Of a stretch of 64,000 nucleotides of DNA, positions 1 through 64,000 are shown piece after piece. Positions within the stretch are counted from its first letter, which is position 1; each line of letters begins with the position of its first letter. This stretch comes from an uncultured Saprospiraceae bacterium (lineage in GTDB: Bacteria; Bacteroidota; Bacteroidia; Chitinophagales; Saprospiraceae), in the NCBI GenBank assembly GCA_937950315.1, contig CALFDU010000040.1, positions 1-64,000 on the forward strand. The letters run 5' to 3'. The translations under genes and the position numbers were made by a program. A model generated the notes under the pieces. The model ran no database searches, was not told the origin of the DNA, and was given only the letters and a program-made list of their open reading frames with translations.

Positions 1-450
1 AGACATTCAAGAGAAGGAACCGCTTTAGCGGGCTAGCAGGATGCCATACAATATTAAGATTTAGACTGACCGATTTTTTGCTACGCAAAAATGAATGTCT
101 GGGAGACATTCAAGAGAAGGAACCGCTTTAGCGGGCTAGCAGGATGCCATACAATATTAAGAATTAGACTGACCGATTTTTTGCTACGCAAAAATGAATG
201 TCTGGGAGACATTCAAGAGAAGGAACCGCTTTAGCGGGCTAGCAGCGTGCCATACATTATTAAGTTTTAGACTGACCGATTTTTTGCTACGCAAAAATGA
301 ATGTCCGGGGGACATTCAAGAGAAGGAACCGCTTTAGCGGGCTAGCAGATGCCATACAATATTAAGATTTAGACTGACCGATTTTTTGCTACGCAAAAAT
401 GAATGTCTGGTAGACATTCAAGAGAAGGAACCGCTTTAGCGGGCTAGCAG
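1..450. repeat. Tandem array of ~103-bp hairpin-rich repeats (4.4 copies visible)
   Basis: Copies start at 1, 104, 207, 310 and 412 (the last partial, ending near 450), so the period is 103, 103, 103 and 102 bases. The array probably continues left of the window. Each unit holds three inverted repeats: CCGC-TTTA-GCGG, TTTTTGC-TAC-GCAAAAA, and a hairpin across each unit junction (GAATGTCT-GGG-AGACATTC). Differences between copies lie mainly in the middle stretch outside these arms. At the junction of copies 3 and 4 both arms change together (GAATGTCC with GGACATTC). There is no open frame across it and no unique spacers, so it is not a CRISPR array. Function is unknown; a structured RNA, a REP/BIME-like element or a protein-binding array are all possible. 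Confidence 0.95.
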
Positions 451-542
451 ATTACCAAATCAATAGATTACTAATAGACCTACAAATAATATGTCAATAA
501 ACACCAATTTCAACTACATAAGATAAAGTAGCAACTTGGATA

Positions 543-1343
543 GTGTCTTCCTTCATTTCAAAACCAAACTATTCTGTAAATTGCATTGTGAATACATCAC
601 ATACATACAATGGCACTATCTATTTAGCTTCTGACTTTCATTTAGGAATGGATGGTAAATTGAGTTCTATAGATAGAGAAATCTTGATCTGTCAATGGTT
701 GTGTTCAATTAAAGAAGATGCAGCAGCAATCATTTTAGTAGGCGATATTTTCGATTATTGGTTTGAATACAAGCAGGTAATTCCAAGGGGATTTTCTCGA
801 TTTTGGTCAGCAATACGAGAACTTAGAGATGCTGATGTTCCCATTATATTTTTTAGAGGAAACCATGATATGTGGATGTTTGATTATGCTACCAAGGAAT
901 ACGGAATTCCAATATTTTCGGAACCTCAGACTTTTACTTTAAACGGAAAGAAAGTCCTAATCCATCATGGTGACGGTTTAGGGCCAGGTGACTATGGATA
1001 CAAATTCGTTAAGTTATTCACGAATAATAAACTATGTCAATGGTTATTCGCAAGACTTCATCCCAATTTTGCTCTAGGAATCATGAAATTTTTCTCAGGG
1101 ACAAGTCGATCTTTTGATAAAGAGATTACATTTGACGAAAGTAAAGAGAGACTAATACAGTTCTGTGAAGAAATGTTAAAGAGTAAGAATTACGATTATA
1201 TGATATTCGGTCACAGGCATCTGGTGATTGATTATGTTTTATCCAACCAAAAATCGAGATATATTAATATCGGTGACTGGCTAAATGATTCTAGTTATCT
1301 TATCTTAGAAGAAGACAATTATAAACTTAAGAAATATGTATAA
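543..1343 (+). CDS. lpxH: UDP-2,3-diacylglucosamine diphosphatase (LpxH-type metallophosphoesterase)
   Basis: Predicted to hydrolyse UDP-2,3-diacylglucosamine to lipid X in lipid A synthesis, at the inner face of the cytoplasmic membrane. The calcineurin-type metal ligands are in order: SDFHLG (about residues 30-35), GDIFDYWFEY, GNHDMW, HHGDG and, near the C terminus, GHRH. The length of 266 residues is usual for the Bacteroidota family. The start is uncertain: a GTG at 543 is used here, and an in-frame GTG at 588 would leave a short N-terminal strand before the first motif. No ATG precedes SDFHLG. The stop overlaps the next gene by 8 nt, so the two are probably cotranscribed. Confidence 0.85.
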   Translation: MSSFISKPNYSVNCIVNTSHTYNGTIYLASDFHLGMDGKLSSIDREILICQWLCSIKEDAAAIILVGDIFDYWFEYKQVIPRGFSRFWSAIRELRDADVPIIFFRGNHDMWMFDYATKEYGIPIFSEPQTFTLNGKKVLIHHGDGLGPGDYGYKFVKLFTNNKLCQWLFARLHPNFALGIMKFFSGTSRSFDKEITFDESKERLIQFCEEMLKSKNYDYMIFGHRHLVIDYVLSNQKSRYINIGDWLNDSSYLILEEDNYKLKKYV

Positions 1344-2253
1344 AGTAATATTGTTGATGATCGTTGGTTCTGTTATATTTTCTTGTAACAAGAAAATAAA
1401 TGATGAAACAATCATCAAAAATTCTCCAATGGAGGATAAAGAAATGACGGACAAGGAAATTGAATCAAAAGAAAAAGAAACTATTAATGAAGTTGTAGAT
1501 GCTAAGAATGAAGAAGGGTCAGAAATAGTTTTGTCTCCGTTCACAAATCTTGAATTGGATATTTTTGGAAATAAATATATTTACTCGGATATAGAATTGA
1601 TTAAGTTAGATTCTAATAATGATACACTCGCTGTATTCAATACGAGAAACACATCGGGCATTTCTTCAGTTTCAGTCACCAATCCCAACAAGTTGGTAGT
1701 TTATTCTAGAGATAATCAATTGACTTGGACGTTGGATTCTACCCTGTCGATCATAGAAGAAAAGAGAATTGATTTGCCACAATTGGGGGAGATTGGTTTT
1801 GTTACGAGATTGGAAGGAGATGATGTCTTGTACTATAGTCGTTCTGCAAAGAAATTTTTCAGAACCAACAGCAATAACAACAAAGTCCTTGAGTCAGATG
1901 TGCAATGGGATATGGAAAGCGAGATAAGAGATATTGTTGAATCGCAAGATTTGTTCATTGTGAGAAATGAAGAGAATCAGGTGTATCTATTTGATAGCTT
2001 TGGAAATCTGATAAAAGAGGTTAAAATCAAAATGAATGATGGGCCAGTTGATTTTCAAAACAACTACATCTACCAGATAGAGGGTAACCAACTTAGGTAC
2101 CTGGATCTTAAAGATCCTACTGCAGAATTCAAAGAATATAAATTATCAGCAGGACTACAGAATGTCAGTGATTTTAAAATGGCTAGACAAAAGATTTATA
2201 CCCTTTCAAATGGAAAGGTGAAAGAACAAAAAATAATGATCGTAAATTACTAG
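1336..2253 (+). CDS. Predicted lipoprotein, hypothetical, downstream of lpxH
   Basis: A 305-residue protein with a lipoprotein signal peptide: a short hydrophobic stretch ending VIFSC, with the likely lipidated Cys at residue 17. A Lys/Glu-rich low-complexity linker follows (about residues 18-60). The rest is rich in short beta-strand-like segments with repeated Asn/Asp turns, suggesting a small beta-propeller, but no catalytic motif was recognised. It overlaps lpxH by 8 nt and ends 4 nt before the convergent frr stop. The pairing with lpxH hints at an envelope role, which is inference only. Confidence 0.75.
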   Translation: MYKVILLMIVGSVIFSCNKKINDETIIKNSPMEDKEMTDKEIESKEKETINEVVDAKNEEGSEIVLSPFTNLELDIFGNKYIYSDIELIKLDSNNDTLAVFNTRNTSGISSVSVTNPNKLVVYSRDNQLTWTLDSTLSIIEEKRIDLPQLGEIGFVTRLEGDDVLYYSRSAKKFFRTNSNNNKVLESDVQWDMESEIRDIVESQDLFIVRNEENQVYLFDSFGNLIKEVKIKMNDGPVDFQNNYIYQIEGNQLRYLDLKDPTAEFKEYKLSAGLQNVSDFKMARQKIYTLSNGKVKEQKIMIVNY

Positions 2254-2257
2254 TGAA

Positions 2258-2821
2258 TCAGACTGTAAGAATGTCTTTTTCTTTGGCAGCAAAAAGATCG
2301 TCAATGTTTTTAATATAGTTCTTTACGATACCTTCAAGTTCAGATTCTTTTTTCTTACCTGCATCTTCAGGGTATCCATCTTTGACTTCTTTTTTGATGA
2401 AGCTCATCCATTTTTGTCTTTCATTTCTGATAGACACTTTTGCATTTTCTCCTTCAGATTTTGCTTGCTTAACGAGGTCTTTTCTTCTATCCTCTGTTAA
2501 TGGTGGAATGATGATCCTTACAAATTCTCCATCGTTCATAGGAGTAAGCCCAAGGTTGGCTCCGAAAATAGCTTGCTCAATAGGTGCTAGCATTGATTTT
2601 TCCCACGGCTGTATACTCAGCGTTTTAGAATCTGGAGTATTGATATTTGCTACTTGACTCAAGGCGGTAGGCGTACCATAATAATCAACCATAATACCAT
2701 CAAGCATCGAAACTGATGCTTTACCAGCTCTAATTTTCACTAGTTCTTCTTTAAAGTGAGCGATCACTTTTTTAAAGTTTGCTTCTGCTACGTTTCCTAA
2801 GGTTGAAATATCCATTTCCAT
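2258..2821 (-). CDS. frr: Ribosome recycling factor
   Basis: RRF splits post-termination 70S ribosomes together with EF-G. The 187-residue product matches the usual ~185. Typical features are the three-helix bundle segment with IRAGKAS near residue 34, the DYYG-TP-L motif, and the C-terminal ED-RK-LVK helix. An upstream in-frame ATG at 2881 would add 20 residues unlike any RRF N terminus and lies upstream of the promoter, so the start at 2821 was chosen. It is convergent with the lipoprotein gene to its left. Confidence 0.95.
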   Translation of the reverse strand: MEMDISTLGNVAEANFKKVIAHFKEELVKIRAGKASVSMLDGIMVDYYGTPTALSQVANINTPDSKTLSIQPWEKSMLAPIEQAIFGANLGLTPMNDGEFVRIIIPPLTEDRRKDLVKQAKSEGENAKVSIRNERQKWMSFIKKEVKDGYPEDAGKKKESELEGIVKNYIKNIDDLFAAKEKDILTV

Positions 2822-2838
2822 GTTATAATTCTTTGAGT

Positions 2839-2867
2839 CAAATATAAAAAAATAGTGCGTTTCCAAA
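2839..2867 (-). promoter_or_regulatory. Bacteroidota-type promoter of frr
   Basis: Read on the minus strand there is TTTG, a 17-base spacer, then TATATTTG (complement of 2839-2846), which fits the -33/-7 consensus TTTG-N17-23-TAnnTTTG. The predicted transcript starts about 14 nt upstream of the frr ATG. The promoter sits inside the terminator hairpin and T-run of the upstream peptidase gene. Confidence 0.6.
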
Positions 2868-2896
2868 AGATGCTTAACCATCGGAAACGCACTATT
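2847..2896 (-). terminator. Hairpin terminator after the Zn metallopeptidase gene
   Basis: Perfect 14-base inverted repeat, AATAGTGCGTTTCC (2851-2864) and GGAAACGCACTATT (2883-2896). The 18-base loop itself can form a 4-bp inner stem (GATG/CATC). On the minus strand the stem runs into a T-run, as in an intrinsic terminator. It lies 26 nt after the peptidase stop. Confidence 0.75.
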
Positions 2897-2921
2897 ACTA
2901 TAAATTTAGTTAAAATAAGTT

Positions 2922-3602
2922 CTAGTCTTGTCCTAAAAATTGAAGTAGGAAGTACAAAAATACTGTAAGTGAAGCCAATGCTTGCGTTACATATGTCATC
3001 GCTGCCCACCATAGAGCGTCCTTGGCTCCGTCATAATTTGTTCCTATGGTAGTCCCTGATTCATCAAGCCATACCAATGCTCTTCTACTTGCGTCAAATT
3101 CAACAGGAAGTGTAACCAAACTAAATAAAGCGGTCAAACCAAATGTTGCGCATAAAATCATCATGATGTATGGCCCTCCGAATGAAGCTCCGAATCCTAC
3201 CATAGCAGCCATAAATAAAAACTGTTGCACTCTTCCTGAAATATTTACTACAGGTACCAACTTGGATCTAAGTGTCAACATACTGTATGCTTCTGCATGC
3301 TGTACAGCGTGACCACATTCATGAGCTGCAACAGCTGCTGCAGATACATGTCTGCCGTTATATACGTCTGGACTTAATGATACGGTTTTTGTCAAAGGGT
3401 TATAATGGTCAGTCAATGTACCTTGCCCTTGAACAATTTTTACATCATGTATGCCCCAGTAATCAAGCATGTTCTTAGCAACCTCTGCACCAGAATGGCT
3501 CGTTTGCATTTGGCTGTAGTGCTTAAATTTACTTTTTAATCTTCCGCTAACAAGGGATCCAATCAAGGAAAACACCCCTATTATTACAAAATAAATCATC
3601 AT
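2922..3602 (-). CDS. Membrane neutral zinc metallopeptidase (YugP-type)
   Basis: A 226-residue membrane protein with an N-terminal transmembrane segment (residues 2-20), a zinc-binding HECGH motif at about residues 94-98, and two or three further hydrophobic segments in the C-terminal half. This matches the Zn_peptidase_2 (YugP) family; its physiological substrate is unknown. Two adjacent ATG codons can start it (3602 or 3599). It lies between serS and frr on the same strand and is separated from frr by a strong terminator. Confidence 0.85.
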   Translation of the reverse strand: MMIYFVIIGVFSLIGSLVSGRLKSKFKHYSQMQTSHSGAEVAKNMLDYWGIHDVKIVQGQGTLTDHYNPLTKTVSLSPDVYNGRHVSAAAVAAHECGHAVQHAEAYSMLTLRSKLVPVVNISGRVQQFLFMAAMVGFGASFGGPYIMMILCATFGLTALFSLVTLPVEFDASRRALVWLDESGTTIGTNYDGAKDALWWAAMTYVTQALASLTVFLYFLLQFLGQD

Positions 3603-3623
3603 ATTTTTTAGTGTTTTATGTCT

Positions 3624-4904
3624 TTAATCAATGAGATCAAACTTGGTGTATGGAACCAAAGCCGCTGGAATTTTAATACCATTTTCTGTTTGATGATTCT
3701 CCAACAAAGAAGCGATGATTCTAGCGAGAGCAAGTGCACTTCCGTTTAGGGTATGTGCTAGCTGTGTCTTGCCATTTTCGTCCTTGTATCTGCACTTAAG
3801 CCTGTTGCTCTGAAAAGTCTCAAAGTTAGAAACAGAGCTTACTTCAAGCCATTTTTGCTGTGCAGCAGAGAATACTTCAAAGTCGTAAGTCAAAGCGGAT
3901 GTGAATCCAATATCTCCACCACATAAACGTAATATTCTGTATGGGAGTTCCAGTTTGGTGAGAATTCCTTCCACATGCTTGACCATTTCCTCCAAAACGG
4001 CATAAGAATCCTCCGGTTTACGGATTTGGACAATTTCTACCTTGTCAAATTGGTGTACTCGGTTCAGCCCTTTTACATCTGATCCATAGCTTCCTGCCTC
4101 TCTTCGGAAACACGGCGTATATCCAGTAAGCTTGATAGGAAAGTCCTGGTCTTTAAGGATTACGTTTCTATATATATTGGTAATTGGTACTTCAGCGGTT
4201 GGGATCAGGTAAAGGTCATCTTTGGTCACATAATACATTTGACCTTCTTTATCAGGCAATTGTCCTGTCCCTCTTGCAGAATCTTCATTCACCAATAAGG
4301 GAGGAATGATTTCTTCATAACCAGCTGCATGCGCTTCATCCAAAAAGAAATTGATTAGAGCTCTTTCCAGTCTTGCACCTTTGCCTCTGAATAAAGGAAA
4401 TCCAGCACCTGTTACCTTAACACCTAGCTCAAAATCAATCAAATTGTATTTCTTGGCTAAGTCCCAATGGGGTAGTGCTCCTTCCGGCAAGGTAGGAAAT
4501 GCCTCAGTCCAATCCTTGGTTACTTCATTGTCTTCATCGGTATTTCCACTAGGAACAGATGGATGTGTGATATTTGGAACAGACAGAAGCAATTCTGTCA
4601 ATTGTGTATTAACCTTTTGCATCGATTCTTCAGCAACTTTTATGGTCGCTTTAAGATCAGCAACTTGAGTTTTCTTAGCCTCAGCTTGATCTTTTTCTCC
4701 ATTTTTCATCAACATTCCGATCTCCTTGCTGGCTTTATTGACCAAGGATAGGTTACTGTCATTGTCAGTTTGAAGTTTTTTACGTTGATCATCAAGGCTT
4801 AAGATCTCATCGAGAACTCCTAGATTCTCTTCTTTCCAATTACGTTTCAATAGACTGGCCTTCACCTTATCTATATCTTCTCTTATCTGTTTGACTAATA
4901 GCAT
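3624..4904 (-). CDS. serS: Seryl-tRNA synthetase
   Basis: Charges tRNA-Ser with serine in the cytoplasm. At 426 residues it is full length for this class II synthetase. The N-terminal ~110 residues form the tRNA-binding antiparallel coiled coil. Motif 2 is seen as CFRREAGSYG and motif 3 as the LNGSALALAR region near the C terminus. On the minus strand a TACCTTTG box (complement of 4942-4949) lies 37 nt upstream of the ATG and is a likely -7 element; no clear -33 partner was found. Divergent from rho. Confidence 0.97.
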   Translation of the reverse strand: MLLVKQIREDIDKVKASLLKRNWKEENLGVLDEILSLDDQRKKLQTDNDSNLSLVNKASKEIGMLMKNGEKDQAEAKKTQVADLKATIKVAEESMQKVNTQLTELLLSVPNITHPSVPSGNTDEDNEVTKDWTEAFPTLPEGALPHWDLAKKYNLIDFELGVKVTGAGFPLFRGKGARLERALINFFLDEAHAAGYEEIIPPLLVNEDSARGTGQLPDKEGQMYYVTKDDLYLIPTAEVPITNIYRNVILKDQDFPIKLTGYTPCFRREAGSYGSDVKGLNRVHQFDKVEIVQIRKPEDSYAVLEEMVKHVEGILTKLELPYRILRLCGGDIGFTSALTYDFEVFSAAQQKWLEVSSVSNFETFQSNRLKCRYKDENGKTQLAHTLNGSALALARIIASLLENHQTENGIKIPAALVPYTKFDLID

Positions 4905-5092
4905 TAAAATATAGTTATATATCTGAATTAATATCTGAATACAAAGGTATCATTTTGTTTTTCAATTTATTTAGCATTATATTTGCGATACAATCAATTA
5001 TGGAGGCTATATCGCTAGCTCTAGTAGATTTTACACATTTCTCCTTCCATATTTTCATATTTCACTTATTGATAATTTGTTAAGACACAATT

Positions 5093-6757
5093 ATGTTTGA
5101 TATTTTGCAGCTGAACGAGATGCTCATGCCTGAACTCAAAGATTTGGCAGAAAGCATAGGCCTAAAAAAGTATAAAAGTTTAGCTAAACAGGACTTGATT
5201 TATAGAATTTTGGATCAACAAGCTATCAACGGCAAGACCGCTGATGAAGGTGAAAAGAAAGAAGAAAAAACAGGAACAGATAGACCGGTCAAGCCGGCTA
5301 GAAAGACTAGAGCTAAATCCACTTCTAAAGCTGCATCGAGAACGTTAAAGAAAGAAGATGCTGAAATAGTTAAGGATGTTACTCCTGAGCCAGAAGAAGT
5401 CGAAGCTGCTGAGCCCAAAAAGGCAAAAGCAAAACCAGCTGCGAAAGCAGCTCCAAAAGCAGCTCCAAAAGCAGCTCCAACACCAAGAGAGAATAAGAAG
5501 CAAGAGAATACGAGAAATAAGAGAGAGGATGCTAGTAGACCCAATCCTAGAGAGAATAACAATAGAAATAAAAACAATCAGAAAGATAGAAAACCAAAGG
5601 AGCAAGTTGATCCTAAGTTTAAGTTTTCTGTAGACGTAGATGGAATCATCGAAGGAAATGGTATTCTTGAAATGATGTCTGATGGATATGGTTTCTTGAG
5701 GTCTTCTGATTACAACTACTTATCTAGTCCAGATGATATCTACGTTTCTCCTTCTCAAATCAAATTATTTGGATTGAAGACGGGAGACAGTGTACAAGGT
5801 GCAATCAGACCTCCGAAAGAGGGTGAAAAGTATTTTGCGCTGTTGAAAGTGTCTGTTATCAATGGATTGTCTCCAGAGCAGATTAGAGAAAGAGTGCCAT
5901 TTGATTACATCACTCCACTATTCCCGGAAGAGAAATTTACATTGACCTCTCATCCAGCAGGCAAGGACTATGGCAATAGATTGATTGATTTATTTGCACC
6001 TATCGGTAAGGGACAAAGAGGGTTGATTGTAGCACAGCCAAAAACAGGTAAGACTTTCTTATTGAAAGACATTGCCAATGCGATTGCTAAAAATCACCCA
6101 GAATGCTATATGATGGTTCTTTTGATCGATGAAAGACCAGAAGAGGTAACAGATATGCAGCGTTCAGTAAATGCAGAAGTTATTGCATCTACATTTGATA
6201 TGCCTGCAGATAACCATGTAAGAGTAGCCAATATCGTTATAGAGAAGGCTAAGAGAATGACTGAATCAGGTCACGATGTGATCATATTGCTCGATTCAAT
6301 TACAAGATTGGCTAGAGCTTATAATACGGTAGCACCTTCGTCTGGTAAAGTATTATCGGGTGGTGTTGAAGCCAATGCACTTCAAAAGCCTAAAAAATTC
6401 TTTGGAGCGGCAAGAAATATAGAAAATGGTGGTTCTTTGACAATTCTGGCAACAGCCTTGACAGACACTGGATCGAAGATGGATGAGGTAATCTTTGAGG
6501 AATTCAAAGGAACAGGTAATATGGAGCTTCAATTGGACAGAACTTTGGCCAATAAGCGTATGTATCCAGCGATTGACTTCACCAGATCAAGTACGAGAAG
6601 AGAAGAATTGTTGATGGATGAGGCAACTTTAAAGAGAATGTTTGTACTTAGAAAGCACCTGGCAGACATGAAACCGGATGAAGCATATGACTTTTTGAGG
6701 AAGCATATGGTAGGAACTAGCAGTAATGATGAATTTATCGTCTCAATGAATGGATAA
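5093..6757 (+). CDS. rho: Transcription termination factor Rho with a long basic insertion
   Basis: Hexameric RNA helicase that ends transcription. The Rho_N SAP-like domain is at about residues 1-45. It is followed by a disordered Lys/Ala/Glu-rich insert (about residues 45-180) with an AAPK repeat and Arg/Asn-rich tracts. Then come the cold-shock-like RNA-binding domain and the ATPase core, with Walker A QPKTGKT near 315-321 and Walker B-type ILLDSITR near 400. The length of 554 exceeds the ~420 of E. coli because of the insert, as is common in Bacteroidota and Actinobacteria. Monocistronic by position, divergent from serS. Confidence 0.97.
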
Positions 6758-6761
6758 ATTG

Positions 6762-6792
6762 TTGGATTATTAAGCAATTTGACTTATTTTTG
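6762..6792 (+). promoter_or_regulatory. Promoter of rpmH-rnpA
   Basis: TTG at 6762-6764, a 20-base spacer, and TATTTTTG at 6785-6792 fit the Bacteroidota -33/-7 consensus. The predicted leader to the rpmH ATG is about 37 nt. Confidence 0.6.
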
Positions 6793-6833
6793 CAGACCTT
6801 TAGAACTACTGAGGACAAAATAAAAAGAATACG

Positions 6834-6989
6834 ATGAAAAGGACGTTTCAACCTTCTAATAGAAAGAGAAAAAATAAACACGGATTTAGAGCTAGAATGG
6901 CTTCTAAAAACGGAAGGAAGGTATTGGCTAGAAGAAGAGCCAAAGGAAGACACAAACTCACAGTGTCTGATGAAATGCACGTTAAGTAA
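6834..6989 (+). CDS. rpmH: 50S ribosomal protein L34
   Basis: A 51-codon gene. The product begins [19 protein letters not shown] and continues through the typical [19 protein letters not shown] core, with a C-terminal extension of about seven residues. It is highly basic and lies directly upstream of rnpA, the conserved gene order. Confidence 0.97.
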
Positions 6990-7020
6990 GCATTTCCTTA
7001 ATTTCCTATAATATAATTAC

Positions 7021-7407
7021 ATGTTGAAAGCTACTCTGTCCCCAGAAGAGAGACTCAAGAGTAGAACACGAATCAATTTCTTATTTGATGAGGGAAAGCA
7101 GTTGTTTAGACATCCGCTCAAAGTTTTTTATTTTATTCATGGCCATAATGACTCTCACCTAAGTGCAAGCCTGAAAATGGGCGTTACTGTTCCTAAATCA
7201 CTCTATAAAAGAGCCGTTGATAGAAACAGGCTCAAACGTAAAATCAGAGAATCTTATAGATTGCATAAATCGGTATTCCTAGCAGATCATCCAGATATTA
7301 ATAAATCTGTTGATTGGTTTTTCATTTATATTGATAGAAAAGGCAACGAAGAGAAGATTGACCAGGCAATCAAACAATTATTTTCTGATCTCGAGAAATT
7401 GATCTAA
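7021..7407 (+). CDS. rnpA: Ribonuclease P protein component
   Basis: Protein subunit that assists the RNase P ribozyme in 5' processing of pre-tRNA. It has 128 residues, with the diagnostic RNR motif in RNRLKRKIRESYRLH at about residues 67-81. It follows rpmH by 31 nt in the usual order, and is convergent with aroQ, with 1 nt between the stop codons. Confidence 0.95.
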   Translation: MLKATLSPEERLKSRTRINFLFDEGKQLFRHPLKVFYFIHGHNDSHLSASLKMGVTVPKSLYKRAVDRNRLKRKIRESYRLHKSVFLADHPDINKSVDWFFIYIDRKGNEEKIDQAIKQLFSDLEKLI

Positions 7408-7408
7408 T

Positions 7409-7837
7409 CTATCGATCCTTGAGAATCCATTCTATAGCTTGTTTATAACCATCCATTCCTTGTCCTATGATATGGTGAGCGCAGACTTTCGTCAAATATG
7501 AATGATGTCTGAATGATTCTCGTTCGTAGATGTTGGAAATATGAACTTCAATAACTTGGTTGTCAATAGCAGCAACTGCATCGGCCAAAGCAATAGAAGT
7601 ATGTGTGTATCCACCTGCATTGAGGATTATTGATGCGTTTTCTTTGAAACCCCAATCATGAATCGAATCGATCAATACTCCTTCATGATTGCTTTGTAGA
7701 TAGGCAATATTTGCGGAAGCGAACTGAGACTTTAGATCATCGATATAATCCAACATACTTGTGGACCCGTAAATACCTGGTTCACGCGTACCAACCAAAT
7801 TTAGGTTGGGGCCATTAAGGATCAATATATTTTTCAA
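7409..7837 (-). CDS. aroQ: 3-dehydroquinate dehydratase, type II
   Basis: Third step of the shikimate pathway, 3-dehydroquinate to 3-dehydroshikimate. At 142 residues it is typical of the small dodecameric type II enzyme. Visible motifs are LNGPNLNLVGTREPGIYG (catalytic Tyr at about 23), QSNHEG, ILNAGGYTH and EVHISN with the catalytic His. The start lies 4 nt after the recQ stop, so the two are likely one transcript. Confidence 0.96.
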   Translation of the reverse strand: MKNILILNGPNLNLVGTREPGIYGSTSMLDYIDDLKSQFASANIAYLQSNHEGVLIDSIHDWGFKENASIILNAGGYTHTSIALADAVAAIDNQVIEVHISNIYERESFRHHSYLTKVCAHHIIGQGMDGYKQAIEWILKDR

Positions 7838-7841
7838 TAGA

Positions 7842-10058
7842 CTAGTTGGCTACTTCAGCAATGTATTTAATTCTTACAAGTTTGATCTCTTCTTCTGTGA
7901 TATCGTCTTCTTGCAATTCTTTGAAGGCTTCATCCACAGAATCGGTTTCAGATTCTTGAAAGTAATCGGTGATATCTTCCACAACCTCTTCATCAACATT
8001 TTGATCTAGATAATATCTGATGTCCAATTTGGTTCCAGAACCCACGATCATATACATCTCTTCTAGTAGGTCATCAACCGTCACTTTCATATTTTCAGCG
8101 ATGGTTTCAAATGGAACTTTTCTATCGATGGCTTGGATGATATGTACCTTGTTTTTAGATTTATTTGCGATCTGCTTGATTACAAAATCTTCAGGTCTTT
8201 CAATGTCGTTTTCGTCCACATATTGCTTGATCAAATCTAAGAATGGTGCTGCAAATTTTTCAGCTTTGCCTTTACTTACACCAGAGATATTTTTCATATT
8301 CTCCATCGTCAATGGATAGTAAGTTGCCATGTCCTGTAGTGAAGGTTCTGAAAAGACTACCCAAGGCTGGATGTTCTTTTTCTTTGCTTCAGCCTTTCTT
8401 AAATCTTTCAACATATTCAATAGCGTTTCGTCAAGAGCAACACCGCCACCTGTGTTGACAACAACATCGGCAGAAAGTGTACTTGAGTAATCTCTATTGA
8501 TCGGAATCTGTATGGATGTTGGATTTTTTATGTAGTCCTTACCTGCGTCGGTAAGTTTCAATAAGCCATATTTTTCGATGTCCTTATAGACTAAGTTATG
8601 AAGAATGGCTTGACGCAGAATGGAATGCCAGAACAATAATTCTCTGTCTTTGCCAGAGGCAAACATTTCATTCTTGGCGAAATTGAATTCTTTTATTTCT
8701 TTGGAGTTGACACCTTTTATGAAATCTGCCAAAATCTTGACTCCATAGTTTTGGTTTAGAGCGACAATGTTCTGAAGTGCAAGTTGCATTTCATTTTGTA
8801 CCTCCTGCTTTTTAGGAGGATTTTTACAATTGTCACACATCTTTTTGCAATCAGCTTCATCGTATTGTTCCCCAAAGTAGTGTAATAAAAATTTACGTCT
8901 ACAGGCACTAGTTTCAGAATAGGCAATGATTTCATCCATTAGTTGAAGGGACAATTCTCTTTCAGCTACTGGTTTGTCTTTTAAGAATTTTTCAAGACGT
9001 AGGATATCCTTGTAAGAATAAAAAGCCAAGCATTTAGAAAGAATGCCGTCTCTACCAGCTCTTCCTGTTTCTTGGTAATAGTTTTCTATACTTTTAGGAA
9101 TATCGTAATGGATTACAAATCTTACATCCGGCTTGTCAATCCCCATACCAAAGGCAATGGTGGCAACAATAACATCCAATTCCTCCATCAAGAAGTCATC
9201 TTGAACTTTCGATCTTGTTTTACCATCTAGGCCAGCATGATATGCGCAAGCATTAATGCCGTTTACTTCAAGTACTTGTGCCACAGCTTCAGTGGTTTTT
9301 CGAGCTTGAACATATATGATTCCTGATTGCCCAGGTGTAGATTTTATGTATTGAACAATTTCTTTAAGTGTCTGATCTTTATCTACTTTGGGTCTGATCT
9401 CATAAAATAGATTGTCTCTATTGAAAGAAGAGACAAAGACATTTGCATTCTTCATACCTAGGTTTTTCTGGATGTCAGATTTTACCTTTGGTGTTGCGGT
9501 TGCTGTCAATGCTATGATTGGTATGTCTATATTAATAGAATCGATCATTGATCTGATCTTTCTATATTCAGGTCTAAAATCGTGACCCCACTCTGAGATG
9601 CAGTGTGCTTCATCGACCGCGACAAAAGATACATTTGCATTTCTGAAGAAGTCAAGATTTTCTTCTTTTGTTAAAGTTTCTGGAGCGATAAACAACATTT
9701 TGGTATGTCCTTCCATGATGTCGCTTTTTACTTGCTTCACCTGAGTTTTATTCAGAGAAGAATTTAAGAAGTGAGCCACGTTGTTGTTTTCGCTATGCCC
9801 TCTGATTGAATCTACTTGATTCTTCATCAAGGCGATCAGAGGAGAAATAATCAATGCTACACCAGGTAGCATGAGGGCAGGTAATTGGTAACAAAGAGAC
9901 TTTCCGCCTCCTGTTGGCATAAGGACGAAAGTATCTTCTTGGTTAAGAACACTTTCAATTACTTGCTTTTGATTCAACTTGAATTCATTGAATCCAAAAT
10001 ATTTTTTAAGACTAGCGGTCACGTCATGTGTCGCTATTGCCGTAGTTTCGAGTTCCAT
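7842..10058 (-). CDS. recQ: ATP-dependent DNA helicase RecQ
   Basis: 3'-5' helicase of recombination and repair. Walker A MPTGGGKS is at 47-54 and the DEAH box at 149-152, followed by the aromatic-rich loop. The second RecA-like domain has the GRAGRDG motif VI. The zinc site is Cys-based (CRRKFLL and MCDNC around 385-415), then comes a winged-helix and an HRDC domain near 530-610. The length of 738 includes an acidic C-terminal tail of about 100 residues, seen in many Bacteroidota RecQ. Divergent from kdsD and followed by aroQ. Confidence 0.97.
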   Translation of the reverse strand: MELETTAIATHDVTASLKKYFGFNEFKLNQKQVIESVLNQEDTFVLMPTGGGKSLCYQLPALMLPGVALIISPLIALMKNQVDSIRGHSENNNVAHFLNSSLNKTQVKQVKSDIMEGHTKMLFIAPETLTKEENLDFFRNANVSFVAVDEAHCISEWGHDFRPEYRKIRSMIDSINIDIPIIALTATATPKVKSDIQKNLGMKNANVFVSSFNRDNLFYEIRPKVDKDQTLKEIVQYIKSTPGQSGIIYVQARKTTEAVAQVLEVNGINACAYHAGLDGKTRSKVQDDFLMEELDVIVATIAFGMGIDKPDVRFVIHYDIPKSIENYYQETGRAGRDGILSKCLAFYSYKDILRLEKFLKDKPVAERELSLQLMDEIIAYSETSACRRKFLLHYFGEQYDEADCKKMCDNCKNPPKKQEVQNEMQLALQNIVALNQNYGVKILADFIKGVNSKEIKEFNFAKNEMFASGKDRELLFWHSILRQAILHNLVYKDIEKYGLLKLTDAGKDYIKNPTSIQIPINRDYSSTLSADVVVNTGGGVALDETLLNMLKDLRKAEAKKKNIQPWVVFSEPSLQDMATYYPLTMENMKNISGVSKGKAEKFAAPFLDLIKQYVDENDIERPEDFVIKQIANKSKNKVHIIQAIDRKVPFETIAENMKVTVDDLLEEMYMIVGSGTKLDIRYYLDQNVDEEVVEDITDYFQESETDSVDEAFKELQEDDITEEEIKLVRIKYIAEVAN

Positions 10059-10195
10059 TATATATTGTGAGCTATGTTCATATTAAATATACTAAATTTA
10101 TGTCATAGTAGTCCATAAGTTCGGTACAGAATAACAGTTAAAAATCTAGATTGTTATAGGAATTAACAAGGTAAATGGTGGGGTAAAAACTTTAT

Positions 10196-11143
10196 ATGAA
10201 TTTACGAAATATTACACTGGAAATTATTGATTTAGAATCAAAAACGATCAGTATGTTAAAAAATAGCATTACTGATGACTTATTTGATTCAATAAGTCTC
10301 ATAAAGTCCTCTAAAGGACGATTGGTGGTGACGGGAATCGGTAAATCTGCCTTGGTTGGAAAGAAATTGGTGGCGACATTTAACAGTACTGGGACTCCTT
10401 CTATTTTCATGCATGCAGCTGATGCGATGCATGGTGATCTGGGTATGATAAGATCGGAAGACATCATCTTGGTATTGTCTAAAAGTGGTGAAACCGAAGA
10501 AATTAAAAAATTAATACCTGCTTTTAAAAAATCACAAAATCCAATCATTGCCATGGTTGGAAAGGTGGATTCTTATCTTGGGAATAGTGCCGATTATGTC
10601 TTGCACACACCCATAGAAAGAGAAGCAGATCCATTTGATCTTATTCCTAGCGCATCCATTATTTCTCAGATTGCAATGGGAGATGTTTTGGCGATTTCTT
10701 TGCTGAGATTACGTGGATTTACCAGAGATCATTTTGCGGCATTCCATCCAGGAGGGATGATTGGTAAAACCTTGCTTATGAAAGTGAGTGATCTGTCCGC
10801 TAAAAATCCAAAACCCCAAGTTGATTTTAAAGACAACATAGACAAAGTAATAGTTGAAATTTCTCAAAAGCGACTGGGTGCTACAGCAGTTATGCAAGAA
10901 GGACAATTAGTAGGAGTGATAACGGATGGTGACCTCAGAAGAATGTTGCAAAAAAACATTCCACTTTCGGCTATTGCGGGAGAGGTAATGACCAAGAACC
11001 CAAAGACCATTGATAGCGAATGTATGATAACTGAGGCCATGGCAATTTTTAAGGATAAGAACATTACACAGTTGGTGGTTACCGCTCAAGGCAAATATGC
11101 GGGATTGCTTCATGTTCATGATGTAATCCAAGAAGGGTTTTAA
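10196..11143 (+). CDS. kdsD: D-arabinose 5-phosphate isomerase (KdsD/KpsF)
   Basis: Converts ribulose 5-phosphate to arabinose 5-phosphate, the first step of Kdo synthesis for LPS. The SIS sugar-isomerase domain is at about 35-170, with GIGKSALVGKK and SKSGETEE phosphate-binding segments. A tandem CBS pair fills about 205-315. The length of 315 is standard. A possible start codon upstream was not found, and the ATG at 10196 gives the normal N terminus. Confidence 0.93.
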   Translation: MNLRNITLEIIDLESKTISMLKNSITDDLFDSISLIKSSKGRLVVTGIGKSALVGKKLVATFNSTGTPSIFMHAADAMHGDLGMIRSEDIILVLSKSGETEEIKKLIPAFKKSQNPIIAMVGKVDSYLGNSADYVLHTPIEREADPFDLIPSASIISQIAMGDVLAISLLRLRGFTRDHFAAFHPGGMIGKTLLMKVSDLSAKNPKPQVDFKDNIDKVIVEISQKRLGATAVMQEGQLVGVITDGDLRRMLQKNIPLSAIAGEVMTKNPKTIDSECMITEAMAIFKDKNITQLVVTAQGKYAGLLHVHDVIQEGF

Positions 11144-11308
11144 TGATTGACGAACAAAGAGAAAAGTCTTGTAAAAATGGTTCTAGACCTTTTTTTCTAA
11201 ACGGCTATTTAAAGAAAGTTAAACAGTAAATCAAACGACTGTAATTTATTCTACTTGCTTTGAAACAATTAGTTTTTCCTGAAAGTCTAATAAACAAAGG
11301 AAAGTAAT

Positions 11309-11601
11309 CTATTCAATATCCTTTTTATCCATCTTTGCCTTAGGTCTCCTTCTTAATGATACGAGCAATGGTCAGTATGATATTAAAGATTCCTTTAAGA
11401 TATAATAGATTGGTATCCAATAGACACCTGCTTTCCATTGCAACATGGATAATAGATAATCACTGAGTTTTAGAACCAAGCAAGTAATGATGTAAATCAT
11501 TGGTAAAGGTCCAAAACGTTTTTTTCTAAGAAACAATATCTTTACCTTTAATGGTAGCAACGAATGGGTCTTGATGTATGTCTTTGGTGCGACTTTAATC
11601 T
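11309..11601 (-). pseudogene. Decayed reading frame with an internal stop, hydrophobic C-terminal remnant
   Basis: One minus-strand frame from about 11601 to the TAG at 11309-11311 is open for ~96 codons except for a single TGA at 11372-11374. It reads like protein: a basic segment (RKKRFGPLP), a hydrophobic stretch of about 20 residues, an aromatic-rich segment, then after the stop a basic tail (LRRRPKAKMDKKDIE). No ATG start remains (only TTG at 11560), and a stop precedes it. The reading suggests the C-terminal remnant of a membrane-associated protein, perhaps a glycosyltransferase, but the family is not recognised. Confidence 0.4.
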
Positions 11602-11859
11602 AAAGTGATATTAAATTGTCCAGTAGTCTAGATCTCTTGTTTTATAGGTAATTGGAGACCTTTTTTTTGACCTAATTAATGATGACTTTTGTTGTTTCTT
11701 TGCAGCAAGAATAATTTATTCGATTGATCGTGAATGCGATACTTCAAATACACAAGATGTCGGAAGGAATAACAACAATGCCTTTTTTCTTATAATAATA
11801 GAATATACGTTTTTATTTATCCTTAGCTTTAGTGCATTCAGTGTATGAATTAGATTTAT
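11602..11859. other. Gene-free stretch, possibly more decayed coding DNA
   Basis: No intact frame was found on either strand. Short protein-like fragments occur on the minus strand in shifted frames (for example one ending DLDYWTI near 11630), consistent with decay of a gene that once extended further upstream. This is weak evidence. Confidence 0.3.
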
Positions 11860-11885
11860 AAATTCCCTATCAACGGGAATTTTTT
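11860..11885. terminator. Small hairpin with T-run upstream of the CotH gene
   Basis: AAATTCCC (11860-11867), a 7-base loop and GGGAATTT (11875-11882), followed by more T. It is shaped like an intrinsic terminator on the plus strand, 65 nt before the next start codon. There is no intact plus-strand gene immediately upstream, so it may end kdsD transcripts or mark the 5' leader of the next gene. Confidence 0.4.
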
Positions 11886-11946
11886 AGCAAATACGGATAT
11901 CAAAAGCAGCTACTACTTCCATACAAAAAACATTAAAATTTAGTAT

Positions 11947-14745
11947 ATGATTCATTCTTCGACTAAGTACTTCTTATTTTTCCTTTTTTTTATTTGCGCA
12001 AGCATACATACCAATGCACAAGTTCATATCAACGAATATTCTGCTTCTAATTTAAATTCATTTGTAGATCAATTTGGTAGTACTGATGATTGGATAGAAA
12101 TCCACAATGCGGGAAGCTCGACGGTAGATATCAGTGGATGGTACGTTTCTGATAAAATAAGTAAACCAACAAAGTGGTCGGTACCTTCAGGTACTACATT
12201 GCAGCCAGGTGAATTTATGGTTTTTATTTGTTCTGGAAGAGATATGATGTCCAATGGTGAATATCATACCAATTTTAAATTATCCCAGACATCAGGGAAA
12301 GATCAGGTTGTGCTTGCAGACGCGAATGGAGTTATTGTAGAAAGCCTGGAGATGGAGTTAACGATGGTTGAGCATTCAAGATGTAAAGCTACAGACGGTA
12401 GTAGTGATTGGGTTGTGTGTACGGAGCCGACTTATGGTTCAAGCAACAACGGGTCAACGCAATACAATGGATATACTGTTGCTCCGTCGATGTCACTTGA
12501 AGCTGGATATTATTCAGGCACACAGACGGTATCTATTGTCAATAATGAACCAAATTCAGAATTGAGATATACATTGGATGGCACCAATCCTACTTTGGAT
12601 TCGCCGATCTACGATCAAGAAATAACAATTACTGAAACACAAGTAGTCAAAGCGCAGGCTTTTAGTTTGGATCCTTCTGTATTACCAGGTAAAATGGATT
12701 TTAATACGTATTTGATAGATGAGGACTATAGTCTAGCTGTTTTCTCTGTAGCGGCCGATGATTTGATTGGGCTTGCCAATGGACAAGGCGAATTGATACC
12801 AATTGGCTCGATTGAATATTTTGATAAATCAAAAGAAAGAGTGGCAACCTCTTTTGGTAGCTTGAATAGACATGGACAAGATTCTTGGGTATTGGATCAC
12901 AGAAGTCTAGACTGGGTGTCAAGAGATGAGATGGGTTATTCTAAGGCTGTTGAAGCACCTTTGTTTTCATTCTCAGATAGAGATGAATATCAAAAATTCA
13001 TGTTCCGTAATTCGGGTGATGACAATTATCCAGCCATCGATGATGGGCAGCACGAAGGAAGTACACATGTCAGAGATGAATATGTGCAGACCTTGGCTCA
13101 GTTGGGAGGAATGAAGCTTGACTTGAGATCTGTTGAAAGGGTTGTGGTATTTTTGAATGGTGAGTATTGGGGAGTTTATGGGATGAGAGATCGTCCAGTA
13201 GATCATGATTATACAGATTATTATTACGATCAAGGTAAATATGAAATCCAGTATCTATCCACATGGGGAGATACAGAAATTGAATATGGAGGGACTAAAG
13301 CATTGGTTGATTGGGTAGAGCTTAGGAATTTTATTTTGCAAAATGATATGAGCATTCCTGAAAACTATGCGATTGCTGAGGATAGTATCAATATGACAAG
13401 TATGATTGATTACATGTTGATGAACCTTAACGTAGTAGCATCTGATTGGTTAAATTATAATACTGGTTGGTGGAGAGGATTGAATCCTGAAGGTGATCAT
13501 AAGAAGTGGGGATATATACTTTGGGATTTAGATGCGACTTTTGATTATTATATCAATTATTCAGGTGTACCAAACATCAGTCCAAATGCCAAGCCGTGTG
13601 ATATAGATGAAATCGGAGAATTCATGGATACTTTTTTTGGTGGAGGTGGCCCCGGAGGTGGTGGAACATCTGTAGAAAACCCCGAAGAATGTACAACGGT
13701 GATGAATGGATCTTCACCTTATCCTGTGACGGATTCGACCTTCCTTCAGGTAATTGCTGCTGACGCTTTTTGCTGTGAGACCGATTGGGATGAAGTATGC
13801 CAGACAGCGTATGATCAATTTTCAGTAGGAACTACTACTGGTACCAATACTGGTGGAGTGCAAAATGGGAACGCAGATATAGGACAACATGAAAAAATAT
13901 ATAGTAAATTGATCCTAGAAAATGCAGATTTTCAGCGACTATATTACACTCGTTATGCGGACTTGATGAATACAGTATTCAGTTGTAAAAATATGAATGC
14001 AGTACTTGATAGTATGATCGCAACCATTAGGCCAGAAATGCCTAAGCAGATAGCAAGATGGGGTGGTAGCATGGGAGAATGGGAATCCAATGTGGAAGAA
14101 TTAAGAGAATTTATCAATGCAAGATGTGAACTGCTTGATGATGGAGCAATTGAGTGCTATGATCATCTTTCAGGTCCTTATGAAATAACTTTGATGGCAG
14201 AGCCAATGGGTGTTGGTGAAATTGATTTTAATTCATTGGATATAGAATCATTCCCATGGTCAGGAAGTTATTTTGGTGGAGTGGGCAATACTATCAAAGC
14301 CAAGGTGTTTGATGAGTTTGAAGATGACTATGAATTCAGCCATTGGGAAACCACTGCTGGGAATATTATTACGCCTAGTTCACTTGAAAGAAAGGCCAAT
14401 ATAACGATGACGCAACCAGATACATTGACTGCAATATTTGTAGAAAAAGGAACAACCAGTATCGATGATTTTAGTTCTCTGCATAATGTATTGTTGTATC
14501 CTAATCCAGCATCTGACAAATTGACTCTGGAGTTTGAACTTGAGACGAGCCAATTTGTTGATGCGCGTATATATACAGCAACAGGAAAGAGAGTAAGAAG
14601 CAACAATGCTTTTGGGTCTCAGATGGCTGCAGGAGTGCATGTTGAAAGATTGGATATTAGTGGTATAACTGTTTCTGGACTTTATTTTGTTGAGTTAAAA
14701 ATAGGTGATAGTGTGCAAAGGTATAAAGTGAACGTAGTAAAATAG
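11947..14745 (+). CDS. Secreted CotH-kinase protein with lamin-tail and T9SS sorting domain
   Basis: A 932-residue exported protein. Its Sec signal peptide spans residues 1-24 (cleavage after NAQ). A lamin-tail domain (about 25-140, WIEIHNAG and DISGWYVSD) comes next, then a chitobiase-type beta-sandwich (about 185-245, LRYTLDGTNPT). The CotH kinase-like core (about 260-700) has GVYGMRDRP and WDLDATFD segments. Between its halves sits a Gly-rich and Cys-rich insert (about 560-630). The C-terminal ~75 residues are a type IX sorting domain (LYPNPASDKL, YKVNVVK end). Probably cell-surface attached or released; substrate unknown. Confidence 0.88.
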   Translation: MIHSSTKYFLFFLFFICASIHTNAQVHINEYSASNLNSFVDQFGSTDDWIEIHNAGSSTVDISGWYVSDKISKPTKWSVPSGTTLQPGEFMVFICSGRDMMSNGEYHTNFKLSQTSGKDQVVLADANGVIVESLEMELTMVEHSRCKATDGSSDWVVCTEPTYGSSNNGSTQYNGYTVAPSMSLEAGYYSGTQTVSIVNNEPNSELRYTLDGTNPTLDSPIYDQEITITETQVVKAQAFSLDPSVLPGKMDFNTYLIDEDYSLAVFSVAADDLIGLANGQGELIPIGSIEYFDKSKERVATSFGSLNRHGQDSWVLDHRSLDWVSRDEMGYSKAVEAPLFSFSDRDEYQKFMFRNSGDDNYPAIDDGQHEGSTHVRDEYVQTLAQLGGMKLDLRSVERVVVFLNGEYWGVYGMRDRPVDHDYTDYYYDQGKYEIQYLSTWGDTEIEYGGTKALVDWVELRNFILQNDMSIPENYAIAEDSINMTSMIDYMLMNLNVVASDWLNYNTGWWRGLNPEGDHKKWGYILWDLDATFDYYINYSGVPNISPNAKPCDIDEIGEFMDTFFGGGGPGGGGTSVENPEECTTVMNGSSPYPVTDSTFLQVIAADAFCCETDWDEVCQTAYDQFSVGTTTGTNTGGVQNGNADIGQHEKIYSKLILENADFQRLYYTRYADLMNTVFSCKNMNAVLDSMIATIRPEMPKQIARWGGSMGEWESNVEELREFINARCELLDDGAIECYDHLSGPYEITLMAEPMGVGEIDFNSLDIESFPWSGSYFGGVGNTIKAKVFDEFEDDYEFSHWETTAGNIITPSSLERKANITMTQPDTLTAIFVEKGTTSIDDFSSLHNVLLYPNPASDKLTLEFELETSQFVDARIYTATGKRVRSNNAFGSQMAAGVHVERLDISGITVSGLYFVELKIGDSVQRYKVNVVK

Positions 14746-14780
14746 ACGCTATTTGAAACGTAGAAAAAATGATAAATGAG

Positions 14781-14812
14781 AAAAAGGCCTTGCGAAATCG
14801 TAAGGTCTTTTT
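14781..14812. terminator. Bidirectional terminator between the CotH gene and ypdA
   Basis: A 14-bp stem with two G-U pairs, AAAAAGGCCTTGCG (14781-14794), loop AAAT, CGTAAGGTCTTTTT (14799-14812), followed by more T. A-run and T-run flank the stem on both strands, so it can end both convergent genes. It touches the ypdA stop codon. Confidence 0.85.
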
Positions 14813-15784
14813 TTATGGCTTGATTTTTTCGTTCAGTGCGCTTACGATTTTTTTTCCGTGGTCTCTTGTGTTTTCGATAAACAAGCTGTTTGTTTTTAAA
14901 CCACCATTAAGCACTCCAGCGACAAAAACATTTTTGACATTTGTTTCCAAAGTCGCCGGGTCAAAAGTAGGAACAAGGTTTTCGTTTTGTTTGTATTCAA
15001 CGCCTAGTTGTGCGAGTAAGGTATAGTCGGGCTTGTAGCCGATCATTGCAAGAACATAATCGTTGGCTATGGTGACTTCGCCTTCAGGAGTGTTTAAGAT
15101 TACTTCTGTTTCTTTTATTTCTTTTACTGTTGAGTTGTAGTAAGTAGGGATCGATCCTTCTTTGATTCGGTTGATGATGTTGGGTAGGATCCAATATTTT
15201 ACTCCTTGGTATAACTCTTTGTCTCTGACAGCCATGGTAACATTTGCTCCGTGGTTCCATGTTTCAAGTGCTACATCGCAGGCACTATTTCCTCCTCCGA
15301 CGACCAGAATATTCATCCCGATGTAGGAGTGTGCATCGTTGTAATAGTGTCTGACTTTCGTCAAATGTTTGCCAGGAACATCAAGAGAACGTGGCGTATC
15401 ATAAAAACCGAGGGCTAAAACGACAGCTTTGGCTTGATAGGTTTCTCCTTTTTCGGTGGCAAAAATGAAAACTTCATTTTCTTTGTTAATGGTCTTCACC
15501 GATTTCTTGTATTGGATGTTTAGGTCATAATGATCTGTTAATCGCCTATAGTATTCTAGTGCTTCTTTTCTTGTGGGTTTTTCTGTGTGTGATATAAAAG
15601 GAACCCCTGCAACTTCAAGTTTCTTACTAGTTGAAAAGAAAGTCATGTTGGTAGGGAAGTTGTAAAGTGAATTAACGAGTAATCCTTTTTCTAAGATGAG
15701 GTAACTTAACCCTTTGTTGCTCGCTTCTATGCCGCAGATCAATCCTGCTGGTCCCGCTCCGACGATGATGAGATCATAAATCAT
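14813..15784 (-). CDS. ypdA: YpdA-type bacillithiol-disulfide reductase (FAD/NAD(P)H flavoprotein)
   Basis: A thioredoxin-reductase-like flavoprotein of 323 residues. The FAD-binding motif VGAGPAGL is at residues 8-15 and the NADPH motif VVGGGNSACD at about 165-174. It has no CxxC redox pair, which fits the YpdA family that reduces oxidised bacillithiol in low-GC Gram-positives; in Bacteroidota the thiol substrate is less certain. The ATG at 15784 is preceded by TATCTTTG ending 4 nt upstream, so the message is probably leaderless, which also supports this start. Confidence 0.85.
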   Translation of the reverse strand: MIYDLIIVGAGPAGLICGIEASNKGLSYLILEKGLLVNSLYNFPTNMTFFSTSKKLEVAGVPFISHTEKPTRKEALEYYRRLTDHYDLNIQYKKSVKTINKENEVFIFATEKGETYQAKAVVLALGFYDTPRSLDVPGKHLTKVRHYYNDAHSYIGMNILVVGGGNSACDVALETWNHGANVTMAVRDKELYQGVKYWILPNIINRIKEGSIPTYYNSTVKEIKETEVILNTPEGEVTIANDYVLAMIGYKPDYTLLAQLGVEYKQNENLVPTFDPATLETNVKNVFVAGVLNGGLKTNSLFIENTRDHGKKIVSALNEKIKP

Positions 15785-15788
15785 AAGC

Positions 15789-15796
15789 CAAAGATA
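15789..15796 (-). promoter_or_regulatory. -7 promoter element of ypdA
   Basis: On the minus strand TATCTTTG is followed by 4 nt and then the ATG. It is a perfect TAnnTTTG match. No clear -33 TTG was found about 20 nt upstream. The predicted transcription start is at or next to the A of the ATG. Confidence 0.55.
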
Positions 15797-16114
15797 AAAC
15801 TAAGATTTTTATGATGAGAAAATTTTAGGAAAGTGGGATTGGTTTTTTTAGGCTTGGGCAACAAATTGGTTTGGGTCGTGAAATAAGTTTCATTTTGAAT
15901 GCACGGTTGAAAATTATCTGGACCTTATTTAAATAAGCAGCAATTTTTAGTTTTTCGGCAGGAACTCAAAACATTTTCTTCAAAATTCCGTTTTTGATTT
16001 CAGTTTTATATATGGCAAAACTGTCGTAGAACTGCAATAAATTTCTGTAATAAGATTTATTTAGTTATAAAATTTCATTAGATTAGTAATTCACAAACAA
16101 AAACCAATCGATTA
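15797..16114. other. Intergenic region upstream of the CO dehydrogenase locus
   Basis: About 320 bases without a convincing frame. It should contain the promoter and any control sites for the plus-strand cluster that begins at 16115. Only near-matches to the -7 consensus were seen (for example TAAATTTC near 16040), and no clear palindromic operator was found. Confidence 0.5.
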
Positions 16115-16567
16115 ATGTCTCAAGCTGATACTTGCAAGCACCACTCCGCATGCCGTAAAAAGGAAAAGACATATATCTCATGGTTGCCAGCGATTTTTAT
16201 AGCTATACTTCCCAAGTGTCCTTTTTGTATCATGGCCTATTCTGGTGCCATGTCAATGTGTAGTGGGAAAATGTTTTCACCCAATGCAGATGCTTATTCT
16301 GGTTACATCATTATAGGACTTTCCTTACTTATTTTGTTCAGCATTCTTTTAAATCATAAAGGCACCAAAACTTGGATTGCAGCTTTTATTGTTTTGATAG
16401 GAATCGGTTTGTTGACCATGAGTCAATATCAGACCATGTCTGAGTCACTTTATTATGTAGCAAGTTTTCTCTTGTTTTTTGGAATCTGGTTTAACGGAAG
16501 TTTTACTTTTTTCTACAAGAGGTTTTTTGAAAGTAGAATGAAAAACAATACGTCAATTATAAATTAA
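16115..16567 (+). CDS. Cys-rich inner-membrane protein of unknown function, upstream of coxM
   Basis: A 150-residue protein with a Cys/His-rich N terminus (CKHHSACRKKE at residues 7-17) and a CPFC pair in LPKCPFCIMAYSG at about 39-51. Another Cys is near 56, and four hydrophobic segments follow (about 24-45, 70-88, 92-110, 118-138). The motifs suggest metal or thiol binding in the membrane and recall small MerC-like proteins, but no family is claimed. It ends 4 nt before coxM on the same strand, so it may belong to the cox transcript. Confidence 0.7.
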   Translation: MSQADTCKHHSACRKKEKTYISWLPAIFIAILPKCPFCIMAYSGAMSMCSGKMFSPNADAYSGYIIIGLSLLILFSILLNHKGTKTWIAAFIVLIGIGLLTMSQYQTMSESLYYVASFLLFFGIWFNGSFTFFYKRFFESRMKNNTSIIN

Positions 16568-16571
16568 AAAT

Positions 16572-17447
16572 ATGATAGCCGAAAATTTTAACTACGATGC
16601 ACCGTCCACATTGGAAGAAGCTATTGCTTTGCTGCATCAGTATGGGGACGATGCAAAAATTCTTGCAGGTGGACATAGTTTGGTTCCTATGATGAAGCTG
16701 AGATTTGCCTCTCCGACTCATCTTATTGATATCAACAATATACCAGGTCTTTCTTATATCAAAGAAGAAGATGGTTTGTTGAAGATAGGAGCCATGACCA
16801 AGGAGGTAGAAGTAGAAGAATCAGAAATCATCAAGAACAAGTATCACATTTTTGGAGATGCCACCAAGTTGATAGCAGATCCTCAAGTAAGGAACTTTGG
16901 AACACTGGGTGGAAATCTTGCCCACGGCGATGCAGCCAATGATCATCCTGCAGTAATGTTTGCCTTGGGAGCTTCGGTTGAGATAACAGGCAATCAAGGA
17001 AAGCGTACAGTACCTATTGATGAATTTTTTCATGGTTTTTACATGACTGCGGTTCAACATGGAGAAGTATTGACCGAAATTCAAATTCCAGCTGCAAGCG
17101 GTAATTATGGATCTGCTTATCACAAAGCCGAAAGAAAGGTTGGTGATTATGCAACAGCTGGTGTAGCTGCAATGGTACAAATTGGTGCCGATGGAAGATG
17201 CACCAAAGTAGGTATTGGATTGACCAATGTCAACAGTGTACCTATGCGCGCCAGTCGTTCTGAAGAAGCATTATTGGGAAGTGATCTATCAGAGGCTGTC
17301 ATTAATCAAGCTGCACAATACGCATCAGAAGATTGTAATCCATCTGCTGACTTAAGAGGAGATGAAGACTACAAAAGACATCTGGTAAAAGTGATAACAA
17401 AACGAATGCTTAACCTGGCTATTTCAAGAGCTAAAAATCAAGGATAA
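16572..17447 (+). CDS. coxM: Carbon monoxide dehydrogenase medium (FAD) subunit
   Basis: FAD-binding subunit of the molybdenum hydroxylase, passing electrons from the Fe-S subunit to the acceptor. It has 291 residues. The family's two FAD pyrophosphate motifs are present: AGGHS at residues 32-36 and TLGGN at 111-115, followed by a C-terminal CO_deh_flav domain. It is first in the order coxM-coxS-coxL, the order known for form I enzymes, and lies 1 nt before coxS. Confidence 0.93.
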
Positions 17448-17448
17448 A

Positions 17449-17952
17449 ATGAAAAAGAATATAACATTTAAAGTAAATGGGACTGAGCATTCAGTTGAAG
17501 TCGAACCGAGAGAGTTGTTGATTCATGTCATCAGGGAAAAAATTTCAATGACGGGCTCGCATATTGGTTGTGATACATCTAGTTGTGGAGCGTGTACAAT
17601 TCTTGTCGATGGAAAGTCCGCCAAGTCATGCACATTGTTGGCAGTCCAAGCCAATGGAAAAGAAATCACAACGGTGGAAGGATTGGCTACTGCCGAAGGG
17701 TTACACCCAATTCAAGAAGGATTTCACTTGAATCATGCATTGCATTGCGGATTTTGTACGCCAGGAATGATGATGCGTGCGATTGAGATGTTGGAAAAGA
17801 ACCCCAATCCCACCGAAGAAGAAATTCGCTGGGGTATAGCTGGTAACCTTTGCAGATGCACGGGATATAATAATATTGTCAAGGCAATTCAGTGGGCATC
17901 AGCAAAGATGCAGGACAAGGAATTACCTTCTACCGAGCCAGAATTTGTATAA
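17449..17952 (+). CDS. coxS: Carbon monoxide dehydrogenase small (2Fe-2S) subunit
   Basis: Electron-transfer subunit with two 2Fe-2S clusters. The plant-ferredoxin-like cluster ligands are Cys41, Cys46, Cys49 and Cys61. The second, helical cluster has Cys100, Cys103, Cys135 and Cys137 (HCGFC and LCRCTGY). The length of 167 residues is normal. It sits between coxM and coxL, and coxL starts 30 nt later. Confidence 0.95.
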
Positions 17953-17982
17953 ATCCAATTTTTAAAAAGAAAAAGTATAATC

Positions 17983-20361
17983 ATGATAAAATGTAAAACA
18001 TCTAAGGAAATTGGAGGAATGGGGCATTCTAAAAAAAGGAAGGAAGATGCCAGATTTATCCAAGGGAAAGGAAATTACGTAGATGATATAAAGTTGCCGG
18101 GCATGTTGTATATGGATATTGTCCGTAGTCCTTATGCTTACGCAAAAATCAAATCTATTGATGCTACCAAAGCATTGGAGATTCCAGGAGTTATAGCAGT
18201 CGTTACTGGAAAAGATCTCGAGAAATACAATTTACATTGGATGCCCACACTGATGTCCGATACTCAAATGGTTTTGCCTACAGATACTGTTATGTATCAA
18301 TCACAAGAAGTCGCAGCAGTTATTGCGACGGATAGGTATGTGGCTAGAGATGGGAAAGAAGCCGTTGTCGTCGATTACGAACCCATGAAACCATTGATGG
18401 ATCCATTTAAAGCCATGGATGAAGAGGCGCCTGTACTAAGACCTGATAAAGAAGGTAAAACGGACAACCATATCTGGCACTGGGAAGTGGGAGATAAAGA
18501 AAAAACAGCTGACATTTTTAATAGTGCGGATGTCGTTGTAAAGCAACAAATGCATATACCGAGAATTCATGTTGCTTCGATTGAAACATGTGGATGTGTA
18601 GCTGCCTATGATAAGGTTGAGAACCATCTTACGATGTATATGACTACACAAGCACCTCACGCTATCCGTACGGTGATTGCTTTGGTGGCAGGCCATGTAG
18701 GTTTGACGGAGGAAAAAATACGTGTGATTTCTCCAGATATAGGAGGAGGATTTGGAGGAAAGGTACCTGTGTATCCAGGTTATGTCATTGCGATAGCGGT
18801 TTCATTCCTCACTGGAGCACCGATTAAATGGATAGAAGATAGGTCAGAAAATTTACAAGCCGATTCATTTGCAAGGGATTATCATATTACTGCTGAGATG
18901 GCAGGCACCAGTGACGGAAAAATCCAAGCAACCAGATTTAAAGTTTTGGCGGATCATGGATATACCGATGCTTCTGCCAACCCGTCAAAGTTTCCAACTG
19001 GCCTTTTCTCAATAGGAACGGGGTCGTATGATTACGGAGCAGCATATATGGAAGCGGATGCGGTTTATACCAACAAACCACCAGGGGGAGTTGCATATAG
19101 ATGCTCATTTAGGGTAACGGAAGCGGTTCATGCGATAGAAAGAATGACCGACATGTTTGCCAAAAAAGTAGGCAAAGATCCGGCTCAATTAAGAATGGAA
19201 AACTTTATCAAGAAAGAACAATTTCCTTGGGCTTCCCCGACTGGATGGTCCTATGATAGTGGTGACTACCATGCTGGACTGAAATTGGCAATGGATACCG
19301 TTGGTTATGATGAACTGAGAAAGGAACAATTGGAACTTCGTAAGGAAGGCAAGCTGATGGGAATCGGAATATCAACATTTACGGAAGTGGTAGGAGCTGG
19401 ACCGGCAAAGGACTTTGATATCCTCGGAATAAAAATGTTTGATAGTGCTGAGATACGAGTGCATCCTACGGGAAAAGCCATTGCGAGATTTGGAACAAAG
19501 TCGCAAGGTCAGGGGCATGAAACTACCTATGCTCAGATCATTGCAGAAGAACTGGGAATACCAATGGAGCACATTCAGATAGAAGAAGGAGATACAGATA
19601 CGGCTCCGTATGGTCTTGGAACGTATGCAAGTAGAAGTACTCCAACAGCTGGCGCTGCGGCAGCCATGGCTGCAAGAAAACTGAGAGACAAAGCCAAGAA
19701 AATTGCAGCTCATTTGATGGAAGTCAGCGAGCAAGATCTCGAATGGGAACCAGGGAAGTTTTTTGTAAAGGGAGCACCTGAAAAATCGAAAACGATTCAA
19801 GAAATTGTTTTTGCAGCATACACCAATCATCCAGAAGGTATGGAGGGTGGATTTGAAGCAACACATTATTATGATCCGCCAAACTTGACTTTCCCTTCAG
19901 GCGCTTATATCTGTATTGTGGATGTTGATCCAGATACCTGTGATATAAAAGTCAGAAGGTTTGTAGCAATTGATGATTGTGGCAATATCATCAATCCGAT
20001 GATAGTACAAGGTCAAGTCCATGGAGGATTGACACAAGGAATTGCACCAGCAATGTATGAAGAACTGATCTACGATGAAGCCGGAAATATCTTGAATGGA
20101 ACGTTTATGGATTACCTGGTGCCGACAGCTGTCGAGTCTCCTAGTTGGGAAACAGGTCATACAGTTACACCAGCACCGCATCATCCGATCGGAGCAAAAG
20201 GGGTAGGTGAATCACCAACAGTAGGTGCACCTCCTGCGATTGTTAATGCGATAGTAGATGCAGTTCATCACTTGGGCATTGATCATTTAGAAATTCCGGT
20301 TACACCATTTAAATTATACAAAGCATTGAAAGCCAAAGGTTACTTTGGGGACAACGCTTAA
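17983..20361 (+). CDS. coxL: Form I aerobic carbon monoxide dehydrogenase large (Mo-Cu) subunit
   Basis: Catalytic subunit, CO + H2O to CO2 + 2 e- + 2 H+. It has 792 residues. The active-site loop reads VAYRCSFR with Cys at residue 374. This is the form I signature (AYxCSFR), whose Cys holds copper, not the form II AYRGAGR. Other cofactor segments are GGGFGGK near residue 255, GQGHETT near 510, and the catalytic Glu at 743 in GVGESPTVGAP. Gene order and motif together support true CO oxidation; activity is not shown by sequence alone. A strong hairpin follows the stop. Confidence 0.95.
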   Translation: MIKCKTSKEIGGMGHSKKRKEDARFIQGKGNYVDDIKLPGMLYMDIVRSPYAYAKIKSIDATKALEIPGVIAVVTGKDLEKYNLHWMPTLMSDTQMVLPTDTVMYQSQEVAAVIATDRYVARDGKEAVVVDYEPMKPLMDPFKAMDEEAPVLRPDKEGKTDNHIWHWEVGDKEKTADIFNSADVVVKQQMHIPRIHVASIETCGCVAAYDKVENHLTMYMTTQAPHAIRTVIALVAGHVGLTEEKIRVISPDIGGGFGGKVPVYPGYVIAIAVSFLTGAPIKWIEDRSENLQADSFARDYHITAEMAGTSDGKIQATRFKVLADHGYTDASANPSKFPTGLFSIGTGSYDYGAAYMEADAVYTNKPPGGVAYRCSFRVTEAVHAIERMTDMFAKKVGKDPAQLRMENFIKKEQFPWASPTGWSYDSGDYHAGLKLAMDTVGYDELRKEQLELRKEGKLMGIGISTFTEVVGAGPAKDFDILGIKMFDSAEIRVHPTGKAIARFGTKSQGQGHETTYAQIIAEELGIPMEHIQIEEGDTDTAPYGLGTYASRSTPTAGAAAAMAARKLRDKAKKIAAHLMEVSEQDLEWEPGKFFVKGAPEKSKTIQEIVFAAYTNHPEGMEGGFEATHYYDPPNLTFPSGAYICIVDVDPDTCDIKVRRFVAIDDCGNIINPMIVQGQVHGGLTQGIAPAMYEELIYDEAGNILNGTFMDYLVPTAVESPSWETGHTVTPAPHHPIGAKGVGESPTVGAPPAIVNAIVDAVHHLGIDHLEIPVTPFKLYKALKAKGYFGDNA

Positions 20362-20384
20362 TTATTAAATCAAATTTTTACGAA

Positions 20385-20412
20385 TAGTGCCGCAGCATAT
20401 GTTGCGGCACTA
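20385..20412 (+). promoter_or_regulatory. Hairpin between coxL and coxG
   Basis: A perfect 10-bp stem, TAGTGCCGCA (20385-20394) and TGCGGCACTA (20403-20412), with an 8-base loop. No T-run follows, so it is more likely a processing or mRNA-stability element, or a weak attenuator, than a full terminator. It would lower coxG-coxF expression relative to coxMSL. Confidence 0.6.
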
Positions 20413-20432
20413 CTTCAATTTTAAAAAGATAT

Positions 20433-20993
20433 ATGAATACGCAAATAGAAAAAGTGTTTGAGATAGACAAACCTATCCAACAAGTCTGGAGAAATCTTGC
20501 CAACCCTGAAGAAATTGTTGTGTGTGTGCCTGGAGCATCGATCACAGAAAAGATTGATGATAAAAATTACAAAGGTGCTGTAGTTACCAAATTTGGTCCT
20601 ATCAAAGCAAGTTATGCTGGCGATATTGAGATCGTCGAACTTGATGAGGCCAATAAGAAAATGGTTCTTAAGGGAAGAGGATTGGATAGTAAAGGGAAGG
20701 GATCAGCCGATATGATTATGAATGGAACACTTGAAGAGGATGGTGATAAAACCAAGGTAACATTCAACATGGATATTACTATCGTAGGGATGCTAGCACA
20801 ATACGGATCAAGGCTGATTAGTGATGTGTCCGATAATTTGCTTAATCAATTTGTAGATAACTTTAAAGCTAAGTTGGATGGTGAAGAAGTAGACAATACC
20901 ATGAAAGCCACTGCAGTGATAGGCACAGTAAGCAAAAGTGTTTTCGGTCGCTTTATAGATTTTTTAAAAGGAATTTTCGGTGGAAAAGCCTAA
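20433..20993 (+). CDS. coxG: CoxG-like protein (SRPBCC fold)
   Basis: A 186-residue protein of the carbon monoxide dehydrogenase subunit G family. The START/SRPBCC domain (about 1-150) begins FEIDKPIQQVWRNLANPEE and includes the typical VPGA segment. The C-terminal stretch (about 165-186) is amphipathic and Phe/Gly-rich. In Oligotropha, CoxG helps anchor the enzyme to the membrane. Its last 14 nt overlap coxD, indicating translational coupling. Confidence 0.88.
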   Translation: MNTQIEKVFEIDKPIQQVWRNLANPEEIVVCVPGASITEKIDDKNYKGAVVTKFGPIKASYAGDIEIVELDEANKKMVLKGRGLDSKGKGSADMIMNGTLEEDGDKTKVTFNMDITIVGMLAQYGSRLISDVSDNLLNQFVDNFKAKLDGEEVDNTMKATAVIGTVSKSVFGRFIDFLKGIFGGKA

Positions 20994-21825
20994 AGATTTA
21001 ATTCCCATAATTGATAATTTGGGATATGTAATTGAAGAGGATTTGGCGACGGTTTTGTTTTTAATGATGAAGCTTGAGAAACCTTTGTTGTTGGAAGGAA
21101 ATCCGGGAGTAGGTAAGACACAAATTGCCTATATACTTTCAGAGTATTTGGGTTATGATTTGATAAGGCTACAGTGTTATGAAGGTCTTGATGTCAATAA
21201 TGCCATTTATGAATGGAATTATCAAAAACAACTGCTTGCGATAAAAATTCACGAGTCGGGTGGAAAATCTGAGCAGGAAAAAGAAGACATGATTTTCGGA
21301 AAGGAATACCTCTTGGAGAGACCATTGTTGAAAGCCATCGCTTCTGATAGACCAAGTGTCTTGTTGCTTGATGAAATTGATCGATCTGATGAAGAGTTTG
21401 AAGCTTTTCTTTTGGAGTTACTTTCTGAGTTTCAGATTTCGATTCCTGAATTGGGAACGATTAAAAGTAAACATACGCCGATTGTGATACTTACGTCAAA
21501 TAGAACAAGAGAATTAAGCGATGCGCTGAAGAGAAGATGTCTTTATCATTGGGTCGACTACCCATCGATGGAGAAAGAAATGAAGATTATTAAAAAACAT
21601 CACCCAAATATTGAAGCAAAGCTGGCAGAACAAATTGCAGATTATATTCAGAAGATCAGGGAATTAAAATTAGATAAGACACCTGGAATAGCTGAAACGA
21701 TCGATTGGGCTAAAGGCATCGCTGCATTGAATGGAGACAGCAATGCTATGTACAATAGCTTATCTTGTTTGTTGAAATCAAACGATGATATCAAAAAAGT
21801 AAAAGAAGAATATTTTAGAAATTAA
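20980..21825 (+). CDS. coxD: MoxR-type AAA+ ATPase CoxD
   Basis: AAA+ chaperone which, in characterised form I systems, is needed to build the Cu-S-Mo site. It has 281 residues with Walker A GNPGVGKT at 40-47, Walker B LLLDEID at 128-134, sensor 1 LTSNRTRELSD and the sensor 2 region LKRRCLYHW. The GTG start lies within the end of coxG. It partners the vWA protein CoxE encoded downstream, as MoxR ATPases usually do. Confidence 0.92.
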   Translation: MEKPKDLIPIIDNLGYVIEEDLATVLFLMMKLEKPLLLEGNPGVGKTQIAYILSEYLGYDLIRLQCYEGLDVNNAIYEWNYQKQLLAIKIHESGGKSEQEKEDMIFGKEYLLERPLLKAIASDRPSVLLLDEIDRSDEEFEAFLLELLSEFQISIPELGTIKSKHTPIVILTSNRTRELSDALKRRCLYHWVDYPSMEKEMKIIKKHHPNIEAKLAEQIADYIQKIRELKLDKTPGIAETIDWAKGIAALNGDSNAMYNSLSCLLKSNDDIKKVKEEYFRN

Positions 21826-21837
21826 ATCTTATAAATT

Positions 21838-22017
21838 ATGTCATTAAAAGAATACGAAGAGTTAAAAGAAATAAGATTGGAAGAAGGAAAGAAAAGCAAT
21901 GCTCATTACAAAAGTGTTGATCTTCCAGGCAAGCGTAGTATGGATAAACCTGCTGACGAAGTAAGAGCAAGAATTGCTGCAATGAAAGCAGAAAGAGACG
22001 CTGCAAATCAAGGGTAA
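21838..22017 (+). CDS. Small 59-residue protein between coxD and coxE
   Basis: Opens with ATG 12 nt after coxD and ends with TAA at 22015-22017. The product is hydrophilic and likely helical, rich in Lys, Glu and Ala. It begins MSLKEYEELKEIRLEEGKK, has a central LPGKRSMDKPADEVR segment, and ends in an Ala-rich helix (RIAAMKAERDAANQG). Codon use resembles its neighbours. No family was recognised. Position in a tight operon of maturation genes suggests an accessory role in CO dehydrogenase assembly. It shares the reading frame of coxE, with only the TAA and 18 codons between it and the annotated coxE start. Confidence 0.7.
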   Translation: MSLKEYEELKEIRLEEGKKSNAHYKSVDLPGKRSMDKPADEVRARIAAMKAERDAANQG

Positions 22018-22071
22018 GCCATAAACGGATTAAAGCACTATACCGATTATTCTACTTTTGCGGAAGCATTT

Positions 22072-23166
22072 GTGGCTTTTGTCCAATTGGCTAGAACCGA
22101 AGGTTTTACTACAGGCATCCAATGCACAAAAGATACTCTGACATCGGCTTTGCACGAACTTTGGTTGGACAAAGATATTTTTGAGCATGCACTTATGTCA
22201 TTGTTCTGCAAAGAGGAAGAGGAGCGAGAAGCTTTTTCGAGTATGTATAAAAAGTTTTGGAGACATCGAGGAACGGTCATCAGTGATACTCGAGTACACA
22301 AGAATAAGAATACAGGCAATATAAGAAAAAGCAGCTCTGCGGTGATGATTGGCAAGGGAGAATCAAATCTTGATGCTTCTGCTGAAGAAACAAAAACAAC
22401 TTCTGGAGCCAATACTGATGAAACCATGAAGATGACTGATTTTTCACAGCTAAGTGAAAAACAGTCGGAAGAACTTGACGTTCTTTCAGAAAAACTTGTT
22501 CGCGAAATGAGTCTTCGAATAAAACGGAAACGTAAGAAGGCAAAAAAAGGTCAAGTGAGTATTTCTGAGTCTATCAGAAAAAATATTCAAAACGGAGGCA
22601 ACATCATCAATCTCCAAAAAGAAAACCGAAAGAAAGATAAATTTAGATTGTTGATACTGCTTGATGTAAGTGGCTCAATGGATAAATACTCTTTTTATCT
22701 CCTCAAATTCTTATGGGCACTCCGCTCTCATTTTAAACAAGTTGAAGTTTTTACCTTTAGTACCAAGTTGGTCCGTATTACAGATTTTATTTCTGAAAAG
22801 AATATGGCCTTGGCTTTAAAAATGGTTTCATTCAATGCCAAACATTGGTCCAGTGGAACCAAGATCGGTGAGTCCTTGAAGACTTTCAATGACCATCATG
22901 CCAAGAAATACCTGAATGGCAAGACTTTAACATTGATATTGAGTGATGGCCTCGATACAGGCGAACCAGAAACATTGGAAACGGCCATCAAGCAAATCAA
23001 GCTTCGATCCAAGAAATTGATATGGTTAAACCCATTGAAAGGATCAAAAGGGTATGAACCAATACAAATCGGTATGAAAACTGCATTACCATCGCTGAAT
23101 CATTTTGGTTCCGCTCATAATTTTAATAGCTTGCTTGAGCTAGAAAATATACTATCCTATGCGTAA
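22072..23166 (+). CDS. coxE: von Willebrand A domain protein CoxE
   Basis: Partner of CoxD in maturation of the CO dehydrogenase active site. In 364 residues (from a GTG) the N-terminal helical region is followed by a very basic linker (RIKRKRKKAKKG near 145-157). The vWA domain begins near 195 with the metal-site motif DVSGSMD, later T in a FSTKL context and LSDGLDTG. The GTG at 22072 is the only usual start codon in frame, but the 18 codons upstream back to the TAA at 22015 also read like protein (for example STFAEAF). The true start may be non-standard. It overlaps the next gene by 8 nt. Confidence 0.88.
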   Translation: MAFVQLARTEGFTTGIQCTKDTLTSALHELWLDKDIFEHALMSLFCKEEEEREAFSSMYKKFWRHRGTVISDTRVHKNKNTGNIRKSSSAVMIGKGESNLDASAEETKTTSGANTDETMKMTDFSQLSEKQSEELDVLSEKLVREMSLRIKRKRKKAKKGQVSISESIRKNIQNGGNIINLQKENRKKDKFRLLILLDVSGSMDKYSFYLLKFLWALRSHFKQVEVFTFSTKLVRITDFISEKNMALALKMVSFNAKHWSSGTKIGESLKTFNDHHAKKYLNGKTLTLILSDGLDTGEPETLETAIKQIKLRSKKLIWLNPLKGSKGYEPIQIGMKTALPSLNHFGSAHNFNSLLELENILSYA

Positions 23167-24133
23167 TGAATTTATCGATAAAATAAACAGTCTGAGAAAT
23201 AGCACGGAAGCTTATGCGACAGCTATGATTGTCAGGCGTAAAACACCTTCTTCTGGCAAGCCTGGAGATCAAGCGGTGATTACGGCAGATGGGCAGATCC
23301 ATGGATGGATCGGAGGAGGATGCACCAGAGGAATTGTGCTGAAAGAGGCACTACTGGCGATGAAAGATCGCAAACCAAGACTGGTGGTGATCAGTCCAGT
23401 AAAACGAGAAACAGACTTTTCGAATACAAAAATATATAGCATGACTTGTCAAAGTGGAGGAGAAGTAGAAGTGTATATCGCACCAGTCTTACCAAAACCA
23501 CAAATTGTAGTTTTTGGAAATTCACATATTGGAATGGCCTTGGCAAAAGTGGCGAAGGCAATGGATTATCGTGTGGATGTAGTACAAAATACCATCGACG
23601 AAGCGGTGTATCCAACAGCTGATAATATCTATGGGATCAATGATTTTGAAATCATCGAGGAGCATCAGAAAAGTTATACGGTTGTATGCACACAAGGAGA
23701 GGGTGATCTCGAAGCATTGGCAATGGCATTAAAAATGGAAAGCCAATATTTGGCATTTGTATCGAGTCCGATTAAGGCACAAGCGATATACACGGATCTA
23801 AGAGAGCAAGGTGTCACTTTTGATAAACTGAAAACCATAAAAAGTCCTGCTGGTTTGGATCTTGGAGCAAAACTACCGGAAGAAGTTGCCATTAGTATTC
23901 TCGCTGAAATCATCAAAAAATTTAGGGATGAAACAACAGCCCAAAATAACAACAAGGATGAGGCATTGAGTATTCCTAATAATGAGTTTTACATGAATCC
24001 AGTGTGCAACATTCCAATCAAAAAAAGCACGGCCAAGCACGTTCTTGAACATGCTGGAGAGAAAGTATATTTTTGCTGTGATGGATGTAAGGTGAGTTTT
24101 GAGAAAGAACCGACGAAGTATATTCCGGTTTAA
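23159..24133 (+). CDS. coxF: XdhC/CoxF-family maturation protein fused to a YHS domain
   Basis: XdhC-family proteins load or sulfurate the molybdenum cofactor before insertion, and CoxF is the member needed in Oligotropha. The N-terminal XdhC/CoxI domain (about 1-100) shows GWIGGGCTRG. A Rossmann-like XdhC_C domain follows (about 110-265). The last ~45 residues form a YHS domain with NPVC, FCCDGC and a final Phe-Glu-x-x-P, which can bind metal through its Cys. The fusion is notable because copper must also be inserted into form I enzymes; a metal-handling role is inference. The name coxF follows position and family. Confidence 0.82.
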   Translation: MRNEFIDKINSLRNSTEAYATAMIVRRKTPSSGKPGDQAVITADGQIHGWIGGGCTRGIVLKEALLAMKDRKPRLVVISPVKRETDFSNTKIYSMTCQSGGEVEVYIAPVLPKPQIVVFGNSHIGMALAKVAKAMDYRVDVVQNTIDEAVYPTADNIYGINDFEIIEEHQKSYTVVCTQGEGDLEALAMALKMESQYLAFVSSPIKAQAIYTDLREQGVTFDKLKTIKSPAGLDLGAKLPEEVAISILAEIIKKFRDETTAQNNNKDEALSIPNNEFYMNPVCNIPIKKSTAKHVLEHAGEKVYFCCDGCKVSFEKEPTKYIPV

Positions 24134-24180
24134 TTATTCTAGTACATTTCAACTTTCAAAAGATATTATCTTTACCAAGT

Positions 24181-24657
24181 ATGAAGAAATTTACGCATTT
24201 AGATAAAGAAGGGAACCCGACCATGGTAGATGTGGCTTCCAAGTCAGTGACGGAGAGGGTAGCAATAGCGCGAGCAATTGTGTCAGTCGAAAAAGAGATT
24301 TTGGATTTGTTGGAAAACAATGAAATCCAGACCAAGAAAGGACCAATTTTTCAGACAGCCATTCTTGCTGGGATTATGGCTACGAAGAAAACCAGTGACT
24401 TGATCCCGCTGTGTCATCCATTGATGATTTCAAAAGCAAATGTGGATATCGAAGTTAATGAAGAAGGAAAGATTGTGATTGATTGTTTGGTGAAAGTCAA
24501 TGGTAAGACCGGTGTAGAGATGGAAGCACTCACTGGAGCAACGGTAGCAGCATTGACCATCTATGATATGTGTAAAGGGTTCTCTCACAACATTGTAGTG
24601 GAGGAAGTAAAATTAATGAAGAAAACAGGAGGAAAAAGCGATTTTGAAAGAAGCTAA
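24181..24657 (+). CDS. moaC: Cyclic pyranopterin monophosphate synthase
   Basis: Second step of molybdopterin synthesis, making cPMP from the MoaA product. It has 158 residues with the conserved MVDVASKSVTER, IPLCHPLMI, GKTGVEMEALTGA and a late DMCK segment. A near-consensus -7 box (TATCTTTA, 24167-24174) precedes the ATG by 6 nt, so an internal promoter within the cluster is possible. Its 3' end overlaps the next gene by 14 nt. Confidence 0.95.
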   Translation: MKKFTHLDKEGNPTMVDVASKSVTERVAIARAIVSVEKEILDLLENNEIQTKKGPIFQTAILAGIMATKKTSDLIPLCHPLMISKANVDIEVNEEGKIVIDCLVKVNGKTGVEMEALTGATVAALTIYDMCKGFSHNIVVEEVKLMKKTGGKSDFERS

Positions 24658-25777
24658 AAAACATACTAAGCATGTAAAGTTGACGATGCCAGTAGGTGGA
24701 AGATATCATTCCAATGAATGGGCATTGCTCGGAGCACCTTGTGGAGTAATCAATAAATTTGCTAAAGATTTGGCAAAGATTATTTCGCAAAAAAAGAAGG
24801 TAGGTTACATCGATGCAAGTCATGAGGAGGTAGAACAAGATCATCCGTATCATGTGTATTATCAGGACCGCATCAAGTACGCTCATCTTGAAACAAAATC
24901 AGCGCTTGCGCAAAAGCAAAATAAAAAACACTTTTCATCCTTGGATCTTTTGTTGGTTAATGGGAATCATTTTCATGGTGACAAACAAATCGTTTTTATC
25001 AACGAAAAGAAAAAGGAATCATTAGAAAGAAAATTGGATCGTATTACTGATATGCGAATATTGGTGGTGGAAAGTGACGGTCAAGAAATATATGATTTTA
25101 TCAAGCCCCACATCACTATGAAGACGGAAGTTTTCAATTTGTGTGATGTCGGAAGAGTTGCTGACATCATTCTCGAAGATGAAAAAGCAACAACAGCTCC
25201 ATTGAATGGACTGGTGTTGGCTGGTGGAAAAAGCCAGCGTATGGGTCATGATAAAGGAGTAATCAATTATCATGGCAAAGAGCAAAGGAGTTACGAAGCC
25301 GATCTGCTTGCTTCAAAGTGCTGTGAAGTATTTATTTCTTTGAGTGAAAGACAGGCCGATCAAGAAATTCCTGAATACAAAATTATTCAAGATACTTTCA
25401 CAGGTTTAGGTCCTTATGGAGCTATTTTATCAGCGTTCCGAGAGCATCCCAATCATGCTTGGTTGACGGTGGCTTGTGATCTTCCTTTGTTGAGTCAAAC
25501 TACCATAGATACCTTGGTTGCAAAAAGAGATCCAAGTAAAGTTGCCACCTGCTTTCATAACCCGGATACTAAATTTCCTGAACCATTGATCACCATTTGG
25601 GAACCAAGAGCCTATCCGATTTTACTAGAGTTTTTAAGCCAAGGGTATTCTTGTCCTAGGAAAGTATTGATCAATACGGATGTTGAGGAAATTGTTGTAG
25701 AGCAGGTTGAGTTTATGGAAAATGTAAACGATCCCAGCGCGTATGAAGAAATGATCCAGAAAATAAAAGAAAGCTAG
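24644..25777 (+). CDS. mobA: Two-domain molybdenum cofactor nucleotidyltransferase (MobA type)
   Basis: A 377-residue protein. The C-terminal half (about 183-377) is a MobA-like transferase with LAGGKSQRMGHDKG, joining a nucleotide to molybdopterin. The N-terminal ~180 residues (starting near WALLGAPCG) resemble a MobB-like fold that lacks an obvious P-loop; this arrangement is remembered from other Bacteroidota, not checked. Xanthine-oxidase-family CO dehydrogenases use the cytosine dinucleotide, usually made by MocA (signature LAAG), so the nucleotide specificity is unsettled. The start is TTG at 24644, 11 nt after an AGGAGG sequence (24627-24632), unusual for this phylum. Confidence 0.82.
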   Translation: MKEAKKHTKHVKLTMPVGGRYHSNEWALLGAPCGVINKFAKDLAKIISQKKKVGYIDASHEEVEQDHPYHVYYQDRIKYAHLETKSALAQKQNKKHFSSLDLLLVNGNHFHGDKQIVFINEKKKESLERKLDRITDMRILVVESDGQEIYDFIKPHITMKTEVFNLCDVGRVADIILEDEKATTAPLNGLVLAGGKSQRMGHDKGVINYHGKEQRSYEADLLASKCCEVFISLSERQADQEIPEYKIIQDTFTGLGPYGAILSAFREHPNHAWLTVACDLPLLSQTTIDTLVAKRDPSKVATCFHNPDTKFPEPLITIWEPRAYPILLEFLSQGYSCPRKVLINTDVEEIVVEQVEFMENVNDPSAYEEMIQKIKES

Positions 25778-25799
25778 TTCTCTTTATTAAACGCAAATC

Positions 25800-26993
25800 T
25801 TATCTATAAAAATAGAAAGGATATATTTCTCCTTTCTCAAAGGTATTTTTTCCTCTTGGCAATTCTATGATTGCATCTGCTTCGACAAGATTGGCGAGGT
25901 CACCCGAGCCATTTCCTTTTTGTGGGTGCGCAATAACCTGACCTTCATCATTGTAAGAAATTTTCACTTCAAGAAAGTAGGTGAGGTCCGGTTTGAAATT
26001 TACTTCGTTGCCTAGCTTGGCATACATTGGCTTTCTGAGATTGATGCCCATTGAGAAACCTAACCAATCAACAAAATATCTATGCATGCACACAAAGGAC
26101 GATACAGGGTTGCCAGGGAAGGCAAATATTTTGCATTGTTTGTATGTGCCAAACCAAAATGGTTTGCCTGGTCTTTGTGTAATTTTGTGAAACAACTTCT
26201 CTGCACCTAGTTCTGCTAGTACCTTTGGCAGAAAGTCGAATTTTCCTTTTGACACTCCACCACTGAGTATTACTAAGTCATATTCCTTAAGATACTGTCC
26301 AAGTTTTTCTTTGATGGCTTCTTCCTCATCAATGAGGTGATCTTGATCACACTTGATGTTGAGCGAATGTAAGACTGTGATTATTCGATATACATTTGAT
26401 CTTCTGATTTGATGCTTCAAAGGAGTCGTGTTGATTGGCACCAATTCGTTGCCCGTGGAAATGACCATGGCTGTCGGAAGTTTGGCAACTACAATTTCTG
26501 CCTTACCAATACTTGCCGCGAGTCCAATTTCTGCAGAGGAGATGATGGTGTTTTTTTTGGCAACACATTCACCATTTTTTCTGTCTGATCCTTTAAAGTG
26601 AACATTCTGTTGGTTATTGACTGTGTCTACGATTAGATTGGCATAACCGTCTGTCAATTCTAAATCTTCATATCTGATGACCGTATCGCTTCCTTTTGGA
26701 AGAATGCTTCCAGTCATTACTTCAAGACAGGCATGTGCTTCTTTCAATTCTTTTTGTGGATCACCAGCCGCGGCAATGGCCTCGATTTTAAAATTTCTCG
26801 TGCCGCTGGCAAAGTCTTTAAATCTGATGGCAATACCATCCATGGTCACACGGTGATAAGGAGGAAGATCTCTATCGGTAAACCATTCTTCTTTCAATAT
26901 TCTTCCCATTGCTTGGGAAAGGGGGATAGATTCTGTACCATAATCGCCCGTGTTGTTTCTAAAGATTTCAATTGCTTCTTCTACATTTATCAT
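25800..26993 (-). CDS. moeA: Molybdopterin molybdenumtransferase
   Basis: Inserts molybdate into adenylylated molybdopterin. It has 397 residues, with the family motifs PxYxxxxMDG-like PPYHRVTMDGIA near residue 43, a TGSILP segment near 92, the Mo-insertion region STGNEL near 186, a GGVSKG segment near 258, and PGNPVSSF near 310. The stop is convergent with mobA across 22 nt. It overlaps moaA by 1 nt on the minus strand, so moaA-moeA are coupled. No separate MogA/MoaB adenylyltransferase was found in the window. Confidence 0.95.
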   Translation of the reverse strand: MINVEEAIEIFRNNTGDYGTESIPLSQAMGRILKEEWFTDRDLPPYHRVTMDGIAIRFKDFASGTRNFKIEAIAAAGDPQKELKEAHACLEVMTGSILPKGSDTVIRYEDLELTDGYANLIVDTVNNQQNVHFKGSDRKNGECVAKKNTIISSAEIGLAASIGKAEIVVAKLPTAMVISTGNELVPINTTPLKHQIRRSNVYRIITVLHSLNIKCDQDHLIDEEEAIKEKLGQYLKEYDLVILSGGVSKGKFDFLPKVLAELGAEKLFHKITQRPGKPFWFGTYKQCKIFAFPGNPVSSFVCMHRYFVDWLGFSMGINLRKPMYAKLGNEVNFKPDLTYFLEVKISYNDEGQVIAHPQKGNGSGDLANLVEADAIIELPRGKNTFEKGEIYPFYFYR

Positions 26994-27988
26994 TATCCTC
27001 CTATTGTGGTCATCGATTCAGTTACATTGGGTGATTTGGTTCTTTTTGCTTCGGCTTCGAAGCCATCTTTGTATTTTTGTCCGACTGCTTCTATGACAGC
27101 CTCTTTGATTTGTTCGTCGGTTGCTTCTGCTCTTATCAAGTCTCTGATGTTGAAAATTCCTTCATCGTAGAGACAGGTTTTGATGATTCCTTTTGGAGTT
27201 AATCGCAATCGGTTGCAAGTGCCACAGAAAGTCCTAGAGTACGCTGGAATAATTCCAAAAGAACCTTTGTGTCCAGGAATTTGATAATTCAACGAAGTAG
27301 AATTCTTTTCATCCTGAAGTTTGGTGGCCTTACCATAATGTGATTCAATATGACTTAATATTTTTTTGTAATCCCATTCTAGTTTTTGGTAGTTGGCTCC
27401 TGTGCCATTGAACGGCATTTCTTCTATAAATCTGACCGAGATGTCTTTTTCTTTTGTGAGGCCGACCATTGGGTTTAGGTCTTCGATGTTTCTGTCTTTG
27501 ATGACCACTGCATTAAGTTTCAAATTGACGTCTCTTTTGGACATTTCCTCAAAGCAATTCCATACTTTTTCAAAGTAATCTCTTCTGGTAATGTCGAAGA
27601 AACGATCTTTGTCGATAGAGTCAATACTTAAGTTGTAACTTTTGACACCATAGGAAATTAATTCGTCTAGGTGATTGAGTGTTTGGGTGCCGTTGGTGGT
27701 GATTGCAATTTTATTGATTCCTTCGATCATGCTCAATTGCTTGATGAAGTACATGATGTTTTTTCTAAGGAATGGTTCGCCACCAGTAATTCTGACTTTC
27801 GATATGCCCATCTTACTCAAGATGTGGGCAGTTCTTAAAAGCTCTTCGTAGCTCATCAGTTTGTCTTGCTTCACAAAATCAATCCCCTCATTGGGCATAC
27901 AATAGAAACATCTAAGGTTGCACTTGTCAGTAACTGCGATTCTTATGTAGTCAATGACTCTTCCGTATTTGTCTTTTAGTTGTGTCAT
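26993..27988 (-). CDS. moaA: GTP 3',8-cyclase
   Basis: Radical SAM enzyme starting molybdopterin synthesis from GTP. In 331 residues the N-terminal cluster is held by Cys23, Cys27 and Cys30 (CNLRCFYC). The GTP-binding C-terminal cluster is in FCGTCNRLRL and a later TCLY. The C terminus ends in the Gly-Gly pair needed by MoaA. It overlaps the upstream xdhC-like gene by 4 nt in a minus-strand operon xdhC-moaA-moeA. Confidence 0.96.
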   Translation of the reverse strand: MTQLKDKYGRVIDYIRIAVTDKCNLRCFYCMPNEGIDFVKQDKLMSYEELLRTAHILSKMGISKVRITGGEPFLRKNIMYFIKQLSMIEGINKIAITTNGTQTLNHLDELISYGVKSYNLSIDSIDKDRFFDITRRDYFEKVWNCFEEMSKRDVNLKLNAVVIKDRNIEDLNPMVGLTKEKDISVRFIEEMPFNGTGANYQKLEWDYKKILSHIESHYGKATKLQDEKNSTSLNYQIPGHKGSFGIIPAYSRTFCGTCNRLRLTPKGIIKTCLYDEGIFNIRDLIRAEATDEQIKEAVIEAVGQKYKDGFEAEAKRTKSPNVTESMTTIGG

Positions 27989-29076
27989 TGTTCTCTTGGG
28001 TGAATGGCTCCTTCTTTGAGTTTCAAAAATAGGCCTTTTTTGTTTCTAAATACAGCTATGATTTCAGATGCTATAGATAGTGATATTTCCTCTGGTGTCT
28101 CAGCACCGATTTCTAAGCCAGTCGGACTGTGGATGAAGTTGATATTCTCTAAATCCAAATGTTTTAATTCCTTGTCCATTTTCAGAAACCGTTTTTTAGG
28201 TCCCAACATACCAATGTATGGAGGGTTGGTTTTTATGAAATGTTGGACAATCGTCATGTCCCATTTATAATCGTGAGACATCATGACTACTGCGGTGTAA
28301 TCATGGGTTTGTATTTTTTCGTGCTCTTCAAAAGGAATGACCTTATCTACTTTTTTGACCAGTTCTTTTGCTAATTTTTTCATCCTTCCGACGACCCAGA
28401 TATCCCAGCCCAATGTGTTGGCCACACTTGCCATTGCGTTGACATCGTAATTGTCTCCTACGATGATCAATCTAGTTTCGGGTCTGACGAACTCCAGGAG
28501 TACTTTTAAATCTCCTTCATCGGATTTCAAATCAAAAATTCTTGGCGATTTTTTGGCAATGGTAGTTTGAATGGCTTCATTCAAACTACCATTATCAATA
28601 TTCAGAAAATTGAAATCTGGTTTGGTGTAATCCAACACTTGACTTTTGGCAAGATATTGACTGTCTTTGGATATGACCTTAGCGATGATTGATGGTTCTT
28701 CGTAATGAAGGATCGATCGTAAAACTTCAATCTCATTGTTTGGGTCATTTGGGTCGATGGGTGTAAGAAGAACTTCAATTCTACCATTGCAACCTAAACC
28801 CACACCGATCTGTGAAGAGTCGTCTTCCATGGTATCATACACGATGATGGCAGACTCATTTTTATAGATGGCATTCAATGATTTTTTAAGAGCGTCTCCT
28901 TCAAGACATCCACCACTGATTCCTCCTGTCCACATTCCGGTACTCTTGACGAGCATCCTTGCTCCTATGCGTCTATATGCCGATTCTTCCACACTGACTA
29001 CAGAAGCAAGTGCCACTTTTATCGTACTATGATCAATAGAATCATATTCCGAGATTATTTTTCTTATTTCTAGCAT
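27985..29076 (-). CDS. XdhC/CoxI-family molybdenum cofactor maturation protein, second copy
   Basis: A 363-residue XdhC-family protein lacking the YHS tail of the cox-operon copy. The N-terminal domain has GGISGGCLEGDA near residue 56. The Rossmann-like domain carries LIIVGDNYDVNAMASVAN near 205. A C-terminal segment reads GLEIGAETPEEISLSIASE, typical of the family. CoxF and CoxI of Oligotropha are also two XdhC-like proteins, so this may play the CoxI part. It is first in the minus-strand operon with moaA and moeA, divergent from the TauE/SafE gene. Confidence 0.88.
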   Translation of the reverse strand: MLEIRKIISEYDSIDHSTIKVALASVVSVEESAYRRIGARMLVKSTGMWTGGISGGCLEGDALKKSLNAIYKNESAIIVYDTMEDDSSQIGVGLGCNGRIEVLLTPIDPNDPNNEIEVLRSILHYEEPSIIAKVISKDSQYLAKSQVLDYTKPDFNFLNIDNGSLNEAIQTTIAKKSPRIFDLKSDEGDLKVLLEFVRPETRLIIVGDNYDVNAMASVANTLGWDIWVVGRMKKLAKELVKKVDKVIPFEEHEKIQTHDYTAVVMMSHDYKWDMTIVQHFIKTNPPYIGMLGPKKRFLKMDKELKHLDLENINFIHSPTGLEIGAETPEEISLSIASEIIAVFRNKKGLFLKLKEGAIHPREQ

Positions 29077-29103
29077 TGGATAAGAAATATACTAATAATA
29101 CCT

Positions 29104-29111
29104 TACCTTTC
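29104..29111 (+). promoter_or_regulatory. Possible -7 element of the TauE/SafE gene
   Basis: TACCTTTC differs from TAnnTTTG at the last base only and ends exactly 4 nt before the ATG at 29116. The spacing matches four perfect examples elsewhere in the window. Confidence 0.3.
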
Positions 29112-29115
29112 TCAT

Positions 29116-29862
29116 ATGGTTGGCTATGAAATTTCGTTCTATTTTTTCTTCATTGCAATGGTGTATTCTTCCGTTGGGTTTGGAGGTGGATCGAGTTATT
29201 TGGCCTTAATGGCCATTTTTGGTGTAGACTTCCAAGTTTTGAAGATTATTGCCTTGTTGTGTAACATAACGGTTGTGTCTGGCGGCGTGTATTGGTTTTG
29301 GAAAAGGGGATTTTTGGATTGGAAAAAGGTCCTTCCGCTGACATTGTTAAGTATACCTCTTGCTTTTTTAGGAGGCAGTATTCAACTTACCGAAAGAATC
29401 TTTTTCTTGGTGGCAGGTGCAGCATTGATATTGGCGGGAATACTTGTTTTGGTACAAAAGCAAGTACAAAACCAAAGTAAAGTAGAAAGGTCAGGTTCGG
29501 CAACAATAAATATGGCTGTAGGAGGTGGTATTGGTTTTTTGTCTGGCTTGATAGGGATTGGCGGTGGTATATTTCTTTCACCTTTTTTGCATTTGATAAG
29601 ATGGGATAAGGTTAAAGTGATCGCAGGCACGGCAAGTTTTTTTATTTTAGTAAATTCAATGGCAGGATTGGCAGGTCAATTATCCCAGGGTAATGCAATT
29701 CAAGATTGGAAGCCTGTACTTGTTTTGATATTTGCAGTATTGGTGGGAGGACAAATAGGCTCAAGATGGGGTTCAGGAAAATTGTCTCCACAAAAGGTAA
29801 GGATGGTTACAGCTGTTCTTGTATTATTTGTTGGAATAAGAATTTTTGTAAAATATTTATAA
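29116..29862 (+). CDS. TauE/SafE (TSUP) family membrane permease
   Basis: A 248-residue polytopic protein with about eight hydrophobic helices. It has the inverted-repeat glycine motifs of the family (SVGFGGGSSYLAL near 19-31 and SGLIGIGGGIFLSP near 141-154). TSUP members move sulfite, organosulfonates or other small sulfur anions. It begins an apparent operon with moaD and moaE (1 nt gap), so it may supply or remove a sulfur or oxyanion compound linked to molybdenum cofactor work; the substrate is not predictable. Confidence 0.88.
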   Translation: MVGYEISFYFFFIAMVYSSVGFGGGSSYLALMAIFGVDFQVLKIIALLCNITVVSGGVYWFWKRGFLDWKKVLPLTLLSIPLAFLGGSIQLTERIFFLVAGAALILAGILVLVQKQVQNQSKVERSGSATINMAVGGGIGFLSGLIGIGGGIFLSPFLHLIRWDKVKVIAGTASFFILVNSMAGLAGQLSQGNAIQDWKPVLVLIFAVLVGGQIGSRWGSGKLSPQKVRMVTAVLVLFVGIRIFVKYL

Positions 29863-29863
29863 G

Positions 29864-30103
29864 ATGAAATTGAAGATTGTAGCATTTGGGATAGCGAAAG
29901 AAATCATGGATGGAAAAACTCATGAGCTTGAGCTTGAAGCATCGACGATAGGCGAATTAAAGAAATATCTTTGTGAAGAATATGGCGATTTTCAAAAACT
30001 GAATTCTTTGGCCTTTGCGGTCAATGAAGAATATCAAGATGGAACATATGTGCTATCCGAAAATGATGAAGTGGTTTTAATACCGCCTGTGGCTGGTGGG
30101 TAA
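29864..30103 (+). CDS. moaD: Molybdopterin synthase sulfur carrier subunit
   Basis: Ubiquitin-like 79-residue protein carrying sulfur as a C-terminal thiocarboxylate. The C-terminal Gly-Gly (PPVAGG) is present and the beta-grasp pattern is clear. It is adenylylated by MoeB, encoded at 34656-35819, and works with MoaE directly downstream. Confidence 0.95.
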   Translation: MKLKIVAFGIAKEIMDGKTHELELEASTIGELKKYLCEEYGDFQKLNSLAFAVNEEYQDGTYVLSENDEVVLIPPVAGG

Positions 30104-30113
30104 AAGAGAAAGA

Positions 30114-30530
30114 ATGATCGATGTAATAATATCAGAAGAAACGTTGGATCCATTGAAATGTGCTCAGCTTGCTCAGCATCCTGCTACTGGAGGTACTGTT
30201 CAATTTATTGGAACCGTCAGAAATAATACCAAGGGCAAAAATGTAGTGCGTTTAGAATTTGAAGCATTCAAGAGTATGGCTGTATCTGAGATGGAAAAAA
30301 TTGCTCAACAAGTAGTGAAAAATTGGGGTGCTTATGCCGTTGTGATTCATCATCGGGTTGGTGTTTTGGCTATTGAAGATATTGCAGTCATTATTACGGT
30401 GGCTACTCCTCATAGAAAAGCAGCTTTTGAGGCATGCGAATATGCAATTGATACTTTAAAGCAAACCGTACCCATCTGGAAGAAAGAAATATTTGAAGAT
30501 GGTGAGGTATGGGTGGCAGCACATCCTTAG
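30114..30530 (+). CDS. moaE: Molybdopterin synthase catalytic subunit
   Basis: Converts cPMP to molybdopterin with MoaD. From the ATG at 30114 it has 138 residues. Diagnostic parts are GTVRNNTKG near residue 33, a HHRVG segment, and the Lys-containing PIWKKE near the end. A GTG at 30096, inside the moaD stop region, would add six residues and cannot be excluded, but the ATG gives the usual N terminus. Confidence 0.94.
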   Translation: MIDVIISEETLDPLKCAQLAQHPATGGTVQFIGTVRNNTKGKNVVRLEFEAFKSMAVSEMEKIAQQVVKNWGAYAVVIHHRVGVLAIEDIAVIITVATPHRKAAFEACEYAIDTLKQTVPIWKKEIFEDGEVWVAAHP

Positions 30531-30570
30531 TTTATTTCTGTATTGATAGAATTTCCATTAAACCAAATTG

Positions 30571-30578
30571 TATTTTTG
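30571..30578 (+). promoter_or_regulatory. -7 promoter element upstream of the small exported protein
   Basis: TATTTTTG matches TAnnTTTG, 31 nt upstream of the ATG at 30610. An upstream TTG (30543-30545) is 25 nt away, a little far for a -33 element. Its presence excludes an upstream in-frame start at 30568. Confidence 0.45.
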
Positions 30579-30609
30579 CAGTCTTACAACTTTAATTCTA
30601 AAACGAAAA

Positions 30610-31053
30610 ATGAAATTTTTATTTGCTAGTTTGTTTCTGTTGGCTTCCATCTCTCATGATATTCAAGTTGCCTACTTTAAGATTTATGAAAAAGGTGATC
30701 AACTAGTCGTGGATTTTGTCTTCGAAAGAGAAGATCTGCTAGAGGCTTTGGGGCAAAAACAATCTGACTTAGAGGATGCACATATCCATTCTTACCTAGA
30801 GGAAAAATTTGCCGTAAGGATCAATGGCAAACGAATAGAAATTGGTTTTAACTATATAGATGTCAAGGAAAAACATGTCCATTTGAGCGGAAGCTTGATG
30901 GGAAAAATGGAAACGATTAACACCATCGAAATTGACAATCATTGTCTCTTAGATATTTATAAGCACTCCAACATTGTTGAGTTGAGACTGTTTGATCAGG
31001 AACGCGATTTTCTGATGAATGCTGAAAGAACCAATATCAAAATCAATTATTAA
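30610..31053 (+). CDS. Small exported protein, DUF6702-like
   Basis: A 147-residue protein with an N-terminal hydrophobic signal (residues 1-15, MKFLFASLFLLASIS) followed by SHDIQVAYFKI. The alternating beta-strand pattern, a central charged helix and a late HVHLSG strand resemble the Bacteroidota exported DUF6702 family, whose members start with a conserved His after the signal; this match is from memory and not tested. Function unknown. It lies 8 nt upstream of the sulfatase-like gene and may be cotranscribed. Confidence 0.65.
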   Translation: MKFLFASLFLLASISHDIQVAYFKIYEKGDQLVVDFVFEREDLLEALGQKQSDLEDAHIHSYLEEKFAVRINGKRIEIGFNYIDVKEKHVHLSGSLMGKMETINTIEIDNHCLLDIYKHSNIVELRLFDQERDFLMNAERTNIKINY

Positions 31054-31061
31054 TTATTCAC

Positions 31062-33647
31062 ATGAAGAAGTATTTTCTTTTACTTATTGTTTTTGTACAG
31101 ACCAATATTTTTCTGACTGCACAGACGCAACCCAATATTCTTTTGATCATTGCAGATGATATGGGAATCGATGCCATTGAAGGTTTTGAGCTAGAAGGCC
31201 TCAACTTTGCCAATACACCAAATCTGACTGCTTTGATGGAAGAAGGGGTGGTTTATAAAAATTTTTGGTCATCACCCTTATGCACAGCAACACGCTCAAA
31301 TCTCATGAGTGGAAAATACGGAGTGAAAACAGGAGTGATGCAAGTGCCTGGAAATCTAGATCTCGAACACGAATCAATATTTAATTATTTGGATAGAGTA
31401 ACGGACAATGCGTATGCGTCTGCAGTGATTGGAAAATGGCATATTTCAAATCCAGTGAATTTTGATCATCCATTTGAACATGGTGTTGATCACTTTGAAG
31501 GAATAATGACTGGAGGGATTAATGATTATTATAATTGGAATAAAATTGAAAATGGTGAGTCGACAGAAATAAATGAATACATCACCACGCACTTGACGAA
31601 TGCCGCAATTGATTGGATTGATGGTCAAGATCAACCTTGGTTTATGTGGTTGGCACACATTGCACCACATAATCCATTTCAAGTTCCGCCTGATGATTTG
31701 TATACAGTCAATAATCCAACAACCAACCGACAAATTTACAATGCGAGCATCGAAGCTCTTGATCACGAAATTGGCAGATTGCTTGAAAGCTTGGATGAAG
31801 AAACGAGAGACAATACAGTTGTAATTTTTATGGGTGATAACGGAACACCCAATAGTGTGCTTGCTGGCTATCAAAACCAACATGGTAAAGGGTCGCTGTA
31901 TGAAGGAGGAATCAGAGTACCTTTGATCATCAGTGGCAATGGTGTTTCTCGGATGGGTGAAGAAGAGTTGGGTTTGACTCAAGTCAATGACCTTTATGCG
32001 ACGATTATTGAAACTTGTGCAAACGATTTGCCTGGTGGAATACACAATAGTTATAGTATCAAATCTTCCTTTGTTCAAGAAAATGGGATTGAGAGAAATT
32101 ATATTTATTCTGATGTGATTGATAATGGCGTTCAAGAATGGACCATAAGAAATGATGAATATAAGTTGATCTTGGATGATAACGGGACGAGGGAATTTTA
32201 TAGAGTGGTAGATGATATTTTTGAAGAAGATGACTTGATGTTGAATTTGAATCCTACGGAAGAAGCGATTATGCTTGAATTGGAAGAAGAGGCAGCTGTG
32301 ATTAGAAATGGTTGGTCGTGTCAAGATTTTATTCTTAATGGGAATGAAGTAATCATCGACGACTGTGACATGACAAGCGCCTGTGAAGAAATAGATGTAT
32401 TGAGTTTTGAAAATATTGGTTGTTGTGATTCGCCAGATGAGCCGAGTGTATACTATGAATATGAAGAAAACAACCTTAGACATATTTATTCCAATGGTTT
32501 TCCCAATCATGATTATTGTTATAATCCCAATAACATACCAGAACAATCTTATCATTATGTGAGGGTAAACAAGTCTCCGACGGTAAGTGATGAAATAACA
32601 TCCATTGTAAGAGCGAATGGTCGACCTGCAAGACATTTTGGAGTAGCCCTTAATGGAGTTTATCTTTCACCTGCTCCGGGTACGCCTTTTATTTATGTTA
32701 ATAAAAATACGGGTGAGTTTAACTGGGATTGGGTTTTTGAACCGCTGAATAATCAAGGAGATGAAGTCGGTCAAGTCAGACTTGACTGTGCAACTGCGCA
32801 TACCAATGCCAATGGCTACCACTATCATGGTGAGATGCATGAATACTTGGAAAGCGAGATGCCAGGGATTACTTCGGTTACCTCACTTGATGATCTGTAT
32901 CAGATAGGATGGGCATCGGACGGTTTTCCTATATTGTATAAATTTGGCCCTGATGCTGAAGGCAATGTCAGGGAATTGCAACCGAGTTACCGCCTCAAAA
33001 GTGGAGAGCGACCAGGTGATGGAATAGAAGCTCCATGCGGACCCTACACGGGAAAGTATACTGTCGATTATGAGTATGTGGAAGGCATGGGCGATCTAGA
33101 TGAATGTAATGGAATAGCAGCAGAAGTAGAATTGGAGACGGCTTTGGGATCTGAAACTTTTGGGTATTATTATTTGGTGACATCTACTTTCCCAGAAATT
33201 GGGAGGTGCTTAATGGGAGAAGTGAGTCTTGACTTTGAGAATTCTGCTGACCCAATTGTGGGCGTTGATAATGATGGAGATGGATTTCTTGCTGCATTTG
33301 AATGTAATGATAATGATTTTAATATCAATCCAAGTGCCATAGATATTCCCAACAATGGAATTGATGAAAATTGTGATGGTGTGGATTTGATTACTTCTGT
33401 ACATGAACTTGCGTTGAATTCTGTGAACATATACCCCAATCCAGTTACTGATCTTATTAATATTGACATAGATGGTCAGATCAATTTTAAAGCCAATTTA
33501 TATAACTCTGAGGGAAAATTGGTCTTAACTGCCACCAATAAAAAGCAACTAAAATTAATTGGAATTGCGCAAGGGTTGTATCTTCTTGAGATATTGGATA
33601 TCAAGTCTGGAGAGAAAATAAGTAAGCGGGTTGTTGTATCTTGGTAG
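31062..33647 (+). CDS. Secreted sulfatase fused to YHYH and MopE-like domains, T9SS sorted
   Basis: An 861-residue exported protein. Its signal peptide spans residues 1-20. The sulfatase domain (about 24-400) has metal ligands ADDMG at 31-35 and formylglycine site CTATR with Cys74, which fits C-x-A-x-R. A ~100-residue Cys-containing linker follows. The YHYH domain (about 500-690) contains GYHYHGEMHEYL. A MopE-type metal-binding unit (about 735-780) has DGDGFLAAFECNDND and GIDENCDG. A type IX sorting domain (YPNPVTDL to VVVSW) ends the protein. Likely acts on sulfated polysaccharides outside the cell. No sulfatase-maturating enzyme is in the window. Confidence 0.85.
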   Translation: MKKYFLLLIVFVQTNIFLTAQTQPNILLIIADDMGIDAIEGFELEGLNFANTPNLTALMEEGVVYKNFWSSPLCTATRSNLMSGKYGVKTGVMQVPGNLDLEHESIFNYLDRVTDNAYASAVIGKWHISNPVNFDHPFEHGVDHFEGIMTGGINDYYNWNKIENGESTEINEYITTHLTNAAIDWIDGQDQPWFMWLAHIAPHNPFQVPPDDLYTVNNPTTNRQIYNASIEALDHEIGRLLESLDEETRDNTVVIFMGDNGTPNSVLAGYQNQHGKGSLYEGGIRVPLIISGNGVSRMGEEELGLTQVNDLYATIIETCANDLPGGIHNSYSIKSSFVQENGIERNYIYSDVIDNGVQEWTIRNDEYKLILDDNGTREFYRVVDDIFEEDDLMLNLNPTEEAIMLELEEEAAVIRNGWSCQDFILNGNEVIIDDCDMTSACEEIDVLSFENIGCCDSPDEPSVYYEYEENNLRHIYSNGFPNHDYCYNPNNIPEQSYHYVRVNKSPTVSDEITSIVRANGRPARHFGVALNGVYLSPAPGTPFIYVNKNTGEFNWDWVFEPLNNQGDEVGQVRLDCATAHTNANGYHYHGEMHEYLESEMPGITSVTSLDDLYQIGWASDGFPILYKFGPDAEGNVRELQPSYRLKSGERPGDGIEAPCGPYTGKYTVDYEYVEGMGDLDECNGIAAEVELETALGSETFGYYYLVTSTFPEIGRCLMGEVSLDFENSADPIVGVDNDGDGFLAAFECNDNDFNINPSAIDIPNNGIDENCDGVDLITSVHELALNSVNIYPNPVTDLINIDIDGQINFKANLYNSEGKLVLTATNKKQLKLIGIAQGLYLLEILDIKSGEKISKRVVVSW

Positions 33648-33673
33648 AATCAAACCAATTAAATATTTGTAGT

Positions 33674-34633
33674 ATGAAATTCAACTTTACGTTTGCCTTA
33701 ATATTATTGCTTATGGGTGTTTCTTTCTCACAGATAGATCCAGATATTTTTGGAAAGTTTGAAGGTCAGAAAATTGAGATTGATGGTTATCAAATTCATT
33801 TGGAAGTAAAAGGGGAAGGCGATCCCATTTTCTTTTTGCCAGGTGGTCCAGGGAATTCTCATGATTATATGCAAGGAAATTTTGGTCAATATCATACCAG
33901 TCATCAAGTAGTATTTTTTGATTGGTTGGGTAGAGGGTTGTCTGATGATGCAAAGGATGTTAGCGAGTATTCAGTCGAAGCAGATATTGAAATGATTGAG
34001 AAGCTGAGACTGCATTTAGGTTTGGGTAAAATATCATTGGTGGGGCATTCTTATGGGACTGTTCCGGCTCAGGGATATGCCATCAAGTATCCTGATCATG
34101 TTGATAAGATGGTATTGATCAATGGATTCCATAGTGGTGCTATGTGGCAAGCCAATTGCGATAGTTATAACCATTATGCCAAAACGCATTTTCCAGAGAA
34201 GTGGGTGGTTGTCGACTCTTTACGAGCATTGGGTTATCTGTCTACGGACAAGCCATTGCAAGATGTGTACGGAGATTTTCCTACGAAGTATATTTATTAC
34301 CACAATACTACCTTGAAACAAAATGTGCCATCAGAAAAATACAGAGGATGGGCTGGCGATGTATATGCGCAGATCATCGGACCGGATGGTGACTTTGATG
34401 TAAGTGGCAGTATGATCAATCAAGATTACAGAAGACATTTGAAAAATGTACGAGCGGAGACTCTTGTTATCGCCGGGAGATATGATGGCGTTTCTACACC
34501 AGAGTTTGCTGTGCAGTACAAAACATTTATGCCTCAAGCACAATTTGTGATGTTTGAAAAAAGTGCGCACAACCCATACCTAGAGGAACCCGAAAAGTTT
34601 TACGAATTGCTGAATAAATTTCTAAGCAAGTAG
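33674..34633 (+). CDS. Exported alpha/beta hydrolase (proline iminopeptidase-like)
   Basis: A 319-residue protein with a signal peptide (about 1-20, ending SFSQ). The catalytic Ser lies in GHSYG near residue 122. The oxyanion motif is PGGPGNSH near 58, and the acid and base are suggested by AGRYDG and KSAHNPYLEEP. Prolyl aminopeptidases and related esterases share this pattern; the substrate is uncertain. The start at 33674 is preferred over an ATG at 33641 because a signal peptide follows it. AATATTTG (33662-33669, one mismatch to the -7 consensus) ends 4 nt before this ATG. Confidence 0.85.
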   Translation: MKFNFTFALILLLMGVSFSQIDPDIFGKFEGQKIEIDGYQIHLEVKGEGDPIFFLPGGPGNSHDYMQGNFGQYHTSHQVVFFDWLGRGLSDDAKDVSEYSVEADIEMIEKLRLHLGLGKISLVGHSYGTVPAQGYAIKYPDHVDKMVLINGFHSGAMWQANCDSYNHYAKTHFPEKWVVVDSLRALGYLSTDKPLQDVYGDFPTKYIYYHNTTLKQNVPSEKYRGWAGDVYAQIIGPDGDFDVSGSMINQDYRRHLKNVRAETLVIAGRYDGVSTPEFAVQYKTFMPQAQFVMFEKSAHNPYLEEPEKFYELLNKFLSK

Positions 34634-34655
34634 GATAACCGTGCAGATTTAAGCT

Positions 34656-35819
34656 TTACTGTTTTAAGCTTGGAAGTTTTCTTTCTTTACCTTGTTCGTT
34701 GATCCATTGATTCAAGCCACCTTCAAGATGGAAAACGGAAAGTGTAGGTGCTTTTTCCTTGATGAATGTAAGCAGTGTTCTACTTCTTTTTCCTGACTGG
34801 CAATGTAGAATGTAGGTTTTTGAATTGTCCAACTGATCAAGCTTTTTTTTCAAGGATTCCTTAGGGATGTTTTCAGCTCCTATATTGTGGATATCATACT
34901 CATTTGGTTCTCTGACGTCAATAACTTTGACAGATGATTCACTTGCTAATTTATTAAGAATCTGATGTGAGTCAAGCTCAAATGTTGCATTTATTTTCAG
35001 TTTACAGATGTCGTCATAATCTTCAAGAATGATTTCATCTTTACTACTATTTCGATAATGGTGGTCGTCACTTTGCTTTAGTTTTACGGAAAGCATTTGA
35101 TGATCGGCCAGATCAATATTTAGAATTCTATCTACCAAGCGTGAAGGCATACCGCTGGCAATTTTAATTACTTCCTGTGCTTGCATGCAAGCAATCATTC
35201 CTACGACGGGTCCCAGCACACCAGCTTCGGCACAATTGGGTACGGCATCTTCGAGAGGCGGAGTAGGGAATAAGTCGCGGTAGTTGGTTGAGTAACTGCC
35301 ATCTTTATTTTTCATGTTGAAGATCGCGAGTTGTCCTTCGTAGCGGTGTACAGAAGCAAAGACGTTTACTTTTTCAAATTTCACACAGGCATCATTGATT
35401 AGATATCTGGTTGGAAAATTATCAGTGCCATCTGCTATTATATCGTAATTTTTGAAAATATCGCCTACGTTTTCAGTGCTTAGTCTCTCTTTATAGATTT
35501 GACATTGAATGTCTGGATTTATGGCTTTTACTTTTTGCAAGGCGACTTCTACTTTGTGCTTGCCTACATCTTGTGAAGAGTATAATATCTGTCTATGCAG
35601 ATTGTGTATTTCAACCTTATCAAAATCAATGATTCCTAAATTACCAATACCTGCTGCCGCCAAATATAAGATCAATGGCGAGCCAAGACCACCAGCACCT
35701 ACTATCAAAACTTTTGCTTTGGCCAATTTCTCTTGTTGTTCAAGATTGAAATTGGGTAGATTTAACTGCCTGCTGTATCGTTCAATGTTGGATGGGTTCA
35801 ATGGTAGATTTTTGATCAA
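34656..35819 (-). CDS. moeB: MoeB/ThiF-type adenylyltransferase with rhodanese domain
   Basis: Activates the MoaD C terminus by adenylylation and probably supplies sulfur through its rhodanese domain. The E1-like domain (about 15-255) has VGAGGLGSPL and the DFDKVEIHNLHRQ segment. The C-terminal rhodanese domain (about 285-385) has HCQSGKRS with the catalytic Cys. The first zinc Cys of the usual YRCLFP motif is replaced (YRDLFP), and only the later NCAEAG Cys is seen. The start is taken as TTG at 35819, next to the stop of the upstream gene; an ATG at 35882 would overlap that gene by 62 nt. Confidence 0.88.
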   Translation of the reverse strand: MIKNLPLNPSNIERYSRQLNLPNFNLEQQEKLAKAKVLIVGAGGLGSPLILYLAAAGIGNLGIIDFDKVEIHNLHRQILYSSQDVGKHKVEVALQKVKAINPDIQCQIYKERLSTENVGDIFKNYDIIADGTDNFPTRYLINDACVKFEKVNVFASVHRYEGQLAIFNMKNKDGSYSTNYRDLFPTPPLEDAVPNCAEAGVLGPVVGMIACMQAQEVIKIASGMPSRLVDRILNIDLADHQMLSVKLKQSDDHHYRNSSKDEIILEDYDDICKLKINATFELDSHQILNKLASESSVKVIDVREPNEYDIHNIGAENIPKESLKKKLDQLDNSKTYILHCQSGKRSRTLLTFIKEKAPTLSVFHLEGGLNQWINEQGKERKLPSLKQ

Positions 35820-35820
35820 G

Positions 35821-36213
35821 TTACACTTTTTCCTTTTCTTCTTTAACACGCCAAGGCGGGTTAATCCTGTTTTCGCCCCCATAGAACAAAATGATTTGAT
35901 GGTTGTCTGGGTCTTTCAATCTTGCTTCGCGCCACAACCATGATTTGTCATTGGGCAATTCATCAAATTCTATCCCACGATCCTGCAGCTTAGCTACTTG
36001 TTTATCTAAATCTTCGCATTCAAAATATACATATATGCCTTCACCAGTAGTTTGTTTTTCTCTATAATGAATGGAAAACGTGGAATTACCGTCTGGGCAT
36101 AAAAATCTGGCATAATGATCAGACTTTACGATCAATTGAAGTCCTAGTTTTTTGTAAAAAGAAATTGATTTTGGAATATCTAAACAAGGAACTGTTACTT
36201 GATTAAGATTCAT
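35821..36213 (-). CDS. Glyoxalase/VOC-family protein
   Basis: A 130-residue protein of the vicinal oxygen chelate fold, with the N-terminal LDIPKSISFYKKLGL segment and a C-terminal metal-site region LKDPDNHQIILF. It is a single VOC module that would act as a dimer. The start at 36213 (MNLNQVTVP) gives the normal N terminus; the frame is open further upstream but that part looks non-coding. It precedes moeB directly on the same strand; no functional link is evident. Confidence 0.82.
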   Translation of the reverse strand: MNLNQVTVPCLDIPKSISFYKKLGLQLIVKSDHYARFLCPDGNSTFSIHYREKQTTGEGIYVYFECEDLDKQVAKLQDRGIEFDELPNDKSWLWREARLKDPDNHQIILFYGGENRINPPWRVKEEKEKV

Positions 36214-36553
36214 AGGCTGGCTGATTGGTTTGATGATGAAATATTTGATTGTACATCCAATTCCCACTACGATAATGCAATCAATAAATAAAGTGTTTGA
36301 GGGCGATTTTTGTTCTATTTTTCTGAAAACTGCTAGAAATTTAAATGAGTCTGTATGGCGCAAACACTTCTCCTAACGAGTGAATTTTCTCAAAGAGGCT
36401 CATATATCACATCTTTATGTGGTTGTAACATCTATTTCCTTGAACGACCTTTGTATCAGAAGTTGTATCCAGCATCATAAAGATGGAGCTCCTAACAACT
36501 TCAAAATTTATTTCAACTTTTCAGAGTTCGAAATTATTAAACTCCAAAAAATC
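36214..36553. other. Intergenic stretch without a supported gene
   Basis: About 340 bases between the VOC gene and the terminator of the TetR-SDR operon. Short frames are present but none has a protein-like composition or a plausible start. It should hold the promoter of the VOC-moeB transcript; no clear -7 box was found. Confidence 0.5.
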
Positions 36554-36586
36554 AAAAAGGTGTAAGAAAACTTCTTACACCTTTTT
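36554..36586. terminator. Strong terminator of the TetR-SDR operon
   Basis: A perfect 15-bp inverted repeat, AAAAAGGTGTAAGAA (36554-36568), loop AAC, TTCTTACACCTTTTT (36572-36586). The T-run works on either strand. It lies 175 nt downstream of the SDR stop. Confidence 0.85.
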
Positions 36587-36761
36587 AAATTTTGCTAGTT
36601 GCCTTACTGCCCGACACACTTTTCAATGGTACACCAAAATCTTTAAATGTACAATTGCGACAGTACTACTTTGTTCACTTTGCTAATCCTACTTTTGACT
36701 AGAAGTCAGTTGGATTATTAATTTGGCAATAAGCGTCTAAATGTAGCAATGCTTTTACATG

Positions 36762-37508
36762 CTAGTTTCTACCTGCTCTCACACCGCCATCTGTATCCCA
36801 AATTGCACCAGTCACCCAAGAGGTTTTGTCTGACAATAAGAATACGATACTATTGGCTACATCTTGAGGTGTACCATTTCTACCTATTGGATGAAATCCG
36901 TTGAATCCTTCAAGAGCTTTTTCTGCTTCTGCTTTACCGCCAAATACTCCATGATATACTGGTGTATTTACCACTGCAGGAGAGACTGCATTTACTCTAA
37001 TGTTGTGTTCTGCTAATTCCATGGCTAGATGTTGAGTTAGTGAGTGCAAACCTGCTTTTTGCATTGAATATGCACTTGACGGAGTTGCTTTTACAGCTTG
37101 TTTTGCCCACATCGAACCAACGTTAACAATTGATCCACCATTGGTCTGCTTCATTTTCTTAGCAACCGCTTGAGTAAGGAAAAAGAAACCTCTATTGAGA
37201 TCAAGGTAAGAATTGTAATCCTCTTTTGTATGATCTAAAAATGGTTTAGGGCCGAAAATTCCTGAAGCATTGACCAAAAAATCAACATCATTTAAAGCAT
37301 TGATACTTGATACGAATCCTTCTAGGTCTTCACTGTTGGTAATGTCAACTTTGTGCTTGATAAGATTTTCTTGATCTGCAATCTTGTCAGTGTTACGTCC
37401 TACAATATGAACGGTTGCTCCTGTTGCTAATAATTGTTCGGCAGTAGCTTTCCCAATCCCGCTGGTACCTCCAACGATCACTGCAACTTTGTTTTTGAAT
37501 TCTGTCAT
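36762..37508 (-). CDS. Short-chain dehydrogenase/reductase
   Basis: NAD(P)-dependent classical SDR of 248 residues. The nucleotide-binding GGTSGIG lies at residues 10-16 and the NASG segment near 82. The catalytic Ser is in VNVGSMW and the YxxxK pair in YSMQK near 150-154, and the C-terminal TDGG motif is present. The substrate is unknown. The start at 37508 follows from the family N terminus. An operator-like palindrome lies 28 nt upstream, and the adjacent tetR gene is on the same strand. Confidence 0.92.
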
Positions 37509-37535
37509 AACTAAATTTTTAATAATAAATAAAAT

Positions 37536-37549
37536 ACAGACTAGTCTGT
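37536..37549. promoter_or_regulatory. TetR operator in front of the SDR gene
   Basis: ACAGACTAGTCTGT is a perfect 14-base palindrome. It shares AGACWAGTCTGTCTA (37538-37552) with the site upstream of tetR at 38163-38182, so both are probably bound by the TetR-family protein encoded between them. Confidence 0.65.
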
Positions 37550-37575
37550 CTATTTTGTAATAAATTTTTTTTCTT

Positions 37576-38136
37576 TTATATGATTTTAGCACACAAATTT
37601 TTGGCTTCTTTTATTGGCCAATCTTCTTGGTGAAGATGACTTTCCGCAACAGCTCCTTCGTAAAGTAGATATACTTGTTTGGCTATTACAGATCTTTCTT
37701 TTTTGCTTTTTTCTTTGAGATTAGAATCTATCAGTTGACCGATTAATTCAATAAATGAAGATTTTGATTTAATAATTTCAGATCTGATATTTTCATTCTC
37801 TCTTGGAATTTCAGCAACTGTTTTGATGCACCAGCATCCGTTAAAATCTTTGTCTTTGAAAAAGAGTTGTAAAAAGTCAAAGATTGCTAAAACCTGAGCG
37901 GAGCCATTCTTTTTGGATCTCGCATATTCATCTATTTGTGCTAAAAATGTAGCGTTTTTGTGTTTCAAATAGGAAATACATATTTCTTCCTTTGATTTGA
38001 AATGATTGTACAATGTAGCTTTCGCAATATTTGCTTTCTCAATTATTTCATTGATCCCAGTAGAATTGTATCCATTCTTATAAAACAAGAATGACGCCGT
38101 TTCTATTATATTTTGCTTTGTATCTGAATGCTTCAC
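37576..38136 (-). CDS. TetR-family transcriptional repressor
   Basis: A 186-residue regulator. The N-terminal helix-turn-helix (about 10-55) reads [23 protein letters not shown] and later [13 protein letters not shown]. The C-terminal ligand domain resembles the YcdC/AcrR-type group that regulates a neighbouring SDR. The start is GTG at 38136, 4 nt after a perfect TATCTTTG box, implying a leaderless message. The stop lies 67 nt before the SDR start. It likely represses itself and the SDR gene through the two palindromes. Confidence 0.92.
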
Positions 38137-38140
38137 GGGG

Positions 38141-38182
38141 CAAAGATAGGGGGAATATTGTTAGTAGACAAGTCTGTCTACT
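38141..38182 (-). promoter_or_regulatory. Promoter and operator of tetR
   Basis: On the minus strand TTG (complement of 38169-38171), a 20-base spacer and TATCTTTG (complement of 38141-38148) form a full -33/-7 promoter. The inverted repeat AGTAGACAAGTCTGTCTACT (38163-38182, 8-bp arms, 4-base spacer) covers the -33 element, so binding would block RNA polymerase. Confidence 0.7.
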
Positions 38183-38313
38183 TATTATTTTTTCATCCAG
38201 ATTCTATCTCTCTTAGGTTTGGTATATCCTACAGTTTGTTAAAGTCTTACGAGTAGAGAGCAGTAATCCGAAAAATGAGTATAAGTGATCGATTAAAGGG
38301 AAAGTATTGAGGT

Positions 38314-40422
38314 TTACGATATTCTTCCCCAGTCCTTATTCTTTTTGAAATAGACTTTTAAAGAATTTCTCAGAATTTCATTGGCAGGGTGTTCTAGATT
38401 GGGGTCGCTATCTAAGACAAGTTTGGCAACGCTCCTGGCTGTGGAAGTAACCGTTCTGTCCTCGACCAAATTGAGTAATTGAAAACGCATGACGCCACTT
38501 TGTTGTGTACCGATCAGATCTCCTGGTCCACGCAATCGCAAGTCTGCTTCCGCTATTTTAAATCCATCGGTTGTTGATACCATGGTGTGTATTCTTTCCT
38601 TTCCTTCACTCGACAACTTGTTGCCACTCATCAATATACAAAACGACTGATCTGCTCCTCGACCAACCCGCCCTCTTAACTGGTGCAATTGACTTAATCC
38701 AAATCGTTCTGTGTTTTCTATGATCATCACAGATGCATTTGGGACATTGACTCCGACTTCTATGACAGTAGTGGCCACCATGATTTGTGTTTTCTTTTCG
38801 ACAAACCGCTGCATCTCAAGATCTTTTTCTGCTGGTTTGAGTCGGCCGTGTACTACACTGATCTGGAACTCTGGTGGTCGGAAAATGTCTCGTATTTGTT
38901 CGTATCCCGTTTGAAGGTTTTGTAAGTCGAGTGTTTCAGATTCTTCGATGAGGGGATAGACAATATAGATCTGTCTGCCTTTTTCTATTTCAGTACGCAT
39001 AAAATCGACCACTTCATATCGTTTGGATTCAAACATGTGAACGGTCTTTACCGGTTTTCTTCCTGGTGGAAGTTCGTCGATGACGGATACATCAAGATCT
39101 CCATACACTGTCATGGCAAGCGTTCTTGGTATTGGTGTTGCCGTCATGACCAGTATGTGTGGAAGGAAATCTGGATTTTTGCTCCAGAGTTTGGCACGTT
39201 GCATGACGCCAAACCGATGTTGCTCATCGATGATGGCAATGCCTAGTTTTTTGAATACCACATAATCTTCCAGCAAGGCATGTGTTCCTACGATGATGTC
39301 GAGGTCTCCGTTCTTAAGATATTCAAGTACCAGTTTTCTTTCTTTGCCTTTGATGGCTCCAGAAAGAAATCCCACTTTTACGCCGGTGCCTTCGAGGTAT
39401 TCTTGAAGGGATTGATAATGTTGTTGTGCAAGTATCTGGGTGGGAGCCAGCATGGTGGCTTGAAAACCATTGTCGATGGCGATCAGCATGGTAAGCAGTG
39501 CCACCATCGTTTTACCAGAACCCACATCTCCCTGCAGTAATCGATTCATTTGATAACCCGAACCAACGTCAGTGCGGATTTCCTTCACCACCCGTTTCTG
39601 CGCACCTGTCAATTCGAAAGGCAGATTGTTTTTGTAAAAACTGTTGAAAGCATCCCCTATTTGCGAGAAAACAGGACCCTTGTATTTTAATTTTCTTCTC
39701 TGCTTACTAAAGAGCATGGCCAATTGAAAAAAGAATATCTCTTCAAATTTTAATCTGGCGATACTCGCATCTGCTTCTTCCTTGGTCTTTGGCTGATGGA
39801 TTTTTATCAAGGCATCGTACCTCGATTGGAGTTTTATTTTCTCTATAAGATATGGAGGCAAAGTCTCTTCGAGATCACTTGGTTTTAATTCGTCAAAAAT
39901 ATTGACGATCAACCTTCTGCGGTGTTTGTTGTCCACTCCTAGTTTGGTGAGTGCCTCTGTGGATGAATATACAGCCTCGAGGCTGGTCTTCATTTTGCTC
40001 GCTCCAGATTTGATCATTTCGAGTTCGGGGTGTGCGAGTGTCTTTTTGCCTTTGTAGATAGATAGTCTTCCGTAGATAATGTATTCTTTGTCAGGGACGA
40101 TCATTTTTCTTACCCACGACACGCCTTTGAACCAAAGCAATTCTATGTAGCCGGTATCGTCTTTGGCAACGGCCGATAATCTTTGTTGTCTTTTTCCTTT
40201 TACTTCTTTGACGGAAGTGATTTTTGCCTTGAGCAATACCTTTTCACCATCTCGACCGATGTCTTTGATGGTGGTATAGTTTGTCTTATCGACATATCTA
40301 AATGGAAAGGTATAGAGTAAATCTTCGACCGTCCGGATATTAAAATCCTGGATTAGGAACTTGGCACGGGTAGGGCCGACTCCTTTTAAAAACTCTATGG
40401 GTCTCGATAATAAACTACTCAT
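38314..40422 (-). CDS. recG: ATP-dependent DNA helicase RecG
   Basis: Branch-migrating helicase that rescues stalled forks. It has 702 residues. The N-terminal wedge/OB-fold spans about 1-240, followed by the helicase core with Walker A GDVGSGKT near 295 and the DEQH box in IIDEQHRFG near 398. Motif VI is in QLRGRVGRG, and the TRG-like C-terminal region is present. Length and start are typical. It is divergent from rbfA with about 140 nt between. Confidence 0.96.
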   Translation of the reverse strand: MSSLLSRPIEFLKGVGPTRAKFLIQDFNIRTVEDLLYTFPFRYVDKTNYTTIKDIGRDGEKVLLKAKITSVKEVKGKRQQRLSAVAKDDTGYIELLWFKGVSWVRKMIVPDKEYIIYGRLSIYKGKKTLAHPELEMIKSGASKMKTSLEAVYSSTEALTKLGVDNKHRRRLIVNIFDELKPSDLEETLPPYLIEKIKLQSRYDALIKIHQPKTKEEADASIARLKFEEIFFFQLAMLFSKQRRKLKYKGPVFSQIGDAFNSFYKNNLPFELTGAQKRVVKEIRTDVGSGYQMNRLLQGDVGSGKTMVALLTMLIAIDNGFQATMLAPTQILAQQHYQSLQEYLEGTGVKVGFLSGAIKGKERKLVLEYLKNGDLDIIVGTHALLEDYVVFKKLGIAIIDEQHRFGVMQRAKLWSKNPDFLPHILVMTATPIPRTLAMTVYGDLDVSVIDELPPGRKPVKTVHMFESKRYEVVDFMRTEIEKGRQIYIVYPLIEESETLDLQNLQTGYEQIRDIFRPPEFQISVVHGRLKPAEKDLEMQRFVEKKTQIMVATTVIEVGVNVPNASVMIIENTERFGLSQLHQLRGRVGRGADQSFCILMSGNKLSSEGKERIHTMVSTTDGFKIAEADLRLRGPGDLIGTQQSGVMRFQLLNLVEDRTVTSTARSVAKLVLDSDPNLEHPANEILRNSLKVYFKKNKDWGRIS

Positions 40423-40524
40423 AAATATTTGCCGAAAGGCATATCATCATCAAACATAAAATGAAATACAAATATAAGCGGTCAGCCGAAAGTTTACCCA
40501 CTACCATATAAAACATCTCAATAC

Positions 40525-40556
40525 TTGATAGTTAAGGCTTAATACTGTTACTTTTG
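40525..40556 (+). promoter_or_regulatory. Promoter of rbfA
   Basis: TTG at 40525-40527, a 21-base spacer and TACTTTTG at 40549-40556 fit the Bacteroidota consensus. The box ends 4 nt before the rbfA ATG, so the transcript should start at or beside the start codon. Confidence 0.65.
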
Positions 40557-40560
40557 TAGC

Positions 40561-40938
40561 ATGGCAGAATCAAAAAGGCAACAGCAAGTAGGATCTCTCA
40601 TCAAAAGACACTTCAGTACTGTGTTGATGAACGAGGGACCTAATATTTATCAAGGTTTATTGGTGACGGTGACGGATGTGAAGATGAGTTCTGACTTGGG
40701 CTTGGCTAAGATTTACGTTTCCATTTTTGGGACCGATAATAAGATGGCTGTGGTCGAGGAACTTGAATTCAACAATACCTTGTTGCGCCAGATGCTTGCC
40801 AATCGGATCAAGCGCCATGTACGTAGAATTCCCAATATCAATATATATCTGGATGATACACTCGATGAAATGTACCGTTTGCGTGGCGTTTTCGATCGAC
40901 TACACGACCAGAAACTGATGGGGAAAGAGGAGGAATAA
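40561..40938 (+). CDS. rbfA: 30S ribosome-binding factor A
   Basis: Assists late 30S subunit maturation and 16S rRNA 5'-end processing. It has 125 residues with a KH-type fold. The N-terminal QQQVGSLIKRHFSTVL helix, the VTDVKMSSDLGLAKIYVS strand region and the C-terminal LDEMYRL are conserved. The predicted message is leaderless. It is divergent from recG. Confidence 0.93.
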   Translation: MAESKRQQQVGSLIKRHFSTVLMNEGPNIYQGLLVTVTDVKMSSDLGLAKIYVSIFGTDNKMAVVEELEFNNTLLRQMLANRIKRHVRRIPNINIYLDDTLDEMYRLRGVFDRLHDQKLMGKEEE

Positions 40939-41066
40939 TTTCATAAAACACTGAGGGTTAAGACTATAGCTCAGATTATCGCTTCCGCAAATTTGGCCCC
41001 GAGCTTTCAACGGAAAACTTGTGTATAACTCCTTGTAATATATTTCTTTACATATTTAGATTTTTA

Positions 41067-41074
41067 TATTTTTG
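41067..41074 (+). promoter_or_regulatory. -7 promoter element of purA
   Basis: TATTTTTG is a perfect TAnnTTTG match, 33 nt upstream of the purA ATG. No convincing -33 TTG was found at the right distance. Confidence 0.45.
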
Positions 41075-41107
41075 TCCTTTAAGTAACCAATCCAAATTCA
41101 AAGCTCA

Positions 41108-42373
41108 ATGGCTTTAGATGTACTATTAGGACTTCAATGGGGAGACGAAGGAAAAGGGAAAATCGTCGACTACCTAGCCCCGAATTACAACATGATAGCA
41201 AGATTTCAAGGAGGCCCCAACGCTGGGCATACCATTGTGATCGGTGAAGACAAATTTGTGTTGCACACAATCCCTTCAGGAATTTTCAGAGAAAATGTGG
41301 ACAATCTCATCGGAAACGGTGTTGTGGTTGATCCTACCATTCTGGCCAAAGAAATAAGAGGCTTGAAAGCAGCTGGTCTAGATATGAAAAACTTGAAGAT
41401 TTCTTCAAAAGCCCACTTGATTCTACCTACGCACAGATGGCTTGATGCAGCCTCAGAAGCCGCCAAAGGAAAAGCCAAAATTGGTTCGACCCTGAAAGGA
41501 ATCGGTCCTACATATATGGACAAGACTGGAAGAAACGGTTTGAGAATAGGGGATGTATCTTCTCCTGACTTTAGAGCCAAGTACGATGCGCTTGCTGCCA
41601 AGCACAAGCAATTGGTTTCTATCTATCCTGATGTAGATTTTGATCACAAAGGCGAAGAGGAAAGATGGTTTGAAGCAATCGAAGAAATCAAATGGATTCC
41701 CGTTGTGGACAGTCAGTATTATGTAAATGCAGCCTTGAAAGCTGGACAGAATATTTTGGCAGAAGGAGCACAAGGATCAATGCTAGATATTGATTTTGGA
41801 ACATATCCATTTGTAACTTCATCCAATACGGTTACTTCAGGCGTCTGTAATGGACTTGGGGTGGCGCCGCAGAAAATCGGAGATGTAATCGGTATTACCA
41901 AAGCTTACTGTACTAGAGTCGGGTCAGGACCTTTCCCTACGGAATTGCATGGCGAAGTGGGTGAGCAGTTGAGAACATTGGGAAGTGAGTTTGGTGCGAC
42001 AACAGGAAGACCAAGAAGATGTGGATGGATTGATATTCCGCAATTGAAATATACCATTTTGATCAATGGGGTGACTAGCCTTTGTATTACCAAGCTTGAT
42101 ATCTTGAATGAATTTGAAGAAATACGATTGGCCAAGGAATATACCATTGGTGGAGAGAAGACAGATCAATTGCCATTTGACTTGAATAGCGCAGACATCA
42201 CTATTGATTTTGAAGCGATGAGTGGATGGAAGACTGATTTGGAAGGGCTTCAATCATTCAGTGATTTACCGATGCCAGCACAAGAGTTCTTGAATGAAAT
42301 TGAGCGCCTATTGGAAGTACCGATCAACTTTGTGTCTAAAGGACCTCAAAGGAAGAATCTGATATTGAAGTAA
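41108..42373 (+). CDS. purA: Adenylosuccinate synthetase
   Basis: Converts IMP, aspartate and GTP to adenylosuccinate in AMP synthesis. It has 421 residues with the N-terminal P-loop-like LQWGDEGKGKIVD near 8-20, the catalytic His in GPNAGHT near 38-44, and the TTGRPRRCGW segment near 297-306. A strong terminator follows 30 nt after the stop. Confidence 0.97.
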   Translation: MALDVLLGLQWGDEGKGKIVDYLAPNYNMIARFQGGPNAGHTIVIGEDKFVLHTIPSGIFRENVDNLIGNGVVVDPTILAKEIRGLKAAGLDMKNLKISSKAHLILPTHRWLDAASEAAKGKAKIGSTLKGIGPTYMDKTGRNGLRIGDVSSPDFRAKYDALAAKHKQLVSIYPDVDFDHKGEEERWFEAIEEIKWIPVVDSQYYVNAALKAGQNILAEGAQGSMLDIDFGTYPFVTSSNTVTSGVCNGLGVAPQKIGDVIGITKAYCTRVGSGPFPTELHGEVGEQLRTLGSEFGATTGRPRRCGWIDIPQLKYTILINGVTSLCITKLDILNEFEEIRLAKEYTIGGEKTDQLPFDLNSADITIDFEAMSGWKTDLEGLQSFSDLPMPAQEFLNEIERLLEVPINFVSKGPQRKNLILK

Positions 42374-42403
42374 AAAGGAAATTAACCAAATATATACAAA
42401 CTA

Positions 42404-42437
42404 AAAAAGGGCTGCAATCTTCATTGCGGCCCTTTTT
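42404..42437. terminator. Terminator between purA and marC
   Basis: AAAAAGGGCTGCAAT (42404-42418), loop CTTC, ATTGCGGCCCTTTTT (42423-42437): 15 pairs with one G-U. A- and T-runs on both sides allow termination of both convergent genes. Confidence 0.88.
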
Positions 42438-42483
42438 CGTGTTGAAGTGCTTCAAAAAATTCACTTCGTAAAAAGCATTTATA

Positions 42484-43047
42484 TCATATGTTGGACTTGA
42501 CAATCTGAATGGCGATGGCCAATAAGATGATGCCAAAAACTTTTCTGATGGTGTTGATCGCTTGCGGAGACAATTTCTTGGAAAACCAATCAATTGAATT
42601 AAGCAATGTGAAAATGATCACTGCATTGATTATGATACCTGCAAGAATGCTGTACGTATCATATTCAGCTTTCAATGAGATAATGGTTGTCAATGTTCCT
42701 GCTCCTGCCAACAGAGGAAAAGCCAATGGTACAATGCTACCTGATCTTTCTTCTCCATCCGTTTCAGGATCTTCCTTAAAAATTTTTATGTTCAAGATCA
42801 TCTCCAATCCAATGAAGAACATGATCAACGAACCTGCAATTGCAAATGATGATGTATCAATTCCGAAGACACCCAAAATAGAGCTTCCGAAGAACAAAAA
42901 TGCCACCATAATCAATGCTGAAATCAGTGTAACTACTGTTTCATTAAACTTCAAACCTTCCTTCTTCATTCCTATGATAATTGGTACGTTGCCAATCATG
43001 TCGATAACTGAAAAAAGAATCACTGTTACTGATAAAATCGCTGCCAT
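42484..43047 (-). CDS. MarC-family inner-membrane protein
   Basis: A 187-residue protein with about six transmembrane helices, starting MAAILSVTVILFSVIDMIGNVP, the typical MarC N terminus. The start at 43047 gives the family length; the frame upstream to 43125 is a non-homologous extension. The function of MarC proteins is not established. It is divergent from the Lrp-type gene. Confidence 0.87.
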   Translation of the reverse strand: MAAILSVTVILFSVIDMIGNVPIIIGMKKEGLKFNETVVTLISALIMVAFLFFGSSILGVFGIDTSSFAIAGSLIMFFIGLEMILNIKIFKEDPETDGEERSGSIVPLAFPLLAGAGTLTTIISLKAEYDTYSILAGIIINAVIIFTLLNSIDWFSKKLSPQAINTIRKVFGIILLAIAIQIVKSNI

Positions 43048-43191
43048 AGTCTTAGCTTCTAGTGTTTGTAATATAAACGCAAAATTAAGCCATATTCCCA
43101 TAATATGACTTAATATATTGCTCACAAAGTCAATACTTTGATATTTGTTCTTATTTTTGAGTCAAATTTTACTTAGTTATATTAAAAAGCA

Positions 43192-43668
43192 ATGGCCAGT
43201 TATAAACTTGACGCGTTTGATGAAAGAATAATAAAAGAACTGACAGAGGACGCAAGAATGCCTATGATTCAGCTAGCAAATAAGCTAAAAGTGTCCAACA
43301 CCTTTGTGCATCAACGACTTAGGAAATTGAAGGAGTTTGGAATCCTACAAAATGCAACTTATAAGTTGGATGCTTATGCGCTAGGTTATGAGTCTTCTGC
43401 CTATACTCAGATCATGTTGACCAACTCTAAGTTCCATAGAAAAGTGGAAGAACAACTGGCTAAAATTCCAGAAATTGTAGAGTGTGTAAACATATCCGGA
43501 AGATATGCGCTACTCGTCAAAATATATGCTGAGAACAACAGAGCTTTGAGAGATGTGATCTATGAAAAAATACAACCCATAGAAGGCGTAGAAGGAACGA
43601 ATACTACCATCTCTTTTGAAACAGCATTCAGAAGAAATGTACCATTGTTGATTAAGGATCAGGCATAG
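43192..43668 (+). CDS. Lrp/AsnC-family transcriptional regulator
   Basis: A 158-residue regulator with an N-terminal winged helix (about 5-55, DERIIKELTEDARMPMIQLA) and a C-terminal RAM effector domain (about 70-150). Members sense amino acids; the ligand here is unknown. It is followed directly by a methyltransferase gene with no gap, so they are probably cotranscribed. Confidence 0.93.
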   Translation: MASYKLDAFDERIIKELTEDARMPMIQLANKLKVSNTFVHQRLRKLKEFGILQNATYKLDAYALGYESSAYTQIMLTNSKFHRKVEEQLAKIPEIVECVNISGRYALLVKIYAENNRALRDVIYEKIQPIEGVEGTNTTISFETAFRRNVPLLIKDQA

Positions 43669-44370
43669 TTGATTATATTTATAAAAAATTACTCTTTGAA
43701 ATTCACTTCACATGTAGCAATATTCTTTTTTGTCTGCCTATGTATTGTAGGCTGCCAAAATTCAGATGTTACAGACGCTACAACATCTGTGGTTCAAGCC
43801 ATACCTAACGAAGAAGTTTCTGATAATGAAGAAGTAGATTTAAGGGAGGCCTGGCAAAAGCCCAACCACATTCTTGATGAGATGGGTGACCTGTCAGCGA
43901 GAACGGTGGCAGATATTGGAGCGGGTACAGGTTACTTTTCATTCAGAATGATCGACAGGGCCGAGAAGGTGATTGCCATTGAAATTGATCGAGATCTGAT
44001 AGATCTCATGAAGAATCTTGCTTTTGCCTTACCTGTAGAAAGCAAAGGAAAATTTGAAACCCGCCTTGCTGAATCTGATGATCCGAAATTATCAAACGGT
44101 GAAGTAGACGATATTCTAATTGTAAATGTGGTTGGATATTTTGAAGACCGTATTGCCTATTTTAAAAAGTGCTATGATGGATTGAGTCAAAGTGGCAAGA
44201 TTCATATTGTCGATTATAAAGTAAGGCGCTTGCCGATAGAGGCTCCTGAATATGAAGACCGAGTCTATATTCATTTAATTGAAGAAGAATTGGAGGCAGC
44301 TGGTTTTAAGAATGTTGTGGTAGACGACACTTCCTTGGCATTTCAATATATGGTTCAAGCAGAGAAGTAG
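43669..44370 (+). CDS. Lipoprotein-type SAM-dependent methyltransferase
   Basis: A 233-residue protein with a lipoprotein signal (hydrophobic stretch ending CIVGC) and a class I methyltransferase domain from about 75 (VADIGAGTGYFSFRM, then an acidic AIEID). An exported SAM methyltransferase is unusual because SAM is cytoplasmic, though predicted lipoprotein methyltransferases of this kind occur in several bacterial genomes. The start is TTG at 43669, next to the Lrp stop; a second TTG at 43696 gives a shorter signal (MKFTSHVAIFFF) and may be the real one. Confidence 0.75.
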   Translation: MIIFIKNYSLKFTSHVAIFFFVCLCIVGCQNSDVTDATTSVVQAIPNEEVSDNEEVDLREAWQKPNHILDEMGDLSARTVADIGAGTGYFSFRMIDRAEKVIAIEIDRDLIDLMKNLAFALPVESKGKFETRLAESDDPKLSNGEVDDILIVNVVGYFEDRIAYFKKCYDGLSQSGKIHIVDYKVRRLPIEAPEYEDRVYIHLIEEELEAAGFKNVVVDDTSLAFQYMVQAEK

Positions 44371-44405
44371 GCATCTTTTGTAGGCAGTTTATTTGGTCTG
44401 CGTTA

Positions 44406-45593
44406 CTATTTTGTATTGTTTAAATTTTGAGCCAAAACCCATCCCATACTAAAACAAGCTTGCAGTAAATAGCCTCCTGTTGGAGCAAACCAATCTAACA
44501 TTTCACCAATCACATATGTGTCTGGAATTTTATGAAGTTGAAAACTTTCATCAATTTCTGTGAGTGCTATTCCTCCCAAACTTGAGATGGCTTTGTCCAA
44601 ATCATCTGTACCTACCAATGTGATGGGAATGGATTTAATAAACTCTGCCAATAGATCTAGATTGAGAAATGTTTCCTTATCAGAAAATTGCTTTATCAAA
44701 CCAATGGAAGCGCGATCAAGATTGACGTCTTGTTTGAGAATGTCTGTTATCTTCTTGAGCTTTGAATTTTTTAGTTTGGTTTTTATTTGATCAACCGTCA
44801 TTGTGGGTTTAAGATCGAGCTGAATAACAGGAGTTTTTCCTGTAAGAAAAGTATCTTGTATTTTTTGACTTAAAGCATATATGGCATTTCCTTCAAGTCC
44901 AAATTTTGTAATACACAGTTCGCCTTTCGCAGTTTCCGCTTCATAACTCACCGAAATATTTTTTAAAGGCTTGCCTTGATGCGTGTTGATAAAGTTAGTA
45001 TTCCAATCAACTTTAAATGCACAATTGGCTGCTCTGAATGATTTTACTTCGATGCCTCTTTTTTCAAAAAGCGTTTTCCATCTTCCATCCGAACCTGTTA
45101 CTTTCCAGCTCGCTCCACCTAAGGCAAAAATGATTATATCAAATGGGTCAGTTGTTTTTCCGTCGATGGTAATCAAGCCATCTTCATTCCAACCGGTCCA
45201 TTCTTTTTGGAGCTTGATGTTGCTGTTGTTTTCAATCAATCGAGCTTCTATTTTTTTTAGAACTTCTATGGGTTTCAAATCTGCTGACGGGAAGATGCGA
45301 TTGCTTGTGCCAACAAATGTGGGAACCTTGATGGAGTCAAACCAATTGATTAAATCAGTGTTGGAGAATGTGTTGATGATGGGAGCAATAAATGAAGATG
45401 GGTGGTATTTATGTATGAGGTTTTTTACCTCTGCCTTGAAACTTAAATTTAAACCCCCTTCCCCTGCCACCAAAAATTTTCTACCTATTGCCTTTTTCTT
45501 TTCAAAGAGGGTTACTTGATATTTTGCGGAATCAAGATTGGCTGCAAGCATGAGTGATGCTGGACCTCCTCCGATGATGGCAATTTTTTTCAT
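44406..45593 (-). CDS. HI0933/BaiN-family flavoprotein
   Basis: A 395-residue FAD-binding protein. The N-terminal IIGGGPASLMLAANL binds FAD, followed by GRKFLVAGEGGLNLS near 37-51, a hallmark of this family. The C-terminal part ends in GEMLDWFAPTGGYLLQACFSMG. It is close to the TIGR03862-type subgroup as remembered. Its reaction is unknown. Convergent with the methyltransferase gene. Confidence 0.87.
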   Translation of the reverse strand: MKKIAIIGGGPASLMLAANLDSAKYQVTLFEKKKAIGRKFLVAGEGGLNLSFKAEVKNLIHKYHPSSFIAPIINTFSNTDLINWFDSIKVPTFVGTSNRIFPSADLKPIEVLKKIEARLIENNSNIKLQKEWTGWNEDGLITIDGKTTDPFDIIIFALGGASWKVTGSDGRWKTLFEKRGIEVKSFRAANCAFKVDWNTNFINTHQGKPLKNISVSYEAETAKGELCITKFGLEGNAIYALSQKIQDTFLTGKTPVIQLDLKPTMTVDQIKTKLKNSKLKKITDILKQDVNLDRASIGLIKQFSDKETFLNLDLLAEFIKSIPITLVGTDDLDKAISSLGGIALTEIDESFQLHKIPDTYVIGEMLDWFAPTGGYLLQACFSMGWVLAQNLNNTK

Positions 45594-45835
45594 GTATGCG
45601 TTTTCAATAACTTTGTAAAGTTACTCTTCTCAGATGGTATTGGTATCAAGTATGTAGGTCTGATTTAATACGAAAATGCGGCCTCATTGGTATGTGCATA
45701 CTACAGTGGATCCAAACAAGTAGTTGTTACTGCATTATAACCAAAAAGACAAGGGTAAATATTATTTCAAATTTTCTACAGTTTTATTGACATGAAAGCT
45801 TAACTTGAAAGAACTATCAAAATAAAAATCAAACC
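45594..45835. other. Divergent intergenic region
   Basis: About 240 bases between the flavoprotein gene and the BNR/MopE surface protein gene. It presumably holds both promoters. No perfect -7 box, palindrome or small gene was found. Confidence 0.4.
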
Positions 45836-48800
45836 ATGCTTAGAACCTCCTTTTTTGTTGTTTCAGCCATTTTTCTTTTTATTTTTTTTCTACTTGTATC
45901 TAATAAGGAAGATGGCTATAAAAAGGCACCTCTTGAAAAAAGAATGGAAGCCAGAGCTGAGCAAGAGGTAATGATGACTAAAGATCCAAATACGGGTCTA
46001 ATTCCCCGAGAAGAATTGTTTAAAGCTAAGAAGGAAATCTTAAAAAACCTTAAGAACCAAGAGAGGTCGGTCAATGATTTGTTTTGGACAGAGAGAGGGC
46101 CGGATAACTTTGCTGGGCGTGTTAGAAAATTTGTCATTGATCCTGATGATCCATCGGGTAATACAATCTGGGCTGGAGGTGTGGCTGGTGGTTTGTGGCA
46201 GTGCACCAATGCGTTTGAACTTGATTACGAATGGAGATTGGTCAGTAGTTATACGGGTAATGTAGGCGTGTCGAGTATTATTTTTGATCCTGAGAATTCT
46301 GATATTATGTATGTTGGAACGGGTGAGGCTTATGTTTCTTCAATCGCCTATACGGGCGATGGAATATATAAATCTATAGATCATGGAGTTACTTGGAACA
46401 GACTTCCTAGTACAGAAAATGGGAATTTTCAATTTACACAAGACATGCTGATTGCGGAAGGTAGACTCTTTGCGTGTACTTTTGCCAATGGTATTATGAT
46501 GTCCGATGACGGAGGGGAAACCTGGTTGAAGTCACTAGGAAACGGTCAATTTGGATTTTCCAATAGAGCCAATCAAGTTGAATTGGCTGCAAATGGAGAT
46601 TTGTATGCGTCTATGGGTCTTGGTAATTCAGAAGATGGTATTTATAAATCTATAGATAATGGAAATACATGGTCATTTCTTAATCAACCCGTGTCTCAAT
46701 TTCAAAGAATTGAAATTGCAGTTGCTCCTAGTGATGCAAATGTGATTTATGCGATGTATGAAAATGGTCAGGGGGGAATTGATAATATATGGAAGTCTTT
46801 GGACGGTGGAAATACTTGGGAGGGATATGACGCTCCCACTGGGTTCAACCTCGATAATTTTGCAAGAAATCAAGCATGGTATGATATGGCAATCAATGTT
46901 CATCCCAATGATCATGAAAGAGTAATGGTCGGGGCTGTTGATCCTCATTATAGTGGGAATAGCGGTGAGAGCTGGACACAAGTTGGGCAGTGGTTCGGTG
47001 GTGGTGGATTTCCATTTGTCCATGCAGACCAACATTATATTTTGCCTGTACCAGGAAGCGATAGGGTACTTTTGTCAAACGATGGAGGTATTTATGTTTC
47101 TGAAAATGGATTTAGCGATACTCCCAACTTTTTAGGCATTACAAGAGGATTCAATATCACACAATTTTATTCATGTGCAATTCATCCAGAAGCGGGGCGT
47201 GATTATTTTTTGGGTGGCACACAAGATAATGGAAGTCATATTTTTGTTGAAGAAGGGGTGAATTCAACTTTTGAAATAACAGGTGGCGATGGTGGATTTT
47301 GTTTTATAGATCAAGACAATCCAGATATTCAAATAACATCTTTCACCTTTAATAGCTATAACGTTACTCAAAATAATTGGGGCACGAGAAGATTTTTTGG
47401 TTCAGAAGATACGGAAGGATCATTTATCAATCCTTGTGATTATGATGATAAATTTAATAGATTGTACGCAAGAGGCGAACAAGATTTTTTAAATATCATT
47501 GACGTTGATTCAGAAGAATTTATTCAACAATTTATACCTGGCCTAGGTAGTCCATTTGGTTTTAAAGTCCACCCGGTCAACGATCATGAATTATGGGTTT
47601 TTACCACAGATGGAAAAATTAAAAAAGTAAGCAATCTAGATAGCAACCCATTGGTAGAAGAATTTATCGATGTACCTGGAGTAGGCAGGAGTATTGAATT
47701 CCATCCTGAAGATCCAAATAAAATGATTGCGACTGTTTCAAATTTTGGAGTAGCGTCTGTTTACTTTTCTGGCAACGGAGGTATTTCTTGGACTTCTTGT
47801 GAAGGCAATCTTCCTAATATGCCAGTTCGATGGGCCGTATTTCATCCGGATTTGCCGCAAGGAGCATTTATTGCAACAGAATTGGGTGTGTGGTCTACAG
47901 AAACCCTTAATGGAGAATCTACGGTTTGGACTATCAGTGATGTTTTACCATTGACGCGTGTTGATATGCTTGAAATAAGAGAGGAAGACAATATGCTCAT
48001 TGCTGCTACACACGGAAGAGGAATGTGGACCGCTGAAATCGACTTTGAAATTGTAGATCTTGATGGAGATGGATTCTTTTCTGATGTCGATTGCGATGAC
48101 TCCAATCCTGAAATTAATCCCAATTCAGTTGAAATAGTATACAATGGAATCGATGATGATTGCGATAGTTTTACATTGGATGATGATTTAGATTTTGATG
48201 GTTTTGGCATCGAAGTAGATTGTGATGATCAAGATCCTAACATCAACCCAGGAACTGTAGAAATTGATGACAATGGTATTGATGAAAACTGTGATGGGCT
48301 TGATTTTGCTGTTGGGTGTACTACTTTTACTGGAGGGCCATTTCCTGTTATGCAAGCAGGAGGTCAATGTGCGGATGCCCCTATCCAAGGATATGCAGTT
48401 TGGTCCAATGAATCGTATAATGTAAATGACATGATTGATGGCCAAGCGTATGTTGTTCAACATTGTGAAAACTATGATCCAACAATATTTGAATCAAGAC
48501 TGACGGTTGTATATTATGACAGGCTCAGTGGAAATGTTGGTACTGCCATTGAAACAGCGGTTGGCTGTCACATTGAATTTGTGTATGAAGCGCTCTCTGG
48601 TTTTCCCGATATACTTATCATCATAAGTGAAATTGCCAACTGTGATGCCCCTTCAATACAAGTAGACAATGGTGTGTTGACCATAGCCTGTATTGTAGAA
48701 TTATTGGATAATGATGGTGATGGATTCTTTTCCGATGTAGATTGCGATGATGAGAATGCAGAAATCAATCCCGATCAGATCGAGTTAGCGTATAACGGAA

Positions 48801-49210
48801 TTGATGATGATTGTGATCCAAGTACATTGGATGATGATTTAGATGAAGATGGGTTTGGTCTGGCTGAAGATTGTGATGATACTAACGATCTGATCAATCC
48901 TGATGCAGAAGATATTATTGGGAATGGTATTGATGAAAATTGTGATGGCGTAGATGGAGTATCAGCAATCATAAATGGAGTGGAAGCAGAAGTTTCTGTA
49001 TTCCCAAATCCAACATATGATAAAATCTTCATGGAATCAAATATTGAAGGCCTTAGCTATGAGTTGTTTGACGTCAGAGGAAAGCGTGTCGAAAGTGGAG
49101 TATTTGGTGAAGAAGTTGATCTTTCAAATTTTGCAAGTGGTGCTTATCTGATGAAATTGGCAACGAATAAAAACGAGCAGGTTGCCATTCAATGGATTGT
49201 TAAGATATAG
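45836..49210 (+). CDS. Giant secreted BNR/sortilin-like repeat protein with MopE units and T9SS tail
   Basis: A 1124-residue exported protein. Its signal or membrane segment is at 1-22. A large beta-propeller region (about 80-740) has repeated Asp-box/BNR motifs such as SIDHGVTW, SDDGGETW, SIDNGNTW and SLDGGNTW, ending ATHGRGMWTAEI. Four MopE-type metal-binding units follow in two pairs (about 745-825 and 960-1040; DGDGFFSDVDCDD and GIDDDCD patterns), separated by a ~130-residue Cys-containing domain. A type IX sorting domain (FPNPTYDKI to QWIVKI) ends it. Possible roles are adhesion or glycan or peptide binding; the substrate is unknown. Confidence 0.85.
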   Translation: MLRTSFFVVSAIFLFIFFLLVSNKEDGYKKAPLEKRMEARAEQEVMMTKDPNTGLIPREELFKAKKEILKNLKNQERSVNDLFWTERGPDNFAGRVRKFVIDPDDPSGNTIWAGGVAGGLWQCTNAFELDYEWRLVSSYTGNVGVSSIIFDPENSDIMYVGTGEAYVSSIAYTGDGIYKSIDHGVTWNRLPSTENGNFQFTQDMLIAEGRLFACTFANGIMMSDDGGETWLKSLGNGQFGFSNRANQVELAANGDLYASMGLGNSEDGIYKSIDNGNTWSFLNQPVSQFQRIEIAVAPSDANVIYAMYENGQGGIDNIWKSLDGGNTWEGYDAPTGFNLDNFARNQAWYDMAINVHPNDHERVMVGAVDPHYSGNSGESWTQVGQWFGGGGFPFVHADQHYILPVPGSDRVLLSNDGGIYVSENGFSDTPNFLGITRGFNITQFYSCAIHPEAGRDYFLGGTQDNGSHIFVEEGVNSTFEITGGDGGFCFIDQDNPDIQITSFTFNSYNVTQNNWGTRRFFGSEDTEGSFINPCDYDDKFNRLYARGEQDFLNIIDVDSEEFIQQFIPGLGSPFGFKVHPVNDHELWVFTTDGKIKKVSNLDSNPLVEEFIDVPGVGRSIEFHPEDPNKMIATVSNFGVASVYFSGNGGISWTSCEGNLPNMPVRWAVFHPDLPQGAFIATELGVWSTETLNGESTVWTISDVLPLTRVDMLEIREEDNMLIAATHGRGMWTAEIDFEIVDLDGDGFFSDVDCDDSNPEINPNSVEIVYNGIDDDCDSFTLDDDLDFDGFGIEVDCDDQDPNINPGTVEIDDNGIDENCDGLDFAVGCTTFTGGPFPVMQAGGQCADAPIQGYAVWSNESYNVNDMIDGQAYVVQHCENYDPTIFESRLTVVYYDRLSGNVGTAIETAVGCHIEFVYEALSGFPDILIIISEIANCDAPSIQVDNGVLTIACIVELLDNDGDGFFSDVDCDDENAEINPDQIELAYNGIDDDCDPSTLDDDLDEDGFGLAEDCDDTNDLINPDAEDIIGNGIDENCDGVDGVSAIINGVEAEVSVFPNPTYDKIFMESNIEGLSYELFDVRGKRVESGVFGEEVDLSNFASGAYLMKLATNKNEQVAIQWIVKI

Positions 49211-49405
49211 TTGACGATATAAACTATAGCCTAGATATTATTTGATGCCATCGTAAGTAAATCTACTTCGACTGCATTAAATAATGCAACGCCCGATCTT
49301 CTTTTTCTTCAAGATTAATCAATGTATCGTATTAAATGCAGAGGATTTGGACGATGAATTCCATACTTGCGTAGATTTGTACCCAATTAACAAGCCATTA
49401 TCACT
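49211..49405. other. Intergenic region upstream of the outer-membrane barrel gene
   Basis: No gene is supported. It holds a short TGCATTA/TAATGCA inverted repeat near 49273, of unclear meaning, and the promoter region of the next gene. Confidence 0.4.
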
Positions 49406-49413
49406 TACCTTTG
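49406..49413 (+). promoter_or_regulatory. -7 promoter element of the outer-membrane barrel gene
   Basis: TACCTTTG is a perfect TAnnTTTG match, 42 nt before the ATG at 49456. It overlaps an earlier in-frame ATG at 49411, which therefore cannot be the start of this transcript. A TTTG at 49376-49379 is 26 nt upstream, slightly long for a -33 box. Confidence 0.5.
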
Positions 49414-49455
49414 TTTTATTACCACAAGAAACAAAAGAAAATTAGCTTCAAATCT

Positions 49456-51906
49456 ATGAGAGTTCTATTCAGCAACTTCAATTTAATATCCTTCATTGTT
49501 TTTTTGACATCCTATTCATCGCAAGCCCAAAATGCTCAGATCAAGGGTATTTTACAAGACGACCAAAATGAAGCGGTAGTCTATGCCAATGTATCCTTGC
49601 ACAGTAGCATTGATAGCAGTTTGGTCAAAGTCGAAACAACAGATGACGTAGGTATATTTACCATCAACGATGTAAAAGAAGGCAGCTATTTTATCAAAGC
49701 CAGTTATGTGGGTTTGGCCGATCTTGTTGTTCCTACTTTTGAAATCGAGGGTAGTGGTACTACAGATTTGGGTATTTTACAATTTTCAGTGGGAGGCACA
49801 GATCTTAGCGAAGTGGTGGTAACCGCAAAACGAGCTTTGGTTGAAGTAAAAGCAGATCGAACGGTTTTCAATGTCCAAGGAACCATCAATAGTGCTGGAG
49901 AAAATGCTTTGGCATTGATGAGAAAAGCACCTAGTGTAACGGTTGACAACAATGACAATATAAGTGTTCTAGGTCGGACTGGAGTCAGAATATTTGTCGA
50001 TGGAAAAGTATTGCCATTGTCTGGTGATGACCTTACAGCATATCTTCAAAGTCTTCCAGCAGAACAAATCGATAGAATCGACATCATTACAAATCCAGGT
50101 GCTAAATATGAAGCAGAAGGCAATGCTGGAATTATAGATATTAGATTAAAGCGCGATGATAGTTTTGGAACCAATGGTTCGGTAAGTGCAAGTTTTTCGC
50201 AAGGAAGACACAGTCAATACAATATCTCAAGCACTTTGAATTACCGAAATAAGAAAATGAACGTATTTGGGAATCTTGGTTTCGGAGAGCAAACAGGGTT
50301 TAACGATATGATTTTTGAAAGTTTTCAAAATAACTTCCTATTGGATGAAATAAACAATACAACTTATAATTCCACAAGTTTTAATTATCGTGTTGGTGCC
50401 GATTTCTTTATTGATGAAAAACAAACGATTGGATTTCTGATTGGAGGTTTGTTGAATGATCGAGGAAATACAAACGATAACATCATTGAAATTTCAAATC
50501 GATCAAATTTTAGCGTCATTGATTCTGTGCTGGTAGCTCGTAATACAGCAAATGGTGGTGGTGCCAATAATACTTTCAATATCAATTACAGATATGATAT
50601 GTCCAAGGATAAAAATTTGAATATTGACCTTGATTATGGCACATACAATAGCTTCTCAACTAGGTATTCTCCAAACAGGTATTATGAAACTACTGAGGAA
50701 GAAGTATTTTTAAGCGAACGAATCAATATCATCGCACCAGAAAATGACATTGATATCTATACAGCCAAAGTTGATTACGAACAACCATTGGCCAAAGGTA
50801 AATTGGGAGTTGGAGCGAAGGTGAGTAGAGTAGTGTCAGACAACACCTTTTTGTTTTCTGATGAGATTGATGGACAGGAGATTCAAAATGACCAACGTTC
50901 GAATGTTTTTAAATACGGAGAAAATGTATATGCTGGATATGCCAGCTACAATCAGCCGATCAATGATAAGTTGAGTTTTTCTTCGGGACTGAGATTGGAA
51001 CAAACGGATGCAGAAGGTATATTGACTCCTTTTGATTCAAATCTTTCAGAACCACCTGTTGTTCAGAATTATTTGAGTGCCTTCCCTAATCTCGGATTTT
51101 CATGGTCACCCAAACCAATGAGTTCATTCAATTTGGCATTTGGTCGTCGAATCAACCGCCCGGATTACAATGTGCTTAATCCTTTTGAAAATAGGTTGAG
51201 CGAACTTTCATTTGAAAAAGGAAATCCTAGATTGTTGGCAGAGATTGTTAACAATGTCGAATTGGGTTGGACCTACCAATATAGATACAATTTCAAGTTG
51301 GGCTATAGTAAAACAACCAATCAAATCACGAGACTAATTGCACCTGACTTGGTAGACAATCGGGCAAGCTTTATTACTTGGGCCAATTTGGCCGATCAAA
51401 CAGTTGTCTCTGGAAATATTTCTGCACCTATGCAGTTTGGCGAAAAGTGGAATGCTTTTTTCAATCTTAGTGCATCTTATATTGACAACCAAGCAGATTA
51501 TGGTGATGGGCAAGTAGTAGATGTGCAAGCATTTACCTACGTTATTTTTACACAACAAACCTATGCAATTACTAAAAAATTAAATGGTGAAGTTTCTGGT
51601 TATTACTCTGGGCCGGGAGTTTGGGGTGGTGTATTTAAATATGATCCAACCTGGTCACTGAATATTGGTTTACAACAGAAATTTTTAAATGATCAGTTGA
51701 ATGTCAAACTTGCCTTCAATGATATTTTCTATCGATCTTGGTGGCAAGGAACATCTAGCTTCAGCGGTTTAGAATCTTCTGGCGAAGGAAGAAATGATAC
51801 GCGAAGAGTCTCTCTAAGTTTGTCATACAATTTTGGAAATCAGAAAGTAAAGAGTCGTAATCGTAAGACTGGTATCGAAGAAGAAAGTAAAAGAGTTGGA
51901 AATTAA
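49456..51906 (+). CDS. TonB-dependent-receptor-like outer-membrane beta-barrel protein
   Basis: An 816-residue outer-membrane protein. The signal peptide covers about 1-25 (ending SSQAQ). A carboxypeptidase-regulatory-like beta-sandwich spans about 30-115. A plug domain (about 120-230) has GVRIFVDGKVLPLSG and QIDRIDIITNPGAKYEAEG, typical of the OMP_b-brl_3 group. A ~580-residue barrel of alternating strands follows. Family members are thought to take up peptides or act in envelope stress; the substrate is unknown and no SusD partner is adjacent. Confidence 0.88.
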   Translation: MRVLFSNFNLISFIVFLTSYSSQAQNAQIKGILQDDQNEAVVYANVSLHSSIDSSLVKVETTDDVGIFTINDVKEGSYFIKASYVGLADLVVPTFEIEGSGTTDLGILQFSVGGTDLSEVVVTAKRALVEVKADRTVFNVQGTINSAGENALALMRKAPSVTVDNNDNISVLGRTGVRIFVDGKVLPLSGDDLTAYLQSLPAEQIDRIDIITNPGAKYEAEGNAGIIDIRLKRDDSFGTNGSVSASFSQGRHSQYNISSTLNYRNKKMNVFGNLGFGEQTGFNDMIFESFQNNFLLDEINNTTYNSTSFNYRVGADFFIDEKQTIGFLIGGLLNDRGNTNDNIIEISNRSNFSVIDSVLVARNTANGGGANNTFNINYRYDMSKDKNLNIDLDYGTYNSFSTRYSPNRYYETTEEEVFLSERINIIAPENDIDIYTAKVDYEQPLAKGKLGVGAKVSRVVSDNTFLFSDEIDGQEIQNDQRSNVFKYGENVYAGYASYNQPINDKLSFSSGLRLEQTDAEGILTPFDSNLSEPPVVQNYLSAFPNLGFSWSPKPMSSFNLAFGRRINRPDYNVLNPFENRLSELSFEKGNPRLLAEIVNNVELGWTYQYRYNFKLGYSKTTNQITRLIAPDLVDNRASFITWANLADQTVVSGNISAPMQFGEKWNAFFNLSASYIDNQADYGDGQVVDVQAFTYVIFTQQTYAITKKLNGEVSGYYSGPGVWGGVFKYDPTWSLNIGLQQKFLNDQLNVKLAFNDIFYRSWWQGTSSFSGLESSGEGRNDTRRVSLSLSYNFGNQKVKSRNRKTGIEEESKRVGN

Positions 51907-51945
51907 TATTTCCTAATTTTCTGAATGTAGAATGTGGTGCTACAA

Positions 51946-52800
51946 TTATAAAATGCAATTGTCTTCCTCTTCTACAATTGTATTGGATAGGTTTAGTTGG
52001 ACATTTAGTGGCAATGAAAAATCGACATCCATTTCAATGGTTTCAAATTCATGCAGGTCATTACCATCAAAAGTAAACCCAACGACCGCATCTCTTGATT
52101 GAGTAGGAACATAAATTACTTTTTGGTTTTCAACTTGTCTCAATAATGAAAGACACAAATTGGTTTTGCCAATCGCATGATTGCTGTATAGACTTGTTTC
52201 GCTTATCACATTTAAAATTCCGGACTGGATTTTCGCAACTTTTAATATTCCGCCAATGTGTGGTGTTTGAATCCAAGCTATTTCCACAATGCCATCGTTG
52301 TCAAGATCATCAATCGCCACTATATTGAGCCAACGATTTTGGCTTCCGATTTCTAAAACTCGAGCATGTTCTATCAATTGATCGACAATGATCTTATAGA
52401 TAACAATACCTGCTCCTTTATTTACATCTGATCTTATCGTGATAAATTCCAATTGTCCATCCCCATCGACATCGTACATTCTTGGGCGGATGTCTTCGAA
52501 AACATAGTTGTCAGGAAGATTTAATTCGTAGGTATTCTCCTCTGAGGCTATGACGAGTTGGCCTCCTTCAATTTTATCCCCTAAGATGCCATGTCCGTAT
52601 CTTTCTGTTGGATTGGTGTAGCTCGCAAAAATGCTATTGTCGCTGCTTCTGCTGATTTGCTCTTCTGGCATTTGAGTGTAATTTTCTTGGATGCGTTCAA
52701 GAGGAGTTTTTATTCCTTCTTCTTTATTGCACGAAAGGCATAGCATGAGTATTAAACTCAGACAGAGAAAATAATTTGATTTGTAGCCTTTGATAATCAT
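51946..52800 (-). CDS. Lipoprotein with FG-GAP/VCBS-like repeats, hypothetical
   Basis: A 284-residue lipoprotein. The hydrophobic signal ends LMLCLSC with the lipidated Cys near residue 24. Two calcium-binding-like motifs of the FG-GAP/VCBS type are visible (DVDGDGQLEFI near 112 and DLDNDGIVEIAW near 168). Such repeats form beta-propellers in secreted proteins. Function unknown. Convergent with the barrel gene across 39 nt. Confidence 0.78.
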   Translation of the reverse strand: MIIKGYKSNYFLCLSLILMLCLSCNKEEGIKTPLERIQENYTQMPEEQISRSSDNSIFASYTNPTERYGHGILGDKIEGGQLVIASEENTYELNLPDNYVFEDIRPRMYDVDGDGQLEFITIRSDVNKGAGIVIYKIIVDQLIEHARVLEIGSQNRWLNIVAIDDLDNDGIVEIAWIQTPHIGGILKVAKIQSGILNVISETSLYSNHAIGKTNLCLSLLRQVENQKVIYVPTQSRDAVVGFTFDGNDLHEFETIEMDVDFSLPLNVQLNLSNTIVEEEDNCIL

Positions 52801-52923
52801 AGCTCAGATGGCTTTCTTATAAATTTAGACTAATAATTATAAAGAAGTAACCATACGGTTTGCTTTACATATGTGAATGTCAGATGTGTGTCATTGAACT
52901 ATTCGAATATGATGAAATTACAA

Positions 52924-53134
52924 TCAAATAAATTCTGGAGACAGTTGTAATGAAGCAGTTGAAAATTCAATTTCCTTGCCAATAGAATTGGGAATATATA
53001 CTTCGATAAATATAACCTGCTCTTTGGTTTCTAATTTATTGATTTCTTTCCTAATATGAGATAATTCTTGTGCAGAAGCACAAATAGAAATATTAAGAAA
53101 AAACAGTAAATAAAAGTTGGAAGAATGGTTGCAT
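52924..53134 (-). pseudogene. Small secreted protein gene with a one-base frameshift
   Basis: From ATG at 53134 the frame gives MQPFFQLLFTVF and then hits a stop. Removing one base from the six-T run (A6 at 53098-53103 on the plus strand) joins it to LNISICASAQELSHIRKE, a good signal peptide with cleavage after ASAQ, and a 69-residue product ending at TGA 52924. The downstream frame has no usual start codon of its own and reads clearly as protein. It is either a homopolymer sequencing error, a real inactivating mutation, or slippage control. It starts 5 nt after the stop of the upstream gene on the same strand. Confidence 0.6.
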
Positions 53135-53139
53135 TCTTC

Positions 53140-53961
53140 TTAATGATAAGCAAGTTGTCTGCATGCAATTTCTCTCATTTCTCCACCAACCCTTCTTTCC
53201 ATTTTGATCCAATCTCCATTGGTGTTGTAGTTGTAAGAAAAGTTATCCTCGCTTATCAAGTTGCCATCGGTGTCAAACCTTTTTTGATTGATCACATTGT
53301 TGTTGGAGTCGTAGGCGAAAATATTTCCTACGTATCTGTTGTTTGCTTTATTCCATCTATTAATCGTAGACTCGATCACATTGCCTTGAAGATCATAAGT
53401 GAAAGTACGTTGCTCTTTGATCGTGCCTTCAAAATCAAAATCAATGGCTGCTGTCAATCTATTTTGAACATCATAGGTATTTTCAGTGATCCTTGATTTG
53501 TTTGATGAAACATCCGTTGTAGTGGTTTTAATAATATTACCATTGGCATCATATTCGTTGGCAATTGTAGTCTGCAAAATATTTTGATCGTCAAATTTTT
53601 CTATTGCAACAAGATTGTTGTCCTGATCAAATTCAGAAACATTGTATTTCGTTCTTACACCTTGATTGTCAAATTCCTCGCTCGTAGCTACCTGGCCATC
53701 CGCAGTTAAAGTGTACAAGGTTTTTGAGGTCAGCCTATCTTTGCCATTGTATTGTTGAAACTCAATCATGTTTCCATTCTCATCATAGAACGATCTATGT
53801 TGGATTCGGGTATTGATTACTGTGTTAAAATCTAATGGTCCGCCTCTCTGAGGACTGTATCCTGCTTCTGTAACAGTTTCTAAAACTTGGGCATGAATTT
53901 CTAGCGAGCTTACTAGTGATATTGTAGTAACAAAGAGCGTTATTAGAATCTTATTTAACAT
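53140..53961 (-). CDS. Secreted YD/RHS-like repeat protein, hypothetical
   Basis: A 273-residue exported protein with a signal peptide (about 1-25, ending IHAQ). It has eight or so degenerate ~20-residue repeats resembling YD/RHS units (YDANGNIIKT, YDLQGNVIES, YDSNNNVINQ, FDTDGNLISE). The repeats fill the protein, with a short basic C-terminal end. It lacks the toxin tip and shell cap of true Rhs proteins, so a structural or carbohydrate-binding role is more likely. It lies just upstream of the frameshifted small gene. Confidence 0.78.
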   Translation of the reverse strand: MLNKILITLFVTTISLVSSLEIHAQVLETVTEAGYSPQRGGPLDFNTVINTRIQHRSFYDENGNMIEFQQYNGKDRLTSKTLYTLTADGQVATSEEFDNQGVRTKYNVSEFDQDNNLVAIEKFDDQNILQTTIANEYDANGNIIKTTTTDVSSNKSRITENTYDVQNRLTAAIDFDFEGTIKEQRTFTYDLQGNVIESTINRWNKANNRYVGNIFAYDSNNNVINQKRFDTDGNLISEDNFSYNYNTNGDWIKMERRVGGEMREIACRQLAYH

Positions 53962-54087
53962 ATGATTATTTCTTACTTGTGTTTTTGAGTCCTTAAGTCG
54001 CTAAAATATATAATGCCTACATTCTAGCATAACTATATGTCTACAATCTTCCTTTAAATATTCCTTAATTGTCGCTTCCGCAAATGT

Positions 54088-54711
54088 TTATTTGGAGTTC
54101 ATAACCTCTTGGACTCTCACGATATCATTGAGTGTCAAATAATGTACCGCCACAAATAGTTTTATTCTTTCGTCAGAAACATCATATAGTTCATAATTCA
54201 TGAGCAATTCAGAAATCATAGGAGGCGAAAAATCTCCCGCTTCTCTAAAATGATTTTGATAATTATGGACCTTCTGATTTTCCTTACCCAACCTCTGAAG
54301 GAAGTTTTGGTACTTCGATTCTTGCTTTAAGATTCTCAATATCTTTTCCTTTCCCGGAACTTGGATGTCAGCCCATATTTGATCATAACTGGCCTTGTTC
54401 AACTCCGTCATTAATTGGTCTTGAGTCTCGTAGGGTATTTTGATTTTTATCTGGCCTTTATCGACAGATTCCCTCATTCTTTCAAAAAAACGTTGATAGC
54501 ATTCACTAACATTACCGACATCAACACCATTCATTCCTTCAATCTGACATATTGATCCTTCAAAAAAAGCTACAATTTTTTTTAAGTCTGTGATTTCTTC
54601 TTGATTGAATACTTCATTAATCTCAGGGTATTCATGAAGCTGAAGTTCCTTGGGATTACACCCGGAGACGACAATCAATAATACGACCATGAATACATTC
54701 AGCTTTCTCAT
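54088..54711 (-). CDS. Hypothetical lipoprotein
   Basis: A 207-residue protein with a lipoprotein signal (LLIVVSGC, Cys at about residue 18). It is otherwise mostly helical and charged. No catalytic motif or known domain was recognised. It lies 36 nt upstream (by coordinate) of the dacB stop on the same strand but has its own intergenic region before it. Confidence 0.7.
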   Translation of the reverse strand: MRKLNVFMVVLLIVVSGCNPKELQLHEYPEINEVFNQEEITDLKKIVAFFEGSICQIEGMNGVDVGNVSECYQRFFERMRESVDKGQIKIKIPYETQDQLMTELNKASYDQIWADIQVPGKEKILRILKQESKYQNFLQRLGKENQKVHNYQNHFREAGDFSPPMISELLMNYELYDVSDERIKLFVAVHYLTLNDIVRVQEVMNSK

Positions 54712-54746
54712 CTTACTTCTTTAGAATGAAAGTAAGGTATTCATTT

Positions 54747-56228
54747 TTAATACCGATAAATATAATCCACCATCTTCTCAACCTTGGCCCTCATTACCTT
54801 GTATTTTACATCAAAGCCATTCACCATTATACTGAAAGATTTTAATTTTCCATCTGAATCTTCCATGATCCCAGCGTAAGTAAGCACACGATTCATACTT
54901 CCAGATTTCATCCATACCTTTCCTCTCGCGCTCGAGTTTTTTAAAAGGCCACTTACGGTTCCTTGCGCACCAGCTCTAGGCAATAAATCTTTGGTGTACT
55001 CAACGCCATACTCTTTTGCAAATTGCTGTAAGAAATCTGCTAACAGATGACTACTGACATTGTTACGGGCCGACAGACCAGATCCATCTTCCATGTTCAA
55101 AGCCTTATAGTCGACCTTCAATTTTCGCAACATACCTCGTATGGCCGCAATCCCATTCTGTCCTGTCGCTTCTCCATTTTTATCTTCTCCCATTGCCTTC
55201 AATATGGCCTCACAATAGAGATTGTTGCTGGTAAAATTGGCTTCGCGTGCAATGTCTTTTAAATAAGGTGATTTTATTCTCGTGATCAGTTTTCGATTTG
55301 ATTTTCTTGTGGCAAAATATTGAGTTTCGTGCCCTTGTGTTTTAACTCCAATCTCTTTAAGGCTTTCTGTAAGATAGTATGCTGCAAAAAGTGGTGGATC
55401 AGGAATAGAGCCTTTGATGGTAAACGCTGTACTTCCTTGAGGAATGGTACCGACGATTCGTTTGTTGTAATTATAAGGTCCACCAAAAATATACGCTTGA
55501 TCACCAGTATGAGACGAATCAACACTCACCTCATTTGAAAATTTTAAATTCGGAATCTTTGGGTAGTGGTATGCGATCCTCGGCCTCCGACCTATGCCTC
55601 CTCTGTCTTTGAATACAATCCCATATTCGTTTTCATTGATGTTGATTCCCCATGCGCCCGATGCATAATAATTACCCAAGTCGTTCCATTGCCACGATGG
55701 TGAGATAGGGTAGGAGTTGAATTCTGATTCGTCGGCAATGATATTCCCATCGATACAAGTGATGCCTGCCGCTTTTATGGCTTTGGCAATTCGTGGAAAC
55801 AAAACGGAGTAATTCATCTCTTGTTTAAATTCTCCAGAACCAAAAGTGGGATCACCCGTCCCTTCGATATATACATTGCCTTTCAAGGTGCCATCTACAT
55901 CAAGGACACCGTCATAGGTAATCCGAGTTACAAACTGAAAAGTATCACTCAATAAAGCAACCGAACTCAATGTTGTAAGTACCTTAAGTGATGACGCAGG
56001 AATAATAGACATGTCAGGATTGACTTCTGCCAAGTGATCACTGGTTTCGTAATCCACAACGGTAATACTTACTGACGCGTGTTTGAATTCTGAAGAAAGC
56101 AAAAATCGGTCGAGTTTATTCTGCAGTTGATTGGTTTCCTGCGAGTAAACATTTGCCGAAAGGCAGAAAAAAAGAAATACCGAAAGAAAAATGACCCTAC
56201 GCTTGATAGCCAATGTGGAAAAGTGCAT
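54747..56228 (-). CDS. dacB: D-alanyl-D-alanine carboxypeptidase/endopeptidase (PBP4 type)
   Basis: Periplasmic class C low-molecular-weight penicillin-binding protein that trims peptidoglycan. It has 493 residues from the ATG at 56228, with a signal peptide in about 10-32. The three active-site motifs are present: SSLK near residue 90, SAR-N in GLSARNN near 380, and KSG in VWMKSG near 435. The large insertion domain between them is normal for PBP4. The start lies inside the preceding gene (32-nt overlap); a TTG at 56213 would also give a complete signal. Last in the operon with rimK and an AstE-like gene. Confidence 0.92.
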   Translation of the reverse strand: MHFSTLAIKRRVIFLSVFLFFCLSANVYSQETNQLQNKLDRFLLSSEFKHASVSITVVDYETSDHLAEVNPDMSIIPASSLKVLTTLSSVALLSDTFQFVTRITYDGVLDVDGTLKGNVYIEGTGDPTFGSGEFKQEMNYSVLFPRIAKAIKAAGITCIDGNIIADESEFNSYPISPSWQWNDLGNYYASGAWGININENEYGIVFKDRGGIGRRPRIAYHYPKIPNLKFSNEVSVDSSHTGDQAYIFGGPYNYNKRIVGTIPQGSTAFTIKGSIPDPPLFAAYYLTESLKEIGVKTQGHETQYFATRKSNRKLITRIKSPYLKDIAREANFTSNNLYCEAILKAMGEDKNGEATGQNGIAAIRGMLRKLKVDYKALNMEDGSGLSARNNVSSHLLADFLQQFAKEYGVEYTKDLLPRAGAQGTVSGLLKNSSARGKVWMKSGSMNRVLTYAGIMEDSDGKLKSFSIMVNGFDVKYKVMRAKVEKMVDYIYRY

Positions 56229-57156
56229 CCCCTTGGTTGACGACTGAAGCATTGTTATGTCCGATGATATAACCTTCATATTTAGATTTAACTTGTATCG
56301 ATTTAGTGCCAAATGGATCATAAACATGCCCCAATTCTTCGTTTACCTTTACGTAAGCTCCTGAAGATTTTGACCAAATAAACATTCCCGAAAATGGAGA
56401 TCTTAACCAACTCGTTTTTGTAATTCTTACGATCTCATAATCAGGATCTGGATATTTTTTTTCAAAAATTTCCAGATGCCCCAACACTCTCTGAATTCCT
56501 TGTAAAGCCAGAATAATAGAATAACCATCCAGCCTGATCGACTCACCTCCTTCAAATACAATCGAAGGAATACCCATGGTTCTACATGTCTTCCTAAATG
56601 AATTTGGAATCACAGAATTTCCAATCAAAAATGGTGCTTTAAAAATATCAGCTAGTGCCTTCGATTCAGGATATCCTTTGGTATATCTCACCTGAGGATA
56701 ATTATAACGTGATGCACCTCCTGTATGAAAGTCCATGGCATAATCCACAAAAGGCAAAATTTTCTTGGACAATGTACGCGCTACTCTCGAAGCAAGGGAT
56801 CCAGAAGTTGATCCTGGAAAACTACGATTTACATCTTTACCGTCAGGCACCTCTCTACTGAAATTTATGAAACCGTATACATTTAATAAAGGAATGGCGA
56901 TGATGGTTCCCGACTGTATTTTATCATAAAGCCCTTCCGCAATGCTGCGACGCACAATCTCAACGCCCACAATCTCGTCACCATGTATGCCTCCTAAAAT
57001 CAAAACCGTTGGTCCTGGTTTTTTACCACGATACACATGTGCACGGATATTGATTTTTGTGTCAGAAGGTAACCTTCCTACATTTATAGTAAGTTGCTTG
57101 TACTCACCGGGTTTGATTACCTCTTTCTCTATAACGAGGTCTTGGTTTTTACTCAT
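56197..57156 (-). CDS. Succinylglutamate desuccinylase/aspartoacylase-family zinc enzyme
   Basis: A 319-residue M14-type deacylase. Zinc ligands are seen in GGIHGDEIVG (His and Glu near residues 57-61) and AMDFHTGG (second His near 140); the catalytic Glu is suggested by VFEGGES near 203. This family often sits beside rimK and may remove amino acids or acyl groups; the substrate is unknown. Its start overlaps the rimK stop by 4 nt and its end overlaps dacB, so the three are translationally coupled. Confidence 0.87.
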   Translation of the reverse strand: MSKNQDLVIEKEVIKPGEYKQLTINVGRLPSDTKINIRAHVYRGKKPGPTVLILGGIHGDEIVGVEIVRRSIAEGLYDKIQSGTIIAIPLLNVYGFINFSREVPDGKDVNRSFPGSTSGSLASRVARTLSKKILPFVDYAMDFHTGGASRYNYPQVRYTKGYPESKALADIFKAPFLIGNSVIPNSFRKTCRTMGIPSIVFEGGESIRLDGYSIILALQGIQRVLGHLEIFEKKYPDPDYEIVRITKTSWLRSPFSGMFIWSKSSGAYVKVNEELGHVYDPFGTKSIQVKSKYEGYIIGHNNASVVNQGDALFHIGYQA

Positions 57157-58034
57157 TTTAGTTTTGTATCTTCTTCAATCATCGAGATAATCTTTCCTGC
57201 AATGTCATTTCTCGTTGTAGTCTCAATTCCTTCTAGTCCTGGGGATGCATTTACTTCTAGGATCATCGGTCCTCTCTTAGATCGCAACATGTCTACACCG
57301 GCGATTTTAAGTCCCAATATCTCCGCAGCCTTCAGAGCCACTTCTTTTTCTTTGTCTGACAAAGGCTCGATCGTAGCCGTTGCTCCTCTATGTAGATTGG
57401 ATCTGAATTCACCCGCTTTCGCTTGTCGTTTCATGGTCCCTTCTATCTGTCCATTGACGATAAAAACACGTATATCGGCACCTCCTGCCTCTTCAATAAA
57501 TTCCTGCATGAATACCTTGCTCTTTGACTTGGTAAAGGCCTCCATGATGGACGTAGCTTGCTTGTGCGAATTGGCCAAAACGACACCTAAGCCATGGGTT
57601 CCGTTGACCAGTTTAATGACCACTCGCTCATCATCCAGCTCTTTCATGATGTCATCAAAGAATAGCGAATTATTTGATATCAGTGATTTAGGAATCAGGA
57701 TACCATTGCTAGAAAGTATTTGCATCGAAGCGATTTTATTTCTTGCTTCAAGCAATGCCTTTTCACTCAAGGTCGAATAAACGCCAAAGGATTTAAACTG
57801 TCTGATAATCTGAGCACCATAGGCCGTATGTCCTGCCCCAATCCTTGGAATGATTGCATCAATATTGCCAAGTGTCTGACCATTATATATGATTTTGGGG
57901 TTTTCGGCGTCAAGGACGATATCACAGTTTACATAATCAATTACTCGCACATAATGGTGCCTTCTCCGTGCTGCTTGTACCAGGCTCTGAGTACTATACA
58001 ACGCCGGATTCCTCGAAAGAACTGCAATATTCAT
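57153..58034 (-). CDS. rimK: RimK-family ATP-grasp ligase
   Basis: A 293-residue ATP-grasp protein like the ligase that adds glutamate to ribosomal protein S6. The N-terminal domain (about 1-90) precedes the ATP-grasp fold. The glycine-rich loop is NGTHGLGV, the ATP/Mg region is FIEEAGGADIRVFIV, and the metal ligands end in EVNASPGLEG near 275. Other RimK-like enzymes add amino acids to other targets, so S6 is the likely but not proven substrate. First gene of the operon. Confidence 0.9.
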   Translation of the reverse strand: MNIAVLSRNPALYSTQSLVQAARRRHHYVRVIDYVNCDIVLDAENPKIIYNGQTLGNIDAIIPRIGAGHTAYGAQIIRQFKSFGVYSTLSEKALLEARNKIASMQILSSNGILIPKSLISNNSLFFDDIMKELDDERVVIKLVNGTHGLGVVLANSHKQATSIMEAFTKSKSKVFMQEFIEEAGGADIRVFIVNGQIEGTMKRQAKAGEFRSNLHRGATATIEPLSDKEKEVALKAAEILGLKIAGVDMLRSKRGPMILEVNASPGLEGIETTTRNDIAGKIISMIEEDTKLK

Positions 58035-58161
58035 TTATACAGATAATGTTTTTCTCAAAAATTATTTCAAAGTACACACTTTAGACGAAAAATTTCAGCT
58101 AAATGTACATTCAAGTCTGGCTTTGGGCCAATAATTATTTTCCTATCCTTATATTGAAGGC

Positions 58162-59499
58162 ATGAATGATCAAGCAATCTTAGATGATTTTACATCGAAT
58201 GTAAAATTGAACGACAAAAGAACCATCAATGGTTGGGCCTTTTTTGACTGGGCCAATTCGGTGTATTCCTTGGTTATTTCTACGGCTGTTTTTCCGATTT
58301 ATTTCATCGCTGTAGCACCTGATTTTATTAAAGTTTTTGGCGTTGATTACAACAGCAGTTCCTTCTATAATTTTGTCGTGGCAGCAGCCTTTTTATTGTT
58401 GGCTTTGTTGTCTCCGATACTTTCAGGTATTGCAGATGCGGGTGGGAAAAGGATGAAGTTCTTGAAGATGTTTACCATCATGGGAGCAGTAGGTTGCGCC
58501 GGTCTTTTCTTCTTCAAGAGTGAGACTTTTCTTTGGCTAGGTGTCGTCGCTTTTGCGATGGGAACCATCGGATATGCAGGAAGCCTTGTTTTCTATAATT
58601 CGTATCTACCGCAGATTGCTTCAGAAGATCAATACGATAAAGTAAGTGCTCGTGGATATGCCTTTGGATATGTAGGAAGTGTTTTGCTGCTCATTTTTAT
58701 CCTCTTGCTGATTCAAAAACCAGAATGGTTTGGCATCGCAGGCAAAGATGGACTGGGTGCTAGAATAGGGTTTTTAATGGTTGGTCTTTGGTGGCTTGGT
58801 TTTGCGCAGATTACCTTCAGAAGGATGCCCAAAGATTCTGACAAACCAACAGAAAAAGGTATCGTAAAGAAAGGTTTCAAAGAATTAACGGAAACCTTCA
58901 ATAAAGTAAAAGGCAATATCAATGTCAGAAGATTTTTGTTGTCTTATTTGTTTTTTTCAGCAGGAGTTAATACCATCATTTATGTGGCATCTGTTTTCGC
59001 AAAAGAAGAAATTGGTTTTGATGATGCCGAGTTAATTTTACTGATTTTAATCTTACAAATAGTTGCCGTGTTCGGTGCCGTTTTCTTTGCCAAAATATCC
59101 AAAATCAAAGGGAATAAATTCACCCTTGCGATTCAGATTATCATATGGATGGCCATCTGTTTTGTAGCCTATTTTACATCGGATAAAACAGTTTTCTACG
59201 CCCTTGTAGGAGTGGTAGGAATGGTCCTTGGAGGTATTCAACCTCTTGCTCGATCAAGCTATGCCAAGCTACTAGAAGACGATGTGGATGACCTAACATC
59301 CTACTTTAGTTTCTACGATGTACTCTTTAAAATTTCTATTGTTGCTGGTATGTTTCTCTATGGTATGGTCCATCATGTAACCAATGATATGCGCAACAGC
59401 ATGCTGACACTGGCCATCTTATTTTTAGTAGGCCTTGTGGTGCTCTTTGGCGTAAAATTCAAGCCTGAATCTCAGCCGCATCTGTCCAAAAAATCCTAA
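58162..59499 (+). CDS. UMF1/Atg22-type MFS transporter
   Basis: A 445-residue membrane protein with about twelve hydrophobic helices, beginning with the family motif GWAFFDWANSVYSLVI near residues 26-41. A charged cytoplasmic loop lies near the middle (about 235-260). Family members are putative efflux permeases of unknown substrate. Divergent from rimK. Confidence 0.88.
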   Translation: MNDQAILDDFTSNVKLNDKRTINGWAFFDWANSVYSLVISTAVFPIYFIAVAPDFIKVFGVDYNSSSFYNFVVAAAFLLLALLSPILSGIADAGGKRMKFLKMFTIMGAVGCAGLFFFKSETFLWLGVVAFAMGTIGYAGSLVFYNSYLPQIASEDQYDKVSARGYAFGYVGSVLLLIFILLLIQKPEWFGIAGKDGLGARIGFLMVGLWWLGFAQITFRRMPKDSDKPTEKGIVKKGFKELTETFNKVKGNINVRRFLLSYLFFSAGVNTIIYVASVFAKEEIGFDDAELILLILILQIVAVFGAVFFAKISKIKGNKFTLAIQIIIWMAICFVAYFTSDKTVFYALVGVVGMVLGGIQPLARSSYAKLLEDDVDDLTSYFSFYDVLFKISIVAGMFLYGMVHHVTNDMRNSMLTLAILFLVGLVVLFGVKFKPESQPHLSKKS

Positions 59500-59550
59500 G
59501 ATTTTATAGCGTTTTTACGGTTCGTTAGATGCTTGTGTTGATTGAAAAAT

Positions 59551-59940
59551 TTACTCAAACAATAAAATAAATCTGACATCATCAATTAGGTCCTGATTGC
59601 CACAAAAAGTTTCTGTAACAATATTACTGATGCTCATACTTTTCGCAAATGGAGGAGTCTCATTGGGAATAGGAGGCAATGGTGATTCATGAAAAGTATA
59701 AACCACTTCACCATTCAGATCTTCAAATAAGAGGACAAATTCCCCTGGTAAAAAACAATCCCAATTACAAGGACATCTTTGATCATCAGCCTTAAAAGTA
59801 TACTCCACATTGTCGATGCAGATCTGAGTATCATGCGCAAGCTCAATTTCCTGGCCCAAGGTAATATCGGCGCAGGTGGTTTCATTTTTAGAACAAGAAA
59901 AAGCGCAGAAGAGGAAAAGAAGTAATAATAATTGTTTCAA
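59551..59940 (-). CDS. Cys-containing lipoprotein, duplicate copy A
   Basis: A 129-residue lipoprotein from a TTG start at 59940, placed by alignment with its neighbour. The signal ends CAFSC. The body carries LGQEIELAHDTQICIDNVEYTF, a Cys cluster (QRCPCNWDCFLPGEF) and a C-terminal DDVRFILLFE. The Cys pattern resembles a common Bacteroidota lipoprotein motif with RCP and WAGEA. It is a tandem duplicate of the next gene; even the 3' flank is repeated. Confidence 0.75.
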   Translation of the reverse strand: MKQLLLLLFLFCAFSCSKNETTCADITLGQEIELAHDTQICIDNVEYTFKADDQRCPCNWDCFLPGEFVLLFEDLNGEVVYTFHESPLPPIPNETPPFAKSMSISNIVTETFCGNQDLIDDVRFILLFE

Positions 59941-60013
59941 AGTGATTGATTTAATTTTCAAAGTAAGCGACATCATTGGTTCTGTCAATTCTTGAATAGG
60001 CTTGCTGAAAAAT

Positions 60014-60397
60014 TTATTCAAACAATAAAATAAATCGTACATCATCAATCACATCCTGATCACCACACATTGTTTCAGTATCAATAGTGCTGATGCTCAA
60101 GCTTTCTGCAAATGGAGGAGTGCCATTGGGAGTAGATTCTGATTCACGAAAAGTATAAACAATATTTCCATCTGTATCTTCAAATGAGAGAACAAACTCA
60201 CCTGCCCAAGCACAAACACAGCCGCAACAACATCTTTGATCATCAGCTATAAATGTATATTCGACATCATTGATGCAGATCTGAGTGTCATGCGCAAGCT
60301 CGATTTCTTGTCCTAAAGTAATTTCGGAGCATGCTTCCTCATTTTTGGAACATGAAAAAGCACAGAAGAGAAGAAGTAGTAATAATAATTGTTTCAT
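60014..60397 (-). CDS. Cys-rich lipoprotein, duplicate copy B
   Basis: A 127-residue paralogue of the gene at 59551. Its start is an ATG (60397) where copy A has TTG. The lipobox, strand order and C-terminal DDVRFILLFE are shared. The central Cys cluster differs, QRCCCGCVCAWAGEF, with five Cys in eight residues compared with three in copy A. The cluster suggests metal binding or disulfides, by inference. It follows the beta-helix lipoprotein gene by 10 nt. Confidence 0.8.
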   Translation of the reverse strand: MKQLLLLLLLFCAFSCSKNEEACSEITLGQEIELAHDTQICINDVEYTFIADDQRCCCGCVCAWAGEFVLSFEDTDGNIVYTFRESESTPNGTPPFAESLSISTIDTETMCGDQDVIDDVRFILLFE

Positions 60398-60407
60398 AGT
60401 AGTTGTA

Positions 60408-61886
60408 TTAATTTTGAAATTCAAAACAACCGACATCGTACGCTCCGTCACTCCTTAAATTGCCATCGAAATCACTTGTCACAAAAGGCAAGTTCCTTCC
60501 GGCATTGATCGGTAGGGACATGGTGTCGAGTCTAAAGTCATATTCGTCCATATTGATAAATAGAGTATCCTTTGCTGGATTGTTTAAGCAATCCGTACAG
60601 TTGTTAAAGAAATCAGGAAATCTTTCTGGTTCCAGCAATTCATCTACTTGCACAAAACAGTTTTCCATTCGATAAGTAAATTGACTCGGATCCTCCGGCG
60701 CCGCATCTGCAAATGCAATTTCATCAGGCTCATTACCTAAAATCAAGCAGTTCCTTAGAATCGCATTCATTGGAAATTGATTGATCAACGAACAACCCAT
60801 ATTCAAGCACTCAAAGTTTGCCAATTGCAAAGCCTCGTCTTGGTTGTTGTAATTCACCATTGTGCAATTATTTAATTCATAATTTCCTCCAAATTCAGCA
60901 GCTATCGCTGCACCTCCATTATTGTGCATCAAGCAATTTTCCATATAGATGTCCGCATGCCTCGCAATGATTCCACTCGCTCCTGTATGTCCAAACTCAC
61001 AAGCAATAAATGAAGCCGTAGAATTTGAATCCACCCTCACACCTGTCAATGAATGTCTGATGGTGGTGTGTTCCATAAGGTTTCCTCTACTGCCATCTAG
61101 TACAACACCAAACCATTGGCCAGGTACATCTTGAAAATCTTCCTCCAGACGATCTGATAATATTGTTACGGGCTCCTCCTCTGTTCCTTCACTTCTTATT
61201 ATTCCGTTTTCTAAGAAATAGATTAAGCCAGAAGTATACACACCAAAATCATTGATCGCCACACCTCCATGCACATATATTTCGGTACCTGGTGGCAATA
61301 CCAAAGTACATTCATCGATGAACAGACTTCCATAAATCACATATGGTTTTGGATCATCCCACACCACTTCTCCAAAATCACAACTCAGTACCGCAATTCC
61401 ACTTGGACTCCGACTTTCTATCCCAGGTACATAATTGGCGTCCTGACCCCAGGCAATCAATTTAACCCGTGTCACTGCCCCGTCCACCGTAATGTCAATC
61501 ATGTCCTCTAGAAAGTATGGACTGATTTCCAATGTCTGATTTGGGTCAACCGTCGCTTCCACAAAAACATACAAACTATCTCTTGCGCCAATCCTCACAT
61601 TCTCGGCTGTGCTTCCCGGCGTCCCATCTACATTGATTCTAAAGTGACCAGTCCGATCAACCAAATTGATTTCGTCAACCATTATTGCCTGTTCTTCATC
61701 ATTGTAAATTTTGAAAAACTTGGTTGTGGTCCCACGTTGAGTAAAGACTGTATCAAATGTAATGGTGTCTGTTGATATAGATATCATTGCATTGTCGCCC
61801 GTAAATATTGGCTCATCTCTACATGAGTTGAACAAAAGCCCCATAAGAACAAGCGCAAAAATCCAACTGATCAATTTAACTTTCAT
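60408..61886 (-). CDS. Lipoprotein with right-handed beta-helix domain
   Basis: A 492-residue lipoprotein. The signal ends LLFNSC with the Cys near residue 22. An Ig-like or DUF1573-type strand region (about 30-150) is followed by a parallel beta-helix (about 190-400) recognisable by repeats such as EHTTIRHS, ACEFGHTG, ENCLMHNNGG and NNCTMVNY. The end (about 470-492) reads DGAYDVGCFEFQN, common in such proteins. Its likely role is surface polysaccharide binding or structure. First in a minus-strand run with the duplicated lipoproteins. Confidence 0.82.
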   Translation of the reverse strand: MKVKLISWIFALVLMGLLFNSCRDEPIFTGDNAMISISTDTITFDTVFTQRGTTTKFFKIYNDEEQAIMVDEINLVDRTGHFRINVDGTPGSTAENVRIGARDSLYVFVEATVDPNQTLEISPYFLEDMIDITVDGAVTRVKLIAWGQDANYVPGIESRSPSGIAVLSCDFGEVVWDDPKPYVIYGSLFIDECTLVLPPGTEIYVHGGVAINDFGVYTSGLIYFLENGIIRSEGTEEEPVTILSDRLEEDFQDVPGQWFGVVLDGSRGNLMEHTTIRHSLTGVRVDSNSTASFIACEFGHTGASGIIARHADIYMENCLMHNNGGAAIAAEFGGNYELNNCTMVNYNNQDEALQLANFECLNMGCSLINQFPMNAILRNCLILGNEPDEIAFADAAPEDPSQFTYRMENCFVQVDELLEPERFPDFFNNCTDCLNNPAKDTLFINMDEYDFRLDTMSLPINAGRNLPFVTSDFDGNLRSDGAYDVGCFEFQN

Positions 61887-61970
61887 AGATATCTAACGAT
61901 TAGTTGCACAAGTTAGTTGGAATTGGATAAAAAATACCTAAAAAACCACCGTCAATGTCTAGAAAACGCC

Positions 61971-62660
61971 CTAATCATTGAAGATAAAAAAGCCAAATCC
62001 ACCTGGATCACGAAGTATGACATTATCCACAATTCCTTCCTTGTTGAAGTGCGTAATCTCCTGCGTAATCGGAATTCCAGCCTCTTTAATTTTTGCGATC
62101 ACCGGTATATTTTGGCCACTGTTGAAGTAGGTCAGCGAAGGATTAAAAAAGAGATGTGGGCAACTTTCCGGATTCATAAAACTGATACCAAAACCTCCTT
62201 CATTTTTGTACTCCACCCATCCTTGTTCTACTGCACCATTCTCGTGGCGGAACCCTAACTCGCTCCATATTTTGATCGATTTTGCGATGTCAACGGTCTC
62301 GAGACTTACGCCTGCATAAGCACCTAGTGTAGCGTATGATTTTTCCGCTTGCGCAAATGTTATAGGAGCAGTTCCTTCCACCAGATAGATCCAAACATTG
62401 CTCGGATCACTCAACAAATATCCCTCATCAGTCTTTCGGATATGAGTGATTGTTTTTAGCTGGGCGACTGTTGTATCCCATTCTTCTCGGTATACTTTTA
62501 TTCCCGCTCTCGCAAATGGTTGATCGTTGATTTCGATGAGCACTTTGCCATCTGTAACAAAGATTTTATCCTCAGATTCTACTTGCTCAAAATTCAATTT
62601 TAAGTAAAATTCTAAGGATTTATTTAAGTTTCCACTTGGACTTTGAATATGGGCCTGCAT
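61971..62660 (-). CDS. Two-module VOC/glyoxalase-like protein
   Basis: A 229-residue protein built of two vicinal-oxygen-chelate half domains (about 1-105 and 110-229), beginning QSPSGNLNKSLEFYLKLNFEQV and ending LRDPGGFGFFIFND. The start at 62660 removes an unlike N-terminal stretch. The usual metal His/Glu pattern is incomplete, so catalysis is uncertain. Function unknown. Confidence 0.75.
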   Translation of the reverse strand: MQAHIQSPSGNLNKSLEFYLKLNFEQVESEDKIFVTDGKVLIEINDQPFARAGIKVYREEWDTTVAQLKTITHIRKTDEGYLLSDPSNVWIYLVEGTAPITFAQAEKSYATLGAYAGVSLETVDIAKSIKIWSELGFRHENGAVEQGWVEYKNEGGFGISFMNPESCPHLFFNPSLTYFNSGQNIPVIAKIKEAGIPITQEITHFNKEGIVDNVILRDPGGFGFFIFND

Positions 62661-62788
62661 TTTTTGATTTAATTTTTTGTGAGTCTTGAATCCCAAAATA
62701 TACTTTATAATGCTCTTTTTAACCGTTTCTTGCCCTGTTTTGGCTAATATTTGTCCTATCTACTTCATTTATAAGTCCTCAATAAAAC

Positions 62789-62796
62789 TAACTTTG
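62789..62796 (+). promoter_or_regulatory. -7 promoter element of the GT2 gene
   Basis: TAACTTTG matches TAnnTTTG and ends 4 nt before the GTG at 62801. No good -33 TTG was seen. The predicted mRNA is leaderless. Confidence 0.5.
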
Positions 62797-62800
62797 CCGC

Positions 62801-63496
62801 GTGAAAAGCAAACCAATCATAGATGTTATTATACCAGCATACAATGAAGAAGAATCCATTGGTAAGGTAGTCCGTGATATTCCCACAGAATGGGTCAGAG
62901 ATATTGTGGTCTGTAACAATAACAGCAAAGACAATACTAGGGCTGTGGCAGAAGAAGCAGGAGCAACAGTTGTTGACCAGCCTCAACCAGGCTATGGTTC
63001 TGCTTGTCTGAAAGGGATGGAGTTCATTGCTTCCAAAGAGGTATTGCCTGATATCATTGTTTTTGTTGACGGAGATTATTCTGATCATCCAGAACAATTA
63101 CCTGATGTTGTTAAACCTATCATAGAAGATGCTGTGGATATGGTAATTGGCTCGAGGGTATCGGGAGATTTAGAAAAAGGAGCGATGATGCCACAACAGA
63201 TTTTTGGTAATTGGTTGGCAACGAGTTTGATTAAGTTTTTTTACTCATATGAGTTCACAGACCTTGGTCCATTTAGGGCGATTCGATATGATAAGTTGAT
63301 GGACATTAATATGGAAGATCCAGATTTTGGATGGACTGTAGAGATGCAAGTAAAAGCGGCCAAGCTCAAATTAAATTGTGTGGAAGTTCCAGTAAAATAT
63401 AGAAAGCGTATTGGTGTATCCAAAGTATCAGGGACAATAAGAGGAACTGTCTTGGCAGGTCACAAGATACTTTGGACCATATTTAAGCTACTTTAA
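62801..63496 (+). CDS. Family 2 glycosyltransferase (dolichol-phosphate-mannose-synthase-like)
   Basis: A 231-residue cytoplasmic glycosyltransferase. The N-terminal IIPAYNEEESIGKVV binds nucleotide sugar, the DXD-type segment is FVDGDYSDHP, and the late VPVKYRKRIGVSKVSGT is typical of DPM1/GtrB-like enzymes. It lacks a C-terminal membrane domain. It probably moves a sugar to a polyprenyl phosphate. The GTG start is supported by the -7 box just upstream. Confidence 0.85.
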   Translation: MKSKPIIDVIIPAYNEEESIGKVVRDIPTEWVRDIVVCNNNSKDNTRAVAEEAGATVVDQPQPGYGSACLKGMEFIASKEVLPDIIVFVDGDYSDHPEQLPDVVKPIIEDAVDMVIGSRVSGDLEKGAMMPQQIFGNWLATSLIKFFYSYEFTDLGPFRAIRYDKLMDINMEDPDFGWTVEMQVKAAKLKLNCVEVPVKYRKRIGVSKVSGTIRGTVLAGHKILWTIFKLL

Positions 63497-63658
63497 TTGT
63501 TAAAGTTGGCCTATTTTATGCCTTTTTGTTTAAAAAGAGCAATCGGCTAATCAAAGCTTGTCTTGAATGATACCATTTCTTGAGTGAAACTTTTTAATAT
63601 TTGCGCAAGCAAATAAGCACAGAAACTTATTAAAGCGAAATTTAAAATAATATAAAGG

Positions 63659-64000
63659 ATGACAGTAATTGAAGTAATAGGATATATGGTCTTTGGGATC
63701 TACCTAACCGGGTTGATTTTTATCACCATATTTTGCCTGATGCAATTTCATTTATTGGTGAAATATAAATTAAGGAATGTGAGAGAAATCAAGAAGCCAG
63801 AAGGTGAAGATTTCTTGCCAAAGGTCACGATTCAATTACCTATTTTCAATGAACAATATGTTGTCGAACGTCTGATTGATAATATCTGTGAGTTGGATTA
63901 TCCAAAAGAAAAACTGCAGATTCATATCCTTGATGATTCTACAGATGAGACTGTTGACATTACAGCCAAGAAAGTGGAGGAATATAAAGCCAAAGGTTTT
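63659..64000 (+). CDS. Membrane glycosyltransferase, family 2 (partial, cut by window end)
   Basis: The first 114 codons are visible and the frame stays open to the edge. The N-terminal transmembrane helix (about 5-35) is followed by a short loop and the start of a GT2 domain (VTIQLPIFNEQYVVERL, then ILDDSTDET with the first conserved Asp). This matches cellulose-synthase-like processive glycosyltransferases of Bacteroidota. The catalytic D,D,D,QxxRW remainder lies beyond 64000. Confidence 0.82.
   Translation, partial: MTVIEVIGYMVFGIYLTGLIFITIFCLMQFHLLVKYKLRNVREIKKPEGEDFLPKVTIQLPIFNEQYVVERLIDNICELDYPKEKLQIHILDDSTDETVDITAKKVEEYKAKGF

Follow-up and report, generated by a model that had tools for sequence, protein, structure and literature searches.

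In the 64,000-nucleotide stretch of DNA analyzed here (the window), from an uncultured Saprospiraceae bacterium, the XdhC-family maturation protein CoxF of a form I aerobic CO dehydrogenase operon ends in a YHS metal domain. In our reading, CoxF is probably a two-domain protein that donates copper to the Mo-S-Cu site of this enzyme, electrons would pass through CoxG to quinone, and a CPxC membrane protein is the probable carrier. The site belongs to aerobic CO dehydrogenase, which carries out the oxidation of atmospheric CO, and an excerpt of the 2014 Oligotropha work leaves the copper route to it open, calling for "identifying the missing factors" (PMC4240915). The extra copper-type domain on CoxF, here and in many distant microbes, is apparently new and, as a short protein module open to experiment, offers a way to test how copper is loaded, a step still unsolved. 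That an exchangeable metal tail occurs on CoxF in an archaeon and several bacterial phyla, and on none of the paralogues examined, argues for CoxF as the donor.

The ORF list and Pfam search resolved positions 16572-24133 as coxM-coxS-coxL-coxG-coxD-coxE-coxF, all on the + strand, upholding the cox genes and positions named by an earlier, sequence-only reading. coxM (16572..17447, FAD subunit; FAD_binding_5 3.7e-52, CO_deh_flav_C 4.1e-25) and coxS (17449..17952, 2Fe-2S subunit; Fer2_2 2.3e-31) are followed by coxL (17983..20361, large subunit; MoCoBD_1/2), coxG (20433..20993; COXG 2.5e-26), and coxD (20980..21825, AAA+ ATPase; AAA_5 4.9e-13), whose product is predicted to act in Mo sulfuration by homology with Oligotropha. 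A 59-aa ORF (21838..22017, +) separating coxD and coxE had no match in the Pfam search, and its homologues occurred at 11 of the 59 loci with downstream order read, namely the nearest ones (L044-L054). coxE (22072..23166, VWA protein; VWA_CoxE 8.9e-49, frame from 22018) has an uncertain start; its conserved N-terminus lacks ATG, GTG, or TTG, with an in-frame TAA at 22015, then ATA at 22021, and the first GTG at 22072, and translation could begin near 22021 at a non-canonical codon. coxF occupies 23159..24133 (XdhC_CoxI 7.3e-15, XdhC_C 3.2e-26). Downstream lie moaC (24181..24657, +; MoaC 3e-50), a MobA-like nucleotidyltransferase gene with an extra N-terminal region (24644..25777, +; NTP_transf_3 2.4e-26; 207 bits against PRK14490, under the cut-off of 354), moeA (25800..26993, -), moaA (26993..27988, -), a second, CoxI-like XdhC paralogue without YHS (27985..29076, -), and a TauE/SafE-type permease gene (29116..29862, +).

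The YHS domain (PF04945, TRASH-type) spans residues 280-322 of CoxF (23996..24124, +; Pfam YHS 1.2e-9) and passes the gathering score at 38.5 vs. 30.3 bits; it is absent from the earlier reading. In the CoxF alignment, Cys283 was invariant and Cys306, Cys307, Asp308, and Cys310 nearly so. The predicted structure had a mean pLDDT of 88.6, and in a fold search the XdhC core matched 2we8 and 3on5, with the YHS part barely covered. At an E-value of 0.001, 65 of 74 CoxF proteins carried a YHS tail and six an HMA tail, while neither domain was found on any of 43 second XdhC paralogues. The six HMA tails matched CopZ models (best, NF033795, E 7.7e-16), and on the CoxF core tree the HMA tail arose through one or two changes. 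The core itself contained an MxCxSxG motif in 71 of 74 CoxF proteins and in none of the 43 paralogues, coinciding with the position at which a copper site is suspected in Oligotropha. CoxF of locus L114 had no tail, and that match may be another paralogue.

These counts depend on how the loci were assembled. They were gathered by similarity to the window CoxL, hence shared descent accounts for much of the conserved gene order; the Fisher tests make no correction for relatedness. For each locus, the ORF most similar to the window CoxF, itself YHS-bearing, was taken as CoxF, a choice that may favor YHS slightly. The 80 loci gave 63 distinct CoxF proteins, from which L111 (an ORF through an X stretch) and L078 and L102 (<280 aa) were dropped; the paralogue set excludes L090, which is incomplete, and the paralogues of L149, L150, and L152. 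Isolates in culture that carry the tail module are Flavihumibacter stibioxidans, F. fluminis, F. profundi, and Niastella vici.

Across 395 sampled genomes of the phylum, eight encoded form I; the genomes of the form I, CPxC, and XdhC counts were taken as one set given their equal number and handles. Among the XdhC matches listed, the YHS end (model positions 322-324) was reached in only three of the eight form I genomes, the five matches ranking next (354-375 bits) came from the other five form I genomes, all with HMA tails, and the best match outside form I genomes scored 157 bits. One further match, in genome G268, extends to model position 310, but across five stop codons. Neither YHS nor HMA occurred on the 22 best-scoring XdhC proteins from sampled genomes without form I, these 22 being the scope of the statement for HMA tails. 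In the plasmid collection, YHS was present on 6 of 19 form I plasmids (haloarchaea, Thermomicrobium, Deinococcus, and Betaproteobacteria), and among the best 60 of 194 plasmid records the six matches reaching the YHS end were all on form I plasmids. The remaining 13, mostly alphaproteobacterial, lacked YHS and include that of Afipia (Oligotropha) carboxidovorans, which has an active enzyme; the tail is therefore not essential everywhere.

Domains of the YHS and HMA types can also serve as sensors or bind metals other than copper. A role of the tail as a copper sensor or gate for CoxF, with copper itself traveling through the CoxF core, strikes us as rather unlikely. CopZ proteins pass on Cu(I), so the swap for a CopZ-like chaperone domain suits a donor better than a sensor. 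Speaking for a sensor, the CoxF of Afipia functions without a tail, and the studied YHS enzyme fusion is, in an excerpt of its description, a probable copper switch (PMC4626032). We regard it as unlikely that the appended domain is merely structural or serves another metal, its link to form I being an accident of ancestry. One phylum does supply most of the CoxF proteins examined, and YHS is a widely shuffled domain, but YHS-bearing form I CoxF was also found in Natronorubrum, Thermomicrobium, Deinococcus, Paraburkholderia, and SAR324, two kinds of metal domain with no relation to each other sit at this one position, and tails were missing from the 43 paralogues and the 22 XdhC proteins of genomes without form I.

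A donor role for CoxF raises the matter of supply, for which we propose a hydrophobic 150-aa protein as a membrane carrier of metal, possibly copper. Its gene (16115..16567, +), 4 bp ahead of coxM, may open the cox operon; this linkage was not seen in the earlier reading. The protein has three hydropathy peaks and an LPKCPFC motif, and over 24 aligned rows Cys35 and Cys38 were invariant and Cys7 and Cys49 nearly invariant. A homologue lay upstream of coxM in 45 of the 56 loci whose upstream sequence extended 2.6 kb or more and was absent from 11; a looser count, 58 of 69, admitted loci with short upstream sequence only when matched. Homologues were found in three of the eight form I genomes vs. 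2 of the 387 other sampled genomes, with none in the five HMA form I genomes and no match in the plasmid collection. One homologue adjoins a gene for tyrosinase, a copper enzyme; of the two outside form I genomes, one has no neighbor evidently linked to copper. No Pfam or NCBIfam family was found for the window protein, and its low-confidence model (pLDDT 76.1) gave no fold match at E 0.001 or better. The MerC mercury importers (PF03203) are likewise small membrane proteins, and the homologues at L113, L087, L155, and L154 matched MerC at E 5.7e-5 to 0.036, below the cut-off, whereas the window protein had no MerC match even with E allowed up to 1, and the proteins of L048 and L122 had none either. 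A tentative extension, which we hold possible though doubtful, is a dedicated form I copper pathway in which CoxF bears an exchangeable YHS/HMA tail and the CPxC carriers of Bacteroidota form a new family that also serves tyrosinase and other copper enzymes. The clearest part of such a pathway, the CoxF tail, is missing from the model organism.

The enzyme to be supplied is a genuine form I aerobic CO dehydrogenase, judged by its sequence. CoxL scored 1222 bits against TIGR02416 (form I CoxL; curated cut-off 991.15), and the alignment bore out the earlier claim of an AYRCSFR copper loop in place of the form II AYRGAGR, its Cys being residue 374 (codon 19102..19104, +), the copper ligand by homology. 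The form I/II tree that the sequence-only reading had suggested as a check split 55 CSFR rows from 7 GAGR rows by a branch with support 100 and placed CoxL in the form I clade beside Saprospiraceae; this tree omits the distant contig-120 protein and L133, a form II row on a long branch, and L151 replaces L139. The best PDB relatives were 8uem, 1n5w, 1zxi, and 1ffu, and the coxM-coxS-coxL order with coxD, coxE, and coxF is that of form I. A xanthine/aldehyde-type dehydrogenase or form II enzyme is highly improbable and was rejected on the TIGR02416 score, loop, and tree, despite the shared enzyme family and the fact that CoxM and CoxS match NCBIfam models of other enzymes only, below cut-off. 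A second CO dehydrogenase in the genome was also rejected, the sole other MoCoBD match being a 724-aa protein on contig 120 with a weak TAT-signal match and neither a CSFR nor a GAGR loop.

Donation by CoxF would proceed as follows. After CoxD sulfurates molybdenum, Cu(I) would be delivered by CoxF together with CoxE, consistent with the copper-free enzyme that coxE and coxF mutants of Oligotropha yield in an excerpt of PMC4240915. The C-terminal YHS domain would hold copper, by analogy with the YHS domain that, in the excerpt of PMC4626032, confers a specific Cu2+ response on a mycobacterial cyclase. Copper would then pass, probably via the MxCxSxG of the core, to the Mo site in its sulfurated form and gain Cys374 as its protein ligand, and a CopZ-like HMA domain would take the YHS role in some lineages. 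This relay would probably draw its copper, or some other metal bound by thiols, from the CPxC membrane protein. For Oligotropha, the proposal made was phytase-based copper release.

Once loaded, CoxMSL would oxidize CO to CO2, its electrons reaching the quinone pool by way of CoxG, in a Bacteroidota cell that lives aerobically but not autotrophically. The sequence-only reading saw no obvious electron acceptor gene and thereby overlooked coxG, whose product passes the gathering score for PF06240 (92.5 vs. 22.2 bits) and aligns over residues 5-152 of 186 with the solved CoxG 8uds_D (E 3e-28), its C-terminal tail varying among the loci compared. Literature excerpts propose CoxG as a menaquinone-binding link (PMC13240472, citing Kropp et al. 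2025), and we propose a quinone link here. MenD had only a below-cut-off match in this genome, and the identity of the quinone thus stays putative. The 95.65%-complete genome gave no match to NiFe hydrogenase or to the RuBisCO large subunit (PF00016) of a Calvin-cycle autotrophic carboxydotroph, which fits CO as an energy supplement and not autotrophy.

Form I identity is ordinary here because form I CO dehydrogenase in Bacteroidota is already in print: coxL was reported in 2019 (PMC6794299) and in marine surveys of 2026 (PMC13240472, PMC13203968), whose excerpts, like that of the 2019 report, describe mixed CoxL clades; neither survey uses the word coxF in its main text. The plasmid pHCG3 of Afipia (Oligotropha) carboxidovorans shares coxMSL, coxD, E, F, and G, and the CSFR loop with the window, and its CoxL is 59-60% identical to ours. 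The likeness drawn earlier to Oligotropha thus holds for gene set but not for order, which is coxMSL-G-D-E-F here, with coxG ahead of coxD, and coxMSL-D-E-F-G there, with coxG last. MHYT-domain proteins lie beside cox on pHCG3, whereas none was matched in the entire 95.65%-complete genome, in line, for the MHYT kind, with the earlier remark that the usual coxB/C/H/K membrane proteins are absent here. The pHCG3 CoxF, at 280 aa, lacks the YHS domain that the window CoxF carries. The closest parallel to the tail, as far as the excerpt of PMC4626032 describes it, is the Mycobacterium phlei adenylyl cyclase, in which a linker likewise connects an enzyme to a C-terminal YHS domain, whose proposed ligands, three Cys and one Asp, are conserved in CoxF too; the carrier is a cyclase in M. 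phlei and an XdhC-family maturation protein here.

CoxL scored 1,222 bits against TIGR02416 (cut-off 991.15), carries the copper-ligand Cys of AYRCSFR at residue 374, and was most similar among solved structures to CO dehydrogenases (8uem, 1n5w, 1zxi, and 1ffu). The form I/II tree that the sequence-only reading had called for (62 rows) separated 55 CSFR-loop rows from seven GAGR rows with support of 100 and placed the window CoxL on the CSFR side, among Saprospiraceae and Lewinella MAGs; hence, the assignment to form I, not form II, held. Its closest relatives were Saprospiraceae MAGs, with identity up to 96%. Form II (AYRGAGR) sequences were the second CoxL genes of loci L061 and L088, together with L012 and L013 from relatives. 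With the window's own genome counted in both sets, CoxL above the form I cut-off turned up in 9 of the 60 relatives screened and in 8 genomes of an even, phylum-wide sample of 395. CoxL of L113 and L119, from MAGs labelled Acidobacteriota (Thermoanaerobaculia) and Calditrichota, nested among Bacteroidota, either because the gene moved horizontally or because the MAGs were misbinned. That Bacteroidota carry form I CODH is already stated in the available text of PMC6794299, PMC13240472, and PMC13203968, and therefore the headline of this finding is not new.

The host genome (4.3 Mb, 95.65% complete; window on contig 40) encodes coxM, coxS, coxL, coxG, coxD, coxE, and coxF at 16572 to 24133, with moaC and a MobA-like gene 3' of coxF; the next three genes, moeA, moaA, and one for a second XdhC, point the opposite way and precede a TauE-type permease gene. 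CODH requires a cytosine-dinucleotide cofactor, and a MocA-like cytidylyltransferase candidate lies outside the window (contig 129 of the same genome, 21238-21786; 113.7 bits, below cut-off). Between coxD and coxE, a 59-aa ORF (21838-22017; no match in a Pfam scan) had homologs in just 11 of the 59 loci with downstream order read, namely the nearest ones (L044-L054), and is 102 aa in L045. The conserved CoxE N-terminus at 22015-22072 lacks the usual start codon, having an in-frame TAA, then ATA, with TTA where L045 has TTG; coxE either begins at GTG (22072), uses a rare start codon, or contains an assembly error. Elsewhere in the window (31062-33647), a fusion protein combines sulfatase and YHYH with a putative copper motif of MopE type (borderline) and has a Por secretion tail.

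CoxF, an XdhC-family maturation protein, ends in a YHS domain (Pfam E 1.2e-9, 38.5 bits versus a cut-off of 30.3). Across 74 CoxF sequences (the window, 60 of 63 distinct sequences from 80 loci, seven from further genomes, and six plasmid-borne), Pfam at E 0.001 detected YHS in 65, some under Pfam's own cut-off (Deinococcus, 29.1 bits), HMA in six, and neither in three (L114, Afipia, and Roseivivax). The HMA tails matched CopZ copper-chaperone models (best E 7.7e-16) and contain MSCAHC or MSCQHC. In contrast, neither domain occurred on 43 second XdhC paralogs, most from the same loci (Fisher p 8e-29, relatedness ignored), nor on 22 XdhC proteins encoded by sampled genomes that lack form I. One of these 22, probably the 557-aa ORF at 892-2565 of L173, carries a fused MobA/MocA-like transferase domain. 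The motif MxCxSxG, located where the copper site of Oligotropha CoxF is suspected, was present in 71 of 74 CoxF versus 0 of 43 second paralogs; Afipia CoxF has a variant of it. We found no paper describing CoxF or XdhC with a YHS domain in a search that missed most subscription papers, and a prior report may exist.

A CoxF profile search retrieved XdhC-like proteins from 128 of the 395 sampled genomes. Among the matches listed, only three spanned the YHS end (the window, G356, and G427), all from form I genomes. Next, at 354-375 bits, ranked the remaining form I genomes (G235, G107, G066, G062, and G115), whose CoxF carry HMA, while the best listed match outside form I genomes reached 157 bits. 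On 19 form I plasmids, defined by a CoxL sharing 55% or more identity with the window CoxL (the next plasmid CoxL was 41.5% identical; CSFR loop checked in seven), the match spanned the YHS end in six (Thermomicrobium, Natronorubrum, Deinococcus, Paraburkholderia, and two Caballeronia; four Pfam-scanned) and stopped at query residue 282 or earlier in 13, including Nonomuraea, with the other 12 presumably alphaproteobacterial. None of the other 41 XdhC plasmids among the matches listed extended beyond query residue 290. This reverse test agrees with the CoxF-paralog contrast. Since, among the matches listed, the YHS end was limited to form I and missing on 13 of the 19 form I plasmids, the tail, where present, marks form I, and some form I organisms are without it.

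Deep branches of the CoxF core tree bear YHS (Natronorubrum, Thermomicrobium, Deinococcus, and SAR324), and the HMA distribution needs one or two changes. In G235 (L151), CoxL lies among YHS-bearing lineages (fork support 84), whereas its CoxF has HMA and clusters weakly (84/80) with other HMA rows, a mismatch suggesting coxF exchange or recombination, or a second, independent domain swap.

Upstream, an ORF at 16115-16567 stops 4 bp before coxM and encodes a small hydrophobic protein with three hydropathy peaks and the motif LPKCPFC, whose Cys35 and Cys38 were invariant across 24 sequences (hereafter CPxC protein). Of 56 loci with 2.6 kb or more of upstream sequence, 45 have a homolog on the same strand ahead of coxM; across all loci with a match, 43 overlapped coxM or lay within 244 bp, and 15 lay 1.2-1.7 kb away. 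Eight of these 15 were read and contain an intervening BNR-type propeller gene (L059, L061, L064, L067, L088, L093, L095, and L100), sometimes accompanied by a ThiS-like small protein; that of L100 matches Sortilin-Vps10 and YCF48 models. CPxC proteins occurred in 5 of 395 sampled genomes, three with form I and two others (Fisher p 5e-5). In one of the latter (L154, 9972-12037), the gene overlaps by 4 bp that of a tyrosinase, a copper enzyme (PF00264, E 6e-47); none of the genes neighboring the other was evidently copper-related. MerC gave sub-threshold matches for four homologs and none for the window protein. The CPxC protein may plausibly carry copper, although support for this is weak.

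coxG sits between coxL and coxD, was present in 56 of 59 loci with at least 4.5 kb downstream sequence, and its product matched the solved CoxG 8uds_D (E 3e-28), which we take to be mycobacterial. The available text of PMC13240472 describes CoxG, citing Kropp et al. 2025, as a menaquinone-binding membrane protein and proposed electron route to the quinone pool, and reports coxG in the neighborhood of coxL for 573 of 864 marine genomes. The earlier statement that no electron acceptor gene is obvious overlooks coxG, this proposed quinone link in the operon. The host genome encodes a haem-copper oxidase; searches of it for RuBisCO and NiFe hydrogenase gave no match, and MenD matched only below cut-off. 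From gene content, the natural reading would be respiratory, non-autotrophic CO use.

In the available text of PMC4240915, Oligotropha coxE and coxF mutants produce copper-free CODH and CoxF is proposed as a copper escort; that of PMC4626032 reports that a YHS domain gave a mycobacterial cyclase a specific Cu2+ response. Given this escort model, the metal-module tail, and the Cu2+-responsive YHS, we propose that the CoxF tail would capture Cu(I) and that the CoxF core would relay it to the sulfurated Mo site. The absence of tails from the 22 XdhC controls supports this copper-donor reading, and the stricter CPxC count (45 of 56 loci) weakens it only slightly. An AlphaFold model of CoxF was confident for core and tail, and the less certain joining stretch (pLDDT 63-76) is consistent with a mobile arm. 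Judged by its domain matches, the YHS or HMA tail provides the recognized metal-binding module that the Oligotropha CoxF escort model had lacked.
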